DNA of 64,000 nt, from positions 62,001 to 126,000 of the forward strand of contig NZ_WWEM01000017.1 of assembly GCF_019308285.1 (NCBI RefSeq), in the 5' to 3' direction. A program made the position numbers and the translations under genes. The DNA comes from Flavobacterium quisquiliarum. GTDB taxonomy: Bacteria; Bacteroidota; Bacteroidia; Flavobacteriales; Flavobacteriaceae. Positions 1-64,000 of this stretch are shown in pieces; within the stretch, counting starts at the first letter, position 1; the number at the start of each line of letters is the position of its first letter. The notes under the pieces were generated by a model that was not told where the DNA came from, made no database searches, and worked only from the letters and a program-made list of their open reading frames with translations.

Positions 1-1
1 A

Positions 2-91
2 GTGATTTTAACACCACTTGAACAAGCTATTAAAGGAAAATCAGAAATTGATAGAGAGTTATTAAGAGTGTCTGACATTATGTCGACATAA
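2..91 (+). CDS. pfkA: C-terminal end of probable 6-phosphofructokinase (partial)
   Basis: Only the last 29 codons and the stop (TAA at 89-91) lie in the window; the frame is open to the left edge. The visible peptide ends LLRVSDIMST and resembles, from memory, the tail of flavobacterial ATP-dependent 6-phosphofructokinases. That glycolytic enzyme is commonly encoded just upstream of gapA in Flavobacterium, which is the gene found 94 bp downstream here. The identity rests on neighbourhood and a short peptide, so it is tentative. Confidence 0.5.
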   Translation: MILTPLEQAIKGKSEIDRELLRVSDIMST

Positions 92-151
92 CCCATATAA
101 AAGTTTAAAATAGAGAGAAGTTTATTGTGAGGAAATTAGACTTTGAAATAG

Positions 152-1189
<1,038 letters not shown>

Positions 1190-1205
1190 TAATATATATT
1201 TTTGC

Positions 1206-1235
1206 AAAATCCCGTTATGTAAGTAACGGGATTTT
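1206..1235 (+). terminator. Intrinsic terminator after gapA
   Basis: A perfect 12-bp inverted repeat (1206-1217 with 1224-1235, arms AAAATCCCGTTA/TAACGGGATTTT) has a 6-nt loop and runs into a T-rich tail. It lies 16 bp after the gapA stop. Confidence 0.85.
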
Positions 1236-1319
1236 CTTATTTTGTTACCTCTATAATTAATGTAAAAATCACACTTTTAAATTAAAAATAGAAAAACCTA
1301 ATCCCAAAAACTAAACGAA

Positions 1320-2171
1320 ATGAAATTAATAGTTGATAGTGGATCTACTAAAGCCGATTGGATTGCAATTGATGATAATGGAAAAGTATTATTCACAACA
1401 CAAACTTTAGGGTTAAATCCTGAAATTCTTGACGGACCGGAAATTATTTCAAGATTAAACGACCGTTTTGATATTTTACAAAACAAAAAAAATGCAACAC
1501 ATTTGTTCTTTTATGGAGCAGGATGTGGAACAGACAGAATGAAAGAATATTTGAAACAAGTCTTTCAAGAGTATTTTACTAACGCAATTGTTGACGTTCA
1601 GGAAGATACTTATGCTGCTGTTTATGCAACGACTCCAAAAGGACAAGAGGCGATTGTTTCTATTTTAGGAACAGGATCAAACTGCAGTTACTTTGATGGA
1701 AAAGTGTTGCACCAAAAAGTTCAGTCATTGGGATATATTGTTATGGATGACTGCAGCGGAAATGTTTTTGGTAAAGAATTAATTAGAAAGTACTATTTTA
1801 ATAAAATGCCTAAAGAATTGGCTGTTGAACTTGAAAAAGAGTACGACGTTGATCCAGATTTTATTAAAAACAAATTATATAAAGAACCAAATCCAAATGC
1901 TTATTTGGCAACTTATGCTAAGTTTTTAATTAAGCATAAAGACACAGAGTTCTGCAGAAAAATTATCTTTAAAGGAATGAAATCTTTTGTTAAGAATTAT
2001 ATCAAACAATTCGACAACTGTAAAGAAGTTCCAGTACATTTTGTAGGTTCTATTGCTTTCTATTTGAAAGACGAATTACAAGAAACTTTTGATAAATATG
2101 AACTTCAATTAGGTAATGTTTTAAGAAGACCTATTGATGGATTAATTGCATACCATGTCGCTAATCAATAG
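1320..2171 (+). CDS. BadF/BadG/BcrA/BcrD-type ATPase, likely N-acetylglucosamine kinase-like
   Basis: A cytoplasmic sugar kinase of the ASKHA fold, 283 residues, about the size of eukaryotic-type GlcNAc kinases. The N-terminal phosphate-binding loop DSGSTKADW is at residues 6-14, and a second glycine-rich loop, ILGTGSNC, lies near residue 115. Flavobacterial proteins like this are usually annotated as an N-acetylglucosamine kinase or BadF/BadG ATPase; the substrate cannot be fixed from sequence. The window also holds a GlcNAc-type utilisation locus that lacks a kinase gene, so this enzyme could supply GlcNAc-6-phosphate, but it lies 27 kb away and the link is inference. Its stop lies close to the start of mgsA, suggesting co-transcription. 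Confidence 0.8.
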   Translation: MKLIVDSGSTKADWIAIDDNGKVLFTTQTLGLNPEILDGPEIISRLNDRFDILQNKKNATHLFFYGAGCGTDRMKEYLKQVFQEYFTNAIVDVQEDTYAAVYATTPKGQEAIVSILGTGSNCSYFDGKVLHQKVQSLGYIVMDDCSGNVFGKELIRKYYFNKMPKELAVELEKEYDVDPDFIKNKLYKEPNPNAYLATYAKFLIKHKDTEFCRKIIFKGMKSFVKNYIKQFDNCKEVPVHFVGSIAFYLKDELQETFDKYELQLGNVLRRPIDGLIAYHVANQ

Positions 2172-2181
2172 TTCTGGTTTT

Positions 2182-2556
2182 ATGGAAATTGCCATTATTG
2201 CTCATGATGGAAAAAAAGCTGATTTAATTGATTTCTTGATCAAAAATGAAGCGATTTTACACAATGAAAAAATAAGGCTGATTGGTACAGGAACTACGGG
2301 AGGAAAAGCGGAAGCAGCAGGTTTTAAAACTCAAAGAATGCTTTCAGGACCTCTTGGAGGTGATGCGCAGATTGCTGGTAGAGTAGCGGAGGGAATTACA
2401 CAAATGGTTTTCTTTTTTAAAGATCCTTTGTCGAGCCATCCGCATGAGGCAGATATTAATATGCTGATTCGTGTTTGCGATGTGCATAATGTGCCGCTGG
2501 CTACTAACGAAGCAACGGCACAATTATTATTAGATGCTATTGCACAGCAATTATAG
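2182..2556 (+). CDS. mgsA: Methylglyoxal synthase
   Basis: This cytoplasmic enzyme converts dihydroxyacetone phosphate to methylglyoxal and phosphate, a bypass of lower glycolysis. The protein (124 residues from this start) opens MEIAIIAHDGKK, matching the family N-terminus. It carries the phosphate-binding motif GTGTTG, the SGPLGGD segment, the FFKDPLSSHPHEAD active-site region and the conserved CDVHNVPLATNEATA strand. An upstream ATG at 2155 would overlap the kinase gene by 17 bp, but the fit to the family favours 2182. The position directly after gapA and a sugar kinase suits a role in sugar-phosphate overflow. The 3' end overlaps the convergent RidA gene by 20 bp. Confidence 0.93.
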   Translation: MEIAIIAHDGKKADLIDFLIKNEAILHNEKIRLIGTGTTGGKAEAAGFKTQRMLSGPLGGDAQIAGRVAEGITQMVFFFKDPLSSHPHEADINMLIRVCDVHNVPLATNEATAQLLLDAIAQQL

Positions 2557-2917
2557 AAATCTCAACATTTACATTTTTTGGCAAACAAGCCACTTGAACC
2601 GTTTCACGAGCTGGAGCGGTTTTTTCGTTAAAATAAGATCCGTAAACGGTATTTATAGCGCCGAAATTATTCATGTCCATAATGAAAATAGTAGCCTTAA
2701 CTACATTTTCAAAAGTCATGTCGGCAGCTTCAAGAATCGCTGCAATGTTTTTCATTACTTGGTCAGTCTCATCATTGATGTTGTCTGTAACTAATTCTCC
2801 TGACTCAGGATTGATTGCAATTTGTCCAGAAGCATAAAGTGTGTTTCCAGATAATACAGCTTGATTGTAAGGCCCAATTGGAGCTGGAGCTTTCTCTGTA
2901 AAAATAATTTTTTTCAT
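2537..2917 (-). CDS. RidA family protein (reactive enamine/imine deaminase)
   Basis: RidA/YjgF/Rid-family proteins hydrolyse reactive enamines and imines released by PLP enzymes and act in the cytoplasm as trimers. The 126-residue protein shows the family order: an opening with EKAPAPIGPYNQAV, then SGQIAINPESGE, then the PARETVQVACLPKN segment containing the conserved arginine that binds the substrate carboxylate. Length and motifs are canonical for the RidA subgroup. The start ATG at 2917 is well supported. The gene is convergent with mgsA and overlaps its last 20 bases, so the two mRNAs are antisense at their ends. It is followed on the same strand, in the upstream direction, by the lptD stop 32 bp away. 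Confidence 0.93.
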   Translation of the reverse strand: MKKIIFTEKAPAPIGPYNQAVLSGNTLYASGQIAINPESGELVTDNINDETDQVMKNIAAILEAADMTFENVVKATIFIMDMNNFGAINTVYGSYFNEKTAPARETVQVACLPKNVNVEISIIAVQ

Positions 2918-2948
2918 AATGAAAGTATGTTTGGTTCGAAAAAGTAGC

Positions 2949-5594
2949 TTATCGGTTAGAAACGCTTCGTTTGTTCCATTTAATATCGCTTAGCATACCA
3001 GATTTAATTCCGATAAAGAAATTCCAGTTTGAATTTGTACCCATTGGTTGCCAGTTAAATGCCATTCTCCAGCTTAATAGGTCTCTTTCGAAACGGAATT
3101 GAGTAAAGGTAACTCCTTTTTGTACAAAGTCATAACCAGTAGAAACACCGCCTTTCCATTTTGGTGTAATATCAGTATTAATAGAAATCATCAGGGAATT
3201 CCCAGAGATTTGATTTTGTCTCGTTGTATTAGAATATGTCAGCGAGTAAGCTAAAGTCATATCCCAAGGAATTTTAGAATTAAAGAATTCTGTAATTACA
3301 TCATCTTTTTCCGGTTCATTTGCAAACTGACTATTCCTGCTGTCATTTAAGTCAGTATTCGTTCCAAATAAGTCATCGTTTCGTCCTCCATTCCGCTGAC
3401 TCTGGGTGTTTTTTTCTTTGCCTGTACCTTTGTTTGAAAAAGAATAATTTACAGTTACGTTGGCACTAGTTAATCTGAATAAACTTCCTCCATTGTCAAT
3501 ATTAAACATATTGATTCTGTTGTTGCCACTGTCTAATGCGTAAGGATCTAAAGTAGCACCAAAGTTCATGTTCATTTTATTGTCAAAAAACTGAGTTCCG
3601 CCGCTAACTAAAATAGGTTGTAATGCTAAAGTTGTTTTTCCATCAGCATTAAAATTGTAGCTTGTGCTAAAGTTTAAGTTGTTTAGCAGCATTATTTTTT
3701 TAGGTTCTGTTTTTGTGCTGTCTCTGTCTCTAACTTTGGCTTCAAAAGTATTACTCAAAGCAAAACCAACAATGTTGGAGTTGTCTTTTCCAGGTGCTCC
3801 AAAAATACCGTTTTCAAATCGTGTATATTGAGTAGTAATAGTTCCAGTAGCATCTACAGCATAAGTGTCGTAATAACGCTCAAAACTTGGTGTGTAAGCA
3901 TAAGTAATACTTGGACGCATGACGTGTCTGATGGATTGAATTTTTTTATCTTCTCCAAAATCAAACGTTCCATATATTGTAGTACCTAAATTCATGCTGA
4001 AGTTGTAGGTTCTAAAAGAATCAAAACCATTTACGGTGGTAGGTTCTGCTTGTCCTGTAGAAGAATCGTAAGCTTTATGTGTGGTTTTATTAACCCATGT
4101 TTCCTGATATGTGGTAGAAGCTCCTGCACTAAAATATTTAAATATCTTAAAGTTAGTACTAAGCGGAATAGTATGCTGCATTCCTAATTGTGCATCTTGA
4201 AACATTTGTGGTTTAAAGAATAAGGAATCTTTAGTCTTGAAATAGTTTTTACCACTTACGCTGTATTGTAAGTTGATATTTTTAATTAACCCTTTTTTTA
4301 CGCCATTTTTCCCAACAAAAGGATAAACACGGTCAATACTACCCTGTAAGGAAGGAAGTGTCATGATGATGTCTTCTGTTTGTGTGTTTTGGCTATGGGT
4401 TGCAGATAATGCAATACGAGCACCCGGAACTGTATTAAAGGTTTTATTGTAGTTGATAGATGAACTTAAAGTATTATTCAGATTTGATCCAATGTTGGCT
4501 TGGTTGATAGAGCGTTTAAAGTATTTACTGCTACCCATATTTACCGATGCAGAAAAACTTGAATTTGGATTTGATTTAGAGTCTTTAGAATGAGACCACT
4601 GTATGTTGTAAATGTTTTGTTTAGAATAATCAGGATACCCGCGTTCGCTGTTGATTAGATTTTCAAAACGGATATTTACGTTACCACGATATTTGTATCT
4701 AGTAGCATACGCAGATTCAAAACGCATCGCATAACTTCCGTTGGTGTAATAATCTCCTAATACAGTTAAATCGTAATTATCACTTAGTGCGAAATAATAA
4801 CCTCCATTTTGCAATGAAAACCCTCTTGTATTCGAGTCGTTGTAACTTGGTACAATGATTCCGGAAACACTTTTTTCTTGGCTTAAAGGAAAATAGCCAT
4901 AAGGAAGTGCCAGTGGAGTAGGAACATCAGCAATGACCATTTGTGTTAAGCCGGTTACAATTTTTTTACCAGGTACAAATTTTATCTTACTCGTTCGAAA
5001 ATAGTATTCGGGATTGTCAATATCAGTTGCGGTTGTAATGCGGGCCCCTTTCAAGTAATAAACAGAATCGTTTTCTTTTTTAGTGATTGCTGCTTTAATA
5101 TTTAATTCTCCTTGTTTGGTTCTTGAATTATAAATTAATGCTTTTTTTGTTTTGAAATTAAAACGAATTGAATCAGGCTGTACTTCGTTTGAGCCTTGTT
5201 TGAAGTTAGGAAATTGAGTTAGAACGCCAGCAGAATCTTTTATTCTTCCTGCATAAACTTCATCCTTTTCATAATTTAAGACAATTATACCAGATTTTAA
5301 TTCAACGTCTTTGTAGTATAATTCAGCCTCGTTATATAAGGTAATTAATTTTTTCTTTTGATCAATTTTCGCATAATCTTTTGCTTTATATCTAACTTTT
5401 CCATCCAAAAAAGTCTTTTTGGTCTTAACTGTATCCAGTTTTATGGTGTCATTAAGTACAGGCGTTTCTTTATCTGATTGTTTTACAGCAGGTAAAGGCT
5501 TTTTTTTGTTTTTTATTTCTTGCGAATATAAATTACCACAACCTATAGTTAGGAAAAATGATATTAAAACGATATTAAATAAGTTTGTATGCAA
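2949..5594 (-). CDS. lptD: LptD-like LPS assembly outer membrane protein
   Basis: A large outer-membrane protein expected to insert lipopolysaccharide into the outer leaflet. After a hydrophobic export signal (NIVLISFFLTIGCGNLYSQ) comes an LptA/OstA-like region (TLYNEAELYYKDVELKSG and following). Then comes a long, aromatic-rich, beta-barrel-like C-terminal domain rich in alternating strands. This matches the Bacteroidota LptD-like family. The start is uncertain. The frame is open further upstream, with TTG codons at 5678 and 5645 but no ATG. I chose the TTG at 5594 because the signal peptide begins there and a promoter-like stretch lies just upstream. The gene is divergent from the amidase gene, with a 14-bp palindrome between them. 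Confidence 0.85.
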   Translation of the reverse strand: MHTNLFNIVLISFFLTIGCGNLYSQEIKNKKKPLPAVKQSDKETPVLNDTIKLDTVKTKKTFLDGKVRYKAKDYAKIDQKKKLITLYNEAELYYKDVELKSGIIVLNYEKDEVYAGRIKDSAGVLTQFPNFKQGSNEVQPDSIRFNFKTKKALIYNSRTKQGELNIKAAITKKENDSVYYLKGARITTATDIDNPEYYFRTSKIKFVPGKKIVTGLTQMVIADVPTPLALPYGYFPLSQEKSVSGIIVPSYNDSNTRGFSLQNGGYYFALSDNYDLTVLGDYYTNGSYAMRFESAYATRYKYRGNVNIRFENLINSERGYPDYSKQNIYNIQWSHSKDSKSNPNSSFSASVNMGSSKYFKRSINQANIGSNLNNTLSSSINYNKTFNTVPGARIALSATHSQNTQTEDIIMTLPSLQGSIDRVYPFVGKNGVKKGLIKNINLQYSVSGKNYFKTKDSLFFKPQMFQDAQLGMQHTIPLSTNFKIFKYFSAGASTTYQETWVNKTTHKAYDSSTGQAEPTTVNGFDSFRTYNFSMNLGTTIYGTFDFGEDKKIQSIRHVMRPSITYAYTPSFERYYDTYAVDATGTITTQYTRFENGIFGAPGKDNSNIVGFALSNTFEAKVRDRDSTKTEPKKIMLLNNLNFSTSYNFNADGKTTLALQPILVSGGTQFFDNKMNMNFGATLDPYALDSGNNRINMFNIDNGGSLFRLTSANVTVNYSFSNKGTGKEKNTQSQRNGGRNDDLFGTNTDLNDSRNSQFANEPEKDDVITEFFNSKIPWDMTLAYSLTYSNTTRQNQISGNSLMISINTDITPKWKGGVSTGYDFVQKGVTFTQFRFERDLLSWRMAFNWQPMGTNSNWNFFIGIKSGMLSDIKWNKRSVSNR

Positions 5595-5632
5595 AGGTTT
5601 AAATGCTATTTTTGTAAAATTATGGCGTGTTT

Positions 5633-5646
5633 TTTGACATGTCAAA
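5633..5646. promoter_or_regulatory. Perfect palindrome in the lptD/amidase divergent region
   Basis: TTTGACATGTCAAA is a perfect 14-bp palindrome centred in the 133 bp between the chosen lptD start (5594) and the amidase start (5728). On the minus strand its TTG is followed after 20 bp by TAATTTTA, one base off the Bacteroidota -7 consensus TAnnTTTG. It may therefore combine a -33 element with an operator. No binding protein can be named. Confidence 0.35.
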
Positions 5647-5727
5647 CTTACATATAATTTTTTGGCAAAAATAATCAATTCTGAAAATTATAACAGCTGC
5701 ATTTTATTAAAATTAACTTTTAGATTT

Positions 5728-6852
5728 ATGAATAGAATTAACAAATTTAAGGTAATATTTACTTTATTTCTAATATTTCTGTCTTTTTGTGCTCAGAGTC
5801 AGTCAAATGTGTTTAAGGTAACTCTTGATGCCGGACATGGAGATCACGACTTTGGAGCTGTTTACAGCGGCAGGATTGAGAAAAATATTGCTTTAGCTAT
5901 TGTTTTGAAAGTGGGGAAAATTTTAGAACTTAATCCAAATGTTAATGTAATTTACACTAGAAAAACGGATGTTTTTATAGATTTGGTAGAAAGAGCCAAT
6001 ATTGCAAACAGAGCCAATTCAAATATTTTTGTGTCTATTCACTGTAATGCCAATAAAAATACTGCTGCTGACGGAACTGAAACTTACGTAATGGGTTTAA
6101 GTAAAGTTGCATCAAACTTGGAAGCAGCGAAGAAAGAAAACTCGGTAATTACGTTAGAGAAAGATTATAAACGTAAATATGAGGGGTACGATCCAAATTC
6201 TCCAGAATCCATGATTGGGATGACTCTAATGCAGGAGGAATATTTGGACAATAGTATTTCGCTGGCAACTAAAATTGAAGATAATTTTGAAAAGTTAGGA
6301 AAAAAACTTCGTCAGGGGGGGGTAAAACAAGCGCCTTTTATGGTGCTTCATAAAGCTTATATGCCTAGAGTTTTAGTAGAAACAGGTTTTATTTCAAATC
6401 CAACTGAGGGAAATATTTTAAATTCAGAAGAAGGTCAGGATGATATTGCGAAAGCCATTGCTGAAGCTATTTTGAGTTACAAAAGGGAATATTTTGGCTC
6501 AGGAGGTGAGTCAGATGACAGTCGGCCCATAAAGGATACTTCAACTCCGGCTAAACCCAAAACGACCACTCCAGTTACTGCGGTAAAAAATGCACCAAAA
6601 GGAACGTTTTTTAAAGTACAGCTTATAGCGAGTATCAAAAAAACACCATTGGAGCCAAAAAACTTCAAAGGACTTAAAAATGTTACCATGTTATTTGAAA
6701 ACAATATATATAAGTATTTTTACGAAGAAACTTCTAGTTACGAAACAGCGCAAAAGTTTTTGCAAGAAGCTAAAAGTAAAGGGTATGGGGCAGCATTTTT
6801 AGTAGCAACTAAAGATGGAGAAAAAATCAGTATTCAGGACGCCATTAAATAA
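5728..6852 (+). CDS. N-acetylmuramoyl-L-alanine amidase (Amidase_3), secreted
   Basis: A zinc amidase that cleaves the bond between N-acetylmuramic acid and L-alanine in peptidoglycan, needed for daughter-cell separation. The ATG at 5728 gives an N-terminal signal peptide ending near CAQSQS, so the mature enzyme is periplasmic. Zinc and catalytic motifs are visible: DAGHGDHDFG, SIHCNANK and VLVETGFISNPTEG. After a Thr/Pro/Lys-rich linker the C-terminus (FFKVQLIASIKKTP onward) looks like a SPOR-type domain that would recruit the enzyme to the septum. The coding sequence contains an uninterrupted run of eight G at 6315-6322, unusual in this AT-rich genome. It lies just upstream of the MCE gene and is divergent from lptD. 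Confidence 0.93.
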   Translation: MNRINKFKVIFTLFLIFLSFCAQSQSNVFKVTLDAGHGDHDFGAVYSGRIEKNIALAIVLKVGKILELNPNVNVIYTRKTDVFIDLVERANIANRANSNIFVSIHCNANKNTAADGTETYVMGLSKVASNLEAAKKENSVITLEKDYKRKYEGYDPNSPESMIGMTLMQEEYLDNSISLATKIEDNFEKLGKKLRQGGVKQAPFMVLHKAYMPRVLVETGFISNPTEGNILNSEEGQDDIAKAIAEAILSYKREYFGSGGESDDSRPIKDTSTPAKPKTTTPVTAVKNAPKGTFFKVQLIASIKKTPLEPKNFKGLKNVTMLFENNIYKYFYEETSSYETAQKFLQEAKSKGYGAAFLVATKDGEKISIQDAIK

Positions 6853-6877
6853 TAAGCCCAAGTTCGAATATTTATAT

Positions 6878-6885
6878 TAATTTTG
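6878..6885 (+). promoter_or_regulatory. -7 element (TAATTTTG) before the MCE gene
   Basis: TAATTTTG matches the Bacteroidota -7 consensus TAnnTTTG and ends 17 bp before the TTG start of the MCE gene. No TTG is present at the expected -33 position, so the promoter is only partial by sequence. Confidence 0.4.
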
Positions 6886-6902
6886 TACAAACACTTAGAA
6901 TT

Positions 6903-7868
6903 TTGAAACTAACAAGAGAAATTAAAACGGCTATATTAGTCATCGCATCGATTTTATTATTTATCTGGGGTTACAGCTTTTTAAAAGGCAAAGATCTTTT
7001 TACAAATTACACCATGTTATATGCTGAATATGATAATGTTGAAGATTTGTCACTTTCTGCACCGGTTACTTTAAACGGACTGGCAATAGGTAAAGTAAAT
7101 AAAATCACAATTGATGAAGTAACAGGGAAATTATTAGTTGAACTCCAATTAAAGACAGATTTCCCAATTTCAAAAACAAGTACTGCTACAATTTATTCTC
7201 CGAGCTTAATTGCTGGAAAACAGATTAAAATTGTTCCAAATTTTGCTGATAAAGAATTAGCAGAGGACGGTCAGAAATTAACCTCTACAGTTGAACTTGG
7301 ATTAACAGAATCTCTAGGAGGGAAAATTGAGCCAATTCAGCAAAAACTGGACAAAATGCTTGTAAATATTGATGTTCTGGTTACAGGATTGAATAACACC
7401 TTAGATAAAAATACTCAGGAAAATCTAAAGAAAACTATTGCAGAATTAAGTCAGACCATGACACAGTTTCACAAAGCTTCAGGAAGTCTAAACAATATTT
7501 TAGATACTAATAAAGGGCAGATTAATGGAATGGTTTCTAATTTTAATAAAGTGTCCAATAACTTTAATAAAATTTCTGATTCTTTAAACAAAGCTGATTT
7601 AGGAAAAACAGTACGTAACTTAAACCAGATGTTAGCGAAAGTTGATGCATTAATGGCTAACTTAAATTCTGGAAAAGGTACGGCTGGAAAATTATTAAAT
7701 GATGAAGCCTTATATAACAACTTAGCAAAAACGTCAAAAGAGCTTGAATTGTTATTGCAAGATGTACGTCTTTATCCAACGCGTTACGTAAACGTTTCTC
7801 TTTTCGGAAAGAAAAATAAACCTTACGTAGCACCAACAGAAGATACAAACTCAACTGATAAAAAATAA
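6903..7868 (+). CDS. MlaD/MCE-family lipid-transport protein
   Basis: MCE-domain proteins form periplasmic hexameric rings or tubes that carry lipids between the membranes, usually as the substrate-binding part of an Mla-type ABC transporter. The 321-residue protein has an N-terminal transmembrane anchor (about residues 9-26), then the MCE domain (about 38-115, with DLSLSAPVTLNGLAIGKV), then a long helical, Asn- and Lys-rich C-terminal region. The start is TTG: the next methionine lies beyond the membrane anchor, so an ATG start would remove it. No permease or ATPase of the Mla type is adjacent, so those partners must lie elsewhere. It may share a transcript with the Fe-S genes, 6 bp downstream. 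Confidence 0.88.
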   Translation: MKLTREIKTAILVIASILLFIWGYSFLKGKDLFTNYTMLYAEYDNVEDLSLSAPVTLNGLAIGKVNKITIDEVTGKLLVELQLKTDFPISKTSTATIYSPSLIAGKQIKIVPNFADKELAEDGQKLTSTVELGLTESLGGKIEPIQQKLDKMLVNIDVLVTGLNNTLDKNTQENLKKTIAELSQTMTQFHKASGSLNNILDTNKGQINGMVSNFNKVSNNFNKISDSLNKADLGKTVRNLNQMLAKVDALMANLNSGKGTAGKLLNDEALYNNLAKTSKELELLLQDVRLYPTRYVNVSLFGKKNKPYVAPTEDTNSTDKK

Positions 7869-7874
7869 TTATAA

Positions 7875-9212
7875 ATGAGTTATTTAGATAATATTTTATT
7901 TGCCATACTTCTTATAGTTGGTTTCGGTTTTTTTGCAGCGAGCGTAAAAAAGATCATCCGAAACATTAATCTGGGAGTAGATGTAGATCGAAAAGATAAT
8001 CCTAAAGCTCGTTGGAAAAACATGGCACTGATTGCTCTTGGGCAATCAAAAATGGTGAGACGCCCTGTTGCTGGAATACTGCATATATTCGTATATGTTG
8101 GTTTCATAATTATTAATATTGAATTGCTTGAAATTATTATTGACGGGCTTTTTGGAACTCATAGAGTTTTTGCGCCGTATTTAGGTGTGGTTTATGATGT
8201 TTTAATTGCTTCGTTTGAGATATTGGCAATACTTGTAATTTTTGCTGTTACCGTTTTTTGGATTAGAAGAAATGTAATTCGTTTAAAACGTTTTATTAAT
8301 TCAGACTTAAATGGTTTCCCAAAAAGCGATGCCAATTATATTCTGTATTTCGAAACCGTTTTAATGATTCTGTTTTTATTGATGAATGCTTCTGATTTGC
8401 ATTTACAGAATGTACCAGGCGGTTATTCACATTTTCATAAAGCAGGAAGTTATCCAATAAGTCAATTTATTGCGCCAATTTTTAATGGTACATCTAATGA
8501 GTTAGTTGGACTTTTGTTCGAAGTATTTTGGTGGCTGCATATAGTAGGTATTTTGGTTTTTATGAACTATTTATATTTTTCAAAACACCTTCATATTCTT
8601 TTAGCATTCCCAAATACCTATTTTGCTAATTTAAAACCAGAAGGACAGTTTGATAATTTAGAATCGGTAACAAAAGAGGTGAAATTAATGATGGATCCAA
8701 ATGCAGATCCATTTGCCGCAGCACCAGCTGATGAAAATGCTGCTCCGGCTAAATTTGGAGCTAGCGATGTTCAGGATTTAAACTGGGTACAATTATTAAA
8801 TGCTTATACTTGTACAGAATGTGGTCGTTGTACATCTTCTTGCCCAGCAAATCAAACCGGGAAAAAATTGTCTCCTCGTAAGATTATGATGGATACTAGA
8901 GATCGTTTGACTGAAGTTGGAAAAAACATTGATGCCAACAAAGGTGTTTTTGTTCCTGATAATAAATCACTTTTAAACGATTATATTACTCCAGAAGAAT
9001 TATGGGCTTGTACGTCTTGTAATGCTTGTGTAGAAGAATGTCCAGTAAATATCAGTCCGTTGTCTATTATTATGGATATGCGTCGTTATTTGGTAATGGA
9101 GCAAAGTGCCGCGCCAATGCCGTTGAACGCCATGATGACGAATATCGAAAATAATGGAGCACCATGGCAATACAGCCAGCAAGATCGATTAAATTGGAAA
9201 AACGAGAACTAA
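7875..9212 (+). CDS. Membrane Fe-S protein, HdrDE/GlpC-like quinone-linked electron carrier
   Basis: An inner-membrane protein of 445 residues. The N-terminal half holds about five hydrophobic segments of the nitrate-reductase-gamma/HdrE type (roughly residues 5-25, 65-90, 105-130, 150-170, 215-240). The C-terminal half has two 4Fe-4S motifs: Cys 313, 316, 319, 323 (CTECGRCTSSCP) and Cys 379, 382, 385, 389 (CTSCNACVEECP). This fits an electron-transfer protein coupling the quinone pool to a soluble CCG-domain partner. The partner is encoded immediately downstream (9294). The electron donor and the physiological reaction are not evident. The start is ATG, 6 bp after the MCE gene. Confidence 0.85.
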   Translation: MSYLDNILFAILLIVGFGFFAASVKKIIRNINLGVDVDRKDNPKARWKNMALIALGQSKMVRRPVAGILHIFVYVGFIIINIELLEIIIDGLFGTHRVFAPYLGVVYDVLIASFEILAILVIFAVTVFWIRRNVIRLKRFINSDLNGFPKSDANYILYFETVLMILFLLMNASDLHLQNVPGGYSHFHKAGSYPISQFIAPIFNGTSNELVGLLFEVFWWLHIVGILVFMNYLYFSKHLHILLAFPNTYFANLKPEGQFDNLESVTKEVKLMMDPNADPFAAAPADENAAPAKFGASDVQDLNWVQLLNAYTCTECGRCTSSCPANQTGKKLSPRKIMMDTRDRLTEVGKNIDANKGVFVPDNKSLLNDYITPEELWACTSCNACVEECPVNISPLSIIMDMRRYLVMEQSAAPMPLNAMMTNIENNGAPWQYSQQDRLNWKNEN

Positions 9213-9293
9213 TTTTTAGTTCACGATAATATATAAGAATTCAGATTTCAGAATAAAATTTGAAACTTTAAACTTTAAACAAAAGAGAGAGAA

Positions 9294-10085
9294 ATGTCAG
9301 AAAGTTTAGTAGTGCCAACAATGGCAGAAATGCTTGCCGAAGGAAAACAGCCAGAAGTTTTGTTTTGGGTAGGTTGCGCAGGAAGTTTTGATGATAGAGC
9401 AAAAAAAATTACCAAAGCATTCGTACGAATTTTAAATCGTACTAATGTATCTTTTGCGGTTCTGGGTACAGAAGAAAGTTGTACTGGTGATCCTGCCAAA
9501 AGAGCTGGTAACGAGTTTTTGTTTCAGATGCAGGCGATGATGAATATTGAAGTTCTGAATGCTTATGAAGCAAAAAAAATCGTTACTGCTTGTCCGCACT
9601 GTTTTAATACATTAAAAAATGAATATCCTGAATTAGGAGGGAATTACGAGGTTATTCATCATACAGAGTTTTTGAAATCATTAATTGATGATGGAAGATT
9701 AACCGTAGAAGGCGGTCAGTTTAAAGGAAAGAAAATTACTTTTCATGACCCTTGTTATTTAGGAAGAGCGAACAAAGTTTACGAAGCACCAAGAGATTTG
9801 ATTCAAAAATTGGATGTTGAGTTGGTAGAAATGAAACGTTCTAAAGCAAATGGTTTATGTTGTGGTGCTGGTGGTGCACAAATGTTTAAAGATGCAGAAC
9901 CAGGAAATAAAGAAGTAAATGTATTGCGTACGGAAGATGCTCTTGAGGTAAAACCAGATATTATTGCAGCAGGTTGCCCATTCTGTAATACGATGTTAAC
10001 AGATGGTATTAAACACGCACATAAAGAGGGGGAAGTAAAAGTAATGGATGTTGCTGAATTAATAGCAAACGCGCAAGATTTGTAA
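9294..10085 (+). CDS. CCG-domain (Fe-S)-binding protein, HdrB/GlpC-like
   Basis: A 263-residue cytoplasmic protein with two cysteine-rich CCG modules. The first has GCAGSFDDRA, an SCTGDPAKRAGNE segment and CPHCFNTL. The second has CYLGRANKVYEAP, LCCGAGGAQMF and CPFCNTML. In heterodisulfide reductase and the LutA/GlpC families such modules bind Fe-S clusters and act on thiol or lactate-type substrates. It follows the membrane Fe-S gene by 81 bp in the same direction, and together they look like a two-subunit quinone-dependent oxidoreductase. No neighbouring dehydrogenase reveals the substrate. Confidence 0.85.
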   Translation: MSESLVVPTMAEMLAEGKQPEVLFWVGCAGSFDDRAKKITKAFVRILNRTNVSFAVLGTEESCTGDPAKRAGNEFLFQMQAMMNIEVLNAYEAKKIVTACPHCFNTLKNEYPELGGNYEVIHHTEFLKSLIDDGRLTVEGGQFKGKKITFHDPCYLGRANKVYEAPRDLIQKLDVELVEMKRSKANGLCCGAGGAQMFKDAEPGNKEVNVLRTEDALEVKPDIIAAGCPFCNTMLTDGIKHAHKEGEVKVMDVAELIANAQDL

Positions 10086-10086
10086 A

Positions 10087-10126
10087 AGATTCTGAGTTGC
10101 TAAGATGCTAAGGCGCTAAGTTTTTT
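10087..10126 (+). repeat. Dispersed GCTAAG-type intergenic repeat, copy 1
   Basis: A stretch with iterated GCTAAG words and a T-run tail sits just after the CCG-protein stop. Close relatives are at 44619-44665 (opposite orientation) and 53306-53340. Such repeats are familiar between genes in Flavobacterium, and their function is unknown. Confidence 0.6.
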
Positions 10127-10141
10127 TATTAACAATTCAAG

Positions 10142-10175
10142 AAATCTAAAATCAACAATCTAAAATCTAAAATTA
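10142..10175. repeat. Iterated TCTAAAATC words before a start codon, copy 1
   Basis: Three TCTAAAATC-type words lie directly before the ATG at 10178. Similar clusters precede the starts at 52394 and 53531. Confidence 0.55.
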
Positions 10176-10177
10176 AA

Positions 10178-10660
10178 ATGTATATACCTTTTGAAAATTT
10201 ACCAGGTGAATCTAGAGTCTGGATTTACCAATCAAACAGAAAATTTTCTGAGGAAGAGTTTTCTGAAATTGAAACCGATTTAAAGACTTTCGTGGAACAA
10301 TGGGCAGCGCATGGTACAAGCCTTGAAGCTTCTTATTTGTTGAAATACAATCGATTTATAATATTGGCTGTAAATCAGGACGTGCAAGCAGCGACTGGTT
10401 GTTCTATTGACAGTTCGGTTGAATTTATCCAAAGTTTAGAGAAAAAATACGACGTCGATTTATTGGATAAAATGAACGTTACATTTAAACTTGGAGAACA
10501 TATAGCGCACAAACCATTAATTGATTTCAAAAAAATGGTTAAAGATAAAGCGGTAACTGGAAATACAATTGTATTTAATAATCTAGTTAATAATATAGAA
10601 GAGTTTAATGATGCTTGGGAAGTTCCCGCAGCTGATAGCTGGCATAGTAGATTTTTCTAA
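10178..10660 (+). CDS. Conserved flavobacterial protein of unknown function
   Basis: A soluble 160-residue protein starting MYIPFENLPGESRVWIYQSNRK. I recall homologues in Flavobacteriia carrying the database label 'ABC transporter ATPase', but there is no Walker A, signature or Walker B motif, so that name is not supported. The sequence shows a short acidic helix (EEEFSEIETDLKTFVEQW), a central LEASYLLKYNRFIILAVNQ strand pair and a CSIDSSVEFIQSLEK segment, which suggests a compact alpha/beta fold. It has no signal peptide or membrane segment. It follows the Fe-S pair in the same orientation and ends at an intrinsic terminator. Confidence 0.75.
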   Translation: MYIPFENLPGESRVWIYQSNRKFSEEEFSEIETDLKTFVEQWAAHGTSLEASYLLKYNRFIILAVNQDVQAATGCSIDSSVEFIQSLEKKYDVDLLDKMNVTFKLGEHIAHKPLIDFKKMVKDKAVTGNTIVFNNLVNNIEEFNDAWEVPAADSWHSRFF

Positions 10661-10682
10661 TAGAATTTATAAAATAGTGTGG

Positions 10683-10717
10683 AAAGGCATGAAATTTAAT
10701 TTTCATGCCTTTTTTAT
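10683..10717 (+). terminator. Intrinsic terminator
   Basis: A 12-bp perfect stem (10683-10694 with 10701-10712, core AAAGGCATGAAA) has a 6-nt loop and is followed by a T-run. It lies 22 bp after the preceding stop and closes the unit that includes the Fe-S genes. Confidence 0.88.
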
Positions 10718-10786
10718 TTATGATAGGATTTTGATTGTTAATTCAGTATTATTGTTTTTTAAAACCAATAGTATAATTTGAATTGT

Positions 10787-11434
10787 ATGAAAGAAGAAAT
10801 TAAAATGATGGCTAGTATTTCAGCTAAATCAAGCTTGAAATGGCTAATTGTAATGGTTGGCGGGAATATCTTTACGTTGATCTTGTTTTTTATAATTCTT
10901 TTTCAAAATGCAAGCTTTGCCGGTGGTGGACACGGAAATGCTTATGCTTTTATAGTAGGTTTACTTTTAAATAATATTTGTGGATTTATCTTATTTGTTG
11001 GAGCGCCTGTTTTTGCCTTTTTATATTTTGTAATCGCAAATAAAGTCGCAATTCAACAGATGATTTATTTGACTTGGAAAAACAAAAAGTTTTCTGATTA
11101 TATTGATTCGAAAGTAGTTTTTTTAGTGGATAAAATAACAGACTCAAATCGTTTGGTAGGCACAATCTCTAATGAATCAATGTTAAGATTGAAATTGTTG
11201 GAAGCTAATAAAAATGATAAGGAAAGTTCTAGAATTAAAAAGAAAATTATTAATTATCTGTTTCAGAAAATTAAATTGGATGATATTGATTTTAGCAGAG
11301 AAGATTTAAAATTGTCGCAGATAGTTTCTGTGAAATTAAATCAATTTATTTCTGAAACTGTAGAACCTTCATTACTGTTCTTTTGGTTGTTGTTGCTGTT
11401 GCAAGTTGTTTTGTTTGTAATTGCTCAATTTTAG
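10787..11434 (+). CDS. Hypothetical integral membrane protein
   Basis: I do not recognise the family. From the ATG at 10787 the protein has 215 residues. Two hydrophobic segments (about residues 15-40 and 60-85) sit near the N-terminus with a Gly/His-rich loop between them (GGGHGNAYAF). A charged, Lys-rich helical region of about 110 residues follows, then a C-terminal membrane segment (LLFFWLLLLLQVVLFVIAQF). The termini and the charged domain are probably cytoplasmic. An in-frame TTG at 10778 is a less likely start. The gene stands alone between a terminator and a structured RNA-like repeat. Confidence 0.7.
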   Translation: MKEEIKMMASISAKSSLKWLIVMVGGNIFTLILFFIILFQNASFAGGGHGNAYAFIVGLLLNNICGFILFVGAPVFAFLYFVIANKVAIQQMIYLTWKNKKFSDYIDSKVVFLVDKITDSNRLVGTISNESMLRLKLLEANKNDKESSRIKKKIINYLFQKIKLDDIDFSREDLKLSQIVSVKLNQFISETVEPSLLFFWLLLLLQVVLFVIAQF

Positions 11435-11467
11435 AAAGGGGAACTGAAAAACAAAATGCTGTTTTTT

Positions 11468-11536
11468 AGCCCCGATGGGAGTGGTATCCTTTTGTGCCGG
11501 GGTTCGGCACAAAAGATATAATGGACAGCGGGACGA
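11468..11536 (+). ncRNA. Flavo-1-like structured RNA element, copy 1
   Basis: A 10-bp hairpin (11490-11499 TTTTGTGCCG with 11505-11514) is bracketed by GGTATCC and GATATA. An outer CCCG/CGGG pairing lies near 11471 and 11528-11532. The same core (GGTATCCTTTTGTG ... ACAAAAGATwTA) recurs at 27101-27191. From memory it resembles the Bacteroidota Flavo-1 RNA motif. It sits 140 bp upstream of bshA on the same strand. No -7 box is visible immediately before it. Confidence 0.55.
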
Positions 11537-11675
11537 CTGGTTGTTTTGATCGATATCGTACTGCTTCTAAAAAAAAATATTAACTGGAATTAATCTAATT
11601 TTGTCAAAAATCTAACAATTTAAAAGCTTATTTAAAGGTGATTTTTGAGTATTTTCGTAGAATTAAATTTAATCC

Positions 11676-12821
11676 ATGAAAATAGCAATTGTTTGTTATC
11701 CTACTTTTGGAGGTAGTGGTGTAGTAGCCACAGAGTTAGGTCTCGAATTAGCCAGAAGAGGACACGAAATACATTTTATTACATATAGTCAGCCAGTGAG
11801 ATTGGCACTTTTAAATCCGAATGTTCATTATCACGAAGTAAATGTTCCGGAATATCCATTGTTTCATTATCAGCCTTATGAATTAGCATTATCGAGTAAA
11901 TTAGTCGATATGGTTAAGTTATATAAAATTGAGCTTTTGCACGTGCATTATGCTATTCCGCATGCTTACGCAGGATATATGGCAAAACAAATGCTGAAAA
12001 ATGAAGGCATTAATCTGCCAATGATTACAACACTTCACGGTACAGATATTACTTTGGTTGGGAATCATCCTTTTTACAAACCAGCAGTAACTTTCAGTAT
12101 TAATAAATCAGATTATGTAACTTCGGTTTCGCAGAGTTTGAAAGATGATACTTTGAAGCTGTTTAAAATTAAGAACAAAATTAAAGTCATTCCGAACTTT
12201 ATTGAATTGGATAAAGTAAAGAAAGATCCAAACGCACCTTGTCATCGTTATGTAATGGCAAATGAAGATGAACGTATTATAACACATATTAGTAATTTTA
12301 GAAAGGTAAAACGTATTCCAGATATTATTAAGATTTTTTATAACGTTCAAAAAGAAATTCCAGCTAAGTTAATGATGGTTGGGGATGGACCAGAAAAAGA
12401 AAAAGCTGAAATTTTATGTCAGGAATTGGGAATTTTAGATAAGGTAATTTTCTTTGGAAACAGCCACGAGATTGATAAAATCTTATGTATGACCGATTTG
12501 TTTTTACTACCTTCTGAAACAGAAAGTTTTGGTTTAGCGGCATTAGAAGCTATGGCTTGCGGTGTGCCGGTAATTTCAAGTAATTCGGGAGGATTGCCAG
12601 AGGTAAACTTTGACGGTTTTTCTGGATATTTGAGCAATGTTGGAAATGTTGAAGAAATGGCTCAAAATGCTTTAAAAATACTAAAAGACGACAAAGTATT
12701 GAATCAGTTTAAAGCCAATGCTTTGGAAGTGGCTAGAAAGTTTGATATTAAAAATATTCTGCCTAAGTATGAAGCCTTGTATCAAAAAGCTGTAGATGAC
12801 TACAAGTATGAAAAACATTAA
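11676..12821 (+). CDS. bshA: N-acetyl-alpha-D-glucosaminyl L-malate synthase
   Basis: This GT4 glycosyltransferase catalyses the first step of bacillithiol synthesis, joining GlcNAc from UDP-GlcNAc to L-malate. The 381-residue protein opens MKIAIVCYPTFGGSGVVATELG, the signature BshA N-terminus. It has the HVHYAIPHAYAGYMAK and TTLHGTDITLVG segments, and the C-terminal E-x7-E sugar-nucleotide motif (PSETESFGLAALEAMACG). Bacillithiol is known from Bacteroidota as a low-molecular-weight thiol. The other bsh genes are not in this window. A PrcB-like lipoprotein gene follows 17 bp later and is probably co-transcribed. A Flavo-1-like RNA element lies upstream. Confidence 0.95.
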   Translation: MKIAIVCYPTFGGSGVVATELGLELARRGHEIHFITYSQPVRLALLNPNVHYHEVNVPEYPLFHYQPYELALSSKLVDMVKLYKIELLHVHYAIPHAYAGYMAKQMLKNEGINLPMITTLHGTDITLVGNHPFYKPAVTFSINKSDYVTSVSQSLKDDTLKLFKIKNKIKVIPNFIELDKVKKDPNAPCHRYVMANEDERIITHISNFRKVKRIPDIIKIFYNVQKEIPAKLMMVGDGPEKEKAEILCQELGILDKVIFFGNSHEIDKILCMTDLFLLPSETESFGLAALEAMACGVPVISSNSGGLPEVNFDGFSGYLSNVGNVEEMAQNALKILKDDKVLNQFKANALEVARKFDIKNILPKYEALYQKAVDDYKYEKH

Positions 12822-12838
12822 ATCGTAAAGAGATATAA

Positions 12839-13261
12839 ATGAAAAAGGTAATTTCTATTTTTGTAATTTTTGTTTTAGTTTCATGCGGCGTGAAGAAAGT
12901 TGAAAGTTCAAATGCATTATATGAAGTTTTAACGAAACAGTCTGACGGTGGCGGGAATATTAAATTTTTTGAAATTCTGACCGAGCCAAACGAAATTAAA
13001 ATGCTGGAAAATGACCCAATTTTGGCAGAAAAAATGAAGAATCCAAATGTTCATGATTACAATTATGTGATTTTGAACATGGGCGAAAAAAACACAAGCG
13101 GTTATTCTATTGATGTCGAAAAAGTGGAAGAAACTGATAAGAATATTATCATAACAGTTAAAGAAAACAATCCTGCAAAAGATGCTGTGACAATGCAGGT
13201 TATTTCGTACCCATACACTGTAGTAAAAATACATTCTAAGAAAGAAATTATTATTAAGTAG
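12839..13261 (+). CDS. Lipoprotein with PrcB-like C-terminal domain
   Basis: A 140-residue exported protein. A short signal is followed by a lipobox (FVLVSCG, Cys at about residue 16), so it should be a membrane-anchored lipoprotein. The remainder has the NMGEKNTSGYSIDVEKVEE motif and a C-terminal PYTVVKI strand typical of the PrcB_C domain. That domain was first described in a Treponema protease complex subunit and is widespread in Bacteroidota lipoproteins without known function. There is no protease gene next to it. The 17-bp gap suggests it shares the bshA transcript, which ends at the bidirectional terminator at 13392. Confidence 0.8.
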   Translation: MKKVISIFVIFVLVSCGVKKVESSNALYEVLTKQSDGGGNIKFFEILTEPNEIKMLENDPILAEKMKNPNVHDYNYVILNMGEKNTSGYSIDVEKVEETDKNIIITVKENNPAKDAVTMQVISYPYTVVKIHSKKEIIIK

Positions 13262-13391
13262 TTTAGTCCTTAGTCCTTAGTGATTAGTTAAGGGGTTGTG
13301 AGTTAGATGTCAGGCTGAGCGAGGTCGAAGCTCTTTTTATATATTAAGCTCTTCGAACTTTGTTTTGTGGACTTAGTTTAAAAACATAAAA
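13262..13391. repeat. Intergenic region with two dispersed repeat types
   Basis: The stretch begins with tandem TTAGTCC words (13264-13285). It continues with a GTCAGGCTGAGCGAGGTCGA element of the type scattered through Bacteroidota genomes, whose AAGCTCTT words at about 13328 and 13348 could form a weak hairpin. I see no gene in it. Confidence 0.5.
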
Positions 13392-13428
13392 AAACCTGTC
13401 GTTTTTAAACGACAGGTTTCTTTTTTAC
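13392..13428. terminator. Bidirectional terminator between convergent genes
   Basis: A perfect 13-bp inverted repeat (13392-13404 with 13407-13419, core AAACCTGTCG) has A/T runs on both sides. It can end both the bshA-prcB unit and the convergent outer-membrane protein gene. Confidence 0.88.
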
Positions 13429-13446
13429 AATTTTTTTTACTTTTAT

Positions 13447-13944
13447 TTAGAATCTGAATTTAACGCCTAAACCAACGTCGAATCCAAAGTTGTCATCATC
13501 ATAGTAGCCAGAACCAATTTCTGGTCTTGCGTCTAGAGATAATGTAAGCGGTACTTCTTTAAATCTGTATTCGATACCAACATCTCCTGCTGCAAATACA
13601 TAGGTTCCGCTGTCTTTAAATCTGTTATCGTTATAGTGATAGTTATAATCCCATGCAGCTAAACCTCCACCGACACCTGCGTACCAGTTAAAACCTCCTT
13701 CGATGTTCCAGACCCATTGGTAAAGTGCTACACCTTTAATAGCATCTACATCCCTACTGTTTCTCCAGCCTAAATCAAATTCAAGTCTGTTTTTTTGATT
13801 TAATCCTAATTGGTAAGATACCTCACCACCAAATCCGTTGTTGTCTCCTAAACGTAATCCTAAAGCGTGTTTTGAAATTTCTTGTGATTGAGCCGTAAAT
13901 GCTAAACCAAAAAGCATAATGGCAGATAATATTATCTTTTTCAT
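13447..13944 (-). CDS. Small outer-membrane beta-barrel protein
   Basis: From the ATG at 13944 the protein has 165 residues with a clear signal peptide (MKKIILSAIMLFGLAFTAQSQ). The mature part alternates short strands rich in Gly, Tyr, Trp and Asp (LRLGDNNGFGGEVSYQLG, NRLEFDLGWR, WYAGVGGGLAAWDY). It ends with an outer-membrane-type terminal strand, FDVGLGVKFRF, with a C-terminal Phe. This is the pattern of a small eight-stranded barrel of the OmpW/OmpA-like or opacity type. No specific function can be given. It is a single-gene unit facing the bshA-prcB operon across a shared terminator. An upstream in-frame start at 13971 is less likely because it would disrupt the signal peptide. Confidence 0.82.
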   Translation of the reverse strand: MKKIILSAIMLFGLAFTAQSQEISKHALGLRLGDNNGFGGEVSYQLGLNQKNRLEFDLGWRNSRDVDAIKGVALYQWVWNIEGGFNWYAGVGGGLAAWDYNYHYNDNRFKDSGTYVFAAGDVGIEYRFKEVPLTLSLDARPEIGSGYYDDDNFGFDVGLGVKFRF

Positions 13945-14087
13945 AAAAATGGTTAAATTATTTTTTTTCAAATGTATTATTACAGTTATACAGAGAACGT
14001 ATAATATTTTTGAAAATTGTTATATAATTTACATTTTTGTTTTATAAATACTACAATCTGCTTGTTTTGAAGGTTCTAAAAGTAAAA

Positions 14088-14909
14088 TTATTTCAATATT
14101 ATTGATGATATTAATTGTGAAGACAGAATATCTTCCATTTCGAAAAGATTCTCTTCTTCAATAAAATTACTTGCTTTATAAGAGAAAAGTTTCCATCGTT
14201 TTTTATGATATTCAAGCGCAGTCAAGTTTTCTACCCAGTCTCCTGAATTTAAATATAAAGTAGATCCGTGTTTGTTTTCTTTGGTCATGATTTTTGGTTC
14301 GTGAATATGACCGCAGATTACATAATCGTATTTTTTTTCGATAGCTAAATCTGTTGCAGTAGTTTCGAAATCAGAAATAAATTTAACGGCTTTTTTGACA
14401 CTGGCTTTAATTTTTTTAGAAAAAGAGTAAGGTTCGCGTCCTAATTTTGCCAAACACCAATTAACAAATCGGTTCATTAGAATTAAATAATCATATCCTA
14501 ATCCGCCCAATTTTGCAATCCATTTAGAGTGCTGTACAGAAGCATCAAATACATCTCCGTGAAAAATCCAAGCTTTTTTGTCGTCTAATTCTAAAACTAA
14601 TTTATCAACCAAAGCAAAATTTCCCATATTCATATCACTGAATTTACGAAGTATTTCGTCGTGATTTCCAGTAATATAATACACCTTTGTTCCCTTAGAA
14701 GCCATTCCGATAATACGTTGAATAACTCTTAAGTGGGCTTTTGGAAAGTAAGATTTTCTAAACTGCCAAGCATCAATTATATCACCGTTTAAGACTAAAG
14801 TTTTGGGTTTAATGCTTGAAAGATAGTTGTTTAGTTCTTTTGCATGACTTCCGTAAGTTCCTAAGTGAACATCAGAAAGAATGACCAATTCGACATTTCT
14901 TTTTTTCAA
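14088..14909 (-). CDS. LpxH-like UDP-2,3-diacylglucosamine diphosphatase family metallophosphoesterase
   Basis: A calcineurin-like phosphoesterase of 273 residues. The dimetal motifs are in order: SDVHLG (about 12-17), NGDIID (about 41-46), GNHDE (about 81-85), a HGDVFD segment and CGHIHEP. The FDASVQHSKWIAKLGGLGYD segment matches the LpxH/LpxH2-like family that cleaves UDP-2,3-diacylglucosamine to lipid X in lipid A synthesis. Other flavobacterial members may act on different substrates, so the exact reaction is inferred. It would be cytoplasmic or peripheral to the inner membrane. It is monocistronic by layout. Confidence 0.82.
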   Translation of the reverse strand: MKKRNVELVILSDVHLGTYGSHAKELNNYLSSIKPKTLVLNGDIIDAWQFRKSYFPKAHLRVIQRIIGMASKGTKVYYITGNHDEILRKFSDMNMGNFALVDKLVLELDDKKAWIFHGDVFDASVQHSKWIAKLGGLGYDYLILMNRFVNWCLAKLGREPYSFSKKIKASVKKAVKFISDFETTATDLAIEKKYDYVICGHIHEPKIMTKENKHGSTLYLNSGDWVENLTALEYHKKRWKLFSYKASNFIEEENLFEMEDILSSQLISSIILK

Positions 14910-15073
14910 TTTTTCTTGATTTGAAGTTTTACAAATTAATAAAATTTTGAACTTTTTTATTTTATCAAAAGGTTATGAAAATGCAGATAATTTTACCAAA
15001 TTGTGATTTTTAATTGGTTTAATGTTTAGTTAATAATACCAGTTTTAAATTTTTTAATTTAATTCATAAAACT

Positions 15074-15081
15074 TACATTTG
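15074..15081 (+). promoter_or_regulatory. -7 element (TACATTTG) before aroC
   Basis: TACATTTG matches TAnnTTTG and lies 16 bp before the aroC ATG. The -33 region is A/T only, without a TTG, so support is partial. Confidence 0.45.
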
Positions 15082-15097
15082 CTCAAAACAAAATACA

Positions 15098-16156
15098 ATG
15101 GCAGGAAACAGCTACGGCACCCTATATAAAGTGACAACATTTGGAGAATCTCATGGTGAAGCTTTAGGCGGCATTATTGACGGATGCCCTCCAGGAATAC
15201 AACTTGATTTTGAAGCGATTGAAGTAGATATGGCAAGAAGAAAACCTGGCCAGTCGGCAATTGTTACACAAAGAAAAGAACCAGATGCAGTTCAGTTTTT
15301 ATCTGGAATCTTTGAAGGAAAAACTACAGGAACTCCAATTGGCTTTATTATTCCAAATACGAATCAAAAGTCAGATGATTATTCACATATAAAAGACAAT
15401 TACAGACCAAGCCACGCTGATTATGTTTACGATCAGAAATATGGTTTCCGTGATTATCGCGGTGGTGGAAGAAGTTCTGCTCGAGAAACTGCAAGCAGAG
15501 TTGTAGCTGGTGCAATTGCCAAACAAATGTTACCAGAAATTAAAATCAATGCTTATGTCTCTTCTGTTGGGCCAATTCATTTAGAAACGCCTTATCAAGA
15601 ATTAGATTTCTCTAAAATAGAAAGTAATCCTGTTCGTTGTCCAGATGAAAAATCGGCTGCGATTATGGAAGAATATATTCGTGATATCCGCAAACAAGGA
15701 GATACTGTTGGAGGAGTTGTAACATGTGTGATTCAAAATGTGCCAGTTGGTTTAGGCGAACCGGTTTTTGATAAACTTCATGCTGAATTAGGAAAAGCAA
15801 TGCTCTCTATCAATGCAGTAAAAGGTTTTGAATACGGAAGCGGTTTTTCTGGTTCTGAAATGAAGGGAAGCGAACACAATGATTTGTATAATCCTGACGG
15901 ATCGACAAAAACAAATCTTTCTGGTGGTATTCAAGGCGGTATCAGCAACGGAATGGATATTTATTTCAGAGTAGCTTTTAAACCTGTTGCTACTATTATG
16001 CAGACTCAAGACTCATTAGATAATAAAGGAAACATTACACCAATGACTGGAAAAGGACGTCATGATCCATGTGTAGTTCCTCGCGCAGTGCCTATTGTAG
16101 AAGCAATGGCTGCAATTGTTTTGGCTGATTTTTATTTAATCAACAAAACATATTAA
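15098..16156 (+). CDS. aroC: Chorismate synthase
   Basis: This cytoplasmic FMN-dependent enzyme converts 5-enolpyruvylshikimate-3-phosphate to chorismate, the last shared step of aromatic biosynthesis. The 352-residue length is typical. It starts with [19 protein letters not shown] (family signature 1). It contains [20 protein letters not shown] and [14 protein letters not shown] (signature 2), and ends with [20 protein letters not shown] (signature 3). The symporter gene follows 52 bp later in the same direction. Other shikimate-pathway genes are not in the window. Confidence 0.97.
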
Positions 16157-16208
16157 TAAAAGGTAAGACAGTGAGGGTCTTATATTTTAATAATCAAAAA
16201 ATAAATTA

Positions 16209-17471
16209 ATGCAAGAAATTACAGAAACTAAAAAAACATCATTTCTTTCGGGATTAACAGGGCAGATTATAATTGCGATGGTTCTTGGAGCTATTTTAGG
16301 AATTATACTGCACAATACCATTTCGCAGGAAGCAGCGCAAGCATTTAGCAGTAAAATAAAAATGCTGGCGACTATCTTCATTCGTTTGGTGCAAATGATT
16401 ATTTCCCCATTAGTTTTTACGACTCTAGTAGTTGGAATAGCAAAACTGGGAGATATTAAAACGGTTGGAAGAATTGGAGGTAAAGCTATTGGATGGTTTT
16501 TTACAGCTTCGTTTATTTCTCTTTTAATAGGATTGTTTTATGTGAATATTTTACAGCCAGGTGTTGGTTTGAAATTGGAACATGTAGATATGGCTGCAGC
16601 TTCTGAAGTTACAGGAAAAACGCAAAACCTTTCTTTTGACAATTTCGTTGAACACATTGTGCCCAAAAGTATTGTAGAAGCAATGGCGACTAATGAAATA
16701 TTACAAATTGTAGTTTTCTCTATTTTCTTTGGTTTAGCAGCAGCATCTTTGGGATCTACTGTAAAGCCCATTATTGGTGCTTTTGATAAATTATCTCATA
16801 TTGTTTTAAAAATGGTAAACTATGTGATGAATTTTGCTCCAATAGGCGTTTTCGGTGCGATTGCAGCCGTATTCGCTATCAGAGATGCAGAAGAATTGAT
16901 CATAACTTATTTTAAATTTTTCGGATCTTTTTTAATCGGTATCAGTACTTTATGGATTATACTAATTGCAGTTGGTTATATTTTCTTAAAAGGAAGAATG
17001 ACAGAATTGTTAAGGCGCATAACTGGACCTTTAGCGATTGCTTTTGGAACAACAAGTAGTGAAGCTGTATTTCCTAAATTAACGGAGGAATTAGAAGGTT
17101 TTGGAGTAAAAGATAAAATCGTTTCTTTTATGCTGCCTCTTGGTTATTCTTTTAACCTTGACGGAAGCATGATGTATATGACATTTGCTAGTATTTTTAT
17201 TGCCCAGTTTTATAATGTGCATTTAGATTTAGGAACGCAGATGGCAATGCTTTTGGTTTTAATGCTTACCAGTAAAGGGATTGCTGGGGTTCCAAGAGCT
17301 AGTTTGGTTGTTGTAGCGGCAACTTGCGGTATGTTTGATATTCCGATTGAAGGAATTGCTTTGATTTTGCCAATTGACCATTTTTGTGACATGTTTAGAA
17401 GTGCAACCAATGTACTTGGAAATGCGTTAGCGACCTCTGTAGTAGGGCAATGGGAAGAAAATAAAGAATAA
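16209..17471 (+). CDS. Dicarboxylate/amino acid:cation symporter (DAACS family)
   Basis: An inner-membrane carrier of 420 residues with about eight hydrophobic segments and the two re-entrant loops of the GltP/DctA fold. Visible motifs are the serine-rich loop FGTTSSEAVFPKL, the helix GYSFNLDGSMMYM with the NLDG cation/substrate motif, and the second loop GIAGVPRASLV. Family members import glutamate, aspartate or C4-dicarboxylates with Na+ or H+. The sequence does not settle which substrate is used here. The gene probably reads through from aroC and ends at the terminator 55 bp after its stop. Confidence 0.93.
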   Translation: MQEITETKKTSFLSGLTGQIIIAMVLGAILGIILHNTISQEAAQAFSSKIKMLATIFIRLVQMIISPLVFTTLVVGIAKLGDIKTVGRIGGKAIGWFFTASFISLLIGLFYVNILQPGVGLKLEHVDMAAASEVTGKTQNLSFDNFVEHIVPKSIVEAMATNEILQIVVFSIFFGLAAASLGSTVKPIIGAFDKLSHIVLKMVNYVMNFAPIGVFGAIAAVFAIRDAEELIITYFKFFGSFLIGISTLWIILIAVGYIFLKGRMTELLRRITGPLAIAFGTTSSEAVFPKLTEELEGFGVKDKIVSFMLPLGYSFNLDGSMMYMTFASIFIAQFYNVHLDLGTQMAMLLVLMLTSKGIAGVPRASLVVVAATCGMFDIPIEGIALILPIDHFCDMFRSATNVLGNALATSVVGQWEENKE

Positions 17472-17525
17472 ATTTTAACACTAAGAATAAGATATTTTTT
17501 AACTTAGTGTGCTTAAAAACAATTG

Positions 17526-17567
17526 AAAAGCTGTATTTTTTTATGAAATACAGCTTTTTTTTATTTT
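17526..17567 (+). terminator. Intrinsic terminator
   Basis: Perfect 13-bp arms (17526-17538 with 17546-17558, core AAAAGCTGTATTT) surround a 7-nt loop and a T-run follows. It ends the aroC-symporter unit. Confidence 0.88.
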
Positions 17568-17573
17568 AAAGTG

Positions 17574-17581
17574 TATATTTG
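17574..17581 (+). promoter_or_regulatory. -7 element (TATATTTG) before the hybrid kinase
   Basis: TATATTTG matches TAnnTTTG exactly and lies 17 bp before the ATG at 17599. A TTG at -33 is absent because that region is the terminator's T-run. Confidence 0.5.
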
Positions 17582-17598
17582 AGAAAATTAGCCGATTA

Positions 17599-19782
17599 AT
17601 GCCCCCAATACGGATTTTTTTACTTCTACTTTTTGCACTGAATTGCTGTGCCAATTCGGTATTATCTCAATCTAATTGTAATCAAGATCCTAAACTTGAT
17701 AAACTTGTAAAAAAAGCACTTTTAAATTTTAGAGAATCTAATTTTGATCAGTCGCTCAAAATTTCTCGAACTGCACTTAATGCAGCTACTTTAGTAAAAG
17801 ATTATTGCTTGATGTCTCGTTCTTACAATATTATAGCTGCTAATTACAATGAATTAACAGATTATGACAAAGCCATTTTTTTCTACAAAAAGAGTCTTTA
17901 TTATGCAGACAAAACCACTAACGATTCTTTAAAGAGTAATATCTACAATAACTTAGGCAATATGTATTGCTTTGAAAAGAAACAATTTGATGAAGGAATT
18001 CGTTACTATAAAAAATCAGTTGCTTATGCTTTAAAGATTAATGATTTAAAGGAAGTGTATTTTACGAATGTAAATATTGCATGGGCTTATTTTGATGTTG
18101 AAAATTATGAGCAGGGTAATTTATTTCTAAAATATATAAACAGTGCTAAGAATAAATATAGTGATGGATCGACAGAAGTTATTGTTGAGATGCTTAATGG
18201 AATTTATTTAAGCCATAAAAATGAAAATACCTCGGCAAATACATGTTTTCTAAATGCAATTGAATTAGGAAAAAAGGCACAGGAAAAAACAGATTTAGCA
18301 AGTGCTTATTTAGAATATTCAAAGTTTTTGAATAAAATTAATAAACATAAAGAAGCGTATCAGGCTCTAGTTAATTATAATACTGTTTCTGACGATATTT
18401 ACAGTGTCAAGAAGCTGAAAAAAGCTTCAATTGCGGGAATTGGAGTTGAGTTAGATGAATACAAAAGACAGATTAATAAAATCGAAAATGAGAAAGTTGA
18501 ACAATCTCAAAGCCTTAAAAAATCGAAAATCATTGTAATACTTTTTGTTCTTATTTCTTTAATACTTCTTTTTTTAATTATCACCTTAGTTAAAAATATC
18601 AGGTTCAAAAAAAGACATAATCAAGAACTTTTAAAAGCGAAAGAAATTGCGGAGGAAGCCTCTTTACTAAAAACCCAATTTATTTCTACTATAAGCCACG
18701 AATTACGTACTCCTCTTTATGGAGTTGTAGGGATTACCAATATGCTGCTTGAAGAGCATAAAGAGCTTTCCAGAAGCCAGCATCTAAGTTCTCTTAAGTT
18801 TTCTGCCAGATATCTTCTTTCACTGGTAAATGACATTCTTCAGATTAATAAAATTGAGGAAAATAAAATTGTTCTTGAGAATCTGACATTCAATATTTCT
18901 GACGAAATTACAGTGATAAAAAATTCACTTTCTTTTCTTTCTCAGAAAAATAATAATAGAATTTCTATAGATATTGATCCTGATATTCCAGAATATTTAA
19001 TTGGAGACAAACTAAGATTATCTCAAATTTTGATGAACTTGGTAAGTAACGCACTGAAATTCACGAAAGACGGACAAGTTGAAATAATCGTTAAGCGCAC
19101 TAAAGTAGAAGGAAAAATGAATTATTTAGATTTCCTGATTCGAGATAATGGTATTGGAATTGCGATTGTAGATCAAAGTAAAATCTTTGACAAATTTGTT
19201 CAAGTGGGTAGAAAGGAAGAGGATTATCAAGGAACTGGACTCGGACTTAGTATTGTAAAGAGATTATTAGGATTATTTGGCAGTACCATTACACTAGATA
19301 GTGATCTAGGAAAAGGAACTTCATTTTCTTTCGAAATAGCTTTTGAACACGATCTTGCTAAGACGAAAAGTATTATTGATGAAATTGAGGTTGATTTAAC
19401 TTCATATGAAGTATATAAAATTCTAGTTGTAGAAGATAATTTAATTAATCAGCTTGTGACGAAAAAAATTATTGAGAAAAATAATTATATCTGTAAAGTG
19501 GTTGATGATGGTTATGCTGCGCTTAAAATCTTAGAAGATGAAGTTTTTGACTTGATTTTGATGGACATTAATATGCCGTTAATGAATGGTTTTGAAACGA
19601 CAAAAAGGATACGTCTTGCGGGAGTAGAAACGCCAATTGTTGCATTGACTGCTTTTGATAAGGATGAAATAACAGATGAAGCATTGTCTTCGGGTATGAA
19701 TGATATTATAATTAAGCCTTTTGAGCCCGTTAAATTGTTTAAAATAATCAATTATCTTATAAAAGAAAAAAGCGCTGTTTAG
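17599..19782 (+). CDS. Hybrid sensor histidine kinase/response regulator with periplasmic TPR domain
   Basis: A 727-residue membrane sensor. A signal-like N-terminus (RIFLLLLFALNCCANSVLSQ) precedes a TPR-rich periplasmic region (about 40-285). A membrane helix (about 310-335) leads to the HisKA domain with the phospho-acceptor His near residue 367 (SHELRTPLYG). The HATPase domain has the N box LVSNALKFT (about 480), DNGIGI (about 517) and GTGLGLSIV (about 545). A C-terminal receiver has VVEDN (about 609) and its phospho-acceptor Asp in LMDINMP (about 655). No DNA-binding output domain is fused or adjacent, so a phosphotransfer partner must be elsewhere. Its stop codon overlaps the end of the convergent helicase gene by 4 bp. 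Confidence 0.93.
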   Translation: MPPIRIFLLLLFALNCCANSVLSQSNCNQDPKLDKLVKKALLNFRESNFDQSLKISRTALNAATLVKDYCLMSRSYNIIAANYNELTDYDKAIFFYKKSLYYADKTTNDSLKSNIYNNLGNMYCFEKKQFDEGIRYYKKSVAYALKINDLKEVYFTNVNIAWAYFDVENYEQGNLFLKYINSAKNKYSDGSTEVIVEMLNGIYLSHKNENTSANTCFLNAIELGKKAQEKTDLASAYLEYSKFLNKINKHKEAYQALVNYNTVSDDIYSVKKLKKASIAGIGVELDEYKRQINKIENEKVEQSQSLKKSKIIVILFVLISLILLFLIITLVKNIRFKKRHNQELLKAKEIAEEASLLKTQFISTISHELRTPLYGVVGITNMLLEEHKELSRSQHLSSLKFSARYLLSLVNDILQINKIEENKIVLENLTFNISDEITVIKNSLSFLSQKNNNRISIDIDPDIPEYLIGDKLRLSQILMNLVSNALKFTKDGQVEIIVKRTKVEGKMNYLDFLIRDNGIGIAIVDQSKIFDKFVQVGRKEEDYQGTGLGLSIVKRLLGLFGSTITLDSDLGKGTSFSFEIAFEHDLAKTKSIIDEIEVDLTSYEVYKILVVEDNLINQLVTKKIIEKNNYICKVVDDGYAALKILEDEVFDLILMDINMPLMNGFETTKRIRLAGVETPIVALTAFDKDEITDEALSSGMNDIIIKPFEPVKLFKIINYLIKEKSAV

Positions 19783-21026
19783 TACCAGCGCTTTTTATTT
19801 TTCTTTGATGAATTTGATTTTCTTGATTTATGAGCACCACCGCTTCTGTTCGAACTTTTCGGTTTCTCTCCAGCTTCAGGACTTCCGGAATGCCATTGGT
19901 AAGGATGGTCTGAAATGGTTTTTACATCCACTTTAATTAATTTTTGAATGTCTTTCCAATAGGGTAATTCATCTTTACCGCAGAAAGAAATTGCAATTCC
20001 GCCATTTCCGGCGCGACCTGTACGACCAATACGATGCACATAAGTTTCTGGAATATTTGGCAAATCAAAATTGATTACGTAGGGTAATTGTTCAATGTCA
20101 ATTCCTCGCGCAGCAATATCCGTAGCAACCAAAACACCGACTTCTTTATTTTTAAAAGCGTCTAAAACTCTTTGTCTTGCATTTTGAGATTTATCTCCGT
20201 GAATGGCTTCTGCAGGAATATCTTTTTTACGAAGTGCTTTTACAACATTGTCAGCACCATGTTTTGTTCTCGAAAAAACCAGTACGTTTGATAAATTTTC
20301 TTCTTTAATCAAGCTGTATAATAAATTTCTTTTTTCCGTTTTATCTACAAAATAGATACGCTGTTCTACTTTTTCTGCTGTTGATGAAACGGGTGAAACC
20401 TCTACTTTTTCTGGATCTTGCAAAAACATTTCGGCTAGTTCGCGAATTGCAATTGGCATTGTAGCAGAGAAAAGCAATGTTTGTCTGTTTTTTGGCGTAA
20501 GTTTTACGATTTTTTTGACATCGTTAATAAAACCCATATCCAGCATCTGATCGGCTTCATCTAGAACCAAAGTATGCAGATGATTAAAATCCAGAAAACC
20601 TTGTTTATGAAGGTCTAATAAACGACCTGGAGTAGCAACCAAAATATCAACTCCACTTTTTAAAGCATCAACCTGAGGATTTTGAGAAACACCTCCAAAA
20701 ATAGTCAACTGCGTCAAATTGGTATATTTGGCATAAGTGTCAAAGCTTTGTCCGATTTGAACAGCTAATTCACGAGTAGGCGTCACCACCAATGCGCGAA
20801 TTTGTTTTGCTTTTTTTGATGAACCTACAATTCGGTGTAATTGATGTATAATTGGGATGGCAAATGCTGCCGTTTTTCCTGTTCCAGTTTGTGCACAGCC
20901 AATTAAATCACGACCTTCTAAAACAATAGGAATTGATTTTTCCTGAATAGGAGTCGGATTTAAATAGCCTTCTTCAAATACGGCTCTTTGTATACTTTTT
21001 GAAAGTGATAAATCTTCGAATAACAT
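19779..21026 (-). CDS. DEAD-box ATP-dependent RNA helicase (RhlE-like)
   Basis: A cytoplasmic RNA helicase of 415 residues. Motifs in order: Q motif (NPTPIQEKSIP), motif I AQTGTGKT, PTRELAVQI (Ia), ATPGRLLD (Ib), DEAD (II), SATMP (III), then VFSRTKHGAD, ATDIAARGIDI and HRIGRTGRAG in the second RecA domain. A basic, Ser/Lys/Arg-rich tail (KSSNRSGGAHKSRKSNSSKK) should help RNA binding, as in RhlE-type proteins acting in ribosome assembly or RNA decay. TATCTTTG (minus strand, 21072-21079) matches the -7 consensus about 45 bp upstream of the ATG. No partner gene is adjacent. Confidence 0.92.
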   Translation of the reverse strand: MLFEDLSLSKSIQRAVFEEGYLNPTPIQEKSIPIVLEGRDLIGCAQTGTGKTAAFAIPIIHQLHRIVGSSKKAKQIRALVVTPTRELAVQIGQSFDTYAKYTNLTQLTIFGGVSQNPQVDALKSGVDILVATPGRLLDLHKQGFLDFNHLHTLVLDEADQMLDMGFINDVKKIVKLTPKNRQTLLFSATMPIAIRELAEMFLQDPEKVEVSPVSSTAEKVEQRIYFVDKTEKRNLLYSLIKEENLSNVLVFSRTKHGADNVVKALRKKDIPAEAIHGDKSQNARQRVLDAFKNKEVGVLVATDIAARGIDIEQLPYVINFDLPNIPETYVHRIGRTGRAGNGGIAISFCGKDELPYWKDIQKLIKVDVKTISDHPYQWHSGSPEAGEKPKSSNRSGGAHKSRKSNSSKKNKKRWY

Positions 21027-21071
21027 ATCTTAAGGATTAAACATTTTAGTTTTAAGTACCAAAATGACGTG

Positions 21072-21079
21072 CAAAGATA
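21072..21079 (-). promoter_or_regulatory. -7 element (TATCTTTG) before the DEAD-box helicase
   Basis: On the minus strand TATCTTTG followed by CACG matches TAnnTTTG and resembles the TTTGCACC context of the SRP RNA promoter. No TTG appears at -33. Confidence 0.45.
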
Positions 21080-21160
21080 GTTTTATTCGGTTAATCGTTT
21101 GTTTGAATTGGCTTTTATTTAGGAAAACGCTTTGTTTTTGAATTTAATGTGACGGTTTGC

Positions 21161-22198
21161 TTATTCTTTTTCGATGTTTGCTTTAATGAAATCCGTAACC
21201 AAATATCCTATCAATTTACCAATTAAATTATTATTTGGAGCATTGTCTAAATCTGGAGCGCCCTCGCAGATATGAAGATAAGCTGCGTTTTTGTGCTCGG
21301 CAAAAAAAGAAACAAACTGCCTCAATTCTTCAACAGAAAATCCGCTGATTGTCATAGCACTGCTGGCAATATTAGGAATCGCATCTAAATCAATTTCAAT
21401 TCCAAAAGCATCATTCTTGATGAAATCCAAAGCAGTAATCATCTCTCTGTTAAAATCTTTTTCTTTTCTGATATTTACGCTGTCGTAAGTATTGTAGCGA
21501 ACTCTGTCTTCTAATTTTTTAATTATATCTAAAACGCTTTTTGAAGTGTAATTTTCATGTAGGCCGAAAATGAAGTATTTTTTTAGGAAACCTTCTTCGT
21601 AAGCATAAGAGAATCCGTTACCACTATGTCTTCCTTCTAAAATTCTAAAATCGGAATGTGCATCAAAATTAATAGCATTTACAGGTTTTCCTTTAGCTAA
21701 AGCGGCACCTTTAATGTTTCCGTATGCATTGTTATGGCCTCCGCCAATGATAATAGGCGTTTTTCCCGCTTTAATTATAGTAAAAATGATATGAGATACT
21801 TCTTTGTCTATTTTTTCAACCAATTGGCTTAATTTAGAGCGATCATCAATGTCGTTAAAATCAAGGTTTTCTACTTCACGCATTTCATCAGCTACATTAA
21901 TTTGTCCTAATATAATGATGTTGCTTCCTTTGCAGAATCTATTGTGCTGAATGTTGGCAATACTTTTTATAGCAGACTGCCACGCTGAAGCGGCTCCAGG
22001 TCTTCCATAATTGGCACGCACTCCAATGTCTTCAGGAATTCCAAGAAGCACGTATTTAGCTTCACTTTCTTTTAGAAAATTAACTTTGTCAGCTCCTGGA
22101 GGGATGACAATCATTTTTTCTCCAAACTTTAATTCACCGCTTCGATGATTTGTGATTTTTGCTAAATCATTTATAGTGAAAGGGATTAATTTCTCCAT
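21161..22198 (-). CDS. hutG: Formimidoylglutamase (arginase/ureohydrolase family)
   Basis: A manganese enzyme of 345 residues that hydrolyses N-formimidoyl-L-glutamate to glutamate and formamide in histidine degradation. Metal-binding motifs of the ureohydrolase family are visible: IIGGGHNNAYGN, NFDAHSDFR and IEIDLDAI, with RHSGNGFSYAYEEGFL between. An arginase or agmatinase is the alternative, but this length and the nearby imidazolonepropionase gene (23251-24489, same strand) favour HutG. The intervening gene is on the other strand, so the two hut genes are not one operon. HutH and HutU are not in the window. Confidence 0.85.
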   Translation of the reverse strand: MEKLIPFTINDLAKITNHRSGELKFGEKMIVIPPGADKVNFLKESEAKYVLLGIPEDIGVRANYGRPGAASAWQSAIKSIANIQHNRFCKGSNIIILGQINVADEMREVENLDFNDIDDRSKLSQLVEKIDKEVSHIIFTIIKAGKTPIIIGGGHNNAYGNIKGAALAKGKPVNAINFDAHSDFRILEGRHSGNGFSYAYEEGFLKKYFIFGLHENYTSKSVLDIIKKLEDRVRYNTYDSVNIRKEKDFNREMITALDFIKNDAFGIEIDLDAIPNIASSAMTISGFSVEELRQFVSFFAEHKNAAYLHICEGAPDLDNAPNNNLIGKLIGYLVTDFIKANIEKE

Positions 22199-22297
22199 TA
22201 AAAAAATTTATTTTCCAAAAATAATATAATTGTAGAAACTTACGTTATTACCTTATATTAATTCTTAAATTTGTTATTAAAGAAAATTTTTTTAAAT

Positions 22298-23176
22298 ATG
22301 GAAAACCCAAAGAACAACAATTCAAGTCTAAAAGCGATAATCGCAGTTTTAGCAGTCCTACTGATTGGTAGCTTAGTGTATATTTTTAAATTATCTTCTG
22401 ATACAGAGGTAGTTAAAACAGAACTTACCACAACTTTGACAGAGAAAGAATCTGTAATGAAAGATTTACAGGAGTTAAAAGCTACTTATGATGCTGCAAT
22501 TGCAGAAAATACTTCTATGTCTGACGAATTGATCCAAGAAAGAGATAAAGTAGTTGCTTTAATGGATGATTTAAATAAGTCTAAAGGAGATGTTTCTAAA
22601 TACAGATCTCAAGTTCAGGCAATGCAGAGCAAAATGAAAACTTTGGTTGCTGAAAATGATGAGTTGAAAAAACAAAATGGTGTTTTAACTACTCAAAGAG
22701 ATAGTACAATTGTGGTTTTAGGAGAATCTAAAAAATACAATGAAGTATTAGTTGGGCAAAACGAAGAGTTAGCTAAAACAGTAGAAAGAGGTTCTAAATT
22801 ATCTATTTTGAACACAAAAACTGCAGCTTACAAATTAAGAAGCTCAGGAAAACAAATTGAAACTGATAAAGCTAGCCGCGCTGATGTTTTAAAAGTAAGT
22901 TTTACAATTGCTGAGAACCAAATTGCAAAATCTGGTGACAAAACGTATTACGTACAAGTTATCGATTCTAAAAATAATGTTTTAGGAGATAAGAAAACAG
23001 AAAATTTTGGTGATAACACATTAACTTACAGTTTTAAAACTACTGTGCAATACGAAAACAAATCTGTAAATGTTGTACAAGATTTACCAGGTAAAGATTT
23101 CGCAAAAGGAACTTATTTTATCAATGTATTTGATAATGATGAATTAGTTTCTAAAACTAGTTTCAGCTTAAGATAA
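22298..23176 (+). CDS. Membrane-anchored coiled-coil protein of unknown function
   Basis: A 292-residue protein with an N-terminal membrane helix (AIIAVLAVLLIGSLVYIF, about residues 13-30) followed by a long coiled coil (about 35-170). The coiled coil is rich in Glu, Lys and Leu heptads and short phrases such as ELIQERDKVVALMDDLNKSK. The C-terminal 110 residues form a beta-rich domain (VSFTIAENQIAKSGDKTYYVQVIDSKNN). Homologues may be labelled as chromosome-partitioning proteins in databases, but no ParA ATPase motif is present, so I call it hypothetical. TAAATTTG at 22266-22273 matches the -7 consensus, supporting the ATG at 22298. An intrinsic terminator follows. Confidence 0.75.
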   Translation: MENPKNNNSSLKAIIAVLAVLLIGSLVYIFKLSSDTEVVKTELTTTLTEKESVMKDLQELKATYDAAIAENTSMSDELIQERDKVVALMDDLNKSKGDVSKYRSQVQAMQSKMKTLVAENDELKKQNGVLTTQRDSTIVVLGESKKYNEVLVGQNEELAKTVERGSKLSILNTKTAAYKLRSSGKQIETDKASRADVLKVSFTIAENQIAKSGDKTYYVQVIDSKNNVLGDKKTENFGDNTLTYSFKTTVQYENKSVNVVQDLPGKDFAKGTYFINVFDNDELVSKTSFSLR

Positions 23177-23210
23177 GCTACCAAAGGGATTAAATACCAC
23201 TTAGATATTA

Positions 23211-23240
23211 AAGGTCTGTGTATTTCACAGACCTTTTTTA
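23211..23240 (+). terminator. Intrinsic terminator
   Basis: A perfect 10-bp stem (23211-23220 AAGGTCTGTG with 23226-23235) has a 5-nt loop and a T-run. It ends the coiled-coil gene and faces the end of hutI. Confidence 0.88.
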
Positions 23241-23250
23241 TGAATTATTG

Positions 23251-24489
23251 TTAGGCTAGAATTTTTCCTTCAATAAAAACGGATTCGATTAAATTGCTTC
23301 CAAAAGCATAAGGAATCTGATAATAAGAAGAAATAGGTTTTGTCAAGATTAAGTTGGCTTTTTTACCTTTTGTAATGCTTCCGTGTGTTTCTGAAAGTCC
23401 CATGGCGTAAGCTCCGTTTATTGTTGCAGCGTTGATGGCTTCTTCTGGAGTCATTTTCATTTTAATACAGGCCGTTGCCACAACAAAATTCATATTTCCC
23501 GATGGAGTAGAACCAGGATTAAAATCTGTGGCTAATGCTACAGGTAAACCCGCTTTGATCATTTCACGTGCCGGCGTGTACGGAATGCTTAAAAAGTAAG
23601 AGCAGGAAGGTAAAGCTACGGGCATTGTTTCAGTTCCTTTTAAAGCTTCGATATCTTCATGATTCATAATTTCTAAATGATCGACAGAAAGTGCGTTAAA
23701 TTTAACTCCTGCCTGAATGCCACCGATAGAGTTGAATTGATTGACGTGAATTTTCGGCTTTAAGCCAAATGCGATACCAGCCTCCATTATTTTTTCAGTT
23801 TCTTCCACTGAGAAATAACCGCTTTCGCAGAAAATATCAACGTAATCAGCAAGCTTGTTTTTAGAAATTTCTGGAAGCATTTCATTTATGATTTCGTCCA
23901 GATATCCAGCTTTATCTTCTTTGTAATGAGTTGGAAAAGCATGTGCTCCAAGAAAAGTTGCTTTTATTGCTACAGGATAGTTTTCTGAAAGTCTTTTAAT
24001 AACACGAAGCATTTTTAGTTCACCATCAACTGTAAGACCATAACCTGACTTTATTTCGACAGCTCCGGTTCCTAAATGAATGACTTCTTCTAAACGAACT
24101 TTCGATTGTTCGTAGATTTCTTCTTCAGAAGTTTCATTTAATTTTTTGGCAGAATTTAAAATACCGCCGCCACGATTAGCAATTTCTTCATAAGATAATC
24201 CATTGATGCGGTCTACAAATTCCTGTTCGCGATTTCCTGCGTATACAATGTGAGTATGGCTGTCGCACCAAGAAGGGAGAACTACTTTTCCAGTTGCATC
24301 AATAATTTTATCAGCTTTAATTTCAGGAAGATTTTCCATTGGTCCGAAATCTGAAATAAGATTATCTTCTAAAATTAAGAAAGCATTTTTAATGGTTGGA
24401 AGTACTGCCATTTCTGCTCCGGAAACTTTTGCAATTATAGTTTCGCGTACCTGAAGCAGTTCTTGTATGTTTTGGATTAAAGTGATCAT
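23251..24489 (-). CDS. hutI: Imidazolonepropionase
   Basis: A cytoplasmic amidohydrolase of 412 residues that hydrolyses 4-imidazolone-5-propionate to N-formimidoylglutamate, the reaction just before HutG. The metal-binding DSHTHIVYAGNR motif, the EIKSGYGLT segment, AHAFPTHY, the KIHVNQFN strand, DHLEIM and ATDFNPGSTP are in the canonical order. The ATG at 24489 gives a standard N-terminus. It sits downstream of the glutaminyl-cyclase gene on the same strand but is separated from it by a long hairpin, so it probably has its own promoter. With hutG it gives the second half of the histidine pathway. Confidence 0.95.
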   Translation of the reverse strand: MITLIQNIQELLQVRETIIAKVSGAEMAVLPTIKNAFLILEDNLISDFGPMENLPEIKADKIIDATGKVVLPSWCDSHTHIVYAGNREQEFVDRINGLSYEEIANRGGGILNSAKKLNETSEEEIYEQSKVRLEEVIHLGTGAVEIKSGYGLTVDGELKMLRVIKRLSENYPVAIKATFLGAHAFPTHYKEDKAGYLDEIINEMLPEISKNKLADYVDIFCESGYFSVEETEKIMEAGIAFGLKPKIHVNQFNSIGGIQAGVKFNALSVDHLEIMNHEDIEALKGTETMPVALPSCSYFLSIPYTPAREMIKAGLPVALATDFNPGSTPSGNMNFVVATACIKMKMTPEEAINAATINGAYAMGLSETHGSITKGKKANLILTKPISSYYQIPYAFGSNLIESVFIEGKILA

Positions 24490-24505
24490 TAGAAAGGATT
24501 GTTAT

Positions 24506-24566
24506 AAAACACAAATTTCACAAATTATCACGAACTAATTCGTGTAATCTGTGAAATTTGTGTTTT
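24506..24566. terminator. Long hairpin between the glutaminyl-cyclase gene and hutI
   Basis: Arms of 17 bp pair perfectly (24506-24522 with 24550-24566, core ACAAATTTCACA). An inner CACGAA/TTCGTG stem (24529-24534 with 24539-24544) nearly fills the loop, giving an almost continuous 61-nt hairpin. The hairpin can serve as a terminator for the upstream gene. From memory, related sequences are dispersed in Flavobacterium genomes. Confidence 0.6.
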
Positions 24567-24585
24567 TAATTTTTTTGTATCTGAT

Positions 24586-25638
24586 TTATTCTGTAACTGT
24601 TATTTCAAACATTTTGCTCCAGTTTTTACCTGTTACAAAAATAGTTTTAGTTTTAGGGTTGTAAGCAATTCCATTTAATACATCGTCTTTAGTAATGTCG
24701 TTCATCGATTTGCGCAGGTCTGATAGATTTAAAATTCCTTCAACAGCTCCATTTGCAGGATTTACAACAGCGATTGCATCTTTAAACCAAACATTTGTGT
24801 AGATTTTTCCATCAATCCATTCCAATTCATTGATTGCTTTAATTTTTGTATCACCCGAATATACATTAATATAATCAATCATTTTTTGAGTTGCGGGATC
24901 TACTTTCCAGATTTTTTCAGTTCCATCGGTTTGATAAATGTATTTGCCGTCATTTGTCATTCCCCAGCCTTCAATATCTTTTTCGTAATCAAAAGTTTTT
25001 TCCAGTTTTAATGTTTTAGCATCGTAGATAAAACCTTTTTTGTTTTTATAAGTCAACTGAAATAATTTACCGTTTATAAAGGTTATTCCTTCTCCAAAGT
25101 ATTGCTGATCAAGATCAATTTGTTTAAAAACTTTTCCTGTTTTATAATCGTATTTTTTAATAAATGAAGCTCCCTCTTGTCCCGTACTTTCATATAAGGT
25201 ATCATTATAAAATTCAAACCCCTCTGTAAAAGCCTTTTTATCATGAGGATAAGTATTAACTAATTTATATTTTAATGCTTTTGGCTGTACATCAGAGACA
25301 ACTTCGATTCTTTTGGTCGCATCAGAAGAATTTCCTCCAAAGTAAACAGTAGCTTTTAAGTATTGGTAGCCTAATTTTTGATCGATTAATTCAAATCTAA
25401 ATTCTGCAGCACCTTTTGTGCCTCCAATTCTTTGGTCGTTTATGAAGTAGGCAACACTGTCAATTTCTTTGGATTTTGGGTTTAAAATTCCAATTGTAAC
25501 GGGATCTTTTTGCGTAAAATGTGCTGGAAATGCAGAATCATCGATAGTAAATAAAGAATTTTCACTTTTATTTTTATCTCCGCATCCAATTAATGTGATT
25601 CCTAATAAAATGACAGCTAGGAAGTTATGTTTTTTCAT
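24586..25638 (-). CDS. Glutaminyl-peptide cyclotransferase (beta-propeller type), lipoprotein
   Basis: An exported enzyme of 350 residues expected to convert N-terminal glutamine of secreted proteins to pyroglutamate. The signal MKKHNFLAVILLGITLIGCGD ends in a lipobox (LIGC, Cys near residue 19). After an Ig-like N-terminal part comes the five-bladed propeller region of the plant/bacterial type glutaminyl cyclase: NTYPHDKKAFTEGFEFYNDTLYESTG, GEGITFING, GWGMTNDGKYIYQTDG, INELEWIDGKIYTNVWF and NGIAYNPKTKTIFVTGKNW. These are the family landmarks. In Bacteroidota many T9SS- and Sec-exported proteins begin with Gln, so a role in their maturation is plausible (inference). Confidence 0.9.
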   Translation of the reverse strand: MKKHNFLAVILLGITLIGCGDKNKSENSLFTIDDSAFPAHFTQKDPVTIGILNPKSKEIDSVAYFINDQRIGGTKGAAEFRFELIDQKLGYQYLKATVYFGGNSSDATKRIEVVSDVQPKALKYKLVNTYPHDKKAFTEGFEFYNDTLYESTGQEGASFIKKYDYKTGKVFKQIDLDQQYFGEGITFINGKLFQLTYKNKKGFIYDAKTLKLEKTFDYEKDIEGWGMTNDGKYIYQTDGTEKIWKVDPATQKMIDYINVYSGDTKIKAINELEWIDGKIYTNVWFKDAIAVVNPANGAVEGILNLSDLRKSMNDITKDDVLNGIAYNPKTKTIFVTGKNWSKMFEITVTE

Positions 25639-25693
25639 AGTTTAAAATTTGAATAATGCAATATACGATGATATTTTTATAGCAGCAAAGCTC

Positions 25694-25723
25694 TTGCAAA
25701 AATATAAAAAGGTTGTATATTTG
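25694..25723 (+). promoter_or_regulatory. Promoter of the SRP RNA gene
   Basis: A TTG (25694-25696), 19 bp, then TATATTTG (25716-25723) match the Bacteroidota housekeeping promoter exactly. The first base of the SRP RNA helix, G25728, lies 5 nt after the -7 box, so the start site is well placed. The -7 box is followed by CACCGGC, a context shared with the promoter at 27068-27096. Confidence 0.85.
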
Positions 25724-25727
25724 CACC

Positions 25728-25820
25728 GGCAAGTCCTACACGACCAGCTCCTGCAGACTCCCCCAGGATGGGAACATAGCAAGGGTACGCGGTTGAGCGG
25801 TGCGATGTAGGTCGCTTGCC
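25728..25820 (+). ncRNA. ffs: Signal recognition particle RNA, small bacterial type (4.5S)
   Basis: A single long hairpin of 93 nt. The terminal helix pairs GGCAAG (25728-25733) with CTTGCC (25815-25820), then CCTACA with TGTAGG. The apical part contains the conserved SRP domain, with CCCAGGATGGGAACATAGCAAGGGTA including the GGAA-type loop bound by Ffh. (The motif lies at about 25762-25787.) The RNA and Ffh target membrane and secreted proteins co-translationally. A perfect promoter precedes it and a T-run at 25822-25829 ends it. Confidence 0.92.
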
Positions 25821-25847
25821 ATTTTTTTTAGAATTAATTTAATTTGT

Positions 25848-25877
25848 AATCTTCCTTTTAGGAGGATTTTTTTATTT
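25848..25877 (+). terminator. Second terminator hairpin after the SRP RNA
   Basis: AATCTTCC (25848-25855) pairs with GGAGGATT (25861-25868, one G-U pair) across a 5-nt loop and runs into a T-run. It lies 28 nt after the SRP RNA end. Confidence 0.65.
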
Positions 25878-26004
25878 TTACCCCAGCTGAAGTTAGATGT
25901 TATTGGTTAGAAGTTAAAAGCTGAGTGCTTTTTGCAACTCAAAAATAAACCCAATTCCAAAAAACTAATAACTCCATAACCCAAAAACTCATAACTCAAA
26001 AAAA

Positions 26005-26808
26005 ATGAACAAAGTCGTTTTAATTACCGGAGGATCATCTGGAATTGGAAAATCTATTGGTGAATATTTACAGCAAAAAGGTTTCGTAGTGTACGGAACG
26101 AGCAGAAATCCTGAGAAAGTATTAAATTCTGTTTTTCCTTTGATTGCTTTGGATGTTAGAAATGCAGCATCTATTCAGACAGCGGTTTCTAAAATCATTG
26201 AAACTTCGGGTAGATTAGATATTGTTATCAATAATGCCGGAGTTGGTATTACGGGACCTTTAGAAGAAATTCCGACAGAAGAAATCCGAAATAATTTTGA
26301 GACTAATTTCTTTGGTCCAATTGAGGTTATGAAAGCTGTTTTACCGCAAATGCGTAAACAAAATTCAGGTCTGATTATTAATATTACTTCTATTGCAGGT
26401 TATATGGGACTTCCTTACAGAAGCGTTTATTCGGCATCAAAAGGGGCTTTGGAATTGATTACCGAAGCTTTGAGAATGGAGGTTAAATCTTTTGGAATCG
26501 AAATTACAAATGTAGCGCCCGGAGATTTTGCAACCAATATTGCTGCAGGACGTTATCATGCGCCAGTGATTAAAGATTCGGCTTACGAAAAAGTGTATAG
26601 CGATGTTTTGGCAACGATGAATGATCATGTCGATGCAGGAAGCAATCCAAATGAAATGGCAGAAGCGGTTTATAAAATTATTCAAACTAAAAAGCCAAAT
26701 GTGCATTACAAAGTTGGTGCTTTTATGCAGAAGTTTTCTATTGTTTTAAAGCGTGCCCTTCCAGATAAGATGTACGAAAAGATGTTAATGAACCATTATA
26801 AATTATAA
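26005..26808 (+). CDS. SDR-family NAD(P)-dependent oxidoreductase
   Basis: A classical short-chain dehydrogenase/reductase of 267 residues. The cofactor motif GGSSGIGKSIG is at residues 8-18, NNAGVGI near residue 80, the catalytic Ser in ITSIAGYMG and the YSASKGALELI catalytic Tyr-Lys pair follow, then the NVAPGDFATNI loop. The C-terminal helices with KPNVHYKVG and RALPDKMYE are usual in the subgroup acting on ketones, retinoid- or steroid-like substrates. The substrate is unknown. A small membrane protein gene starts 4 bp after its stop and is probably co-expressed. The 100 bp before the ATG is an iterated ATAACTC-type low-complexity repeat. Confidence 0.9.
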   Translation: MNKVVLITGGSSGIGKSIGEYLQQKGFVVYGTSRNPEKVLNSVFPLIALDVRNAASIQTAVSKIIETSGRLDIVINNAGVGITGPLEEIPTEEIRNNFETNFFGPIEVMKAVLPQMRKQNSGLIINITSIAGYMGLPYRSVYSASKGALELITEALRMEVKSFGIEITNVAPGDFATNIAAGRYHAPVIKDSAYEKVYSDVLATMNDHVDAGSNPNEMAEAVYKIIQTKKPNVHYKVGAFMQKFSIVLKRALPDKMYEKMLMNHYKL

Positions 26809-26812
26809 AATT

Positions 26813-27004
26813 ATGGAAAAGTTTACAGAGTATTTGCCAGCTTTTTTTGGTGTTTTAGTTTTACTTGTTGTTTGGTTTGTGGTTCGTAGGATTTTAGGAA
26901 GCATAAGTGACAAAATCAACAATTCTGAAAGCTATAAAGAAGATACCTTAAGGGTTTTGGAAGAAATTAGGGATGAATTGAAAGAACTAAACCGAAACAA
27001 ATAA
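26813..27004 (+). CDS. Small membrane protein of unknown function
   Basis: A 63-residue protein. An N-terminal membrane helix (FFGVLVLLVVWFVVRRIL, about residues 11-28) is followed by a charged amphipathic helix (about 30-63) ending LKELNRNK. It starts 4 bp after the SDR stop, so translation is likely coupled. I do not recognise a family. Confidence 0.7.
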   Translation: MEKFTEYLPAFFGVLVLLVVWFVVRRILGSISDKINNSESYKEDTLRVLEEIRDELKELNRNK

Positions 27005-27067
27005 TTTACGGTTTGTAAATATTTTGTGAATTTTCATATAATTTGCAAATTGATTTAGTTTTTGAAA

Positions 27068-27096
27068 TTGTTATTGGCATTGATTTCGTAATTTTG
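27068..27096 (+). promoter_or_regulatory. Promoter of the structured leader/fsa unit
   Basis: A TTG (27068-27070), 18 bp, then TAATTTTG (27089-27096) match the Bacteroidota promoter. As at the SRP gene, CACC follows the -7 box and the next base (G27101) is the likely start site. Confidence 0.75.
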
Positions 27097-27100
27097 CACC

Positions 27101-27191
27101 GGCGTTTGCGTGAGGGATAGAGGCGGTATCCTTTTGTGAAGTGAAACGTAACAAAAGATTTAGCCGAAAGCCCGACCCTTGGGGCACGCCC
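27101..27191 (+). ncRNA. Flavo-1-like structured RNA, copy 2, likely 5' leader of fsa
   Basis: An outer helix pairs GCGTG (27108-27112) with CACGC (27185-27189). GGG (27114-27116) can pair with CCC (27171-27173). An inner hairpin pairs CTTTTGT (27131-27137) with ACAAAAG (27151-27157). The core GGTATCCTTTTGTG and ACAAAAGATTTA matches copy 1 at 11468-11536. It starts at a strong promoter and has no terminator before fsa, so it would be the first part of a 125-nt leader. The assignment to the Flavo-1 family is from memory. Confidence 0.65.
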
Positions 27192-27225
27192 AGAATAAAT
27201 CAACACAATTTAAATAATATAAATT

Positions 27226-27882
27226 ATGAAATTTTTTATTGACACAGCTAATTTAGCTCAAATTAAAGAAGCACAGGCTTTAGGTGTTTTAGACGGTGTA
27301 ACAACTAATCCATCATTGATGGCAAAAGAAGGAATCACTGGTAAAAACAACATTTTAAAGCATTATGTTGATATTTGTAATCTTGTAGAAGGTGACGTAA
27401 GTGCTGAAGTAAATGCGCTGGATTTTGAAGGAATGGTAAAAGAGGGTGAGGAGTTAGCTGAATTACATGATCAAATCGTTGTGAAACTTCCTATGACTAA
27501 GGAAGGTGTTATGGCAGCAAAATATTTTTCTGATAAAGGAATCAAAACTAACGTAACTCTCGTTTTCTCTGTAGGACAAGCGATTTTGGCTGCTAAAGCT
27601 GGAGCTACTTATGTTTCTCCTTTCGTTGGTCGTTTAGATGATATTTCTACAGATGGATTGAACTTGATTCAAGAAATTAGAGAGGTTTATGATAACTACG
27701 GTTACGAAACTCAGATTTTAGCTGCTTCTGTACGTCATACCATGCATATTGTAAACTGTGCTAAAATTGGTGCAGATGTTATGACTGGACCGCTTTCTGC
27801 AATTTACGGATTATTGAAGCACCCATTAACTGATATCGGTTTAGCGCAATTCGTAGCTGATTTTGAAAAAGGAAACAAGTAG
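27226..27882 (+). CDS. fsa: Fructose-6-phosphate aldolase / small transaldolase
   Basis: A cytoplasmic TIM-barrel enzyme of 218 residues, the size of the FSA/TalC subfamily and much shorter than classical transaldolase. It starts [32 protein letters not shown], the family signature. The Schiff-base lysine lies in IVVKLPMT (about residue 87). [25 protein letters not shown] and ILAASVRH complete the barrel. Family members either cleave fructose-6-phosphate or act as transaldolases in the pentose-phosphate pathway, and sequence alone does not decide. It is the only gene between a promoter with a structured leader and an intrinsic terminator. Confidence 0.93.
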
Positions 27883-27903
27883 TCCTTAAATACTTATAAA
27901 ATT

Positions 27904-27943
27904 AAAATCGTCTTTTTTCTAACGAGAAAAGGCGATTTTTTTT
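27904..27943 (+). terminator. Intrinsic terminator after fsa
   Basis: Arms AAAATCGTCTTTT (27904-27916) and 27927-27939 pair with a single G-U. A T-run follows, 21 bp after the stop. Confidence 0.85.
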
Positions 27944-27972
27944 ACTTTTATATGAATCTTAAATAGTTGAAT

Positions 27973-28464
27973 ATGAAAGTACTATTGATTGTATTGTGTT
28001 TTTTTGTTAGTTTTTTAATAAACGCTCAGGCAAAAGTGATTACTTCGGTCAATGATGCTGGTGATGTGGCGACTTACGAATTGGATTGTTCTGTGAAATT
28101 TCAAAGTCTAGCAAAAGGGCTTCGGTATAATATTACGAGGCATGAGTTTAAAGGTCCCGAAATGAAAAACAGTTACAGACTGCTTTTGGTAATGGATGGT
28201 TTTTATTCTAAAACGTTGAATAAAGAAATGACTATTTCGGCCGTTTTAAATGATGGTACTGTTTTGGAAGCTAGAAAAATTATTGAAGATGATGGCTTTT
28301 TTGACGGCGCCTGTACTTTGAAAATTAAAGACCCGCAAGCTCTTTTAAAGGCTAATATAGACAAAGTAATCGTTAAGGCAGACAAAGATGTTGTGTATAC
28401 GATTTCGGATCAAAGTAAGGCTGTTTTTAAAAAGAATCTGGAGAATATTATAAATGCGAAGTGA
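27973..28464 (+). CDS. Hypothetical secreted protein
   Basis: A 163-residue protein with a signal peptide (MKVLLIVLCFFVSFLINAQ) and a beta-rich mature domain (KVITSVNDAGDVATYELDCSVKF, SYRLLLVMDGFYSK, ISAVLNDGTVLEARKIIEDDGFFDG). It is likely periplasmic. I do not recognise a family. An in-frame TTG at 27967 is a less likely start. It is monocistronic, between the fsa terminator and a bidirectional terminator. Confidence 0.72.
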   Translation: MKVLLIVLCFFVSFLINAQAKVITSVNDAGDVATYELDCSVKFQSLAKGLRYNITRHEFKGPEMKNSYRLLLVMDGFYSKTLNKEMTISAVLNDGTVLEARKIIEDDGFFDGACTLKIKDPQALLKANIDKVIVKADKDVVYTISDQSKAVFKKNLENIINAK

Positions 28465-28501
28465 AAGAGGTAAGATCCTTAGGCTTTGTTTTGGAATAAA
28501 A

Positions 28502-28548
28502 AAAATCCAAATTCCGTTTTTTAAAATTGGAATTTGGATTTTTTTATA
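28502..28548. terminator. Bidirectional terminator between convergent genes
   Basis: A perfect 14-bp inverted repeat (28502-28515 with 28529-28542, core AATCCAAATTCC) has A/T runs on both sides. It lies between the secreted-protein gene and the MFS transporter gene. Confidence 0.85.
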
Positions 28549-28568
28549 TTGGATTTTTAATTTTTTTT

Positions 28569-30038
28569 TTAGTGTCCGCCACCACCGCCTTCAACGTGGT
28601 TGATACCTTGTTTTTTTAAGATTTTTGGGCAGTAGAATCCGTAAAATCCTAAGTATGCAAAACCAAGAAGCGGTACTATATAAGAGAAATGCGTCCATGT
28701 AATTCCGAAGATTCCTCCTGGGTGAGAAATATCAAAATCGCAGATACTTCCTTGAACTAATGGAATAACTCCACCTCCAAGAATCATCATAATTAGGAAA
28801 GAAGAGGCTTTTCCTGTGTTTTTTCCTAATCCTGCGATCGCTAAATCGAAGATAGAAGGCCACATAATAGATAAGAATAAACCTCCTGAGATAAAGAAGA
28901 ATTTAGCAATTTCTGGATTTGGCCAAACTAAACCTAATACCATCATTAATAATCCTGAAATACCAAAAAGCATTAAAGTTTTTCCAGCATTTTTACCACC
29001 AACGAAACTTACAGCGATAAATAGTAAAATCCAGATTGGGTAGATATAAAATGAAGAAACATCGTGTGCTGCAAAAATGTTAGCTCCGATGATTACTCCA
29101 AATGCTACAGCAGGAACGATAAATTTAAGTGCCGTGTTTACTAAGTTTGAAGTATTAAATACGTTTACACCACCATTCCAACGACCAATCATTAAACTTC
29201 CCCAATATAGTGCTATAAACGGAGCAATGGCATCTTCAAGTACATTTCCAAACTCGCTAGTGTGTAATAGAGCTGGTAAATTACTGATGATCGTTACTTC
29301 TGTTCCTACGTAAATAAAAATACCTAACATTCCAAGGTACAATTGTGGGTAATCCAGAATATTAAATTTGCTATGAGGTTCTTTAATAATAGCTTCTTCC
29401 TCTTTTTCAGGATCTTCAATTTTAGAGAAGTTCATAAAAATTGCCACAGCAATAAAAGCAAGACCAAGAATAATAAAAGGTAATTTAATATCTTCTAATG
29501 AAAGAGCTGTTTTTTTATTGTCACCCATTCCGAATAGAGCAATTCCTAATAAGATAGCTCCAATTGTTGTTCCAAAAGAATTGATACCTCCAGCAAGTGT
29601 TAAACGGTGAGCCCCAGTGTTTGGACTTCCCATTTTAATTGCTAATGGATTTGCTACGATTTGCTGGATAGAAAATCCTAAACCAACCGTAAATAAAGCG
29701 GTTAAAAAGAAAGGAAAACTTTCCATTGTTGCAGCTGGAATGAATAAAAATGATCCAACAGCAGAAAGAAGTAAGCCCGCTGAAAGTGTTCTTTTGTAGC
29801 CGAACTTTTGGAGTACGTCAAGCTTTAAAGAAACTAAAAAGAATATAATTGATCCAACGAAGTACGCTGCATAAAATGCCCACGCTACTAATTGTGATTG
29901 TACTTGCGATAACGTAAATACTTTTTTGAATACTGGAATCAGGATATCATTGGCAGAACCAACAAAACCCCAAAAGAAGAACACGATTATCAATGAGATA
30001 AACTGCCCCCATTTGGTTTGCACATTTTCTGAACTCAT
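28569..30038 (-). CDS. FHS-family sugar MFS transporter, likely for GlcNAc or a related sugar
   Basis: An inner-membrane sugar:H+ symporter of 489 residues with twelve predicted helices, of the fucose/glucose/galactose permease (FucP/GluP/NagP) family. Landmarks are FFFWGFVGSANDILIPVFKK in helix 1, YFVGSIIFFLVSLKLDVLQKFGYKRTL, the QQIVANPLAIKMG segment and TLAGGINSFGTTIGAILLG. It ends in a Gly/His-rich tail (EGGGGGH). It neighbours a LytTR two-component system and a SusC/SusD-GH18-NagB-GH20 cluster, and a copy of the putative LytTR operator lies upstream. The likely cargo is therefore GlcNAc or a GlcNAc-containing sugar. That is inference from context. Confidence 0.88.
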   Translation of the reverse strand: MSSENVQTKWGQFISLIIVFFFWGFVGSANDILIPVFKKVFTLSQVQSQLVAWAFYAAYFVGSIIFFLVSLKLDVLQKFGYKRTLSAGLLLSAVGSFLFIPAATMESFPFFLTALFTVGLGFSIQQIVANPLAIKMGSPNTGAHRLTLAGGINSFGTTIGAILLGIALFGMGDNKKTALSLEDIKLPFIILGLAFIAVAIFMNFSKIEDPEKEEEAIIKEPHSKFNILDYPQLYLGMLGIFIYVGTEVTIISNLPALLHTSEFGNVLEDAIAPFIALYWGSLMIGRWNGGVNVFNTSNLVNTALKFIVPAVAFGVIIGANIFAAHDVSSFYIYPIWILLFIAVSFVGGKNAGKTLMLFGISGLLMMVLGLVWPNPEIAKFFFISGGLFLSIMWPSIFDLAIAGLGKNTGKASSFLIMMILGGGVIPLVQGSICDFDISHPGGIFGITWTHFSYIVPLLGFAYLGFYGFYCPKILKKQGINHVEGGGGGH

Positions 30039-30134
30039 AAGAATAAGGTTAATTTTTTATTTTATTGTTTTTTGAAGACCGTAAATATATTTGTTAGGAT
30101 TATCAAAAAAAAATAAAAGGGCATAAATAATGTT

Positions 30135-30172
30135 AAATTTATACCAACGACACTCTTTTTTCAACAAAGTGT
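30135..30172 (-). promoter_or_regulatory. Putative LytTR operator before the MFS transporter gene
   Basis: On the minus strand TGTCGTTGGTATAAATTT (30135-30152) matches the susC-upstream copies in 16 of 18 positions (versus 32133-32150). Exactly 21 bp upstream lies a weak second half-site (ACACTTTGT, 30164-30172). The arrangement mirrors 32133-32171. Confidence 0.55.
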
Positions 30173-30211
30173 TAATTTTAACCTACTTATAAAATGAATT
30201 TAAGAAATGAA

Positions 30212-30913
30212 TTATTCTAAAATTTTATTTTTAACATCTTTACTGTAGTTTCTGCCTATCGGAATGTTGTAAGATTGGATCTGAACACGGTTTCCTTCGA
30301 TAGATTTTACCTTATTTAACGCTATGACATAAGATTTATGTATTCTAAGAAAGCGATCCGCGGGTAATTCTTCGGATAAAGAGGTGAGAGATTTGTGAGT
30401 AATATAGGTCTTATCTGGCGTTACAACTTTGATATATTCTTTCATTCCTTCGACAAACAAAATTTCTTCAATATTAATTTTCATCATTTTTTTATCAACT
30501 TTAATAAAAATATGAGAATCACCTTTTGCAGTTTCGACTTTAATATTGTTTTTGAGATTGTACTCGGTTGTGATCTTATTGATGCACTTTATAAATCTTG
30601 GCAGCGGAATAGGTTTTACTAGATAATCTAATACATCGAGATCATAACTTTCGGCAGCAAATTCTCTAAAAGCGGTTGTGATGATTACTTTGGTTTTGCT
30701 TTCTATTAGACTGATCAATTCAAAACCTGTCATCATTGGCATGTTAATATCTAAAAAGACGGCATCAACAGGAGTACTGTTGATAAAATCCAGCGCCTCT
30801 AAAGAGTTGTTGAATGTAGCAATAACTTCAAAATCTGTAAAATTGGTAAAATAATTTTGCAGGACTTTGATCGCTAATGGCTCATCATCAATTAACACGC
30901 ATTTAATCTTCAT
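30212..30913 (-). CDS. LytTR-family response regulator
   Basis: A two-component transcription factor of 233 residues. The receiver (1-120) has the acidic pair DD at 9-10, phospho-acceptor Asp55 (FLDINMP), the conserved TTAF Thr and the YLVKPI Lys. A LytTR DNA-binding domain follows (about 135-232), with IFIKVDKKMMKINIEEILFVEGMKEYIKV and LRIHKSYVIALNKV. Such regulators bind paired direct repeats one or two helical turns apart. Its start overlaps the end of the kinase gene by 11 bp, so the two are translated together. Position between the transporter and susC, and matching motifs before both, make it the likely regulator of the locus. Confidence 0.93.
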   Translation of the reverse strand: MKIKCVLIDDEPLAIKVLQNYFTNFTDFEVIATFNNSLEALDFINSTPVDAVFLDINMPMMTGFELISLIESKTKVIITTAFREFAAESYDLDVLDYLVKPIPLPRFIKCINKITTEYNLKNNIKVETAKGDSHIFIKVDKKMMKINIEEILFVEGMKEYIKVVTPDKTYITHKSLTSLSEELPADRFLRIHKSYVIALNKVKSIEGNRVQIQSYNIPIGRNYSKDVKNKILE

Positions 30914-32024
30914 TATGAGTAGGTATTTGTAGTCTGGTTATGTAGAAATTAAGTTTGGTTTTTTGCTTAAGGCTGAAATTATTTCGGTAAATAAGTTTAA
31001 GCCTTTTTTTGGTATTCACTAAACCAATTCCTCTCTTTGGTTTATGATTTTGTGAAATTACAAAATTATTTAAGATTTCAAAATCGAGGGTTTTATTGTC
31101 TATGACCTTGCAGTTAATTTTGATTTTTAAATCTCTATTATTTAAACCGCCATGTTTAAACGCATTTTCTACCAATGAAATAAAGATTAAGGGCGGTACA
31201 ACAACATCTTCAATATTTGATTCTAGGTTTATGGTTACTTCTACATTCTCAAAACGAAGTTTTTCGATTTCTATATAATTCTGAATGTAATCGATCTCCT
31301 TTATTAAGGGAACAAATTTGGTTCCTTTTACATCATAAAGAACATATTCCATTAAATTGGAAAGTTTGATAATCACATCTGGAACTTTTTTCGAAGATTC
31401 TAATGATAATGCGTATAGATTGTTTAAGGTATTAAAGAAAAAATGTGGCTGAATTTGGTTTTCGAGATATTTTAATTTGATTTTAAACTGATTTTCTCTC
31501 AGCGATCTGTTTCTTTCTCGTTCTTTGAGCCAAGTTAAAGTAAGATATACTGAAGATGCCATTGCTAAAACATACAACTCTCCAATACAAACAGCAACAA
31601 TATGATTGATTTCAAAAGGATGGTATTCTCGATTCGCTTCCGGCCAGATATTTTCAGATATAATGTAATAGGTAAGTGCTGTTTTAAGTAAATAAATTAC
31701 AAATAAACTCAGCAGTAATAAAAAAGTATACATAATATACTTCTGCTTTAGTACATATTTAGGAACTAAAACAAATAAATTCAGATATACCAAAGGAATA
31801 ACCAAAGAGAACTCAATCAAGTTCGATTTGAATGCATAAGGATAATCATTAAAGTAAGCTCCCCATCTTAAAAAGTTCAACATAAAATATACGCCCCAAA
31901 ACCAAATATGATTTTGTAGTTTAATATCAAATCTAACTTTTCGGATTTCTTTCAATTGACTTTTGCAGTTAGGGGTTTTTAGGTTTTTCTTAACAAAGAT
32001 GAAATATTGTGCAACTTTAAACAA
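30903..32024 (-). CDS. LytS-like sensor histidine kinase (His_kinase family)
   Basis: A membrane sensor of 373 residues. Four hydrophobic segments lie at about 40-58, 68-90, 96-122 and 140-166, with no large periplasmic domain. The His_kinase motif QPHFFFNTLNNLYAL follows, with the phospho-acceptor His194. A HATPase domain completes it: PPLIFISLVENAFKHGG and GIGLVNTKKRLKL. It phosphorylates the LytTR regulator encoded next. The signal may be a membrane-linked or cytoplasmic sugar cue, but nothing in the sequence shows this. The true start may be downstream of 32024, since the first 35 residues are poorly hydrophobic and basic. Confidence 0.9.
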   Translation of the reverse strand: MFKVAQYFIFVKKNLKTPNCKSQLKEIRKVRFDIKLQNHIWFWGVYFMLNFLRWGAYFNDYPYAFKSNLIEFSLVIPLVYLNLFVLVPKYVLKQKYIMYTFLLLLSLFVIYLLKTALTYYIISENIWPEANREYHPFEINHIVAVCIGELYVLAMASSVYLTLTWLKERERNRSLRENQFKIKLKYLENQIQPHFFFNTLNNLYALSLESSKKVPDVIIKLSNLMEYVLYDVKGTKFVPLIKEIDYIQNYIEIEKLRFENVEVTINLESNIEDVVVPPLIFISLVENAFKHGGLNNRDLKIKINCKVIDNKTLDFEILNNFVISQNHKPKRGIGLVNTKKRLKLIYRNNFSLKQKTKLNFYITRLQIPTHNED

Positions 32025-32132
32025 TTAAAGGCAAAGTCGCAATTTTTTTGAATAAAATTTCCTAAATAAACTTAAATGGTGTTTTATTTTTTAAATAGAA
32101 CGTTTTCGTAAAACGCATTATTGAATGATTTA

Positions 32133-32171
32133 TGTCGTTCGTTTAAATTTTATTGTCGTTGGTTTAATTTA
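32133..32171 (+). promoter_or_regulatory. Putative LytTR operator upstream of susC
   Basis: Two direct repeats, TGTCGTTCGTTTAAATTT (32133-32150) and TGTCGTTGGTTTAATTTA (32154-32171), start 21 bp apart, two helical turns. The cores are 9-bp GTCGTTsGT boxes with a 12-bp spacer, the architecture known for LytTR regulators such as AgrA. The second box ends 25 bp before a TAATTTTA (32196-32203) near-match to the -7 consensus, a usual activator position. A CGTTTT-N3-AAAACG inverted repeat lies just upstream at 32101-32115. Confidence 0.65.
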
Positions 32172-32230
32172 TTTTTTTTAACAATGTCTTAAGAATAATT
32201 TTACTTCATAACTAACAAAATAAAATAAAC

Positions 32231-35200
32231 ATGAAAAAAATTTTCTTAATCTTTATGATTGTTTTTACAGCGCAAACAATGTTTGCACAAGTAAAAACTG
32301 TCAAAGGTTTGGTAACTGACCAGAAAGGTTTGCCATTACCAGGAGTGACGGTCCTTATTAAAGGAAGTAACAAAGCAAGTCAGTCTGATTATGATGGATT
32401 ATATACAATCCAAGCATCTAAAAATGATGTTTTGTTGTTTTCTTACATCGGATTTAAATCTCAATCAGTTACGGTAACAGATGCAACACAGCTTAATGTT
32501 ACACTTGCTGAAGATGCTCAAAACCTTAATGAAGTTGTTGTAACGGCATTAGGTATTAAGAGACAGAAGAAAGAATTAGGTTATGCTGTTCAGGATGTAA
32601 AAGGAGACCAGTTAAACAAAGTAATCACTACCAATGTTGCTACAGCACTTTCTGGTAAGGTTGCCGGTGTTGATGTATCTATTCCTGCAACTGGTGTTGG
32701 TGGAAGTACTCGTGTTATTATTAGAGGTATTTCTAGTATTGGTGAAAGTAACCAGCCACTTTACATTGTTGATGGTGTGCCAATTGATAACTCAGGATTG
32801 AATAATGATCAAGCTGCAACAAGTAAATGGTTTGACGGTAGAGATAGTGGAGATGGAATTTCTAGTATCAACCCAAACAACATTGAAAGTTTAACTGTGC
32901 TTAAAGGTGCGGCAGCTGCGGCTTTGTATGGTTCTAGAGCGTTAAACGGAGTAATCTTGATTACTACTAAAAAAGGTAGTAAAGGAGCATTAAAAGTAGA
33001 ACTTAATAGTGGTGTAAGTTTTGATCGTGTAAATGCTAAATATAGTGATTATCAAACAGAGTATGGTTCAGGTTCTAATGGACTATTACCAGATCCGGCA
33101 AGACCTACTGAAGTTTATAGTTATACTACAAGTGCATGGGGACCTAAATTTTCTGAGACTGTAGGACAGCAAACTGTGATATTTGATGGCTCTATGAAAC
33201 CTTATGCAAGAGTTAAAAACAATATTCAAGACTTTTTTAGAACTGGAGTTACAATGACAAATGGTATCTCTTTGTCTTCAGGAAGTGAAAATGCATTTGT
33301 ACGTTTTGGATACAATAACTTAAAAAATGATGACGTAATTCCTAATACAGGTTTAGAAAGAAATGATGCAAGCTTAAATGCAACATTAAAATCTGAAAAA
33401 TTTACTTTGGATGCTAATGTGAACTATATGGTAGAAAACACTAATAATAGACCAGGGTTAGGAGATTCTCCAAATAACGTTGGATATGCTTTAAGTGGTT
33501 TGGCACCAAATATTGATCAGGCATGGTTGAAAAACTCTCAGAATCCTGAAACTGGTGATATGTATCAATGGAACAACAATGTGTACTCATTGAATCCTTA
33601 TTGGATTGTAGACAAAAATCATAATGCAACTAAGAAAAACCGTTTTATGGGTAATGTTACAGGAACATACCAATTAAAAAAATGGATGGGTTTAACTTTT
33701 AGAACAGGTTTAGATACTTATACTTTTGACTCTAAAGATTTTATGGAAGGTGGAAACACTTGGCCAGGAAGAGATAATGGTTACTTAGGTTTAGAAGGAA
33801 TTAAAGTTTCTGAAATGAATACCGATATCATTGCTACTTTTAGTGATATTAAATTAGCAGAAGATTTCACTTTCTCAGGAATTCTAGGTACAGGTAGAAG
33901 AGATTTTAGAAGAGAACAAAACTCTAGATTCGCAACTAACATTATCGAGCCAGGAACAGAGTATATTAGTAACTTCTCTAATCAGACAGAAAATGCTCCT
34001 TTAGAAACAAAAACAAGAACGAATTCAGTTTATGGTTCTGCAAAATTTGATTACAAAGGATATTTATATGCTGAATTTACAGGTAGAAATGACTGGTTTA
34101 GTGTAATTAATAAAGATGCATTTTATCCAGCTGCTTCGATGGGATTCATATTCTCTGATGCACTTGGACTTCAGAGCGATACATTCTCTTATGGTAAGTT
34201 AAGAGGTTCTTGGGCACAGGTTTCAAATGCGCCGGGTGCTTACAAAAATGCATTAAATTATACAACTTATTCTTCATATAACGGAGGAAGTGTGGTAAAC
34301 ATTAAAAATACTTCTGCACCAAATCCAAATTTAACATACCAATCTAAAACTGGAATTGAGTTTGGTTTTGAAACGGCTTTCTTCAAAAACAGATTAAGAG
34401 CTGATATTACAGTTTACCGCGAAGATACTTCAGATCAAACTATAGATTTACCTTCATCTGCAACATCTGGATATGAATTTATCTCTGTAAATGCTGGTAA
34501 GTTACGTAACGAAGGTATCGAGGTGTTTTTATCTGGTACACCAATCAAAACAAAAGATTTTGAATGGGGAATTGATTTGAACTTCTCTAGAAATAAAAAC
34601 TCAATTGTTTCTTTACATCCAGATATTGATACTTATACTATTTCTGAAGCTCGTTGGGCTGGTGCGGCGATCGTTGCGCAGGTTGGAGGACAATATGGAA
34701 CTATTATGGGGAAAGATTTCTTAAGAACACCATCTGGAGAAAAAATTGTTGGAGCTAACGGTATGCCTCTATTTACAGATAATAAAGTTGCTTTAGGAAA
34801 AGGTCTTCCTGATTGGGCAGCAGGTTTGACAAACCGTTTCTCTTATAAAGGAATTACGCTTCAATTTTTAATTGATATGAAATTTGGAATGGATGTATAT
34901 TCTATGACAAATGCACTTGCGGCTCAAAAAGGTCTTTTGGATATTACAACAGAAGGAAGAGATGCTTATAATGCAGCAAGAGCTGAAGCTGTTGCAAATG
35001 ATCCAAACTTTAGCCAGTCTACATGGGTTCCTACTGCTGGTTACGTAGTACAAGGAGTTGTAAATACGGGTACAGCAGAAAATCCAAACTATGTGCAAAA
35101 TACAAGACCAGTAAATCCTCAAGATTATTGGAGCACTGTTTTCAACAACACACCAGCACCGTTTGTTTATGATGCTTCTTACGTAAAACTTAGAGAGCTA

Positions 35201-35416
35201 AGTTTAGGATATACAATTCCTGGAAGTGTTTTCGCTGGATCAAAAATTAGTTCAATTTATGTTTCAGCATTTGCTAGAAATTTATTGACTTTTAATAAAG
35301 ATTTACCAAACGTTGATCCTGAATCTATGTATACTTCAGGTAATGGACAAGGTTTTGAGTATGGTTCTTTACCATTTAGAAGATCGTATGGTTTTAATCT
35401 TAAAGTTACATTCTAA
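32231..35416 (+). CDS. SusC/RagA-family TonB-dependent outer-membrane transporter
   Basis: An outer-membrane importer of 1061 residues that works with the SusD protein encoded next to take up oligosaccharides, powered by TonB. A signal peptide (to about residue 20) is followed by a CarboxypepD_reg-like domain (about 22-105, VKGLVTDQKGLPLPGVTV). The TonB box region is NEVVVTALGIKRQKKELGYAVQ. The plug has VRIRG-like VIIRGISSIGESNQPLYIVDGVPID and LKGAAAAALYGSRALNGVILITTKKG, and a 22-strand barrel ends FRRSYGFNLKVTF. Neighbouring GH18, GH20 and NagB genes point to GlcNAc-containing glycans as cargo. The 12-bp gap to susD and the upstream LytTR-type repeats suggest an inducible operon. Confidence 0.96.
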   Translation: MKKIFLIFMIVFTAQTMFAQVKTVKGLVTDQKGLPLPGVTVLIKGSNKASQSDYDGLYTIQASKNDVLLFSYIGFKSQSVTVTDATQLNVTLAEDAQNLNEVVVTALGIKRQKKELGYAVQDVKGDQLNKVITTNVATALSGKVAGVDVSIPATGVGGSTRVIIRGISSIGESNQPLYIVDGVPIDNSGLNNDQAATSKWFDGRDSGDGISSINPNNIESLTVLKGAAAAALYGSRALNGVILITTKKGSKGALKVELNSGVSFDRVNAKYSDYQTEYGSGSNGLLPDPARPTEVYSYTTSAWGPKFSETVGQQTVIFDGSMKPYARVKNNIQDFFRTGVTMTNGISLSSGSENAFVRFGYNNLKNDDVIPNTGLERNDASLNATLKSEKFTLDANVNYMVENTNNRPGLGDSPNNVGYALSGLAPNIDQAWLKNSQNPETGDMYQWNNNVYSLNPYWIVDKNHNATKKNRFMGNVTGTYQLKKWMGLTFRTGLDTYTFDSKDFMEGGNTWPGRDNGYLGLEGIKVSEMNTDIIATFSDIKLAEDFTFSGILGTGRRDFRREQNSRFATNIIEPGTEYISNFSNQTENAPLETKTRTNSVYGSAKFDYKGYLYAEFTGRNDWFSVINKDAFYPAASMGFIFSDALGLQSDTFSYGKLRGSWAQVSNAPGAYKNALNYTTYSSYNGGSVVNIKNTSAPNPNLTYQSKTGIEFGFETAFFKNRLRADITVYREDTSDQTIDLPSSATSGYEFISVNAGKLRNEGIEVFLSGTPIKTKDFEWGIDLNFSRNKNSIVSLHPDIDTYTISEARWAGAAIVAQVGGQYGTIMGKDFLRTPSGEKIVGANGMPLFTDNKVALGKGLPDWAAGLTNRFSYKGITLQFLIDMKFGMDVYSMTNALAAQKGLLDITTEGRDAYNAARAEAVANDPNFSQSTWVPTAGYVVQGVVNTGTAENPNYVQNTRPVNPQDYWSTVFNNTPAPFVYDASYVKLRELSLGYTIPGSVFAGSKISSIYVSAFARNLLTFNKDLPNVDPESMYTSGNGQGFEYGSLPFRRSYGFNLKVTF

Positions 35417-35428
35417 AAAATAGAAATT

Positions 35429-36946
35429 ATGAAATTTAAAAATATATTATTAGCTGCACTTGTAACTTTTGCTACGGTAAGCTGTACAGACAATTTTGAC
35501 GAACTGGAAAAAGATCCAGTTGCGTTATCTGCAAATCCTGCAGGACAGCTTTCATTTACTCAATTGTGTATGTCTGGTGACGGATATTACCAATGGAGAG
35601 CTAACCTTATTTATTCAGGAGGTTTTGTGCAACACTACGCAGGAGCGTGGAATGTAACAGAATTTGGAAGTAAGTTTAAGAAAAACGATGACTACGCAAC
35701 AGCAATATGGAGAAATGGATATGCTAATGAATTAAAAGGTATCGTAGACGTTATTGAAAAAACAAGCGGAAAAGCTGATATGGTAAATATGAATGCGGTA
35801 GCAAAAATCATGAGAGTAATGATTGCACAACGTATTACCGATTTATATGGCGATTGTCCTTATTCAGAAGCTGGTCAAGGTTTCTCTAAAGGAATTGTAA
35901 CTCCAAAATATGATAAACAAGAGGATATTTACAATCAATTCTTTGCTGAATTAGAAGAGGCTTTTGTACAATTAAATGCAGGAGGCGGAGCTATTAATGG
36001 AGATTTGTTTTATAACGGAGATGTTAGCAAATGGAAAAAATTAGCGAATACAATTCGTTTGCGTTTAGCGATGAGAATCTCAGAAGTAAAACCAGCTGAA
36101 GCTGAAAAACAAGCAAAAGCAGCGTTTCAAAATGGAGTTTTCGAAAGTAACCTTGATAACTGTATCATGAAACATTTGGATTATCCTTTCAATGATACTC
36201 CTGGGGCACTTGATTTTAGAGGAAACGGACTTTCTTATGCACTTATAGGAAATGAAAATGGTGACCACTTTAGTAGTTTAATGATTAATTTCTTGAAGAA
36301 TAACGGAGATCCTAGATTAACTATGCTTGCAACTCCAAAAACTGGTGGTGCAGCTGGTGGAGCTCCTCTTCCTGGAGAAGATTTGTACATAGGAAATACT
36401 CCAGGGCTTTTTCAATGGGAGATGCCAGGTGGTTCAAACGCAATATCTGGAATCCAGCCTTATTTGAAATTAAGAACCACACCATTTTTGCATGTTAGTT
36501 ATTCAGAGTCACAATTATTGTTAGCTGAAGCTGCATATAGAGGATGGGTTACAGGCTCAGCGGCTGATTACTATAAAAAAGGTGTTGAAGCAGGTATTAG
36601 ACAATTAGAAATTTATGGTGCTACACCAGCAACTCCTGCGGCGATTAATACTTATTTGACAGCTAAACCTTTAGTGGCAGGATCTGAAAAAGAACAAATT
36701 GCAACACAACTTTGGGTTACTTACTTATTCAATAGTATTGAAGCATATTCAAACTGGAGAAGAACAGGTTTCCCGCAATTGTTGCCAATTACCAATCCAG
36801 ATTCTGAAACAAATGGTGTTACGCCAAAACGTTTATACTATCCAAATGATGAAATGCAGAAGAATGGAGTGAACTATACAGACGCTTTATCAAGAATGGG
36901 CGGAACAAACGACTGGCTGAATAAAGTTTGGTGGGATGTAAACTAA
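35429..36946 (+). CDS. SusD/RagB-family outer-membrane lipoprotein
   Basis: The glycan-binding partner of SusC on the cell surface, 505 residues. The signal ends in a lipobox (ATVSCTD, Cys near residue 20). The helical body carries ITDLYGDCPYSEAGQG, NTIRLRLAMRISEV, the QLLLAEAAYRGW segment and the C-terminal RRTGFPQLLPI and PKRLYYPNDEM motifs, which mark the SusD-like_2 type. Binding residues cannot be assigned by eye. It follows susC by 12 bp. After its stop comes an inverted repeat that encloses the start codon of the GH18 gene. Confidence 0.94.
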   Translation: MKFKNILLAALVTFATVSCTDNFDELEKDPVALSANPAGQLSFTQLCMSGDGYYQWRANLIYSGGFVQHYAGAWNVTEFGSKFKKNDDYATAIWRNGYANELKGIVDVIEKTSGKADMVNMNAVAKIMRVMIAQRITDLYGDCPYSEAGQGFSKGIVTPKYDKQEDIYNQFFAELEEAFVQLNAGGGAINGDLFYNGDVSKWKKLANTIRLRLAMRISEVKPAEAEKQAKAAFQNGVFESNLDNCIMKHLDYPFNDTPGALDFRGNGLSYALIGNENGDHFSSLMINFLKNNGDPRLTMLATPKTGGAAGGAPLPGEDLYIGNTPGLFQWEMPGGSNAISGIQPYLKLRTTPFLHVSYSESQLLLAEAAYRGWVTGSAADYYKKGVEAGIRQLEIYGATPATPAAINTYLTAKPLVAGSEKEQIATQLWVTYLFNSIEAYSNWRRTGFPQLLPITNPDSETNGVTPKRLYYPNDEMQKNGVNYTDALSRMGGTNDWLNKVWWDVN

Positions 36947-36961
36947 AACTAAATTAGAGTT

Positions 36962-37022
36962 ATGCCTAATAAGGTAGTATTAAAATCAAAAATATGAGAA
37001 AAAATAAAGCCTTATTAGGCAT
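36962..37022 (+). promoter_or_regulatory. Inverted repeat enclosing the GH18 start codon
   Basis: ATGCCTAATAAGG (36962-36974) and CCTTATTAGGCAT (37010-37022) are perfect 13-bp inverted arms. The 35-nt loop contains the translation start region and the ATG (36994). The right arm is codons 6-10 of the GH18 gene. In mRNA this would form a hairpin around the initiation site. Confidence 0.6.
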
Positions 37023-38019
37023 CCTCTTCTTTATAAGTTCACTTATTTCTGTTTACAGCTGTACTTCACAAAAAGATTCAGAAATTGACAATGTTAAAAA
37101 GAAAACAGCACGAGTTGTTGGATATTTATCTACGGATAATTTTGATAAAATGACATCAATTCAGTTTTGTAAATTAACACATCTCAATGTGGCATTTGCA
37201 AATCCTGACAAAAATGGAAACATTATTTTCTCAGGAGATATTGATGCACTTGTTAAATATGCCAAATCAGTTAATCCGAATATTGTTATAAGTATTTCTT
37301 TGGCAGGTGGTGTAATTTCAGAAGAACAAGCTTCAAACTGGTCATGGTTAATTGATAAACCTGAGAATAGGCCAGCTTTAATTCAAAACATTGTAAATTT
37401 TGTAGAGTTACATAAGCTGGATGGCGTTGATGTAGACTTAGAATGGGATGCCGTAACAGCTGGTTACAGCGGTTTTGTTCTGGAATTAAAAAAGAGCATG
37501 ATTGAGCATAAAAAGCTCTTGACTGCCGCGCTTCCAAACAATTCCCGTTTTGAAAATATAAATGCAGCCGCTTTAGAAGCTTTCGATTTTATCAATGTCA
37601 TGGCTTATGACTACACTGGTCCTTGGGCGCCAAACAAACCTGGTCAGCATAGTTCTTTTGCTTTTGCTAAGGAAGGAATTGATTTTTGGCATAAACTTCA
37701 AAATGTTCCTACTGAAAAACTGACTCTTGGTGTTCCTTTTTATGGTTATAATTTTACGAACCCAGAAGTTACAAGTGCTAAATATAGTGAGATTGTAGCA
37801 GCAGGAAAACAATTTGCTGAACAAGATGAATTAGGTAAAATCTATTATAACGGAAGACCAACTATCGCACAAAAAGTAGAATATGCATCTCAAAATACAG
37901 GAGGAATCATGATTTGGGAATTAGCGCAGGATTCATTTGATGAGTATTCTTTATTGGAAGTTATTCATAAAAAATACACATCATTAAAAGTAAAAACTAC
38001 AAGTCTTTGCGGCAACTAA
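36994..38019 (+). CDS. GH18-family glycoside hydrolase lipoprotein (chitinase or endo-N-acetylglucosaminidase-like)
   Basis: A cell-envelope enzyme of 341 residues. The signal ends with a lipobox (SVYSCTS, Cys near residue 23). The GH18 barrel shows NIVISISLAG in strand 3 and the catalytic DGVDVDLEWD with D143, D146, D148 and the acid E150. Substrate-assisted residues follow in INVMAYDYTGPW and the final GGIMIWELAQD. There is no carbohydrate-binding module and no T9SS C-terminal domain, so it is membrane-anchored, not freely secreted. GH18 members cut chitin, chitooligosaccharides or the core of N-glycans; the GH20 and NagB genes downstream fit any of these. Confidence 0.88.
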   Translation: MRKNKALLGILFFISSLISVYSCTSQKDSEIDNVKKKTARVVGYLSTDNFDKMTSIQFCKLTHLNVAFANPDKNGNIIFSGDIDALVKYAKSVNPNIVISISLAGGVISEEQASNWSWLIDKPENRPALIQNIVNFVELHKLDGVDVDLEWDAVTAGYSGFVLELKKSMIEHKKLLTAALPNNSRFENINAAALEAFDFINVMAYDYTGPWAPNKPGQHSSFAFAKEGIDFWHKLQNVPTEKLTLGVPFYGYNFTNPEVTSAKYSEIVAAGKQFAEQDELGKIYYNGRPTIAQKVEYASQNTGGIMIWELAQDSFDEYSLLEVIHKKYTSLKVKTTSLCGN

Positions 38020-38082
38020 ACAGCGGTTCAGCAAACATCAAAAAAAAACAGATCACAAGGGTTTAAGTTTGGTTAGTAGTAT

Positions 38083-38112
38083 TGGTATAGGCTGTGAAAG
38101 CAGTCTATACCA
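38083..38112 (+). promoter_or_regulatory. Strong hairpin in the nagB leader
   Basis: TGGTATAGGCTG (38083-38094) pairs with CAGTCTATACCA (38101-38112): twelve pairs with one G-U and a 6-nt loop. No T-run follows, so it is not an intrinsic terminator. It lies 42 nt before the nagB ATG and may be a processing, stability or regulatory structure. Confidence 0.5.
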
Positions 38113-38154
38113 TTATTAAATCGAAATGTTAATTACCACAAAAAAAGAAAAGAA

Positions 38155-40092
38155 ATGAAAGGTGCTTTAGATATAAAACCTGATATTAGTTACAAAAGCG
38201 CAGGAAAGTTTGAAGAAACTCGATTTGAAAAAATTCATAATGAAATCTTCAAAAGTTCTGTCGAAGCTTCTGTAATTGTAGCTCAGGAAATTGCGCAGCT
38301 AATTCGATCTAAACAAGAGAAAAATAAATCTTGTGTTTTAGGATTGGCTACAGGTTCTTCTCCTATAAAAGTTTACGAAGAACTGGTGAGAATGCATAGA
38401 GAAGAAGGACTAAGTTTTAGCAATGTAATCACTTTTAATTTGGATGAATATTATCCAATGACAAAAGAGAACAATCAGAGTTATCACTATTTCATGCATG
38501 AGCATCTTTTTAATCATATTGATATCAAACCTGAAAATATTAATATTCCTGATGGTACGATTGCGATTGAGGAAATCAATCAGTATTGTATCGATTATGA
38601 AATGAATATTAAAAACGCAGGTGGTCTTGATTTTCAATTATTAGGAATTGGGCGTACTGGACATGTTGGTTTTAATGAGCCAGGTTCACACATCAATTCT
38701 GGAACCCGAATTATCACATTGGATCATATCACGAGAGTTGATGCTTCATCTGCTTTTAATGGTATTGATAATGTACCGAAACGTGCCATTACAATGGGAG
38801 TTTCAACAATTATGAGATCAAAACGTATTGTTTTGATGGCATGGGGACAAAATAAGGCAGATATTATTAAGAGAACCATTCAGGGAGATATTAGTTCAGA
38901 GATTCCAGCTACATTTTTGCAAAATCATGCAAATGCCACTTTTGTTTTAGATCAGTCTGCAGCTTCAGAATTAACTCGTTTTAAAACACCTTGGTTGGTT
39001 GGTGAATGTCTTTGGACTCCAGAAATGAAGAGTAAAGCGATTGTTTGGTTGTGTCAAAAAACAAAACAATCTATTCTAAAATTGACAGACCGTGATTATA
39101 ATAATAATGGAATGTCTGATCTTTTGGCTCAGGAAGGTTCTGCTTATGATATGAATATCAATATGTTCAATATTTTACAGCATACCATTACCGGATGGCC
39201 GGGAGGAAAACCAAACACAGATGATTCGCATCGCCCAGAAAGAGCAAATCCGGCAAAAAAGAGAGTGATTCTTTTTAGTCCGCATCCAGATGATGACGTG
39301 ATTTCTATGGGAGGAACTTTTTCTAAATTAATCAAACAAGGTCACGACGTACATGTCGTGTATCAAACTTCTGGAAATATTGCAGTTTCTGATGAAGAAG
39401 CATTGAAATTTGCTGAAGTAGCCAGTGATTTTGTTGGTGAAGGAAAAGCAGATATTAATTTCCAGGCAGTTATTGATTTCTTGAATAATAAATCGGAAAA
39501 CCAAATTGATTCTTTAGAAGTTCGAAAATTAAAAGGACTTATCAGAAGAAGGGAATCTTATGGCGCAACAAGATATATTGGACTTAAAGACGAGAACACA
39601 CACTTTTTAGATCTTCCTTTTTATGAAACAGGACAGGTTAAAAAGAATCCGTTAGGTCAAGAAGATATTGAAATTGTAAAAGATATTATTGCTAAAATAA
39701 AACCGCATCAGGTTTTTGCAGCGGGAGATCTAGCAGATCCGCACGGCACGCATGAAGTCTGTCTGAATGCCATTTTTGCTGCTTTAAAAGAACTTAAACC
39801 AGAACCTTATATGAAAGACTGCTGGTTGTGGCTTTACAGAGGAGCTTGGCACGAATGGGATATTCATGAAATTGATATGGCTGTTCCATTAAGTCCATCT
39901 GAAGTTCTATTAAAACGCCATGCTATTTTGTTTCATCAATCACAGAAAGACAGAGTTATGTTTCAAGGAAATGATTCCAGAGAGTTTTGGGTGAGAGCAG
40001 AGGATCGAAATAAAAATACGGCGATTTTATATGATGAATTAGGTTTGGCTGAATATGAAGCGATAGAAGCCTTTAAGCGTTTTGATTACTAA
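38155..40092 (+). CDS. nagB: Glucosamine-6-phosphate deaminase fused to a LmbE/PIG-L deacetylase domain
   Basis: A cytoplasmic bifunctional-looking protein of 645 residues. Residues about 25-290 are NagB, which converts glucosamine-6-phosphate to fructose-6-phosphate and ammonia. They show GLATGSSPIKVYEEL, VITFNLDEYYPM and LLGIGRTGHVGFNEPGS. Residues about 365-640 are a LmbE/PIG-L zinc de-N-acetylase domain with PHPDDDVISMGG (His377, Asp379, Asp380) and the third metal site HGTH (His530, His533), so it looks catalytically intact. NagB alone is about 265 residues in E. coli. This fusion occurs in other Bacteroidota. No nagA gene is present here, which raises the question whether the LmbE domain deacetylates the GlcNAc substrate. 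Confidence 0.92.
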   Translation: MKGALDIKPDISYKSAGKFEETRFEKIHNEIFKSSVEASVIVAQEIAQLIRSKQEKNKSCVLGLATGSSPIKVYEELVRMHREEGLSFSNVITFNLDEYYPMTKENNQSYHYFMHEHLFNHIDIKPENINIPDGTIAIEEINQYCIDYEMNIKNAGGLDFQLLGIGRTGHVGFNEPGSHINSGTRIITLDHITRVDASSAFNGIDNVPKRAITMGVSTIMRSKRIVLMAWGQNKADIIKRTIQGDISSEIPATFLQNHANATFVLDQSAASELTRFKTPWLVGECLWTPEMKSKAIVWLCQKTKQSILKLTDRDYNNNGMSDLLAQEGSAYDMNINMFNILQHTITGWPGGKPNTDDSHRPERANPAKKRVILFSPHPDDDVISMGGTFSKLIKQGHDVHVVYQTSGNIAVSDEEALKFAEVASDFVGEGKADINFQAVIDFLNNKSENQIDSLEVRKLKGLIRRRESYGATRYIGLKDENTHFLDLPFYETGQVKKNPLGQEDIEIVKDIIAKIKPHQVFAAGDLADPHGTHEVCLNAIFAALKELKPEPYMKDCWLWLYRGAWHEWDIHEIDMAVPLSPSEVLLKRHAILFHQSQKDRVMFQGNDSREFWVRAEDRNKNTAILYDELGLAEYEAIEAFKRFDY

Positions 40093-40105
40093 CTATTTTT
40101 TTGAC

Positions 40106-40126
40106 GATTCATTTTGAAAATGAATC
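40106..40126 (+). other. Palindrome after nagB
   Basis: GATTCATTTT and AAAATGAATC surround a single G. It may act as a weak hairpin in front of the terminator at 40132. Confidence 0.4.
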
Positions 40127-40131
40127 AAATA

Positions 40132-40198
40132 CAAAATTCAGATTGATCTCATTGCAAGAGTGAGGTAAAGCAAAAATCGGTCTGAGTTTTGTTTTTTT
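40132..40198 (+). terminator. Intrinsic terminator inside the locus, between nagB and GH20
   Basis: CAAAATTCAGATTGAT (40132-40147) pairs over all 16 positions with 40176-40191 (three G-U pairs). The loop holds a smaller CTCA/TGAG hairpin, and seven T follow (40192-40198). The next gene begins 43 bp later, so GH20 should depend on read-through or its own promoter. Confidence 0.75.
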
Positions 40199-40241
40199 AA
40201 TAAATTAGGGATACTAAACTATCCAACCAAAAAAAGAAAAA

Positions 40242-42302
40242 ATGAAATATCTATTTGTACTATTGTTTGCGGGCTTATCTGCAAGCGCTCAGGTTAAAAA
40301 AGAGCAGCTCAATCTTATGCCTTGGCCTCAGAGCGTGGTTATTAATGACGGTAATTTTGCCTTAACTAAAAGTTTTAAAGTAAATATTACTGGTAATCCA
40401 AATCCAAGAATTTTTGGAGGAGTAACGCGTTTTCTGCGCCGTCTAGATGGTAGAACAGGTATGTTTTTCGGACAGGGATTTATCACAAAATTAAATGAAG
40501 TCCCAAATGCCGAATTGCAGATCAATTGTACAAAAAGTGGTAAAATTGGTTTATACGAGGACGAAAGTTATCATTTAGATATTACATCAAATAAAATTAC
40601 GCTTAATGCTTCGAGCGATTTAGGAGCTTTGCACGGTTTAGAAACATTATTGCAAATGCTTCAAAACAATGCTTCATCGTATTATTTTCCTGCTTCAAAA
40701 ATTTCTGATTTTCCAAGATTTACTTGGAGGGGGTTAATGATTGATGTTTCAAGACATTTTCAGCCAGTTGATGTAATCAAAAGAAACATCGATGCATTGG
40801 CAGCAATGAAAATGAATGTTTTTCACTGGCATTTAGTTGACGATCAAGGCTGGAGAATTGAAATGAAAAAACATACGAAGTTTATAGAATTAGCTTCAGA
40901 TGGACTTTATTATACACAAGAGGAAATTAAAAATATCGTAAAATATGCAGATGATCGTGGTATTTTAATTGTTCCAGAAATAGATGTTCCGGGTCACGGA
41001 TCAGCAATTTTAACAGCTTACCCAGAAATTGGCAGCAAAGTGATTACGCTGAAAGGAGGAACATCCGAAAAAAATATTGAAGGTACAGCAATCGCTACCT
41101 ATGGAGTTGAAAGAAATGCGGGAATTTTTTCTCCGACATTAGATCCTTCAAATCCTAAAACATACCAAATTTTAAGTGGTGTTTTTGATGAGGTTTGTCC
41201 TTTATTTCCAGGAGATTATTTCCATATTGGAGGAGATGAAAATGAAGGGAAAGATTGGGATGCCAATCCGAAAATTCAAGAATTTAAAAAGAAACACAAC
41301 TTAAAAACCAATCACGAATTACAGACTTATTTCACCATGCAGTTGGCACCGATGTTAAAGAAGCACGGAAAACAGTTAATGGGATGGGAAGAAATATTAA
41401 CGAAGGATTTATCTAAAGAAGCGATTGTGCATTCTTGGAGAGGTCCAAACGAAGGAATGACAGCTGGACAATCATTGGTAGATGCAGTTAAAAAAGGATA
41501 TAAAACAGTTTTATCAAACGGCTATTATATCGATTTAATGTATCCAATTGCAAGTCACTATTTAAATGATCCAATGCCAAAAGGAGTTAATTTAACAAAT
41601 GAAGAAAAAGCGAGAATTCTTGGAGGTGAAGCAACAATGTGGACTGAATTGGTTACTTCTGAAACCATAGATTCAAGACTTTGGCCAAGAACGGCTGCAA
41701 TTGCCGAAAGACTTTGGTCTGCTGAAGATGTGGTAGATGTTGAGAACATGCGTAAACGTTTAGAAACAATTTCTTTCCGATTAGAAGAATTAGGAATTAC
41801 ACATATCCGTAATAAAGATGTTATCCTGAGAAACATTGCAAACAATCAAAATATTAAAGCGCTTGAAGAATTCTCCTATGTAAGTGAACCATTAAAAGGA
41901 TATACCCGTAACAAAGGCGGAACAGAATATCAAATGTATTCTCCGTTTACTTTATTCGCAGATGCTTGCGGTCCAGATTCAAAAGATTCTTTAGCATTTG
42001 ATGCGGCAGTAAATCAGTATTTGGCAAATAAATCAGCGGAGAATAAAGCTAAAGTTGCAGCATTTTTTAATAAATGGATTGCAGTGCACAAAGATTTAAC
42101 GGATTTAAGTGCAAATGCACCTTTAGTGCAGCCAATATTACCATTGTCTAAAAAGTTAAGTGATGCTTCTCAGGAATTATTATTGGTTTTGGATAATAAA
42201 TCGACTTCTGGTAATTTGAAAAAGTTAGTTGAAGATTGTAATACAAAAGATCATGCAGATGTTGAACTAGCTGTTTATGCTAGCTTGAAGAAATTATTGT
42301 AA
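40242..42302 (+). CDS. GH20 beta-N-acetylhexosaminidase
   Basis: An exported exo-enzyme of 686 residues that removes terminal GlcNAc (or GalNAc) from chitooligosaccharides or glycans. The signal peptide is MKYLFVLLFAGLSASAQ. An N-terminal GH20b domain (about 25-150) precedes the catalytic barrel, with FTWRGLMIDVSRHFQPVDVIK, FHWHLVDDQGWRIE, PEIDVPGHGSA and the catalytic pair Asp332-Glu333 in HIGGDENEG. Further landmarks are MGWEEIL and LGGEATMWTELV. The C-terminal 180 residues are helical and unassigned. It has no lipobox and no T9SS domain, so it is probably periplasmic. It is the last gene of the locus. Confidence 0.95.
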   Translation: MKYLFVLLFAGLSASAQVKKEQLNLMPWPQSVVINDGNFALTKSFKVNITGNPNPRIFGGVTRFLRRLDGRTGMFFGQGFITKLNEVPNAELQINCTKSGKIGLYEDESYHLDITSNKITLNASSDLGALHGLETLLQMLQNNASSYYFPASKISDFPRFTWRGLMIDVSRHFQPVDVIKRNIDALAAMKMNVFHWHLVDDQGWRIEMKKHTKFIELASDGLYYTQEEIKNIVKYADDRGILIVPEIDVPGHGSAILTAYPEIGSKVITLKGGTSEKNIEGTAIATYGVERNAGIFSPTLDPSNPKTYQILSGVFDEVCPLFPGDYFHIGGDENEGKDWDANPKIQEFKKKHNLKTNHELQTYFTMQLAPMLKKHGKQLMGWEEILTKDLSKEAIVHSWRGPNEGMTAGQSLVDAVKKGYKTVLSNGYYIDLMYPIASHYLNDPMPKGVNLTNEEKARILGGEATMWTELVTSETIDSRLWPRTAAIAERLWSAEDVVDVENMRKRLETISFRLEELGITHIRNKDVILRNIANNQNIKALEEFSYVSEPLKGYTRNKGGTEYQMYSPFTLFADACGPDSKDSLAFDAAVNQYLANKSAENKAKVAAFFNKWIAVHKDLTDLSANAPLVQPILPLSKKLSDASQELLLVLDNKSTSGNLKKLVEDCNTKDHADVELAVYASLKKLL

Positions 42303-42708
42303 AATTAGTTTGAATTAGTGTTTAGTAATTTATTGCCTTTATTAATTTAAAATGATTTATCTCTGCTGGAGCAACACTGGCAGAGATATTTACAAAAATA
42401 TATTTTTAGTTTATTGTGTCTGGAATTAAATATATTTTCAAGAGTTAATAACAAAGTTCATGAAAATTAAGTGAGGTAAAATTTTTGGTGGGTTAAAATT
42501 GAGTTTGGTTATTTATTTTTTAATCTAAATTTTATTTCAAAACAATGTACCGACTTTAGGTAATTTGTTATTTGGTTTTTACCTAAACAAGGACATTTAT
42601 AAACCTGACAATTCGTTGTCAGGTTTTTTTGTTTAAAAAAGTATTCAATTTAAGGAGGATGGAAATCTTTTAATACTATTTTTACCATAACTAATCAACC
42701 CCAAAATA
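42303..42708. other. 406-bp intergenic region with three inverted repeats
   Basis: No gene is visible. A hairpin lies at 42358-42388 (TATCTCTGC/GCAGAGATA, likely the end of the GH20 transcript). A TTTAGGTAA/TTACCTAAA pair lies around 42553-42595. A strong terminator ends the stretch at 42601-42633. A -7 box could not be identified. Confidence 0.55.
42601..42633 (+). terminator. Strong intrinsic terminator with TTCG loop
   Basis: Perfect 11-bp arms (42601-42611 AAACCTGACAA with 42616-42626) close a TTCG tetraloop and a T-run follows. It lies 299 bp after the GH20 stop, so it may end a longer 3' region or a separate small RNA. Confidence 0.85.
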
Positions 42709-43407
42709 ATGAAAGGATTTTTTATTTTTAAGCTTGTATTTTCTATGGTTGGCGCAGGTCTATTGGCTGGAGCTGTTTATTTTTATTTTGATAAAAAGAT
42801 ATTTTTAGAAAAAGCAGAAAGTACGCAGGGAACTGTTATCGAAATGATTGCCAGAAGATCAGATAATTCTACAACATATTGTCCAGTAGTAAGTTTTAAA
42901 ACAAAATTAGGACAAGAAATTACTTTTACATCTTCTATTAGCAGTAATCCTCCAAGTTATACTGTCAATGAAAAAGTTAAAATTTTATATGATCCAGCAG
43001 ATCCAAAAGAAGCTGTTATAAACGGATTTGCTTCTTTATGGCTTGTTCCATTGATATTAAGTACAATTGGAACCATATTCTTTTTAATTGGCAGTCTTAG
43101 TTTTTTATTTGGATATTTAAAGAAAAGAAAAGCTCAAAATTTACGTGATACAGGAAAATCTGTTACAGCAAAATTTACACAAGTACAATTAAATACCAGC
43201 TATACTTCAAACGGAAGACATCCTTACCAAATTTTAAGTCAATGGCAAGATCCAAAAACCAATGATTTATATGTTTTTAAAAGCGATTACATCTGGTTTG
43301 ATCCAACAGAATTTGTGAAAACAGATACAGTAAGAGTTTTTATTGATCCAGAGAATCCATCAAAATATACTGTGGATATTTCTTTTCTGCCAGCTCTCAA
43401 AAATTAA
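42709..43407 (+). CDS. DUF3592-family membrane protein
   Basis: A 232-residue membrane protein of unknown function. One hydrophobic segment lies at the N-terminus (FKLVFSMVGAGLLAGAVYFYF, about 5-25) and a second centrally (LVPLILSTIGTIFFLIGSLSFLFGYL, about 112-137). The domain between them carries the repeat-like phrase TTYCPVVSFKTKLGQEITFTSSI and VNEKVKILYDPADPKEAVING, typical of DUF3592. A second, similar half follows (TVRVFIDPENPSKYTVD). The role of the family is not known. The gene is monocistronic, between the TTCG-loop terminator and a hairpin at 43431. Confidence 0.82.
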   Translation: MKGFFIFKLVFSMVGAGLLAGAVYFYFDKKIFLEKAESTQGTVIEMIARRSDNSTTYCPVVSFKTKLGQEITFTSSISSNPPSYTVNEKVKILYDPADPKEAVINGFASLWLVPLILSTIGTIFFLIGSLSFLFGYLKKRKAQNLRDTGKSVTAKFTQVQLNTSYTSNGRHPYQILSQWQDPKTNDLYVFKSDYIWFDPTEFVKTDTVRVFIDPENPSKYTVDISFLPALKN

Positions 43408-43430
43408 AGTAATAATATAAATTATATCGT

Positions 43431-43473
43431 AAGTTCGCTATTGTTTCTGAAGGAACAGTAGCGAACTTTTGAG
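43431..43473 (+). terminator. Probable terminator after the DUF3592 gene
   Basis: AAGTTCGCTA pairs with TAGCGAACTT, with an inner TTGTT/GAACAG-type extension, followed by TTTT. The T-run is short, so termination may be weak. Confidence 0.55.
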
Positions 43474-43533
43474 TTAAAATTGACTTATAAAATTTTGATT
43501 ACTTTTGGGTTTCAATATATTTTTTCAGAATTC

Positions 43534-44307
43534 ATGCAGAAACTTTTCAGTCTAACACTATTCCTTTTCACCTTTTCATTAAGCCAAGCTCAAAACAAAT
43601 TCGGAAATCCCGAAGTTGATCCTGTTCAAATTCAGAAAACGTACGAACAATGGTCGGTTTATCAGAATAAAAATATAATGCTTTCGAGAGATTTCACAGC
43701 TCTTGATGTTTCTTCCAAAGAAATTACCAAAGAAGTTTTTTTAGATCAATTAGCAAATGGAAGTTTCATTCCAATCCGATTAAAATCAGATGCTTCGGTT
43801 TATTATTATAAACTTTTCAAAATTCAGCCCAAAACAGATACCAGTATAAAAGCAACTATCAATCAAATTGGTTTTGATGCTTATAAGAATTATAAAATGG
43901 AAGGAACGGTTTTCCCTAAATTCTCGTTTAAAGATTTAGATGGAAATTTGGTGACCAATGAATCCATGAAAGGGAAAATAATTGTAATTAAATGTTGGTA
44001 CATTCATTGTACGCCTTGCATAAAAGAGTTTCCACAGGTTAATAAACTTGTAGAAGAGTATAAGGATAGAAAAGATATTATTTTTATAAGTTTAGCTGAA
44101 GATTCACCAGAAGAATTAAAAACATTCTTAGCTAGAAAACCGCTTTCTTATGCTGTAATTCCTGACATGAAAGAATATATGAATGAAGCATTACAATTGA
44201 ATTCATTTCCAACGCATTTTATTCTAAACAAAAAAGGATTGATTTCGAAAGTGTTACCAAATTTTGAGAGTTTAGAAGTGGCTTTGGCGAAGGAAAGTAA
44301 ATTTTAG
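43534..44307 (+). CDS. TlpA-like thioredoxin-fold protein, exported
   Basis: From the ATG at 43534 the protein has 257 residues with a signal peptide (MQKLFSLTLFLFTFSLSQAQ), so it is periplasmic. The C-terminal half is a TlpA/ResA/peroxiredoxin-like thioredoxin domain (about 125-257): FPKFSFKDLDGNLVTNESMKGK, then the redox motif CTPC in KCWYIHCTPCIKEFP, and the cis-Pro region NSFPTHFILNKKG. It likely reduces or oxidises periplasmic protein thiols. The N-terminal 110 residues are unassigned. An in-frame start at 43480 would place extra residues before the signal peptide and is unlikely. Confidence 0.88.
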   Translation: MQKLFSLTLFLFTFSLSQAQNKFGNPEVDPVQIQKTYEQWSVYQNKNIMLSRDFTALDVSSKEITKEVFLDQLANGSFIPIRLKSDASVYYYKLFKIQPKTDTSIKATINQIGFDAYKNYKMEGTVFPKFSFKDLDGNLVTNESMKGKIIVIKCWYIHCTPCIKEFPQVNKLVEEYKDRKDIIFISLAEDSPEELKTFLARKPLSYAVIPDMKEYMNEALQLNSFPTHFILNKKGLISKVLPNFESLEVALAKESKF

Positions 44308-44420
44308 TTTTGAACTATTCGAATTTTTCGAGTAGTTGAAATTAATATCGAATTATGCAGATTTTCCAGATAGTTGAATTTTTAATTCAATGTGTAAAAA
44401 TGAAGATTAAAGGCACAGTT

Positions 44421-44549
44421 TGTCATTTCGACCGAAGGGAGAAATCGCACTAGAAACTCCGCATAGAATGTCGCTAATCTTTGTCGAATCCCGCGTGTGA
44501 TTTGCTTCGCCAGTTCGCTATTGCTCGGGTTTCCTTCGTCGAAATGACA
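44421..44549. repeat. Palindrome-ended dispersed element (TGTCATTTCGAC family)
   Basis: TGTCATTTCGAC (44421-44432) and its exact complement GTCGAAATGACA (44538-44549) bound a 129-bp element. Similarity extends inward as GAAGGGA against TCCTTC. It carries no gene. Elements with these ends are, from memory, widespread between genes in Bacteroidota. Confidence 0.65.
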
Positions 44550-44618
44550 AGATTACGCAGTAATCAACTTCAAAAAATAAAAATTTGCGCCTTCGCGACT
44601 TTGCGAGAACCCTTCATC

Positions 44619-46324
<1,706 letters not shown>

Positions 46325-46340
46325 TCTATAAATTACAATA

Positions 46341-46389
46341 AAAAAATCCCAAATCCCAAATTAAAATTGGAGTTTGGGATTTTTTTATT
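46341..46389 (+). terminator. Intrinsic terminator after the ABC-F gene
   Basis: AAAAAATCCCAAA (46341-46353) pairs with 46373-46385, with an inner CAAATT/AATTGG pairing, and T's follow. It lies 17 bp after the stop. Confidence 0.85.
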
Positions 46390-46398
46390 GGAGTCTAA

Positions 46399-46552
46399 TT
46401 TTAAACACATAGAAACATAGTTTTAGTGTCGAATTTAGTGAGAATAAAGAACTACAAAAGAGAAATATATTTCTTTCACATAGCTATGTTTTTTGTAAAA
46501 AAGTGAAACGCCTCTAAGCAGTTTCAAAAACTATGTTTCTATGTGTTTAAAA
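46399..46552. mobile_element. MITE-like element with 26-bp perfect terminal inverted repeats
   Basis: Arms at 46399-46424 and 46527-46552 are exact complements over 26 bp (core ACACATAGAAACATAGT) and enclose 102 bp without coding capacity. An internal CACATAGCTATG echoes the ends. No target-site duplication is clear. It may be a non-autonomous element or a long RNA hairpin. Confidence 0.55.
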
Positions 46553-46585
46553 AAAATCCCCGCTATGTAAATAACGAGGATTTTT
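46553..46585 (-). terminator. Terminator hairpin after the small lipoprotein gene
   Basis: AAAATCC ... GGATTTT arms (46553-46559 with 46578-46584) are extended by CG/CG and TAT/ATA pairs with two mismatches. It lies 8 bp after the small lipoprotein stop on the minus strand and resembles the gapA terminator. Confidence 0.6.
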
Positions 46586-46592
46586 TTATGTC

Positions 46593-46766
46593 TTATTTGC
46601 TTCCGAACATTTTAGCGAAAATCCAGATAATAATCGCAACCACAAAAATTACGATAAAAATCCCGAATCCCATTCCGGCTTTAAAAATGTCTCCAACTAG
46701 TTCACAGCTTGTAAATGAAAACAGTATTACGAATACCATTAACAATCTTAGTATTTTATTTTGCAT
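46593..46766 (-). CDS. Small lipoprotein with C-terminal membrane helix
   Basis: A 57-residue protein that is easily missed. Reading the minus strand from the ATG at 46766 gives MQNKILRLLMVFVILFSFTS followed by Cys21, a good lipobox. A short linker (ELVGDIFKAGMGFG) leads to a very hydrophobic helix (IFIVIFVVAIIIWIFAKMF) and the end GSK. I recall similar short flavobacterial proteins labelled 'phosphatidate cytidylyltransferase', but the length excludes that enzyme. It probably anchors in the envelope; the function is unknown. The plus-strand frame covering the same DNA lacks any such organisation. Confidence 0.8.
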   Translation of the reverse strand: MQNKILRLLMVFVILFSFTSCELVGDIFKAGMGFGIFIVIFVVAIIIWIFAKMFGSK

Positions 46767-46884
46767 GATTCTGATATTTTAAATTCATACTTAAAATTAC
46801 TTCAAGAATCAAGAAAATGTGTTATAGAATTTTTGAGAAATGTTTTATTATTGTATTTCCTTTAACTTGATAATTTAAAATTCT

Positions 46885-48063
46885 ATGATTGCCAATAACC
46901 CTAAACGTATTGAAGTAATGGATGCGTTACGAGGTTTTGCGCTTATGATTATAGTGTTGCTCCACTGCATGCAGCATTTTGACATAGATTATATTCCAGA
47001 ATACTTGCCAGAATCGATTAAAACCTTAGATAGTATAGTAGCAAGTGTCTTCTCTTATCTTTTTGCTGGAAAAGCTTATGCCATTTTTGCATTTCTTTTT
47101 GGATTCAGCTTTTTTATTCAGAATGAAAATCAGAAAAAGAAAGGAAAAAATTTTAGACCGAGATTTTTGTGGAGACTCATACTGTTGTTTTGTTTCGGGA
47201 TTTTCAATACCATTTTTTTTGCGGGTGATATTTTGATGCTCTATGCAGTATTAGGAATAGTTTTGTTGTTGGTTTCTAATTTAAAAACTAAATATGTTTT
47301 TGGCATAGCAATTTTTTTATTGCTTTTGCCTTTAGAATGGTATAAAGTTTTTAATTTATTATTTAATTCAGAATATGTAATCAAGGAAAGCAGCAGAAGT
47401 TTTTATTCTTATCAAACACAGTTGTACTTAAAGGGAAATTCTTTTGTTGATGTCGTGATAGGAAATCTAACAACAGGCAGAATTTCATCATTTTTATGGA
47501 ATTGGGATACTGGAAAATGTTTTCAAACTGCGGGATTATTTGTGTTAGGAACGCTTGCTGGTCGAAAACAGCTTTTCCTTACTTCTAAAGTAAATTTTAT
47601 CTTTTGGAAAAAAACGCTTCGATATGCTTTGATAATTGTTGCGATACTTTTGATTATTCGAATCAATATTTATTCATCATTTGAAAATAAAACTTTAGCA
47701 GATTCTATAATGCTTATTGTCACTTCTTGGGCAAATTTTGCTTTTACATTTGTATTAATAAGTCTTTTCATTTTGTTTTATGCAAAAGAAAAAACACAAA
47801 AGGTTTTAGAGAAATTAGTTCCTTATGGGAAGATGAGTTTAACCAATTACGTTTTGCAATCTATTGTTGGTTCAGTTTTATTTTATCAATATGGTTTGGG
47901 ACTTTTTAAATATACCGGAGCTGTTTTTAGTTTAATAATCGGAATTGTTTTGTTTTTGCTTCAGCTGGCATTTTCTAATTGGTGGCTGAAAAATCATAAA
48001 CAAGGCCCACTGGAATTTATTTGGCATAAATTAACTTGGATTGCCAGCTCTAAATCTAAATGA
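46885..48063 (+). CDS. DUF418-family membrane protein
   Basis: An inner-membrane protein of 392 residues with about eight to ten hydrophobic segments. It begins IEVMDALRGFALMIIVLLHCM, the RGFAL motif shared by DUF418/DUF1624-type and acyltransferase-3-like proteins. The AGKAYAIFAFLFGFSF and RFLWRLILLFCFGIFN segments follow. The C-terminal DUF418 domain has VPYGKMSLTNYVLQSIVGS and FSNWWLKNHKQGPLEFIWHKLTW. Members are suspected transporters or acyl-transfer proteins, but none of this is established. It faces the 139-residue hypothetical gene across a small hairpin at 48152-48176. Confidence 0.88.
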   Translation: MIANNPKRIEVMDALRGFALMIIVLLHCMQHFDIDYIPEYLPESIKTLDSIVASVFSYLFAGKAYAIFAFLFGFSFFIQNENQKKKGKNFRPRFLWRLILLFCFGIFNTIFFAGDILMLYAVLGIVLLLVSNLKTKYVFGIAIFLLLLPLEWYKVFNLLFNSEYVIKESSRSFYSYQTQLYLKGNSFVDVVIGNLTTGRISSFLWNWDTGKCFQTAGLFVLGTLAGRKQLFLTSKVNFIFWKKTLRYALIIVAILLIIRINIYSSFENKTLADSIMLIVTSWANFAFTFVLISLFILFYAKEKTQKVLEKLVPYGKMSLTNYVLQSIVGSVLFYQYGLGLFKYTGAVFSLIIGIVLFLLQLAFSNWWLKNHKQGPLEFIWHKLTWIASSKSK

Positions 48064-48151
48064 TTAGAAAAGTCTAAGTTGATTTTTGAAAATTTTGATT
48101 CATACAAAAGGAAAAAAGAGCTATCGGATTGATCAATATTGTAGGGCTGGA

Positions 48152-48176
48152 TTTATCAAATATATATTTTGATAAA
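48152..48176. terminator. Weak bidirectional hairpin between convergent genes
   Basis: TTTATCAAA (48152-48160) pairs with TTTGATAAA (48168-48176). The stem is A/T-rich and may serve as a weak terminator for both sides. Confidence 0.4.
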
Positions 48177-48194
48177 CTCTTTCATAAGTTTTAT

Positions 48195-48614
48195 TTAATG
48201 GTATTCTTTTCTTTCAAATAATAAAATTCTATTCGTTTCATTCTCAATTGATTCTAAATAATCGTTTTCATTAAAACAGACATGATAAGGTAAATCCCAA
48301 GGAGAGATTTTATCTGTGTTAGAGTCTAAATAGATTTTAATTCTGTTTAGCAAAACTTCTCTATCAGTAATTAAATCATTAAAATGTTCTATACGTATAT
48401 TTTCTTCTCTATTAACTAATATGTTATGAAGCTTTAGAAGATTGTTTTTAAAATTATTTTTGCCTAGAACTTCAATTGTATATTCCAGATCAGATAATTT
48501 AGGATCAATTGATAAATTAAAAATAGGTGTTACATCTTCGTATGGTTCTCCCCATTCAAATTTTTTCTCTTCTACATAGCAAAATGGGAATGTACTTTTA
48601 TTAATGTAAATCAT
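48195..48614 (-). CDS. Hypothetical protein, no recognised family
   Basis: A soluble 139-residue protein, acidic and Asn-rich, without a signal peptide or membrane helix. It starts MIYINKSTFPFCYVEEKKFEWGEP and contains NDLITDREVLLNRIKIYLDS and PWDLPYHVCFNENDYLESIENE. The overall pattern suggests an alpha/beta immunity-like or stress-type small protein, but this is only an impression. It lies 83 bp downstream of the methyltransferase gene on the same strand. Base composition is more A/T-rich than its neighbours, which may indicate recent acquisition. Confidence 0.65.
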   Translation of the reverse strand: MIYINKSTFPFCYVEEKKFEWGEPYEDVTPIFNLSIDPKLSDLEYTIEVLGKNNFKNNLLKLHNILVNREENIRIEHFNDLITDREVLLNRIKIYLDSNTDKISPWDLPYHVCFNENDYLESIENETNRILLFERKEYH

Positions 48615-48697
48615 TTGGTTGTATGTATGATTTGTTTAATTTTTTTTATTAATATATAGTTAGTGCTAAAAAAGGTTACTCGTATTTGAGTAATAGA

Positions 48698-49330
48698 TTA
48701 AATTGTTTTTTTAGCAATTATTATAGTGTGAGTTTCGATATTATTACCTCTGAAATAACTGACGTCAAACAACTTAATAATTATGAAATTGTTTATTAGA
48801 AGTTGACTGCTTATTCCTTCTAAACTGTGATAATAAAAAAAGACGCGATCACCAGTACTTCCAGAAATGAAACCAGAATCATAAGGCTTTCCCTGAACAA
48901 AACTTAAATATAAAATTCCATTGGTTAAAAGAATGTTTCCAGCATCATTCATAAGTTTATGAGAATCTTGTTGTGATAAATATGGTAAACAAAAACCACA
49001 CACAATAGCATCAAATTTTTGACTTAGTGAATCAAGTTCTCTTGTATCCATTAATTTGAAGTTGGCAGAAGGATTATTAGCTTTTGCTAATTCAATCATA
49101 TTTGGCGCAATATCAATGCCTGTAATCTTTAAGTCGCTTCTTTTTGATAATAAATATTTTGTAATATTCCCTGGTCCACAACCAATTTCAAGAATATTTA
49201 ATTGTTCCTTAGTGAGGGTTTTACTAAAAAAATCATAAGTTTCATTATACAAACTTAAATACATAAACTTCTCTTCGTAGAGATTTGCAATTTTATTCCA
49301 AGTTTCAAAAGTTTCTTTGTATTTGTCCAT
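48698..49330 (-). CDS. Class I SAM-dependent methyltransferase
   Basis: A cytoplasmic Rossmann-fold methyltransferase of 210 residues. Motif I is LEIGCGPGNITKYLL (about residues 46-60), motif post-I is KITGIDIAPNMIELAK, and the AIVCGFCLPYLS segment is motif II. The C-terminal part (NGILYLSFVQGKPYDSGF) completes the fold. The substrate is not evident. It is divergent from pyrR and may be co-transcribed with the hypothetical gene downstream. Confidence 0.85.
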   Translation of the reverse strand: MDKYKETFETWNKIANLYEEKFMYLSLYNETYDFFSKTLTKEQLNILEIGCGPGNITKYLLSKRSDLKITGIDIAPNMIELAKANNPSANFKLMDTRELDSLSQKFDAIVCGFCLPYLSQQDSHKLMNDAGNILLTNGILYLSFVQGKPYDSGFISGSTGDRVFFYYHSLEGISSQLLINNFIIIKLFDVSYFRGNNIETHTIIIAKKTI

Positions 49331-49483
49331 AGATTATTTTCAAAGCATTATTTAACCAAATAAAGTTAAAAATTTTCTTTTGCTAAAATATGGTATTTAG
49401 GTAAGAAAAAATTTTCAAAAAGCTAAATTTGTTTTCTAAAATATTTCAGTATCCAACACCCCAACAAATAAAATCAGATTCCG

Positions 49484-49491
49484 TATATTTG
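49484..49491 (+). promoter_or_regulatory. -7 element (TATATTTG) before pyrR
   Basis: TATATTTG matches TAnnTTTG and lies 24 bp before the ATG at 49516. Its position inside the upstream-extended reading frame argues against the earlier start at 49429. No TTG is found at -33. Confidence 0.55.
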
Positions 49492-49515
49492 CGCAACCAA
49501 ACATTACAATCACTT

Positions 49516-50055
49516 ATGAGTCAAAAAGTATTACTTAATTCGAAAGAAGTTACTATCATACTCCATCGTTTGGCTTGTCAGTTAATCGAAAAACATCTTG
49601 ATTTCTCTAATACAATTTTGGTGGGAATTCAGCCAAGAGGTGTTTATTTAGCGGAACGTTTAAAACAATTATTAGAAGACGAATACAAGGTTCCTGAAAT
49701 TACTTTAGGTTATCTGGATATCACTTTTTTTAGAGATGATTTCCGTCGTACTGATAAACCGCTTGAAGCCAATAAAACCCAAATCAATTTTATAGTCGAA
49801 GACAAAAAAGTCATTTTTATCGATGACGTTTTGTTTACCGGAAGAAGCATTCGTTCTGCTTTGACAGCAATTCAGTCTTTTGGAAGACCTTCAGAAATTG
49901 AATTATTGGTTTTAATTGACAGACGTTTCAGCCGTCATTTACCTATTCAGCCCGATTACAGAGGCCGTCAGGTAGATGCAATTAATGGAGAAAAGGTAAT
50001 TGTAAGCTGGAAAGAAAATGATGGTGAAGATGTTGTTCATTTGGTTACCAATTAA
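49516..50055 (+). CDS. pyrR: PyrR-type bifunctional regulator/uracil phosphoribosyltransferase
   Basis: From the ATG at 49516 the protein has 179 residues, the normal PyrR length. It starts MSQKVLLNSKEVTIILHRLACQLIE. The type I PRTase PRPP loop is VIFIDDVLFTGRSIRSAL, with the IGIQPRGVYLAERL-like segment before it and the LLVLIDR and LPIQPDYRG motifs after. In Bacillus PyrR binds pyr mRNA and controls attenuation. Here pyrB lies two genes downstream in the same direction, which fits control of pyrimidine synthesis. I see no obvious PyrR RNA-binding loop in the leader, so the regulatory role is inferred. Confidence 0.92.
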   Translation: MSQKVLLNSKEVTIILHRLACQLIEKHLDFSNTILVGIQPRGVYLAERLKQLLEDEYKVPEITLGYLDITFFRDDFRRTDKPLEANKTQINFIVEDKKVIFIDDVLFTGRSIRSALTAIQSFGRPSEIELLVLIDRRFSRHLPIQPDYRGRQVDAINGEKVIVSWKENDGEDVVHLVTN

Positions 50056-50085
50056 AATGAATCGTTAAAAATTGAAAATACAATC

Positions 50086-50727
50086 ATGACAGAGGACGAA
50101 GAGTTTATTTATGAATCAATTTTTAACCAGGTAAGAATGGGATTTCTTTCTATTGATGATATTAAAGAGAACATCATGGAAGAAATTGAAGATAATGAAT
50201 TTGAAGAGGAAATTTCAGAAGCTTGGGCTTTTGAAAAAATCGACGAAGAATACCAAAAGTTACTTGCAGAAAGTGAACAATGGAAAAGCCCGACTGATAC
50301 TGAAAGACTAATAAACGCGTTTGATGAATTATGCGATCAGAATATCGTAGCGCTTCACAATGCAGGTTACACTACAAGTGATGGCGAATATGAAGTTGTT
50401 GAGGTAGAAAGAGAGCTTCGTGAAAATGGAGTTACATCTGACGGCTACTGTTTTTATCACGAACAAGATTTAGCGAGAGCGATTGATCCTGAAAATCCAA
50501 GTTTGTATATCGCTTTTCAAAAAGTTGATAACTCTGATCCAGCAGTTACAATTGAAGTTGGAAAGAAAGTTGCCGAAGTTCTGAGAAATAATGGTTTTGA
50601 GGTAAAATGGGAAGAAACTGCTTCTCGAAAAATTGAAATTCCAAATTTCAGATGGCAGCAGGTTTATAATGAAGATTCGAGAGACCTTCAGGATTATGGA
50701 GAAGTTGTAGAGAGAATGATTGAATAG
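50086..50727 (+). CDS. Conserved hypothetical protein (DUF6891-like)
   Basis: A soluble, acidic protein of 213 residues between pyrR and pyrB, 30 bp after pyrR. It has an acidic helical N-terminus (EDEEFIYESIFNQVRMGFLSIDDIKENIMEEIEDNEF). A domain with DELCDQNIVALHNAGYTTSDGEYEVVE and GYCFYHEQDLARAI follows, then a beta-rich C-terminus (LYIAFQKVDNSDPAVTIEVGKKVAEVL, FRWQQVYNED). From memory it fits DUF6891. Its conserved placement in the pyr unit suggests co-regulation, but no function can be stated. Confidence 0.72.
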   Translation: MTEDEEFIYESIFNQVRMGFLSIDDIKENIMEEIEDNEFEEEISEAWAFEKIDEEYQKLLAESEQWKSPTDTERLINAFDELCDQNIVALHNAGYTTSDGEYEVVEVERELRENGVTSDGYCFYHEQDLARAIDPENPSLYIAFQKVDNSDPAVTIEVGKKVAEVLRNNGFEVKWEETASRKIEIPNFRWQQVYNEDSRDLQDYGEVVERMIE

Positions 50728-50806
50728 AGTAGCTGCTCTTTAAAGAAGCATGGAATGAAACCCGTTTTTCATTCGGAATTTGACCAATAATATTAAAGAA
50801 ACAACA

Positions 50807-51733
50807 ATGAAAGAATTAAGCGTAAATCATTTATTAGGAATAAAATACATTAATGAAAATGATATTAACCTGATTTTTGAAACGGCAGATCATTTTAAAG
50901 AAGTCATTAACCGACCGATTAAAAAAGTTCCTTCATTACGAGATATTACCATTGCCAATATTTTCTTTGAAAACAGTACCAGAACCAAACTTTCGTTTGA
51001 ATTAGCGCAGAAACGTTTATCTGCTGATGTCATCAGTTTTTCTGCAGCTCAATCATCCGTTAAAAAAGGAGAAACCCTGATTGATACTGTAAATAATATC
51101 CTTTCGATGAAAGTTGATATGGTTGTAATGCGCCACTCCAATCCCGGAGCGGCTTATTTTTTATCCAAAAATGTCAAAGCGAGTATCGTAAATGCGGGAG
51201 ATGGAGCGCACGAACATCCAACTCAGGCTTTGTTAGATAGTTATTCGATTAGAGAAAAACTGGGCGATGTTGCTGGAAAAAAAGTAGTTATTGTAGGCGA
51301 TATTCTGCATTCTAGAGTGGCCTTATCTAATATATACGCTTTGCAGATGCAAGGTGCTGAGGTTAAAGTTTGCGGACCAAAAACCTTGATTCCGAGATAC
51401 ATTGAATCACTTGGAGTTACAGTTGAACCGAATTTGCGTAAAGCATTAGAATGGTGCGACGTTGCCAATATGCTTCGAGTACAAAACGAACGTATGGATG
51501 TAAATTTCTTCCCATCGACACGTGAATACGCACAGCAATACGGAGTAGACAAACCGCTCTTGGATTCATTAGGAAAAGAAATCGTAATCATGCACCCAGG
51601 ACCAATCAATAGAGGAGTAGAGATTACTTCAGAAGTGGCTGATTCTGATCATTCTGTAATCTTGAATCAGGTGGAGAATGGTGTAGCGATTAGAATGGCG
51701 GTTATTTATCTTTTGGCTTCTAAGATTCAGTAG
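50807..51733 (+). CDS. pyrB: Aspartate carbamoyltransferase catalytic subunit
   Basis: A cytoplasmic enzyme joining carbamoyl phosphate and aspartate to N-carbamoylaspartate, the committed step of pyrimidine synthesis. From the ATG at 50807 the protein has 308 residues, the standard length. Carbamoyl-phosphate motifs FENSTRTKLSFELAQ and DGAHEHPTQALLDS are present, with the 80s-loop region FSAAQSSVKKGETLIDT. The C-terminus has VMHPGPINRGVEI. No pyrI regulatory subunit gene follows. It is in the same direction as pyrR with 79 bp between it and the DUF6891 gene. Confidence 0.96.
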   Translation: MKELSVNHLLGIKYINENDINLIFETADHFKEVINRPIKKVPSLRDITIANIFFENSTRTKLSFELAQKRLSADVISFSAAQSSVKKGETLIDTVNNILSMKVDMVVMRHSNPGAAYFLSKNVKASIVNAGDGAHEHPTQALLDSYSIREKLGDVAGKKVVIVGDILHSRVALSNIYALQMQGAEVKVCGPKTLIPRYIESLGVTVEPNLRKALEWCDVANMLRVQNERMDVNFFPSTREYAQQYGVDKPLLDSLGKEIVIMHPGPINRGVEITSEVADSDHSVILNQVENGVAIRMAVIYLLASKIQ

Positions 51734-51965
51734 GTATTTAGTATTCAGTGTTCAGATTTTGAGTGTTCAGCTTTGAAATTAATGTCACAGTAAGCAAAGT
51801 AGAGGTGCTTTAAAAAATGAAACTTGCTTTGCAAACGAGGCTTGCACTTTGCTCAGCCTGAAAAACTTGGAACCTGAAACTTTAAACCTGAAACCAAAAA
51901 ATAAAAAAACTTCGTACCTTAGCTCTCAGAAAATCAATTTTTATATAAGCCCCATAAATTAAAAA
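51734..51965. repeat. 232-bp intergenic region with low-complexity repeats
   Basis: It contains iterated TTCAG words (51745-51775) and a TTTGCTCAGCCTGA element. Near the right end iterated CTGAAAC/CCTGAAACC words lie at 51868-51897. I see no gene here. Confidence 0.5.
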
Positions 51966-52295
51966 ATGAAAGTAGATCAAAAAGGACATACCGTTACAAT
52001 TAAAGATACTCAAGGAGATGTAAATGCTTTCTTGGAAAAAGTAACGCAGCAATTTAAAACCTTTGAAAAGCACAATATCATAATCGACTTGTCTTCTGAT
52101 GAAGTTTCAGAAAATGATTTGAAACTTTTTTTACCGCTTTCTAAAACACATAAAAAAGCAAAAAAATCGTTTGTAATTGTTGCCTCTGATCTTGATTTTA
52201 ATGCTATTTCTGATAAATTGGCTGTAGTTCCTTCTCTTTTGGAAGCTCATGATATTATCGAAATGGAAGAAATTGAGAGAGACCTCGGTTTTTAA
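51966..52295 (+). CDS. Small STAS-like protein upstream of ribonuclease Z
   Basis: A soluble protein of 109 residues with an alternating beta/alpha pattern: KGHTVTIKDTQGDVNAFLEKV, NIIIDLSSDEVSENDLKLFLPLSKT, KSFVIVASDLDFNAI and VPSLLEAHDIIEMEEIERDLGF. This resembles STAS/anti-sigma-antagonist-like folds, but no phosphorylatable serine motif stands out. Proteins next to rnz in Flavobacterium may be labelled ribonuclease Z, but this one has no metallo-beta-lactamase motif. It precedes rnz by 98 bp that contains a large TCTAAAATC inverted repeat. Confidence 0.75.
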   Translation: MKVDQKGHTVTIKDTQGDVNAFLEKVTQQFKTFEKHNIIIDLSSDEVSENDLKLFLPLSKTHKKAKKSFVIVASDLDFNAISDKLAVVPSLLEAHDIIEMEEIERDLGF

Positions 52296-52299
52296 TTGT

Positions 52300-52391
52300 A
52301 GATTTCTGGTTTTAGATTTTAGATTTTTTTAATGTTACTTTTTAAAATGTTTTATAAATCTAAAATCTACGATCTAAAATCTAAAATTAGA
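52300..52391 (+). repeat. TCTAAAATC inverted repeat before rnz
   Basis: TTTTAGATTTTAGATTT-type words at about 52310-52327 face AAATCTAAAATCTA at about 52355-52368, and further TCTAAAATC words run up to the rnz start. In RNA this would fold into a hairpin that could end the preceding transcript. Confidence 0.55.
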
Positions 52392-52393
52392 AA

Positions 52394-53299
52394 ATGAAAT
52401 TAACAATACTTGGCTGTTATGCCGCAACTCCTAGAACACTTACTAATCCGACTTCACAAGTCTTAGAAATTAGAAACAGATTATTTTTAATTGACTGCGG
52501 CGAAGGAACTCAGGTGCAACTTCGAAAGAATAAAATTAAATTCTCGAAGATCAACCACATTTTTATTTCACATCTTCATGGAGATCATCTTTACGGATTG
52601 ATCGGAACGATTTCGACTTTTTCCCTTTTGGGAAGAACAACCGATTTGCATGTTTATGGTCCAAAAGGAATTAAAGAATTGATTCTGCTTCAATTAAAAT
52701 TGACAGAATCCTGGACCACTTACAGTTTGTTTTTTCATGAATTGGAATCGAAGGAAAGTGAAGTAATTTTTGAAGATGCTAAAGTCATTGTAAAAACGAT
52801 TCCGCTAAAACACCGTGTTTATACAAATGGTTATTTATTTCAGGAAAAACCTGCTGAACGAAAACTGAATGTAGAAGCAGTACAGCATTATGATATTCAT
52901 GTTGCTTATTATCAAAAGATAAAAAATGGTGGTAATGTTACATTGGACGACGGAACTGTAATCGAAAATGAAAAACTGACTTTTGATCCAGAACCAGCAA
53001 AAAGTTATGCCTTTTGTTCAGATACGGTTTACAATGAAGCAATAATTCCGATTATAGCAAATACAGATGTTTTGTATCACGAATCTACTTTTTTAGATTC
53101 GGAAGCAAGGCTAGCAGAAAAAACGCTTCATTCAACTGCAAAAGAAGCAGCGACTATTGCTTTAAAAGCAAATGTCAAACAGCTTATTTTAGGACATTAC
53201 TCTACGCGTTATGATGGTTTAGAGTCATTTAAAAAAGAAGCAGAAGAAGTTTTTCCAAATGTGCTTTTAGCAGATGATGGATTGAGTTTTGATTTGTAA
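52394..53299 (+). CDS. rnz: Ribonuclease Z
   Basis: A zinc endonuclease of 301 residues that processes tRNA 3' ends. It opens MKLTILGCYAATPRTLTNPTSQVLEI. It carries the metal motif SHLHGDHLYGL (HxHxDH), then IPLKHRVYTNGYLFQEK with the conserved histidine, YAFCSDTVYNE with the metal-bridging Asp, YHESTFLDSE and LILGHYSTRY. The order and length are those of bacterial RNase Z (long enough to include the exosite region). It follows the small STAS-like gene in the same direction. Confidence 0.95.
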   Translation: MKLTILGCYAATPRTLTNPTSQVLEIRNRLFLIDCGEGTQVQLRKNKIKFSKINHIFISHLHGDHLYGLIGTISTFSLLGRTTDLHVYGPKGIKELILLQLKLTESWTTYSLFFHELESKESEVIFEDAKVIVKTIPLKHRVYTNGYLFQEKPAERKLNVEAVQHYDIHVAYYQKIKNGGNVTLDDGTVIENEKLTFDPEPAKSYAFCSDTVYNEAIIPIIANTDVLYHESTFLDSEARLAEKTLHSTAKEAATIALKANVKQLILGHYSTRYDGLESFKKEAEEVFPNVLLADDGLSFDL

Positions 53300-53305
53300 T
53301 TTAGA

Positions 53306-53530
53306 AGATACTAAGTTGCTAAGGTTCTGAGATTCTAAGTTTTGAAAATTGTTGTCTCTGCTAGAGAAGTCGAAGGACTTTTATCGTAAAGTATGTTTTA
53401 GAAGAGTTGGTTTTCGATTTTGTTCAGCTTGACAAAGCCGAGAGAAAAGAAGCTAAAAATGAAATATCAAATTTGTAAGATTGCTTGAGGAAAATCTAAA
53501 ATCAGCAATCTAAAATCTAAAATAATAGTC
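53306..53530. repeat. Intergenic repeats between rnz and pdxH
   Basis: A third GCTAAG-type repeat copy starts just after rnz (53306-53340, GATACTAAGTTGCTAAGGTT). It is followed by a GTTCAGCTTGACAAAGCCGA element of the AGGCTGAGC family (about 53420). TCTAAAATC words (53495-53522) reach up to the pdxH start. I see no gene. Confidence 0.55.
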
Positions 53531-54175
53531 ATGAGTGATTTAAGTAATTATAGAAAATCTTACGAGAAAAGCGAATTGCTGGAAACTAATATTCCAGAAG
53601 ATCCTATTAACCTTTTTAACCGATGGTTTCATGAAGTGGAAGATTTCGGTGGAAGTGGAGAAGTAAATGCGATGACCATTTCAACTATTGGTTTGGATGG
53701 TTTTCCTAAATCTCGTGTAGTCTTATTGAAAAAATTCTCAGAAGAGGGTTTTATATTTTACACTAATTATAATTCTGAAAAAGGAAAAGCAATAGAAGCA
53801 AATCCGAATGTGTGTTTGTCTTTTTTCTGGCAGGAAATGGAACGTCAGGTAATTATTAAAGGAATTGCACAGAAAACTTCGGAAATCATTTCAGATAATT
53901 ATTTTGATTCACGTCCAGAAGGCAGTAAACTCGGAGCTGTAGTTTCGCATCAAAGTGAAGTAATTCCTTCACGAGATTTTTTAGAAACAAATTTGAAAAA
54001 ATTAGAAATCGAGTTTGAAGGAAAATCAATTCCAAGACCTGAAAATTGGGGAGGATATATTGTCACTCCGTTACAAGTAGAATTCTGGCAGGGAAGAGCA
54101 AATAGATTACATGATAGGATACGTTATACCAGTCAATCTGATTTTTCATGGAAAATTGAACGACTTTCTTCTTAA
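53531..54175 (+). CDS. pdxH: Pyridoxamine 5'-phosphate oxidase
   Basis: A cytoplasmic FMN enzyme of 214 residues that makes pyridoxal 5'-phosphate from the pyridoxamine or pyridoxine phosphate. It has the FNRWFHEV segment, the FMN-binding SRVVLLKKF and GFIFYTNYNSEKGKA, the SFFWQEMERQVIIKG strand, and the C-terminal EFWQGRANRLHDRIRY signature. All are in the canonical order and spacing. The ATG at 53531 is supported by the usual N-terminus MSDLSNYRKSYEK. It stands alone, with repeats upstream. Confidence 0.95.
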   Translation: MSDLSNYRKSYEKSELLETNIPEDPINLFNRWFHEVEDFGGSGEVNAMTISTIGLDGFPKSRVVLLKKFSEEGFIFYTNYNSEKGKAIEANPNVCLSFFWQEMERQVIIKGIAQKTSEIISDNYFDSRPEGSKLGAVVSHQSEVIPSRDFLETNLKKLEIEFEGKSIPRPENWGGYIVTPLQVEFWQGRANRLHDRIRYTSQSDFSWKIERLSS

Positions 54176-54351
54176 TTTGTAAGAAAATAACATTGGTATT
54201 AAAAATTAGTGTGTATTTCATCGATTTTTTTTGTAGTTTAACGGTAAATTGAATATGTTTGATCTAGAAAATTAGACGACAAGTTATTCATAAAATAAAT
54301 TTAAAGGATTTGCCCCAACATCTACTTTAAACTGCTAAAATGCTGTTGATT

Positions 54352-54855
54352 ATGGAAAAGATTAAGCGCACCATGTTGTTCATTGCGATTCTAGTCGCAA
54401 TGAACGCATGTTCTGCAGATACCGCCGAAGGAAGCGTGGATAATACTCCAGTCTCAACGCTTATTACAAATTACACTTACAATGACACAGAAGTTCAGAC
54501 CATGAAACTCATAAACGATTATCGAGTTAGTGTTGGTTTAAATGCTTTGGAGAGAAGTAATCATATCTCTTTTAAATGTCAAGAACATAATCTTTATATG
54601 ATTGAGAATAAAGTTGTAGATCATAATGATTTTACAGCAAGATCTAATAATATTACAAATGTTTTAGGAGCTAAAAAAGTTGGTGAGAACGTTGCCTACA
54701 ACTATAAAACTCCTGAAGCGGCTTTGAGAGCCTGGCTGGAGAGTCCAGGCCACAAAGAGAATATCGAAGGTGATTTTACGCACTTCGGCTTATCTGTAAC
54801 TACAGATAGTACTAATGGCAAAAAATATTATACAAATATTTTTGCTAAACTTTAA
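54352..54855 (+). CDS. CAP/SCP-domain lipoprotein
   Basis: An exported protein of 167 residues from the ATG at 54352. The signal MEKIKRTMLFIAILVAMNACS ends in a lipobox with Cys at about residue 20. The rest is a CAP (cysteine-rich secretory protein, antigen 5, PR-1) domain: LINDYRVSVGLNALERSNHIS, KVVDHNDFTAR, KVGENVAYN, AWLESPGHKENIEGDFTHFGLS and KKYYTNIFAKL. Catalytic-type His and Glu residues of the CAP cavity are conserved. Bacterial CAP proteins have no agreed function. An in-frame ATG at 54340 is possible. Two terminators follow. Confidence 0.88.
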   Translation: MEKIKRTMLFIAILVAMNACSADTAEGSVDNTPVSTLITNYTYNDTEVQTMKLINDYRVSVGLNALERSNHISFKCQEHNLYMIENKVVDHNDFTARSNNITNVLGAKKVGENVAYNYKTPEAALRAWLESPGHKENIEGDFTHFGLSVTTDSTNGKKYYTNIFAKL

Positions 54856-54883
54856 ACGAATATTGAACAGGTTGGTTTTTTAG

Positions 54884-54922
54884 AAGTCGTTGTAATTCAT
54901 AGAGTTGCAACGACTTTTTATT
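54884..54922 (+). terminator. Terminator after the CAP-domain gene
   Basis: AAGTCGTTG (54884-54892) pairs perfectly with CAACGACTT (54908-54916) and T's follow. Confidence 0.8.
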
Positions 54923-54928
54923 TAAAAA

Positions 54929-54960
54929 AAAACTGCCTGTGTTTACAAGCAGTTTTATTG
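54929..54960. terminator. Bidirectional terminator before the OmpA gene end
   Basis: AAAACTGC-N-TGT (54929-54940) pairs with ACA-N-GCAGTTTT (54945-54956), with one mismatch and a GTTT loop. A/T runs flank both sides. Confidence 0.75.
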
Positions 54961-54978
54961 GTTAGATAGTTTCGATTT

Positions 54979-56922
54979 TTATAACGCCGTGATTATAAAT
55001 TCACTTCTTCTGTTGGCCTGATGTTCTTCTTCAGTACATTTAACACCATCAGAACATTTATTTACTAATTGGGTTTCTCCGAAGCCTTTTCCAGTTAATC
55101 GGTTTGGTGCTATTCCGTTTTTAATCAGCCATTTGATTGTTGATTTTGCTCTGCGGTCAGATAAAGCTTCATTGTATTTATGAGTAGCTCTACTATCAGT
55201 ATGTGAACGAATATCTAGTTTCATGGTTGGATACTCATTTAAGACCACTAATATTTTTTCTAGATCTAAAGCCGCTTCGGTTCTAATATTAGATTTATCT
55301 AAATCAAAGTAAATCATTTTAATTCCGAAACATTTACCTAAATCGTCTCCAACAGTAACCTTACAAGTTGATTTTTCTAATGCAATTGGTAAAGTTGTTT
55401 TTCCTGTTGTTTTTGAGATCGTTACACTTAATTCTTTAGTAGTGTATTCTGGCTTTTCTGCTCGTACTAAATAAGCTTTACCGCAATCTACAGGAAAAGT
55501 ATACTTTCCATAATTATCAGAAACTGTCGAATTTTTAACATTCATTTGATTGTCAAATAAGGTCACTTTTGTTCCTGGCAGAATTGTTCCTGTATCAAGA
55601 TCAGTTATTATACCTTCAAGTTCTTGAATACATTTTAATTTTCTAGTTTCTAGAAATTTGTAGATATCATCAGAACCTTGTCCGCCATCTTTATTGGAAC
55701 TATAAAAGCCTCTTCTTGTAGCGGTATCAATAATGTATGCAAAATCATCTTTAGACGAATTAATGTCTGATCCGACATTTTGAACATTGTCGATTGTCCC
55801 GTCATCTTCGATATTAGCAACAAAAACATCCAAACCTCCTAATCCTGGATGACCATCAGATGAAAAATAAATTTCATTTTCATTTGTGACAAAAGGATAG
55901 GTTTCTTTTCCTTCGGTATTAATTGCATTTCCTAGATTTTCTGGAGTGCCATATCCTCCATTCGGATTGATAGTAACTTTATACAAATCTGATTGTCCAA
56001 TAGACCCAGGCATATCAGAAGAAAAGTATAAAGTTTTTTCGTCTGGGCTTAAGGCAGGATGACCGACACTGTAATTGTTACTATTAAAAGGAAGTTCTGT
56101 AATGTTGTTCCATTTGTTTTTTTCATCTAAAGTAGCCTTGTAAATTTTGATTAAAGTAACTCTATGATCGTCTTTTCCTTTTTTTCCATCAATATAATTG
56201 TTTCGGGTAAAGTAAACTGTTTTTCCATCTTTAGTAAAAACAGGAGAGGATTCGTGAAACTTGGTATTAATAGTCGATTTAAACTTATTTACTTTTCCGG
56301 CATTTCCAGTTTCTGCATTTAAATCGGCATTGTAGATGTTAGTAAAATATTCGCCAGTCCATTTGTGTTTGCGCTGTGAAAAATTCCCAGTATCTCTTGC
56401 AGAGGCAAAGTAAATTTTGTTGTTATAAACGTAAGATCCGTAGTCTGAATATTTACTGTTTATTCCTGCATCTTCAACTTTATATCTTCCCGAATTAGCT
56501 TTAATTTGGTCTAGGTAATTTATATTTTCTGAATAAAATTTTGCTCTAGAATCGGTTTTTGATTTTGCCTTAAATTCATCAAACATTTTATTCGCTTTAC
56601 TAATGTCTCCCGTCGATTTTAGAGATTGAGCATATCTATAATAGTATTCTGGTTCAACGGTTGTATTCATAGCAAATAATTCTCCATACCATTTAGCAGC
56701 ACCTCCAAAATTGGAATTAAAATAATAAGCATTGCCTAGTTTTTTAAACATATCTTCAGATTTGTAACCTTTATTAGCTACTTTTTCATAGGTTTTAATG
56801 GCATCAACATAGGCGTAGTTATCATACTTCTTATCACCAGAATTTATTTTTGCCTGTTGCCCATAAGTACTGAAAGAAAAAGAACTTATAATTATAAGGA
56901 AAAGTAGAGTATAGTTTTTCAT
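54979..56922 (-). CDS. OmpA-family protein with TPR and beta-propeller domains (PorE-like architecture)
   Basis: An envelope protein of 647 residues. A signal peptide (MKNYTLLFLIIISSFSFSTYG) is followed by TPR helices (about 25-150). A PD40/WD40-like propeller follows (about 155-430, with HPALSPDEKTLYFSSDMPGSIGQSDLY-type blades). A CarboxypepD_reg-like domain (about 435-515) and a C-terminal OmpA domain (about 530-647) complete it. The OmpA part has IYFDLDKSNIRTEA, LDIRSHTDSRA and LSDRRAKSTIKWL, and should bind peptidoglycan. The order matches the T9SS component PorE and the OmpA-family partners of PorP/SprF. It is encoded right after the PorP/SprF gene. Confidence 0.9.
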   Translation of the reverse strand: MKNYTLLFLIIISSFSFSTYGQQAKINSGDKKYDNYAYVDAIKTYEKVANKGYKSEDMFKKLGNAYYFNSNFGGAAKWYGELFAMNTTVEPEYYYRYAQSLKSTGDISKANKMFDEFKAKSKTDSRAKFYSENINYLDQIKANSGRYKVEDAGINSKYSDYGSYVYNNKIYFASARDTGNFSQRKHKWTGEYFTNIYNADLNAETGNAGKVNKFKSTINTKFHESSPVFTKDGKTVYFTRNNYIDGKKGKDDHRVTLIKIYKATLDEKNKWNNITELPFNSNNYSVGHPALSPDEKTLYFSSDMPGSIGQSDLYKVTINPNGGYGTPENLGNAINTEGKETYPFVTNENEIYFSSDGHPGLGGLDVFVANIEDDGTIDNVQNVGSDINSSKDDFAYIIDTATRRGFYSSNKDGGQGSDDIYKFLETRKLKCIQELEGIITDLDTGTILPGTKVTLFDNQMNVKNSTVSDNYGKYTFPVDCGKAYLVRAEKPEYTTKELSVTISKTTGKTTLPIALEKSTCKVTVGDDLGKCFGIKMIYFDLDKSNIRTEAALDLEKILVVLNEYPTMKLDIRSHTDSRATHKYNEALSDRRAKSTIKWLIKNGIAPNRLTGKGFGETQLVNKCSDGVKCTEEEHQANRRSEFIITAL

Positions 56923-56933
56923 GATACAATTTT

Positions 56934-57845
56934 TTAGAAGAAACGAGGAGTTGTTATTTTACCATTGTTTTTGAAGAACTCATAGCGCAGGAAAATCTCA
57001 TGTGAGCCAGAATTATAGTTTCTTAGCTTGGTTGTTTCATTGTCATATCCGTAACCAATATACAGTCCGTCACTAATTTGAAATCCAGCCATTGCACTCA
57101 CTGCTGCATCCCATCTGTAAGCAACACCCAGAGTCAGTTTCTCAAAAAACATAAAATTTGCAGATACATCGACCTGAAGCGGTGCTCCCTCAACCATTTT
57201 GGTAAGAACTGCTGGTTTGAATTTTACCTCCTGAGAAAAATCAAAAACATAACCTCCTATTAAATAGTAATTTATTTTGTCTTTGTAAATGGCTACATCG
57301 TTATCATTGTAACGGGTAGTCTGTATAAAATTAGGTATTGATAATCCAATGTACGCTTTGTTGGAATGCCAGTAAACTCCGGCTCCAATATTTGGCGAAA
57401 AATCATTGTTTATGCTTTGAAGCTGTCTATCTCCAGCGGTTTCGGGATTTAATTTATCAACATCAAGATTAAAAATATCTGCTGTACCTTTTATACCAAA
57501 AGAAAGTTTCCATGTTTCTGATGTTGGGATACTATAAGAAAGATCCACAGAAAATTGATTTTCGTTTGTTGGTCCAATTTTATCATTTACCAACGAAACT
57601 CCAAGTCCGATATTACTATTGTTAATTGGCGTGTTAATAGAAATTGTATTAGTTTTTGGAGCTCCGTCCAACCCAATCCATTGATCACGATGTAAAGCAA
57701 AAACACTTAGAGCACCTCGAGAACCAGCATAAGCAGGGTTTATGTTTATTGTATTGTACATATATTGGGTAAACTGCGCATCTTGCTGTGCATACCCGCT
57801 ACATGTAACTAACAGAATGACGATTAAAAATAATTTTGTTCTCAT
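56934..57845 (-). CDS. PorP/SprF-family type IX secretion membrane protein
   Basis: An outer-membrane beta-barrel protein of 303 residues. A signal peptide (MRTKLFLIVILLVTCSGYAQ) is followed by the family hallmark QDAQFTQYMYNTININPAYAGSRG. The PKTNTISINTPINNSNIGLGVSLVND and GIKGTADIFNLDVDKLNPE segments follow, and a terminal strand (SHEIFLRYEFF) lies near the C-terminus. In Flavobacterium each PorP/SprF protein serves secretion or surface attachment of a particular type B T9SS substrate. The giant adhesin with such a C-terminal domain is encoded directly upstream, so this is very likely its dedicated partner. TAATTTTG (minus strand, 57920-57927) is a possible internal -7 box. Confidence 0.93.
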   Translation of the reverse strand: MRTKLFLIVILLVTCSGYAQQDAQFTQYMYNTININPAYAGSRGALSVFALHRDQWIGLDGAPKTNTISINTPINNSNIGLGVSLVNDKIGPTNENQFSVDLSYSIPTSETWKLSFGIKGTADIFNLDVDKLNPETAGDRQLQSINNDFSPNIGAGVYWHSNKAYIGLSIPNFIQTTRYNDNDVAIYKDKINYYLIGGYVFDFSQEVKFKPAVLTKMVEGAPLQVDVSANFMFFEKLTLGVAYRWDAAVSAMAGFQISDGLYIGYGYDNETTKLRNYNSGSHEIFLRYEFFKNNGKITTPRFF

Positions 57846-57919
57846 AAATAGATATTTATTATTTTAATTATTATCACTGATTTTTTTTAATGTATTGAAA
57901 ATCAATGCATTCTTTTATT

Positions 57920-57927
57920 CAAAATTA
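57920..57927 (-). promoter_or_regulatory. Possible -7 element (TAATTTTG) before the PorP/SprF gene
   Basis: On the minus strand TAATTTTG matches TAnnTTTG, 74 bp before the porP/sprF ATG and downstream of the adhesin stop. No clear TTG lies at -33. Confidence 0.35.
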
Positions 57928-57997
57928 AGCAAAAAATCAGTTTGTTCTTTTTAATTATCTGTAAAAGAATGGGTTATGTTTGTTTTTGCTAAAATTA

Positions 57998-60900
57998 TCA
58001 TTTGGATAGGTACAGATATCCATCAAGTTTATTTTCTTGAATAGTGTTGTTTCCGTCCAGTGACTTATAATTAATGATATAAAAATAAGTTCCACTAGGT
58101 AATCCGTCAGACTGTTTTATAGTTGTTCTTCCTCTCGAAGTACCATCAAAGAAATTTGTTGTGTTGTTATAATTAATAGTTTCAAAAACTAAGATTCCCC
58201 AACGATTGTATATTTCGACAGTATTGCTTGGATAGCAGGTTACGTCATCGATGTTGTCAATTTTAAAAGTATCATTCATTCCGTCGCCATTAGGAGAAAA
58301 TGCGTTGCGAGGTAAAACATCTCCACAAGCCAATACTTTACAGTCATCATTAACTTCCATATTTAGCATTATGCTTCTAGGACATTTTTCATCAGCTATT
58401 AAATATTCAAAAACATAATTTCCAAGTGCCAAACCAAAAGGATTAAGAATATTTCCTTGAAGTGCATTTGAGTTGTTTTTGTCAACCCAAGTTCCAGTAA
58501 TTGGACTGCCTTCTGGAAGTAAAGTGGTTAGGTTAATCAAAGATGAATCATCAGTACAAGATGTACTGCTAATTTGTGTTATTCCATTTGGAATTACAAT
58601 AATGGTTACAATAGCTGTATCACAGTTTTGAGAACTTAATTTATCGCATATTCTATAACTGTAAATATAAGTTCCTGCTGGTGTTAAACTAGATACATTT
58701 ACATTTCCAGCATTATCAATTGTAATATTTGGATTTGTTTTATCGCCATTTTGGGTGATAAGAGTAAAGTCAACTAATTGAAGTGTTGCAAGAACAGCTC
58801 CTTTTAAATCATTACTCAATACATTGCCTACAACTCCAAAAGTGTTACATCCTATATTGTTATAAGTGTCATCATTTGCTACGACTGGAGTTGGCGGAGA
58901 AGGAGCATCTTGAATAATAACAGTTACAATTGCGGTATCGCAATTTCCAGCATCGGCTTTTTCGCAGATCTGATAGGTAAGGGTGTAAGTGCCTACAGGA
59001 GCATTCGCAGCAACGGTTACCGATCCATCAACATTTAAAGTCAATACTCCTTTAGGGTCTGGTGTTACTGTTGTTAAGGTTACATCAGCAGGATTGACTG
59101 CAGTATTATTTAGTAAATCATTAGTAAAAACATTTATCACAGTTGTTGCAACAGTTGGCACACTGATTGGTGCAGGATTATCATCATTGGCAACAATAAG
59201 AAAGGTTGGTCTTGAGGTACAATATGGATCTGATGGTGGATAGTTAACCGTAATAGTTTCAGTTGGATTTAATGATATTACCAAATTAGCTGTTGGACGT
59301 AATTTTTCAAATCCATCAGCACCTTGGACCCATTTATTGTTTTCAAAGATCCATCCCGGCCAGTCAATTCCTTTTCCGGTTCCATCTATAACTGCTCCAG
59401 GCCATAATATTCTACCGCTTAAAGCTAAATTTGTCATTGTGGTAATTGTATTGTTGCTGCTGTCAGTCCATGTAATTGTTACATTATCTACAGGAGTGAA
59501 ATTTACGGGAGTAACCACATAATCAATATACGGAACATCATTAACACATATTGGTGTTGCTGTAACCGTCATTTTTGGTGCTTCGATTGTGATGGTAACC
59601 GTTGCGGTATCACAGTTGTCTGTTTGTGTTTTTTCGCAAATTTGATAAACTAAAGTCAATGTTCCTACAGGAGCATTTGGCAGTACATCTACAGAACCAT
59701 CAGAATTTAGGTGCAAATAATTATTTGGTGTTACAGTTGTTAAGATAACATCAGAAGGATTAATTAAAACACCATCAAGAGTATCATTTGTAAATATATT
59801 TATGACATTTGGTGTTGTATGATTTACACCAGCGATAGGCCCAGCATTATCATCATTAGCAACAATGACTTTTTTAACTCTGCAGTCTACGCTAAAAGTT
59901 TGAACCAGTTCTGTTTTATTTCCAGCACAATCAGTTAAAGTATATGTTCTAGTTATAATAGAAACATTTCCGTCACATCCGCTATTAGTATCCACTACTG
60001 TGATATTTACTGTAGGACTGCAATTATCTGTAGCGTCTTTAATATCAGCTGGACTCCCAGTCGGAATTAAATCAATACTCGCCAAATTGGTTACGTTAGC
60101 AGGAGCAGTTCCTGTTGGAGGAGTCGTGTCTTTTACTTTAATAATTTGAGTATAAGAAACTGTGTTTCCTGCACAATCGCTGGTTTTCCAAGTACGAGTT
60201 AACGTATAATTAGTTGGACATCCATTCAAGATATCGGATTTTATTTCTGTAAACACAATTGGTAAATCGCCATTACAATTGTCAGAAGCTTGCATTTCTG
60301 CTGGTTCAGGAACGGCGTCGCAAGATACTTCAATATCCAAAGGAAGATTGCCTGTAAATGTTGGAGCAATAGTATCTTGAATAGTTATCACTTGTGTGAA
60401 AGTATCAGAAATATTACCACAATCATCTGTTACTGTCCAAGTATTGGTATACGTTCCAGCATTGCTGCAATTAGCTGAAGCAACAAACTGACCGTTTACT
60501 TTTATAATATTAGTTACGTCTGTGTCACAAGAATCTGAAGCTTCAGGAAATAAAGCCTGTGCAGCTGTTAATGTATTCTGATTACTGCATTCAATAGTTC
60601 TATCTAAAGTTCCTGTTTGAGTGGTCCAAGTTGGTGCTGTATTATCTTGTACAATAATAGTTTGGCTGACAGGTAGCGAAGTATTTCCACATGCATCTTT
60701 TGCAGTCCAAGTTCTTGTTTTTGTATAAGAACCAGCACAATTTCCAGGTATTATAGTGTCAACATAAGTTAGAGAAGAAATAGTTCCGGTATTATCTGTA
60801 GCGGTTGCTTGCGCAAAAATTGGTTCCGCTGGACAGTTAATAGTTGTGGTTTCTGGTAATGGATTAATGATTGGAATAATAGAATCTCCATCAAGAATTG

Positions 60901-63900
60901 TAAATGATTCGGAAATGGTACATCCATTTGCATCTGTAATTAATACACTGTAATTACCTGTAGCAAGATTAACAGCAGTTGCAGTTGTTTGAACTGGATT
61001 TGTATTCCATGAATAAGTGTAACCCGCAGTTCCTCCAGAAACGGTTACCGTTGCAGTACCGTTGTTTCCTCCGCCACAGCTAGCATCTGTTTGGTTTTTT
61101 ACTACGCTTAAAGCATTTTGAGGCTGTGAAATAGTAACTGTACAAGTAGTAGTGTAACCTAATTTATCTGTTATTGTTACAGTATGTAAACCGGCATTTA
61201 AAGCAATAGCTTGAGCTGTGGTTTCTCTATTGTCCCACAGATAAGTATAGTCGCCATTACCGCCAATAGCTGTTACTGTTGCTTTACCAGTATTTTCTCC
61301 AAAACATTTTACAGGGCTGTCTTGAGATATACTGCAAGAAAGCACATTTGGTTCAGTTATCGTTACGCTACAAGTTGTAGTACAGCCCTTAGAATCGGTT
61401 ACAGTTACAGAATGTGATCCTGCACTCAATGCCATAGCAGTCTGTGTAGTTTCATTGTTATCCCACAAGTAAGTATAATTTCCGTTACCACCAATTGGCG
61501 TCACGGTAGCTTCTCCATTACTTAATCCATTTGAAGTAACCGCTTTATTTTGCGTGATAGAACAGCTTAAAGCAGTTGTTGGCTGTAGGATTATAACTGA
61601 ATTGGATTGAGAAGAACAAGAATCTGTTATTGTTAAAGTATAAGTTCCAGCAGGAAGGTTTGAAACTGTTTCTGTAGTTCCTACTTCAACATTTGCACTG
61701 TTTTTCCAAGAATAAGTTACAATTCCTACAGCATTTGTTATAGTTCCAGCAGTTACAGATCCAGTGCTGGTTCCAAAACAAGAAACATCAGTTTTAGAAG
61801 AATCCCCTAAAGTTAATGCACCACTTGGCTGTAAAATTGTCACGGAATTTGATACAGTAGAACAAGAATCTGTTATTGTTAAAGTATAAGTTCCAGCAGG
61901 AAGGTTTGAAACTGTTGCTGTAGTTCCTACTTCAACATTTGCACTGTTTTTCCAAGAATAAGTTATAATTCCTACAGCATTTGTTATAGTTCCAGCAGTT
62001 ATAGAACCAGTGCTGGTTCCAAAACAAGAAACATCAGTTTTAGAAGAATCTCCTAAAGTTAATGCACCACTTGGCTGTAAAATACTTAGAGTTAATGTTC
62101 CTTGGCATCCATTAGCATCTGTTGCGGTAACTTCATAATTTCCAATTCCTAAATTATTTAAAGTTTGAGAAGTACCATTATAAGCTGAACCATTCTTTTT
62201 CCATGAATAAGTATAAGGAGCAACTCCACCTGAAGCATTATTTACTGTAATTGATCCCGTAGATTGATTGAAACATTTTACATCTACGTGAGAAGCAGTT
62301 ACTTCTGTTATTGTAACGGTATTTTTTGTAACCACTACCGGTTTTATATCGAAACAGTTAGACGAATTTGTCCCTTTTATGTAATAAGTGCCAGGACTTG
62401 CCGAGCTAAAATTGGTAAGCGGAATTGTTGCCGCTAAATCTGTCCAATAAGTATAAGTTAATCCTGTTGTACTTCCAGCAGTTATACTTCCAGCGGTTAA
62501 ATCTAATGAAGTTGTTGGTGCACAAATAGGAAGCGGATTAGTTACTACAACCGTTGGTTTTGCATTTACATTAACTACAATAGCTTTTTTAGGACCAATA
62601 CAAGCATTTGTTTTTCCCTCGGCAACATAATAAGTAAATTGACCTGTAGTTGTAGTTGAAGGAGTTATTGATTGTTGAGCTGTCGAAGTCGCTGTAAGGT
62701 AATAATATAATGTGTATTCTGGTTTAGTTGCGACAGCTGTTAATGGAGTTGCAATATCCCCAATACAATAATTTATAGGATCCGTAACTGTAGGCGATGT
62801 TGTAATGCTTTCAATAGTAATTGTAAATTGAAAGTAACAGCCACTGCTGGCTCCTCCAGGAGGAATAGCATAATAAGTTGAAGTTCCAACTGTTGCAGGG
62901 AACGGATTGTTAATCGTGTATTGAGTTGTAATACCAGCAACTACAGGATAAGCATTATAGAATGTAGACCCAGTAGGAAATGATCCCATCACGTCAGTAA
63001 CTGGAATTGATGTCATTGAACTGTTACAAAAAGTAAAAGCAATGGTTGGCGGCGTTGCCTGACAATTCGCATTGGTGTAATCCGTTGAATTGATAGTGGT
63101 CTGAAGTGGCGCAGCTATAGCAGTTCCTGTACAGCTTCCAGAGTTGGTATAACCTAAGATTAAAGACTTATCAGCTACGGTTACTCCAGAATTAACTCCT
63201 TTTCCGCTCAATACACCATTTACTTGAATGGCATTGTTACAGTTTGAGTTTTTAAGTAAAGCACAGTTTTCTGTCGATTTTAAATTGAATGTCAATTCAG
63301 CTAAAACAATGTCCGGATTAGAAGGCAGGGGCAATGTACCTATATCCCAAACTATTGATCCGTTTGCGCCAATTGTTGGTTCATAAGTCAATGAATTTGG
63401 CGTAGGATCAGGAGAGAAATTGATAGTTTTTCCCAAACTACCGCTAACAAATGTCGCATTGTATGGAATTGGAATTACAATTTTACTGTTTTGTATGGCT
63501 TCCGAACCTTTGTTTTTTATTTGTACTTTATAACCAAGTTCCTGACCAGGTAAGACAGTATATGGACCTGTGCCTGCGTTATTTCCATTTATAGTAGTAG
63601 CAGTAAGAACCCCTTCAATCTCTGGAACATAAGCATCAACTGCCATTACAATAGAAAAGATGGCGTAAGTATCAACTGTAGATCCGTATCTAAAAGTCGT
63701 TGAGGTCTGATTATTTCCAATAAGATCTTTTGCACTATTTGGCAGGTTGAACATGCTAATGTCTACACCTGAATTATTAATTAAATTCGGATTTCTATTA
63801 TTTCCCCCAGTATTTATGGTGGAATTAAAGAAATTAGTTGCAGTGTTAGCTGAATGAGTTAAGCTTTGGTAATCGCTTGTGTTTAATTTTTGAATCTGAA

Positions 63901-64000
63901 AATAATCGCCATCATAATACAAGTCACCTTCTCCAGCCATAATACCAAGTTTGATACCAACTGGGCCAGATGTTACAGAATTAAATCCAGAAACAGGAAT
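57998..64000 (-). CDS. Giant T9SS-secreted adhesin with SprB-type repeats and gliding C-terminal domain (partial)
   Basis: A cell-surface adhesin-like protein with 2000 residues visible. The frame is open through position 64000, so the N-terminus and signal peptide lie beyond the window and the apparent ATG at 63940 is internal. From the visible N-terminus, a DUF11-like segment lies at about 63200-63640. Six SprB-type repeats (about 60895-62310) are followed by HYR-like cysteine-containing repeats (about 59870-60890) and three VANDD repeats (about 58610-59870). The C-terminal CHU_C/gliding domain has NAFSPNGDGMNDTFKI, YNRWG, LPSGTYFYI and GYLYLSK, a type B T9SS signal. Its partner genes follow on the same strand. 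Confidence 0.92.
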   Translation of the reverse strand: MPVSGFNSVTSGPVGIKLGIMAGEGDLYYDGDYFQIQKLNTSDYQSLTHSANTATNFFNSTINTGGNNRNPNLINNSGVDISMFNLPNSAKDLIGNNQTSTTFRYGSTVDTYAIFSIVMAVDAYVPEIEGVLTATTINGNNAGTGPYTVLPGQELGYKVQIKNKGSEAIQNSKIVIPIPYNATFVSGSLGKTINFSPDPTPNSLTYEPTIGANGSIVWDIGTLPLPSNPDIVLAELTFNLKSTENCALLKNSNCNNAIQVNGVLSGKGVNSGVTVADKSLILGYTNSGSCTGTAIAAPLQTTINSTDYTNANCQATPPTIAFTFCNSSMTSIPVTDVMGSFPTGSTFYNAYPVVAGITTQYTINNPFPATVGTSTYYAIPPGGASSGCYFQFTITIESITTSPTVTDPINYCIGDIATPLTAVATKPEYTLYYYLTATSTAQQSITPSTTTTGQFTYYVAEGKTNACIGPKKAIVVNVNAKPTVVVTNPLPICAPTTSLDLTAGSITAGSTTGLTYTYWTDLAATIPLTNFSSASPGTYYIKGTNSSNCFDIKPVVVTKNTVTITEVTASHVDVKCFNQSTGSITVNNASGGVAPYTYSWKKNGSAYNGTSQTLNNLGIGNYEVTATDANGCQGTLTLSILQPSGALTLGDSSKTDVSCFGTSTGSITAGTITNAVGIITYSWKNSANVEVGTTATVSNLPAGTYTLTITDSCSTVSNSVTILQPSGALTLGDSSKTDVSCFGTSTGSVTAGTITNAVGIVTYSWKNSANVEVGTTETVSNLPAGTYTLTITDSCSSQSNSVIILQPTTALSCSITQNKAVTSNGLSNGEATVTPIGGNGNYTYLWDNNETTQTAMALSAGSHSVTVTDSKGCTTTCSVTITEPNVLSCSISQDSPVKCFGENTGKATVTAIGGNGDYTYLWDNRETTAQAIALNAGLHTVTITDKLGYTTTCTVTISQPQNALSVVKNQTDASCGGGNNGTATVTVSGGTAGYTYSWNTNPVQTTATAVNLATGNYSVLITDANGCTISESFTILDGDSIIPIINPLPETTTINCPAEPIFAQATATDNTGTISSLTYVDTIIPGNCAGSYTKTRTWTAKDACGNTSLPVSQTIIVQDNTAPTWTTQTGTLDRTIECSNQNTLTAAQALFPEASDSCDTDVTNIIKVNGQFVASANCSNAGTYTNTWTVTDDCGNISDTFTQVITIQDTIAPTFTGNLPLDIEVSCDAVPEPAEMQASDNCNGDLPIVFTEIKSDILNGCPTNYTLTRTWKTSDCAGNTVSYTQIIKVKDTTPPTGTAPANVTNLASIDLIPTGSPADIKDATDNCSPTVNITVVDTNSGCDGNVSIITRTYTLTDCAGNKTELVQTFSVDCRVKKVIVANDDNAGPIAGVNHTTPNVINIFTNDTLDGVLINPSDVILTTVTPNNYLHLNSDGSVDVLPNAPVGTLTLVYQICEKTQTDNCDTATVTITIEAPKMTVTATPICVNDVPYIDYVVTPVNFTPVDNVTITWTDSSNNTITTMTNLALSGRILWPGAVIDGTGKGIDWPGWIFENNKWVQGADGFEKLRPTANLVISLNPTETITVNYPPSDPYCTSRPTFLIVANDDNPAPISVPTVATTVINVFTNDLLNNTAVNPADVTLTTVTPDPKGVLTLNVDGSVTVAANAPVGTYTLTYQICEKADAGNCDTAIVTVIIQDAPSPPTPVVANDDTYNNIGCNTFGVVGNVLSNDLKGAVLATLQLVDFTLITQNGDKTNPNITIDNAGNVNVSSLTPAGTYIYSYRICDKLSSQNCDTAIVTIIVIPNGITQISSTSCTDDSSLINLTTLLPEGSPITGTWVDKNNSNALQGNILNPFGLALGNYVFEYLIADEKCPRSIMLNMEVNDDCKVLACGDVLPRNAFSPNGDGMNDTFKIDNIDDVTCYPSNTVEIYNRWGILVFETINYNNTTNFFDGTSRGRTTIKQSDGLPSGTYFYIINYKSLDGNNTIQENKLDGYLYLSK
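61614..62087 (-). repeat. Tandem 246-bp duplication within the adhesin gene
   Basis: Positions 61614-61841 and 61860-62087 are nearly identical (about 5 differences in 228 bp) with a 246-bp period, or 82 codons. Each unit encodes one SprB-type repeat (SGALTLGDSSKTDVSCFGTS onward). The identity at DNA level shows recent duplication or gene conversion. Confidence 0.85.

Follow-up and report, generated by a model that had tools for sequence, protein, structure and literature searches.

Direct repeats with a 21-bp period at the susC and transporter promoters of a chitin utilization locus in Flavobacterium quisquiliarum are very probably the operator of CusR, a LytTR response regulator that would act as an activator upon phosphorylation driven by the kinase CusS. 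From the sequence, we strongly infer that CusR binds these repeats; we also infer that CusR becomes phosphorylated, that it activates instead of repressing, and which signal is sensed. Control by CusSR is already known from F. johnsoniae (PMC5127042), and the LytTR DNA site is the new part. The words 'lyttr' and 'promoter' are absent from the main text of that report, and the open-licence literature searched yielded no polysaccharide utilization locus with a described binding site for CusR or a LytTR protein.

The Chitin Utilization Locus

The window, the whole 64,000-nucleotide stretch analysed here, contains the published chitin utilization locus (ChiUL) of soil Flavobacterium, and its regulators are CusS and CusR. 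The order MFS transporter, CusR, CusS, divergent SusC-SusD, NagB, and GH20 is found in the window, and F. johnsoniae ChiUL is described with the same order of transporter, CusR, CusS, divergent SusC/SusD, GH18, NagB, and GH20 (PMC5127042). Three genes lie on the minus strand. The MFS-type sugar transporter (28569..30038; MFS_1 PF07690, 50.8 bits), a homologue of Fjoh_4565 by position, resembles FucP/GluP/NagP and scores under the NCBIfam cut-offs. CusR (30212..30913) combines a REC domain (Response_reg PF00072, 69.5 bits, cut-off 30.2) with a LytTR DNA-binding domain (PF04397, 75.6 bits, cut-off 22.6) and falls below the cut-off of the NCBIfam BtsR equivalog NF008677 (129.5 vs 246 bits). CusS (30903..32024, start codon uncertain) is a LytS-type membrane histidine kinase (His_kinase PF06580, 86.2 bits) whose hydropathy shows hydrophobic segments and no large periplasmic domain. 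The two regulatory genes overlap, giving CusR an adjacent LytS/His_kinase-type (PF06580) partner, and they are encoded between the two repeat sites, as the original prediction held.

The plus strand carries a SusC-type TonB-dependent transporter (32231..35416; TIGR04056, 617.5 bits, over the cut-off), CusC-II-like by position, a SusD-like lipoprotein (35429..36946; PF12771, 286 bits), a GH18 enzyme that is ChiB-like by position (36994..38019; PF00704, 143.5 bits), NagB, a glucosamine-6-phosphate deaminase-like protein with a PIG-L domain (38155..40092; NF002557, 1097 bits, over the cut-off), and a GH20 beta-hexosaminidase (40242..42302; PF00728, 320.9 bits). After GH20 come two smaller ORFs and an ABC-F-like gene, the 3' neighbour of chiA in relatives; the multimodular chitinase ChiA is not present downstream of GH20 in the window. 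The window therefore holds a reduced ChiUL at this place, differing from that of F. johnsoniae in having neither a second SusC/D pair nor chiA at its usual position.

Direct Repeats at the Two Promoters

The susC promoter carries three plus-strand repeats with a 21-bp period, in the order weak, strong, strong. R1 (AACGCATTATTGAA, 32112..32125) is a weak-type repeat identified by sequence, script, and matrix, while R2 (TGTCGTTCGTTTAA, 32133..32146) and R3 (TGTCGTTGGTTTAA, 32154..32167) are strong. Two susC-side copies exactly 21 bp apart had been predicted, and TGTCGTTCGTTTAAATTT and TGTCGTTGGTTTAATTTA indeed start at 32133 and 32154; as a total, two is too few, R1 having been overlooked. The transporter promoter carries a weak-strong pair on the minus strand. 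Its strong repeat (TGTCGTTGGTATAA, 30139..30152) lies inside TGTCGTTGGTATAAATTT (30152-30135), with the weak partner (AACACTTTGTTGAA, 30160..30173) 21 bp away, so that both halves of the minus-strand site are located as proposed. The weak repeat departs from the strong one at many positions.

The combined sites are rare. In the 6.17-Mb genome at up to 3 mismatches, the weak-strong pattern has only two matches, which are the two sites described here with 0 mismatches, and its control has none; the strong-strong pattern has one match, with two for the reversed-pattern control. A weak-strong matrix trained on 109 sites from relatives recovers both sites in the window and no other above 8 bits, and ten codon-shuffled windows give nothing above 4. 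Single repeats, in contrast, are common: the one-repeat pattern at up to 2 mismatches gives 31 matches in the genome and 58 in its reversed form. Single-repeat matches elsewhere (C26, C31, and others) were set aside because at 2 mismatches the reversed pattern is commoner.

The repeats hold a fixed register to a −7-like box. The sigma-A −7 consensus of Flavobacterium is TAnnTTTG (PMC9723704). At susC, the box TAATTTTAC (32196..32204, plus strand) places the repeat starts 84, 63, and 42 bp upstream, for R1, R2, and R3, respectively. At the transporter, TATATTTAC (30081..30089, minus strand) lies 63 bp from the start of the nearest, strong repeat; the proximal place is empty there. No clear −33 box was identified. 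Across relatives, the second repeat stands exactly 63 bp from TANNTTTA[CT] in 118 of 119 susC sites, all 80 transporter sites, and all 7 distal sites. In known LytTR sites, directly repeated copies of about 9 bp are separated by about 12 bp and lie near −35 (PMC6193735, PMC4064291), and the R3 start at 42 bp fits LytTR placement just upstream of −35 (here −33). Imperfect repeats of about 9 bp, recurring every 21 bp at the two promoters as well as in orthologous loci, bear out the paired-repeat LytTR architecture that had been proposed.

Conservation in Flavobacterium and Beyond

Absence of the motif from orthologous loci had been named as grounds for abandoning the proposal, and the search points the other way. 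With a matrix trained on 41 of the first 43 loci, and with many named loci coming from those same genomes, 79 of the 80 named CusR loci of Flavobacterium keep the susC-side site, and the remaining one (L171) is cut by a contig end on that side. The transporter-side weak-strong pair is found by pattern in 78 of 80; the other two have a weak repeat and a degenerate strong repeat, and the weak repeat matches AACAC[AT]TTGTTGAA in 80/80. Half of the named loci (40/80) carry a second site before a second susC. All but one of 119 sites sit 97-108 bp before a susC start codon, the exception being the first site of L106, with no susC start in reach. These sites precede two susC lineages that share 30-35% identity, 43 standing before one and 75 before the other. 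In loci devoid of susCD, the site precedes nagB (L069) or GH20 (L101), and a distal receptor operon bears the same site. Some species have more than two sites, with a second susC, nagB or GH20 as first gene, or the distal receptor operon; in F. johnsoniae CI04 (locus L182), two sites lie on the susC side.

The pair also travels with the regulator. Among 150 genomes, 42 have both a CusR orthologue and a strong-strong pair, 1 the pair only, 3 CusR only, and 104 neither, although these counts, like those of conservation, are confounded by common descent. The genome with the pair only (G059; 2 mismatches) and a match within a reading frame (L096, G288:C4) are taken as chance. Across the genus, 123 of 398 genomes match, compared with 12 for the reversed control.

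A like lattice is present in 12 of 20 loci from other genera, where CusR identity is about 50%. By a strict pattern, 11 of the 20 have a repeat with the −7-like box 42 or 43 bp away, with L227 additional; seven showed none, and in L245 the repeats lack a clear −7 box. None of the 10 adjacent cases tested beyond Flavobacterium yielded the transporter site. A paralogous pair, CusRS2, is encoded at a GH92 locus beside a related, slightly different pair of repeats 21 bp apart in the same register, the distance to the −7-like box being 42 bp in 20/23 and 43 bp in 2/23. Set side by side, the putative site sequences for CusR and CusR2 are TGTCGTTGGTTTAA and TGTCGTCCGTCTAAA. A general rule of 21-bp repeats at LytTR loci was rejected, since 19 stretches with this genome's other LytTR genes show no clear excess over control. 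With simple repeats filtered, their mean best score is 14.4 at 21 bp vs 10.3 at other periods, and 12.6 vs 9.8 in 16 control pieces; unfiltered, the values are 15.1 vs 10.5 and 14.6 vs 10.0.

A Proposed Model for Promoter Recognition by CusR

In the proposed model, the availability of chitin oligosaccharides would activate CusS, which would lead to phosphorylation of CusR. Phosphorylated CusR would then occupy, in a LytTR-like manner, direct repeats 21 bp (two helical turns) apart, with neighbouring molecules next to each other on the same face of the helix. At susC, CusR would fill all three repeats, the weak R1 and the strong R2 and R3. Since R3 starts 42 bp from the −7 box, beside the expected −33 region, CusR could touch RNA polymerase. 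At the transporter, CusR would fill the weak-strong pair in the same register, with nothing at the proximal position; activation there would probably be weaker and add to a basal level. The original prediction that the regulatory pair controls both uptake steps is supported, within limits. Sites are conserved at both promoters and CusSR control of the locus is published for F. johnsoniae; the transporter, however, cannot be purely chitin-induced, because F. johnsoniae mutated in this gene fails on glucose as well (PMC5127042).

Three other readings were weighed. It is unlikely that CusR is a repressor in its unphosphorylated form, or that it acts with opposite sign at the transporter and at susC. 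The empty promoter-proximal place at the transporter would suit such a reading, as would the need for the F. johnsoniae transporter on glucose, which means that it is on without chitin. Yet F. johnsoniae deleted for cusS-cusR has lost ChiA and no longer grows on chitin (PMC5127042), as expected when an activator is missing, and the repeats stop before they reach the expected −33 region and do not cover the −7 box. Slightly less likely still is that another transcription factor, such as an ECF/anti-sigma output or some other LytTR protein, binds the repeats while CusSR acts upstream of it. The genome offers candidates, with 23 LytTR-domain matches, and the chiA gene points to a possible indirect route to one target or more: it needs CusSR in F. 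johnsoniae (PMC5127042), and a matrix scan found no strong-strong or weak-strong site in 7/7 stretches holding chiA, the gene being recognized by length, GH18 motif, and neighbours (1 of the 7 was Pfam-scanned). Control of the chitinase through CusR-type sites was accordingly rejected. The GH20-chiA gap has a hairpin and conserved blocks of its own, chiA coming after the hairpin that follows GH20. Against another reader of the repeats stand the co-occurrence of the pair with the CusR gene and its place next to that gene, together with the CusRS2 paralogue, whose own pair in the same register is expected if these regulators read adjacent sites.

That the repeats are promoter features free of a dedicated regulator, such as upstream A/T elements, or arose by chance is very improbable. 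The region directly upstream of the −7-like box is A/T-rich, but the repeat cores hold G and C and are conserved, with 1.74 bits per column in R2 and 1.44 in R3, while the R2-R3 spacer is variable (0.59). The few genome matches (one strong-strong, two weak-strong) and the single register shared by susC, transporter, distal, and paralogue promoters also argue against it. Recognition of the repeats by CusR as an activator is the reading we retain.

Comparison with Known Systems

BtsSR is a kinase-regulator pair, and the CusSR pair beside a transporter gene recalls it. A LytTR consensus has reportedly been given by Nikolskaya and Galperin. AgrA, AlgR, BtsR/YpdB, and the streptococcal LytTR regulatory systems share with CusR a REC-LytTR or LytTR protein and 21-bp-period repeats, and probably the place of these repeats upstream of −35 (PMC4064291, PMC6193735). 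In this locus, three repeats instead of two stand in register, the −7 box is of Bacteroidota type (TAnnTTTA[CT]), and the targets are SusC-type outer-membrane uptake genes. The core of the AlgR site CCGTTCGTC, CGTTCGT, recurs in R2 (PMC4064291), while the other strong repeats here read CGTTGGT.

Polysaccharide utilization loci are usually regulated by SusR-type proteins, hybrid two-component systems, or ECF sigma/anti-sigma pairs. The locus shares with them a local regulator beside susC/susD that switches the locus, and differs in using a two-protein LytS/LytTR pair and short direct-repeat operators.

A Second Element at the susC Promoters

A second conserved element, AACGTTTTCG (32099..32108, plus strand), was recognized by conservation and placement. 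Within the locus it occurs on susC promoters only, where AACGTTTTCG/GAAAACGTTTTC begins 11 bp before R1 at fixed spacing. The element also precedes pfkA, pgk, pgi, the genes for alanine and glutamate dehydrogenase, and genes encoding glycoside hydrolases. Its counts alone give no support, with 55 matches per strand for GAAAACGTTTTC at 1 mismatch vs 211 reversed, and 27 vs 108 for AACGTTTTCG; the case is built on the position of the element between genes, the identity of the genes beside it, its constant spacing at susC, and its conservation before pfkA.

This element is probably the operator of a different, global (carbon) regulator. We tentatively suggest, with somewhat more doubt than belief, that ChiUL susC promoters are two-input gates, in which a CusR lattice of three repeats, held in fixed register to the −7 box, would report the local chitin signal and AACGTTTTCG/GAAAACGTTTTC would serve a candidate global carbon regulator, while the inner-membrane transporter, which is needed on glucose too, would receive the CusR input only. 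On this view, two inputs would reach the outer-membrane uptake genes and one the transporter of the inner membrane.

Implications

Judging from the repeats, control of a SusC/SusD locus can lie with a LytTR pair. Their fixed geometry, with repeat starts at set distances before the −7 box, makes control of a known chitin system testable, and a defined operator opens the way to regulon prediction across Flavobacteriaceae. If AACGTTTTCG is the operator of a global carbon regulator, it would point to a ranking of carbon sources in these bacteria.

Organization of the locus and its repeats

The window comes from a 6.17 Mb genome placed in Flavobacterium on the basis of its relatives. Gene calls and domain scans locate an MFS transporter (28569-30038), a REC-LytTR response regulator (30212-30913) and a PF06580-type histidine kinase (30903-32024), all on the minus strand, followed on the plus strand by SusC, SusD-like, GH18, NagB/PIG-L and GH20 genes, in that order. 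This order equals that of the F. johnsoniae chitin utilization locus (ChiUL), which the available text of PMC5127042 describes as running from transporter Fjoh_4565 through CusR (Fjoh_4564), CusS (Fjoh_4563) and CusC-II (Fjoh_4562) onwards. Unlike the published ChiUL, the window's locus (seen over 40242-46324) lacks the second SusC/D pair and has no chiA at its usual place; an ABC-F-like gene that comes after chiA in relatives here follows soon after GH20. Because these genes are missing at their usual places, the strain may use chitin oligosaccharides instead of crystalline chitin.

The original prediction placed paired direct repeats upstream of both susC and the transporter, and their positions are confirmed: R2 (beginning TGTCGTTCGTTTAA) starts at 32133, R3 (beginning TGTCGTTGGTTTAA) at 32154, and the transporter repeat lies on the minus strand at 30152 with its weak partner, AACACTTTGTTGAA, at 30173-30160. 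The susC side also carries a weak repeat, R1 (AACGCATTATTGAA at 32112), which that prediction did not include and which is the counterpart of the transporter's weak repeat. The susC site is thus weak-strong-strong and the transporter site weak-strong, with a 21-bp period throughout. Allowing up to three mismatches, the weak-strong pattern matches the genome twice, precisely at these two sites and with no mismatch in either (reversed control, 0); the strong-strong pattern matches once (reversed control, 2).

Conservation within Flavobacterium

A CusR protein search of 150 genus genomes returned 44 full-length orthologues at 74-100% identity, counting the genome's own, and a further one truncated at a contig end. 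In all 43 other orthologue loci (L039-L081), TGTCGTTNG with at most one mismatch lies upstream of the CusRS pair, or upstream of cusR in L077, where CusS was not found. After training on 41 of these loci, a strong-strong matrix gives scores above 14 in 42 of the 43, the exception being L073. A second set, L105-L184, comprises the best 80 of 155 CusR loci from a named species collection and is not independent of the first, since many species are common to both. Conservation at orthologous loci, the check proposed for the motif, is borne out here: by this matrix 79 of 80 named loci have a susC-side site, and L171 is truncated at a contig end.

Forty of the named loci have a second site, upstream of a second susC. 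A susC start codon lies 97-108 bp downstream of 118 of the 119 sites, the susC being of one lineage at 43 and of another at 75 (30-35% identity between lineages); the first site of L106 has no susC start within reach. In locus L069, devoid of susCD, nagB lies downstream of the site, and in locus L101 it is GH20. The site therefore goes with the regulator pair instead of any particular downstream gene. Across L039-L081 and L105-L184, distant homologues replace the SusC/SusD cassette (30-35% identity) and the transporter gene (~50%) from one species to another, behind a conserved promoter and regulator that stay the same. Over 108 distinct sites, information per column is 1.43 bits in R1, 1.37 in the R1-R2 spacer, 1.74 in R2, 0.59 in the R2-R3 spacer and 1.44 in R3; hence the R2-R3 spacer is free and the R1-R2 spacer is itself conserved.

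The strong-strong pattern (at most two mismatches) occurs in 123 of 398 genus genomes, and its reversed form in 12. In the 150 genomes searched for CusR, 42 hold both CusR and the repeat pair, one the pair only (G059), three CusR only (G045, G117 and G046, the last with a cut gene) and 104 neither, a co-occurrence that is confounded by common descent and whose Fisher value is not taken as independent evidence.

A common promoter register

All 80 named loci have the transporter's weak repeat, AACAC[AT]TTGTTGAA; a pattern search finds the strong repeat 21 bp further on in 78, and it is degenerate in L160 and L168. The site is kept whether the transporter is a close homologue (66 loci) or a distant one of less than 60% identity (14 loci). 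A −7-like box, TANNTTTA[CT], lies exactly 63 bp from where the second repeat begins (R2 for susC, the strong repeat for the transporter) at 118/119 susC and 80/80 transporter sites; the Flavobacterium sigma-A −7 consensus is given as TAnnTTTG in the available text of PMC9723704. This constancy points to a single lattice for all repeats, with starts 84, 63 and 42 bp before the predicted −7 box, two helical turns apart. The 42-bp place is empty at the transporter promoter.

A second CusRS pair in the genome, 47% identical, lies in locus L083 (G000:C13:250000-265000), with repeats at about 9110-9200 and genes for GH92, GH130, an alpha-fucosidase, a sodium:solute symporter and a NagB-like protein; this locus looks like one for N-glycan use. 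The 23 paralogue loci carry a pair like TGATGTTTAGAGCTG / TGTCGTCCGTCTAAA, 21 bp apart, and the second repeat starts 42 bp before TANNTTTA in 20 and 43 bp in two, with L082 a misfit. A related but different site in the same register, next to a regulator that is likewise related but different, is what is predicted if the adjacent regulator reads the site. As a general rule for the LytTR loci of this genome, 21-bp repeats are not supported.

In seven genomes (L089-L095) the full weak-strong-strong site, in the 63-bp register, also lies upstream of a distal operon encoding an unknown protein, a TonB-dependent receptor, a DUF4249 protein and a second unknown protein (domains from a scan of L091), close to a polynucleotide phosphorylase gene (scanned in L089). 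Six of these genomes also have the ChiUL site, which is not found in G207, a 70%-complete genome.

Other genera

A search of 397 family genomes gave CusR matches at E ≤1e-75 in 22 outside the genus, and 20 of these 22 loci were examined (79% identity in L227, 49-55% in the other 19). The gene divergent from the regulator pair is SusC in 12 and NagB in four. Under a strict pattern that asks for a −7-like box 41-43 bp after a repeat, 11 of the 20 match (42 bp in ten of them, 43 bp in L230), and more repeat-like blocks stand 21 and 42 bp upstream. L227 has a repeat and −7-like box too, and L245 has repeats without a clear −7 box. Three loci with NagB next (L232, L233 and L244) and four with neither SusC nor NagB next (L235 and L237-L239) showed no site. 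The original prediction that the regulator pair controls both susC and the transporter appears to hold overall, as judged from sequence; its transporter half is genus-level, as no transporter-side site was found in 10/10 adjacent cases outside Flavobacterium.

A second promoter element

Within the susC promoters conservation is highest in the block CGTTTTC, which is distinct from the CusR repeats. Its position is fixed, with a start 32 bp ahead of R2, in 78/79 first and 40/40 second sites, and nothing like it occurs in 80 transporter or 23 paralogue promoters. The exact element, AACGTTTTCG (32099-32108 in the window), is present in 67/79 first and 37/40 second sites, and the palindrome GAAAACGTTTTC in 14/79 and 37/40. 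The second element is present in six of the seven distal sites, with a variant in L093, and absent from six of 14 diverged loci examined (L069, L076-L078, L080, L081).

Genome-wide, AACGTTTTCG has 27 exact matches, a count uninformative alone because the reversed pattern is commoner (108). An ORF mask places 18 of them between genes, the susC site among these; the figure becomes 18/24 when the four copies of a repeated stretch are merged into one (~4e-7, assuming that a mask of this kind leaves a quarter of the genome intergenic). That stretch, ~1.7 kb long and found on four contigs (G000:C18:1526, C21:58042, C35:352436 and C40:77670), may be a mobile element or arise from the assembly. Neighbors of the matches (L293, L295, L299, L301, L305, L306, L310-L313, L317) include pfkA, a phosphoglycerate kinase-like gene and pgi; alanine dehydrogenase, glutamate dehydrogenase and aromatic amino acid hydroxylase genes; acyl-CoA dehydrogenase-like and acyl-CoA ligase-like genes; and GH28, GH31, an alpha-amylase-like gene and a TonB receptor, the remainder being unnamed. 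In loci taken for each gene from 30 of 31 genomes, a loose form of the element precedes pfkA in 24/30 (exact in 20) and pgi in 6/30 (exact in 5). The second element is probably the operator of a Flavobacterium global carbon regulator.

A model for CusSR control

Phosphorylated CusR most likely binds the repeat lattice and, positioned immediately upstream of the −33 region, would recruit RNA polymerase. LytTR activators, in the available text of PMC6193735 and PMC4064291, use repeats of ~9 bp, ~12 bp apart, near −35, and the AlgR site CCGTTCGTC quoted in the latter has a core, CGTTCGT, identical to that of R2. Hydropathy gives CusS about three strong hydrophobic segments and reveals no large periplasmic domain, which favors sensing inside the membrane over a soluble periplasmic sensor domain.

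The predicted CusS signal, in the available sections of PMC5127042, is periplasmic oligosaccharides. The same sections report wild-type ChiA levels in all other F. johnsoniae chitin-use mutants, by the text including the transporter mutant, so that the signal does not need uptake by that transporter, and report loss of ChiA upon cusS-cusR deletion. The model does not account for chiA, for which neither a strong-strong nor a weak-strong site was found in 7/7 stretches. The GH20-chiA gap (L185-L191) holds a terminator-like hairpin after GH20 and conserved blocks of its own around ATCAGTAATAGTAATATTTAT upstream of chiA. The link from CusSR to chiA would be read-through or else an intermediate regulator. 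That CusSR controls this locus was known already; the predicted operator, its three-repeat register and its spread appear to be new as far as the literature was searched.
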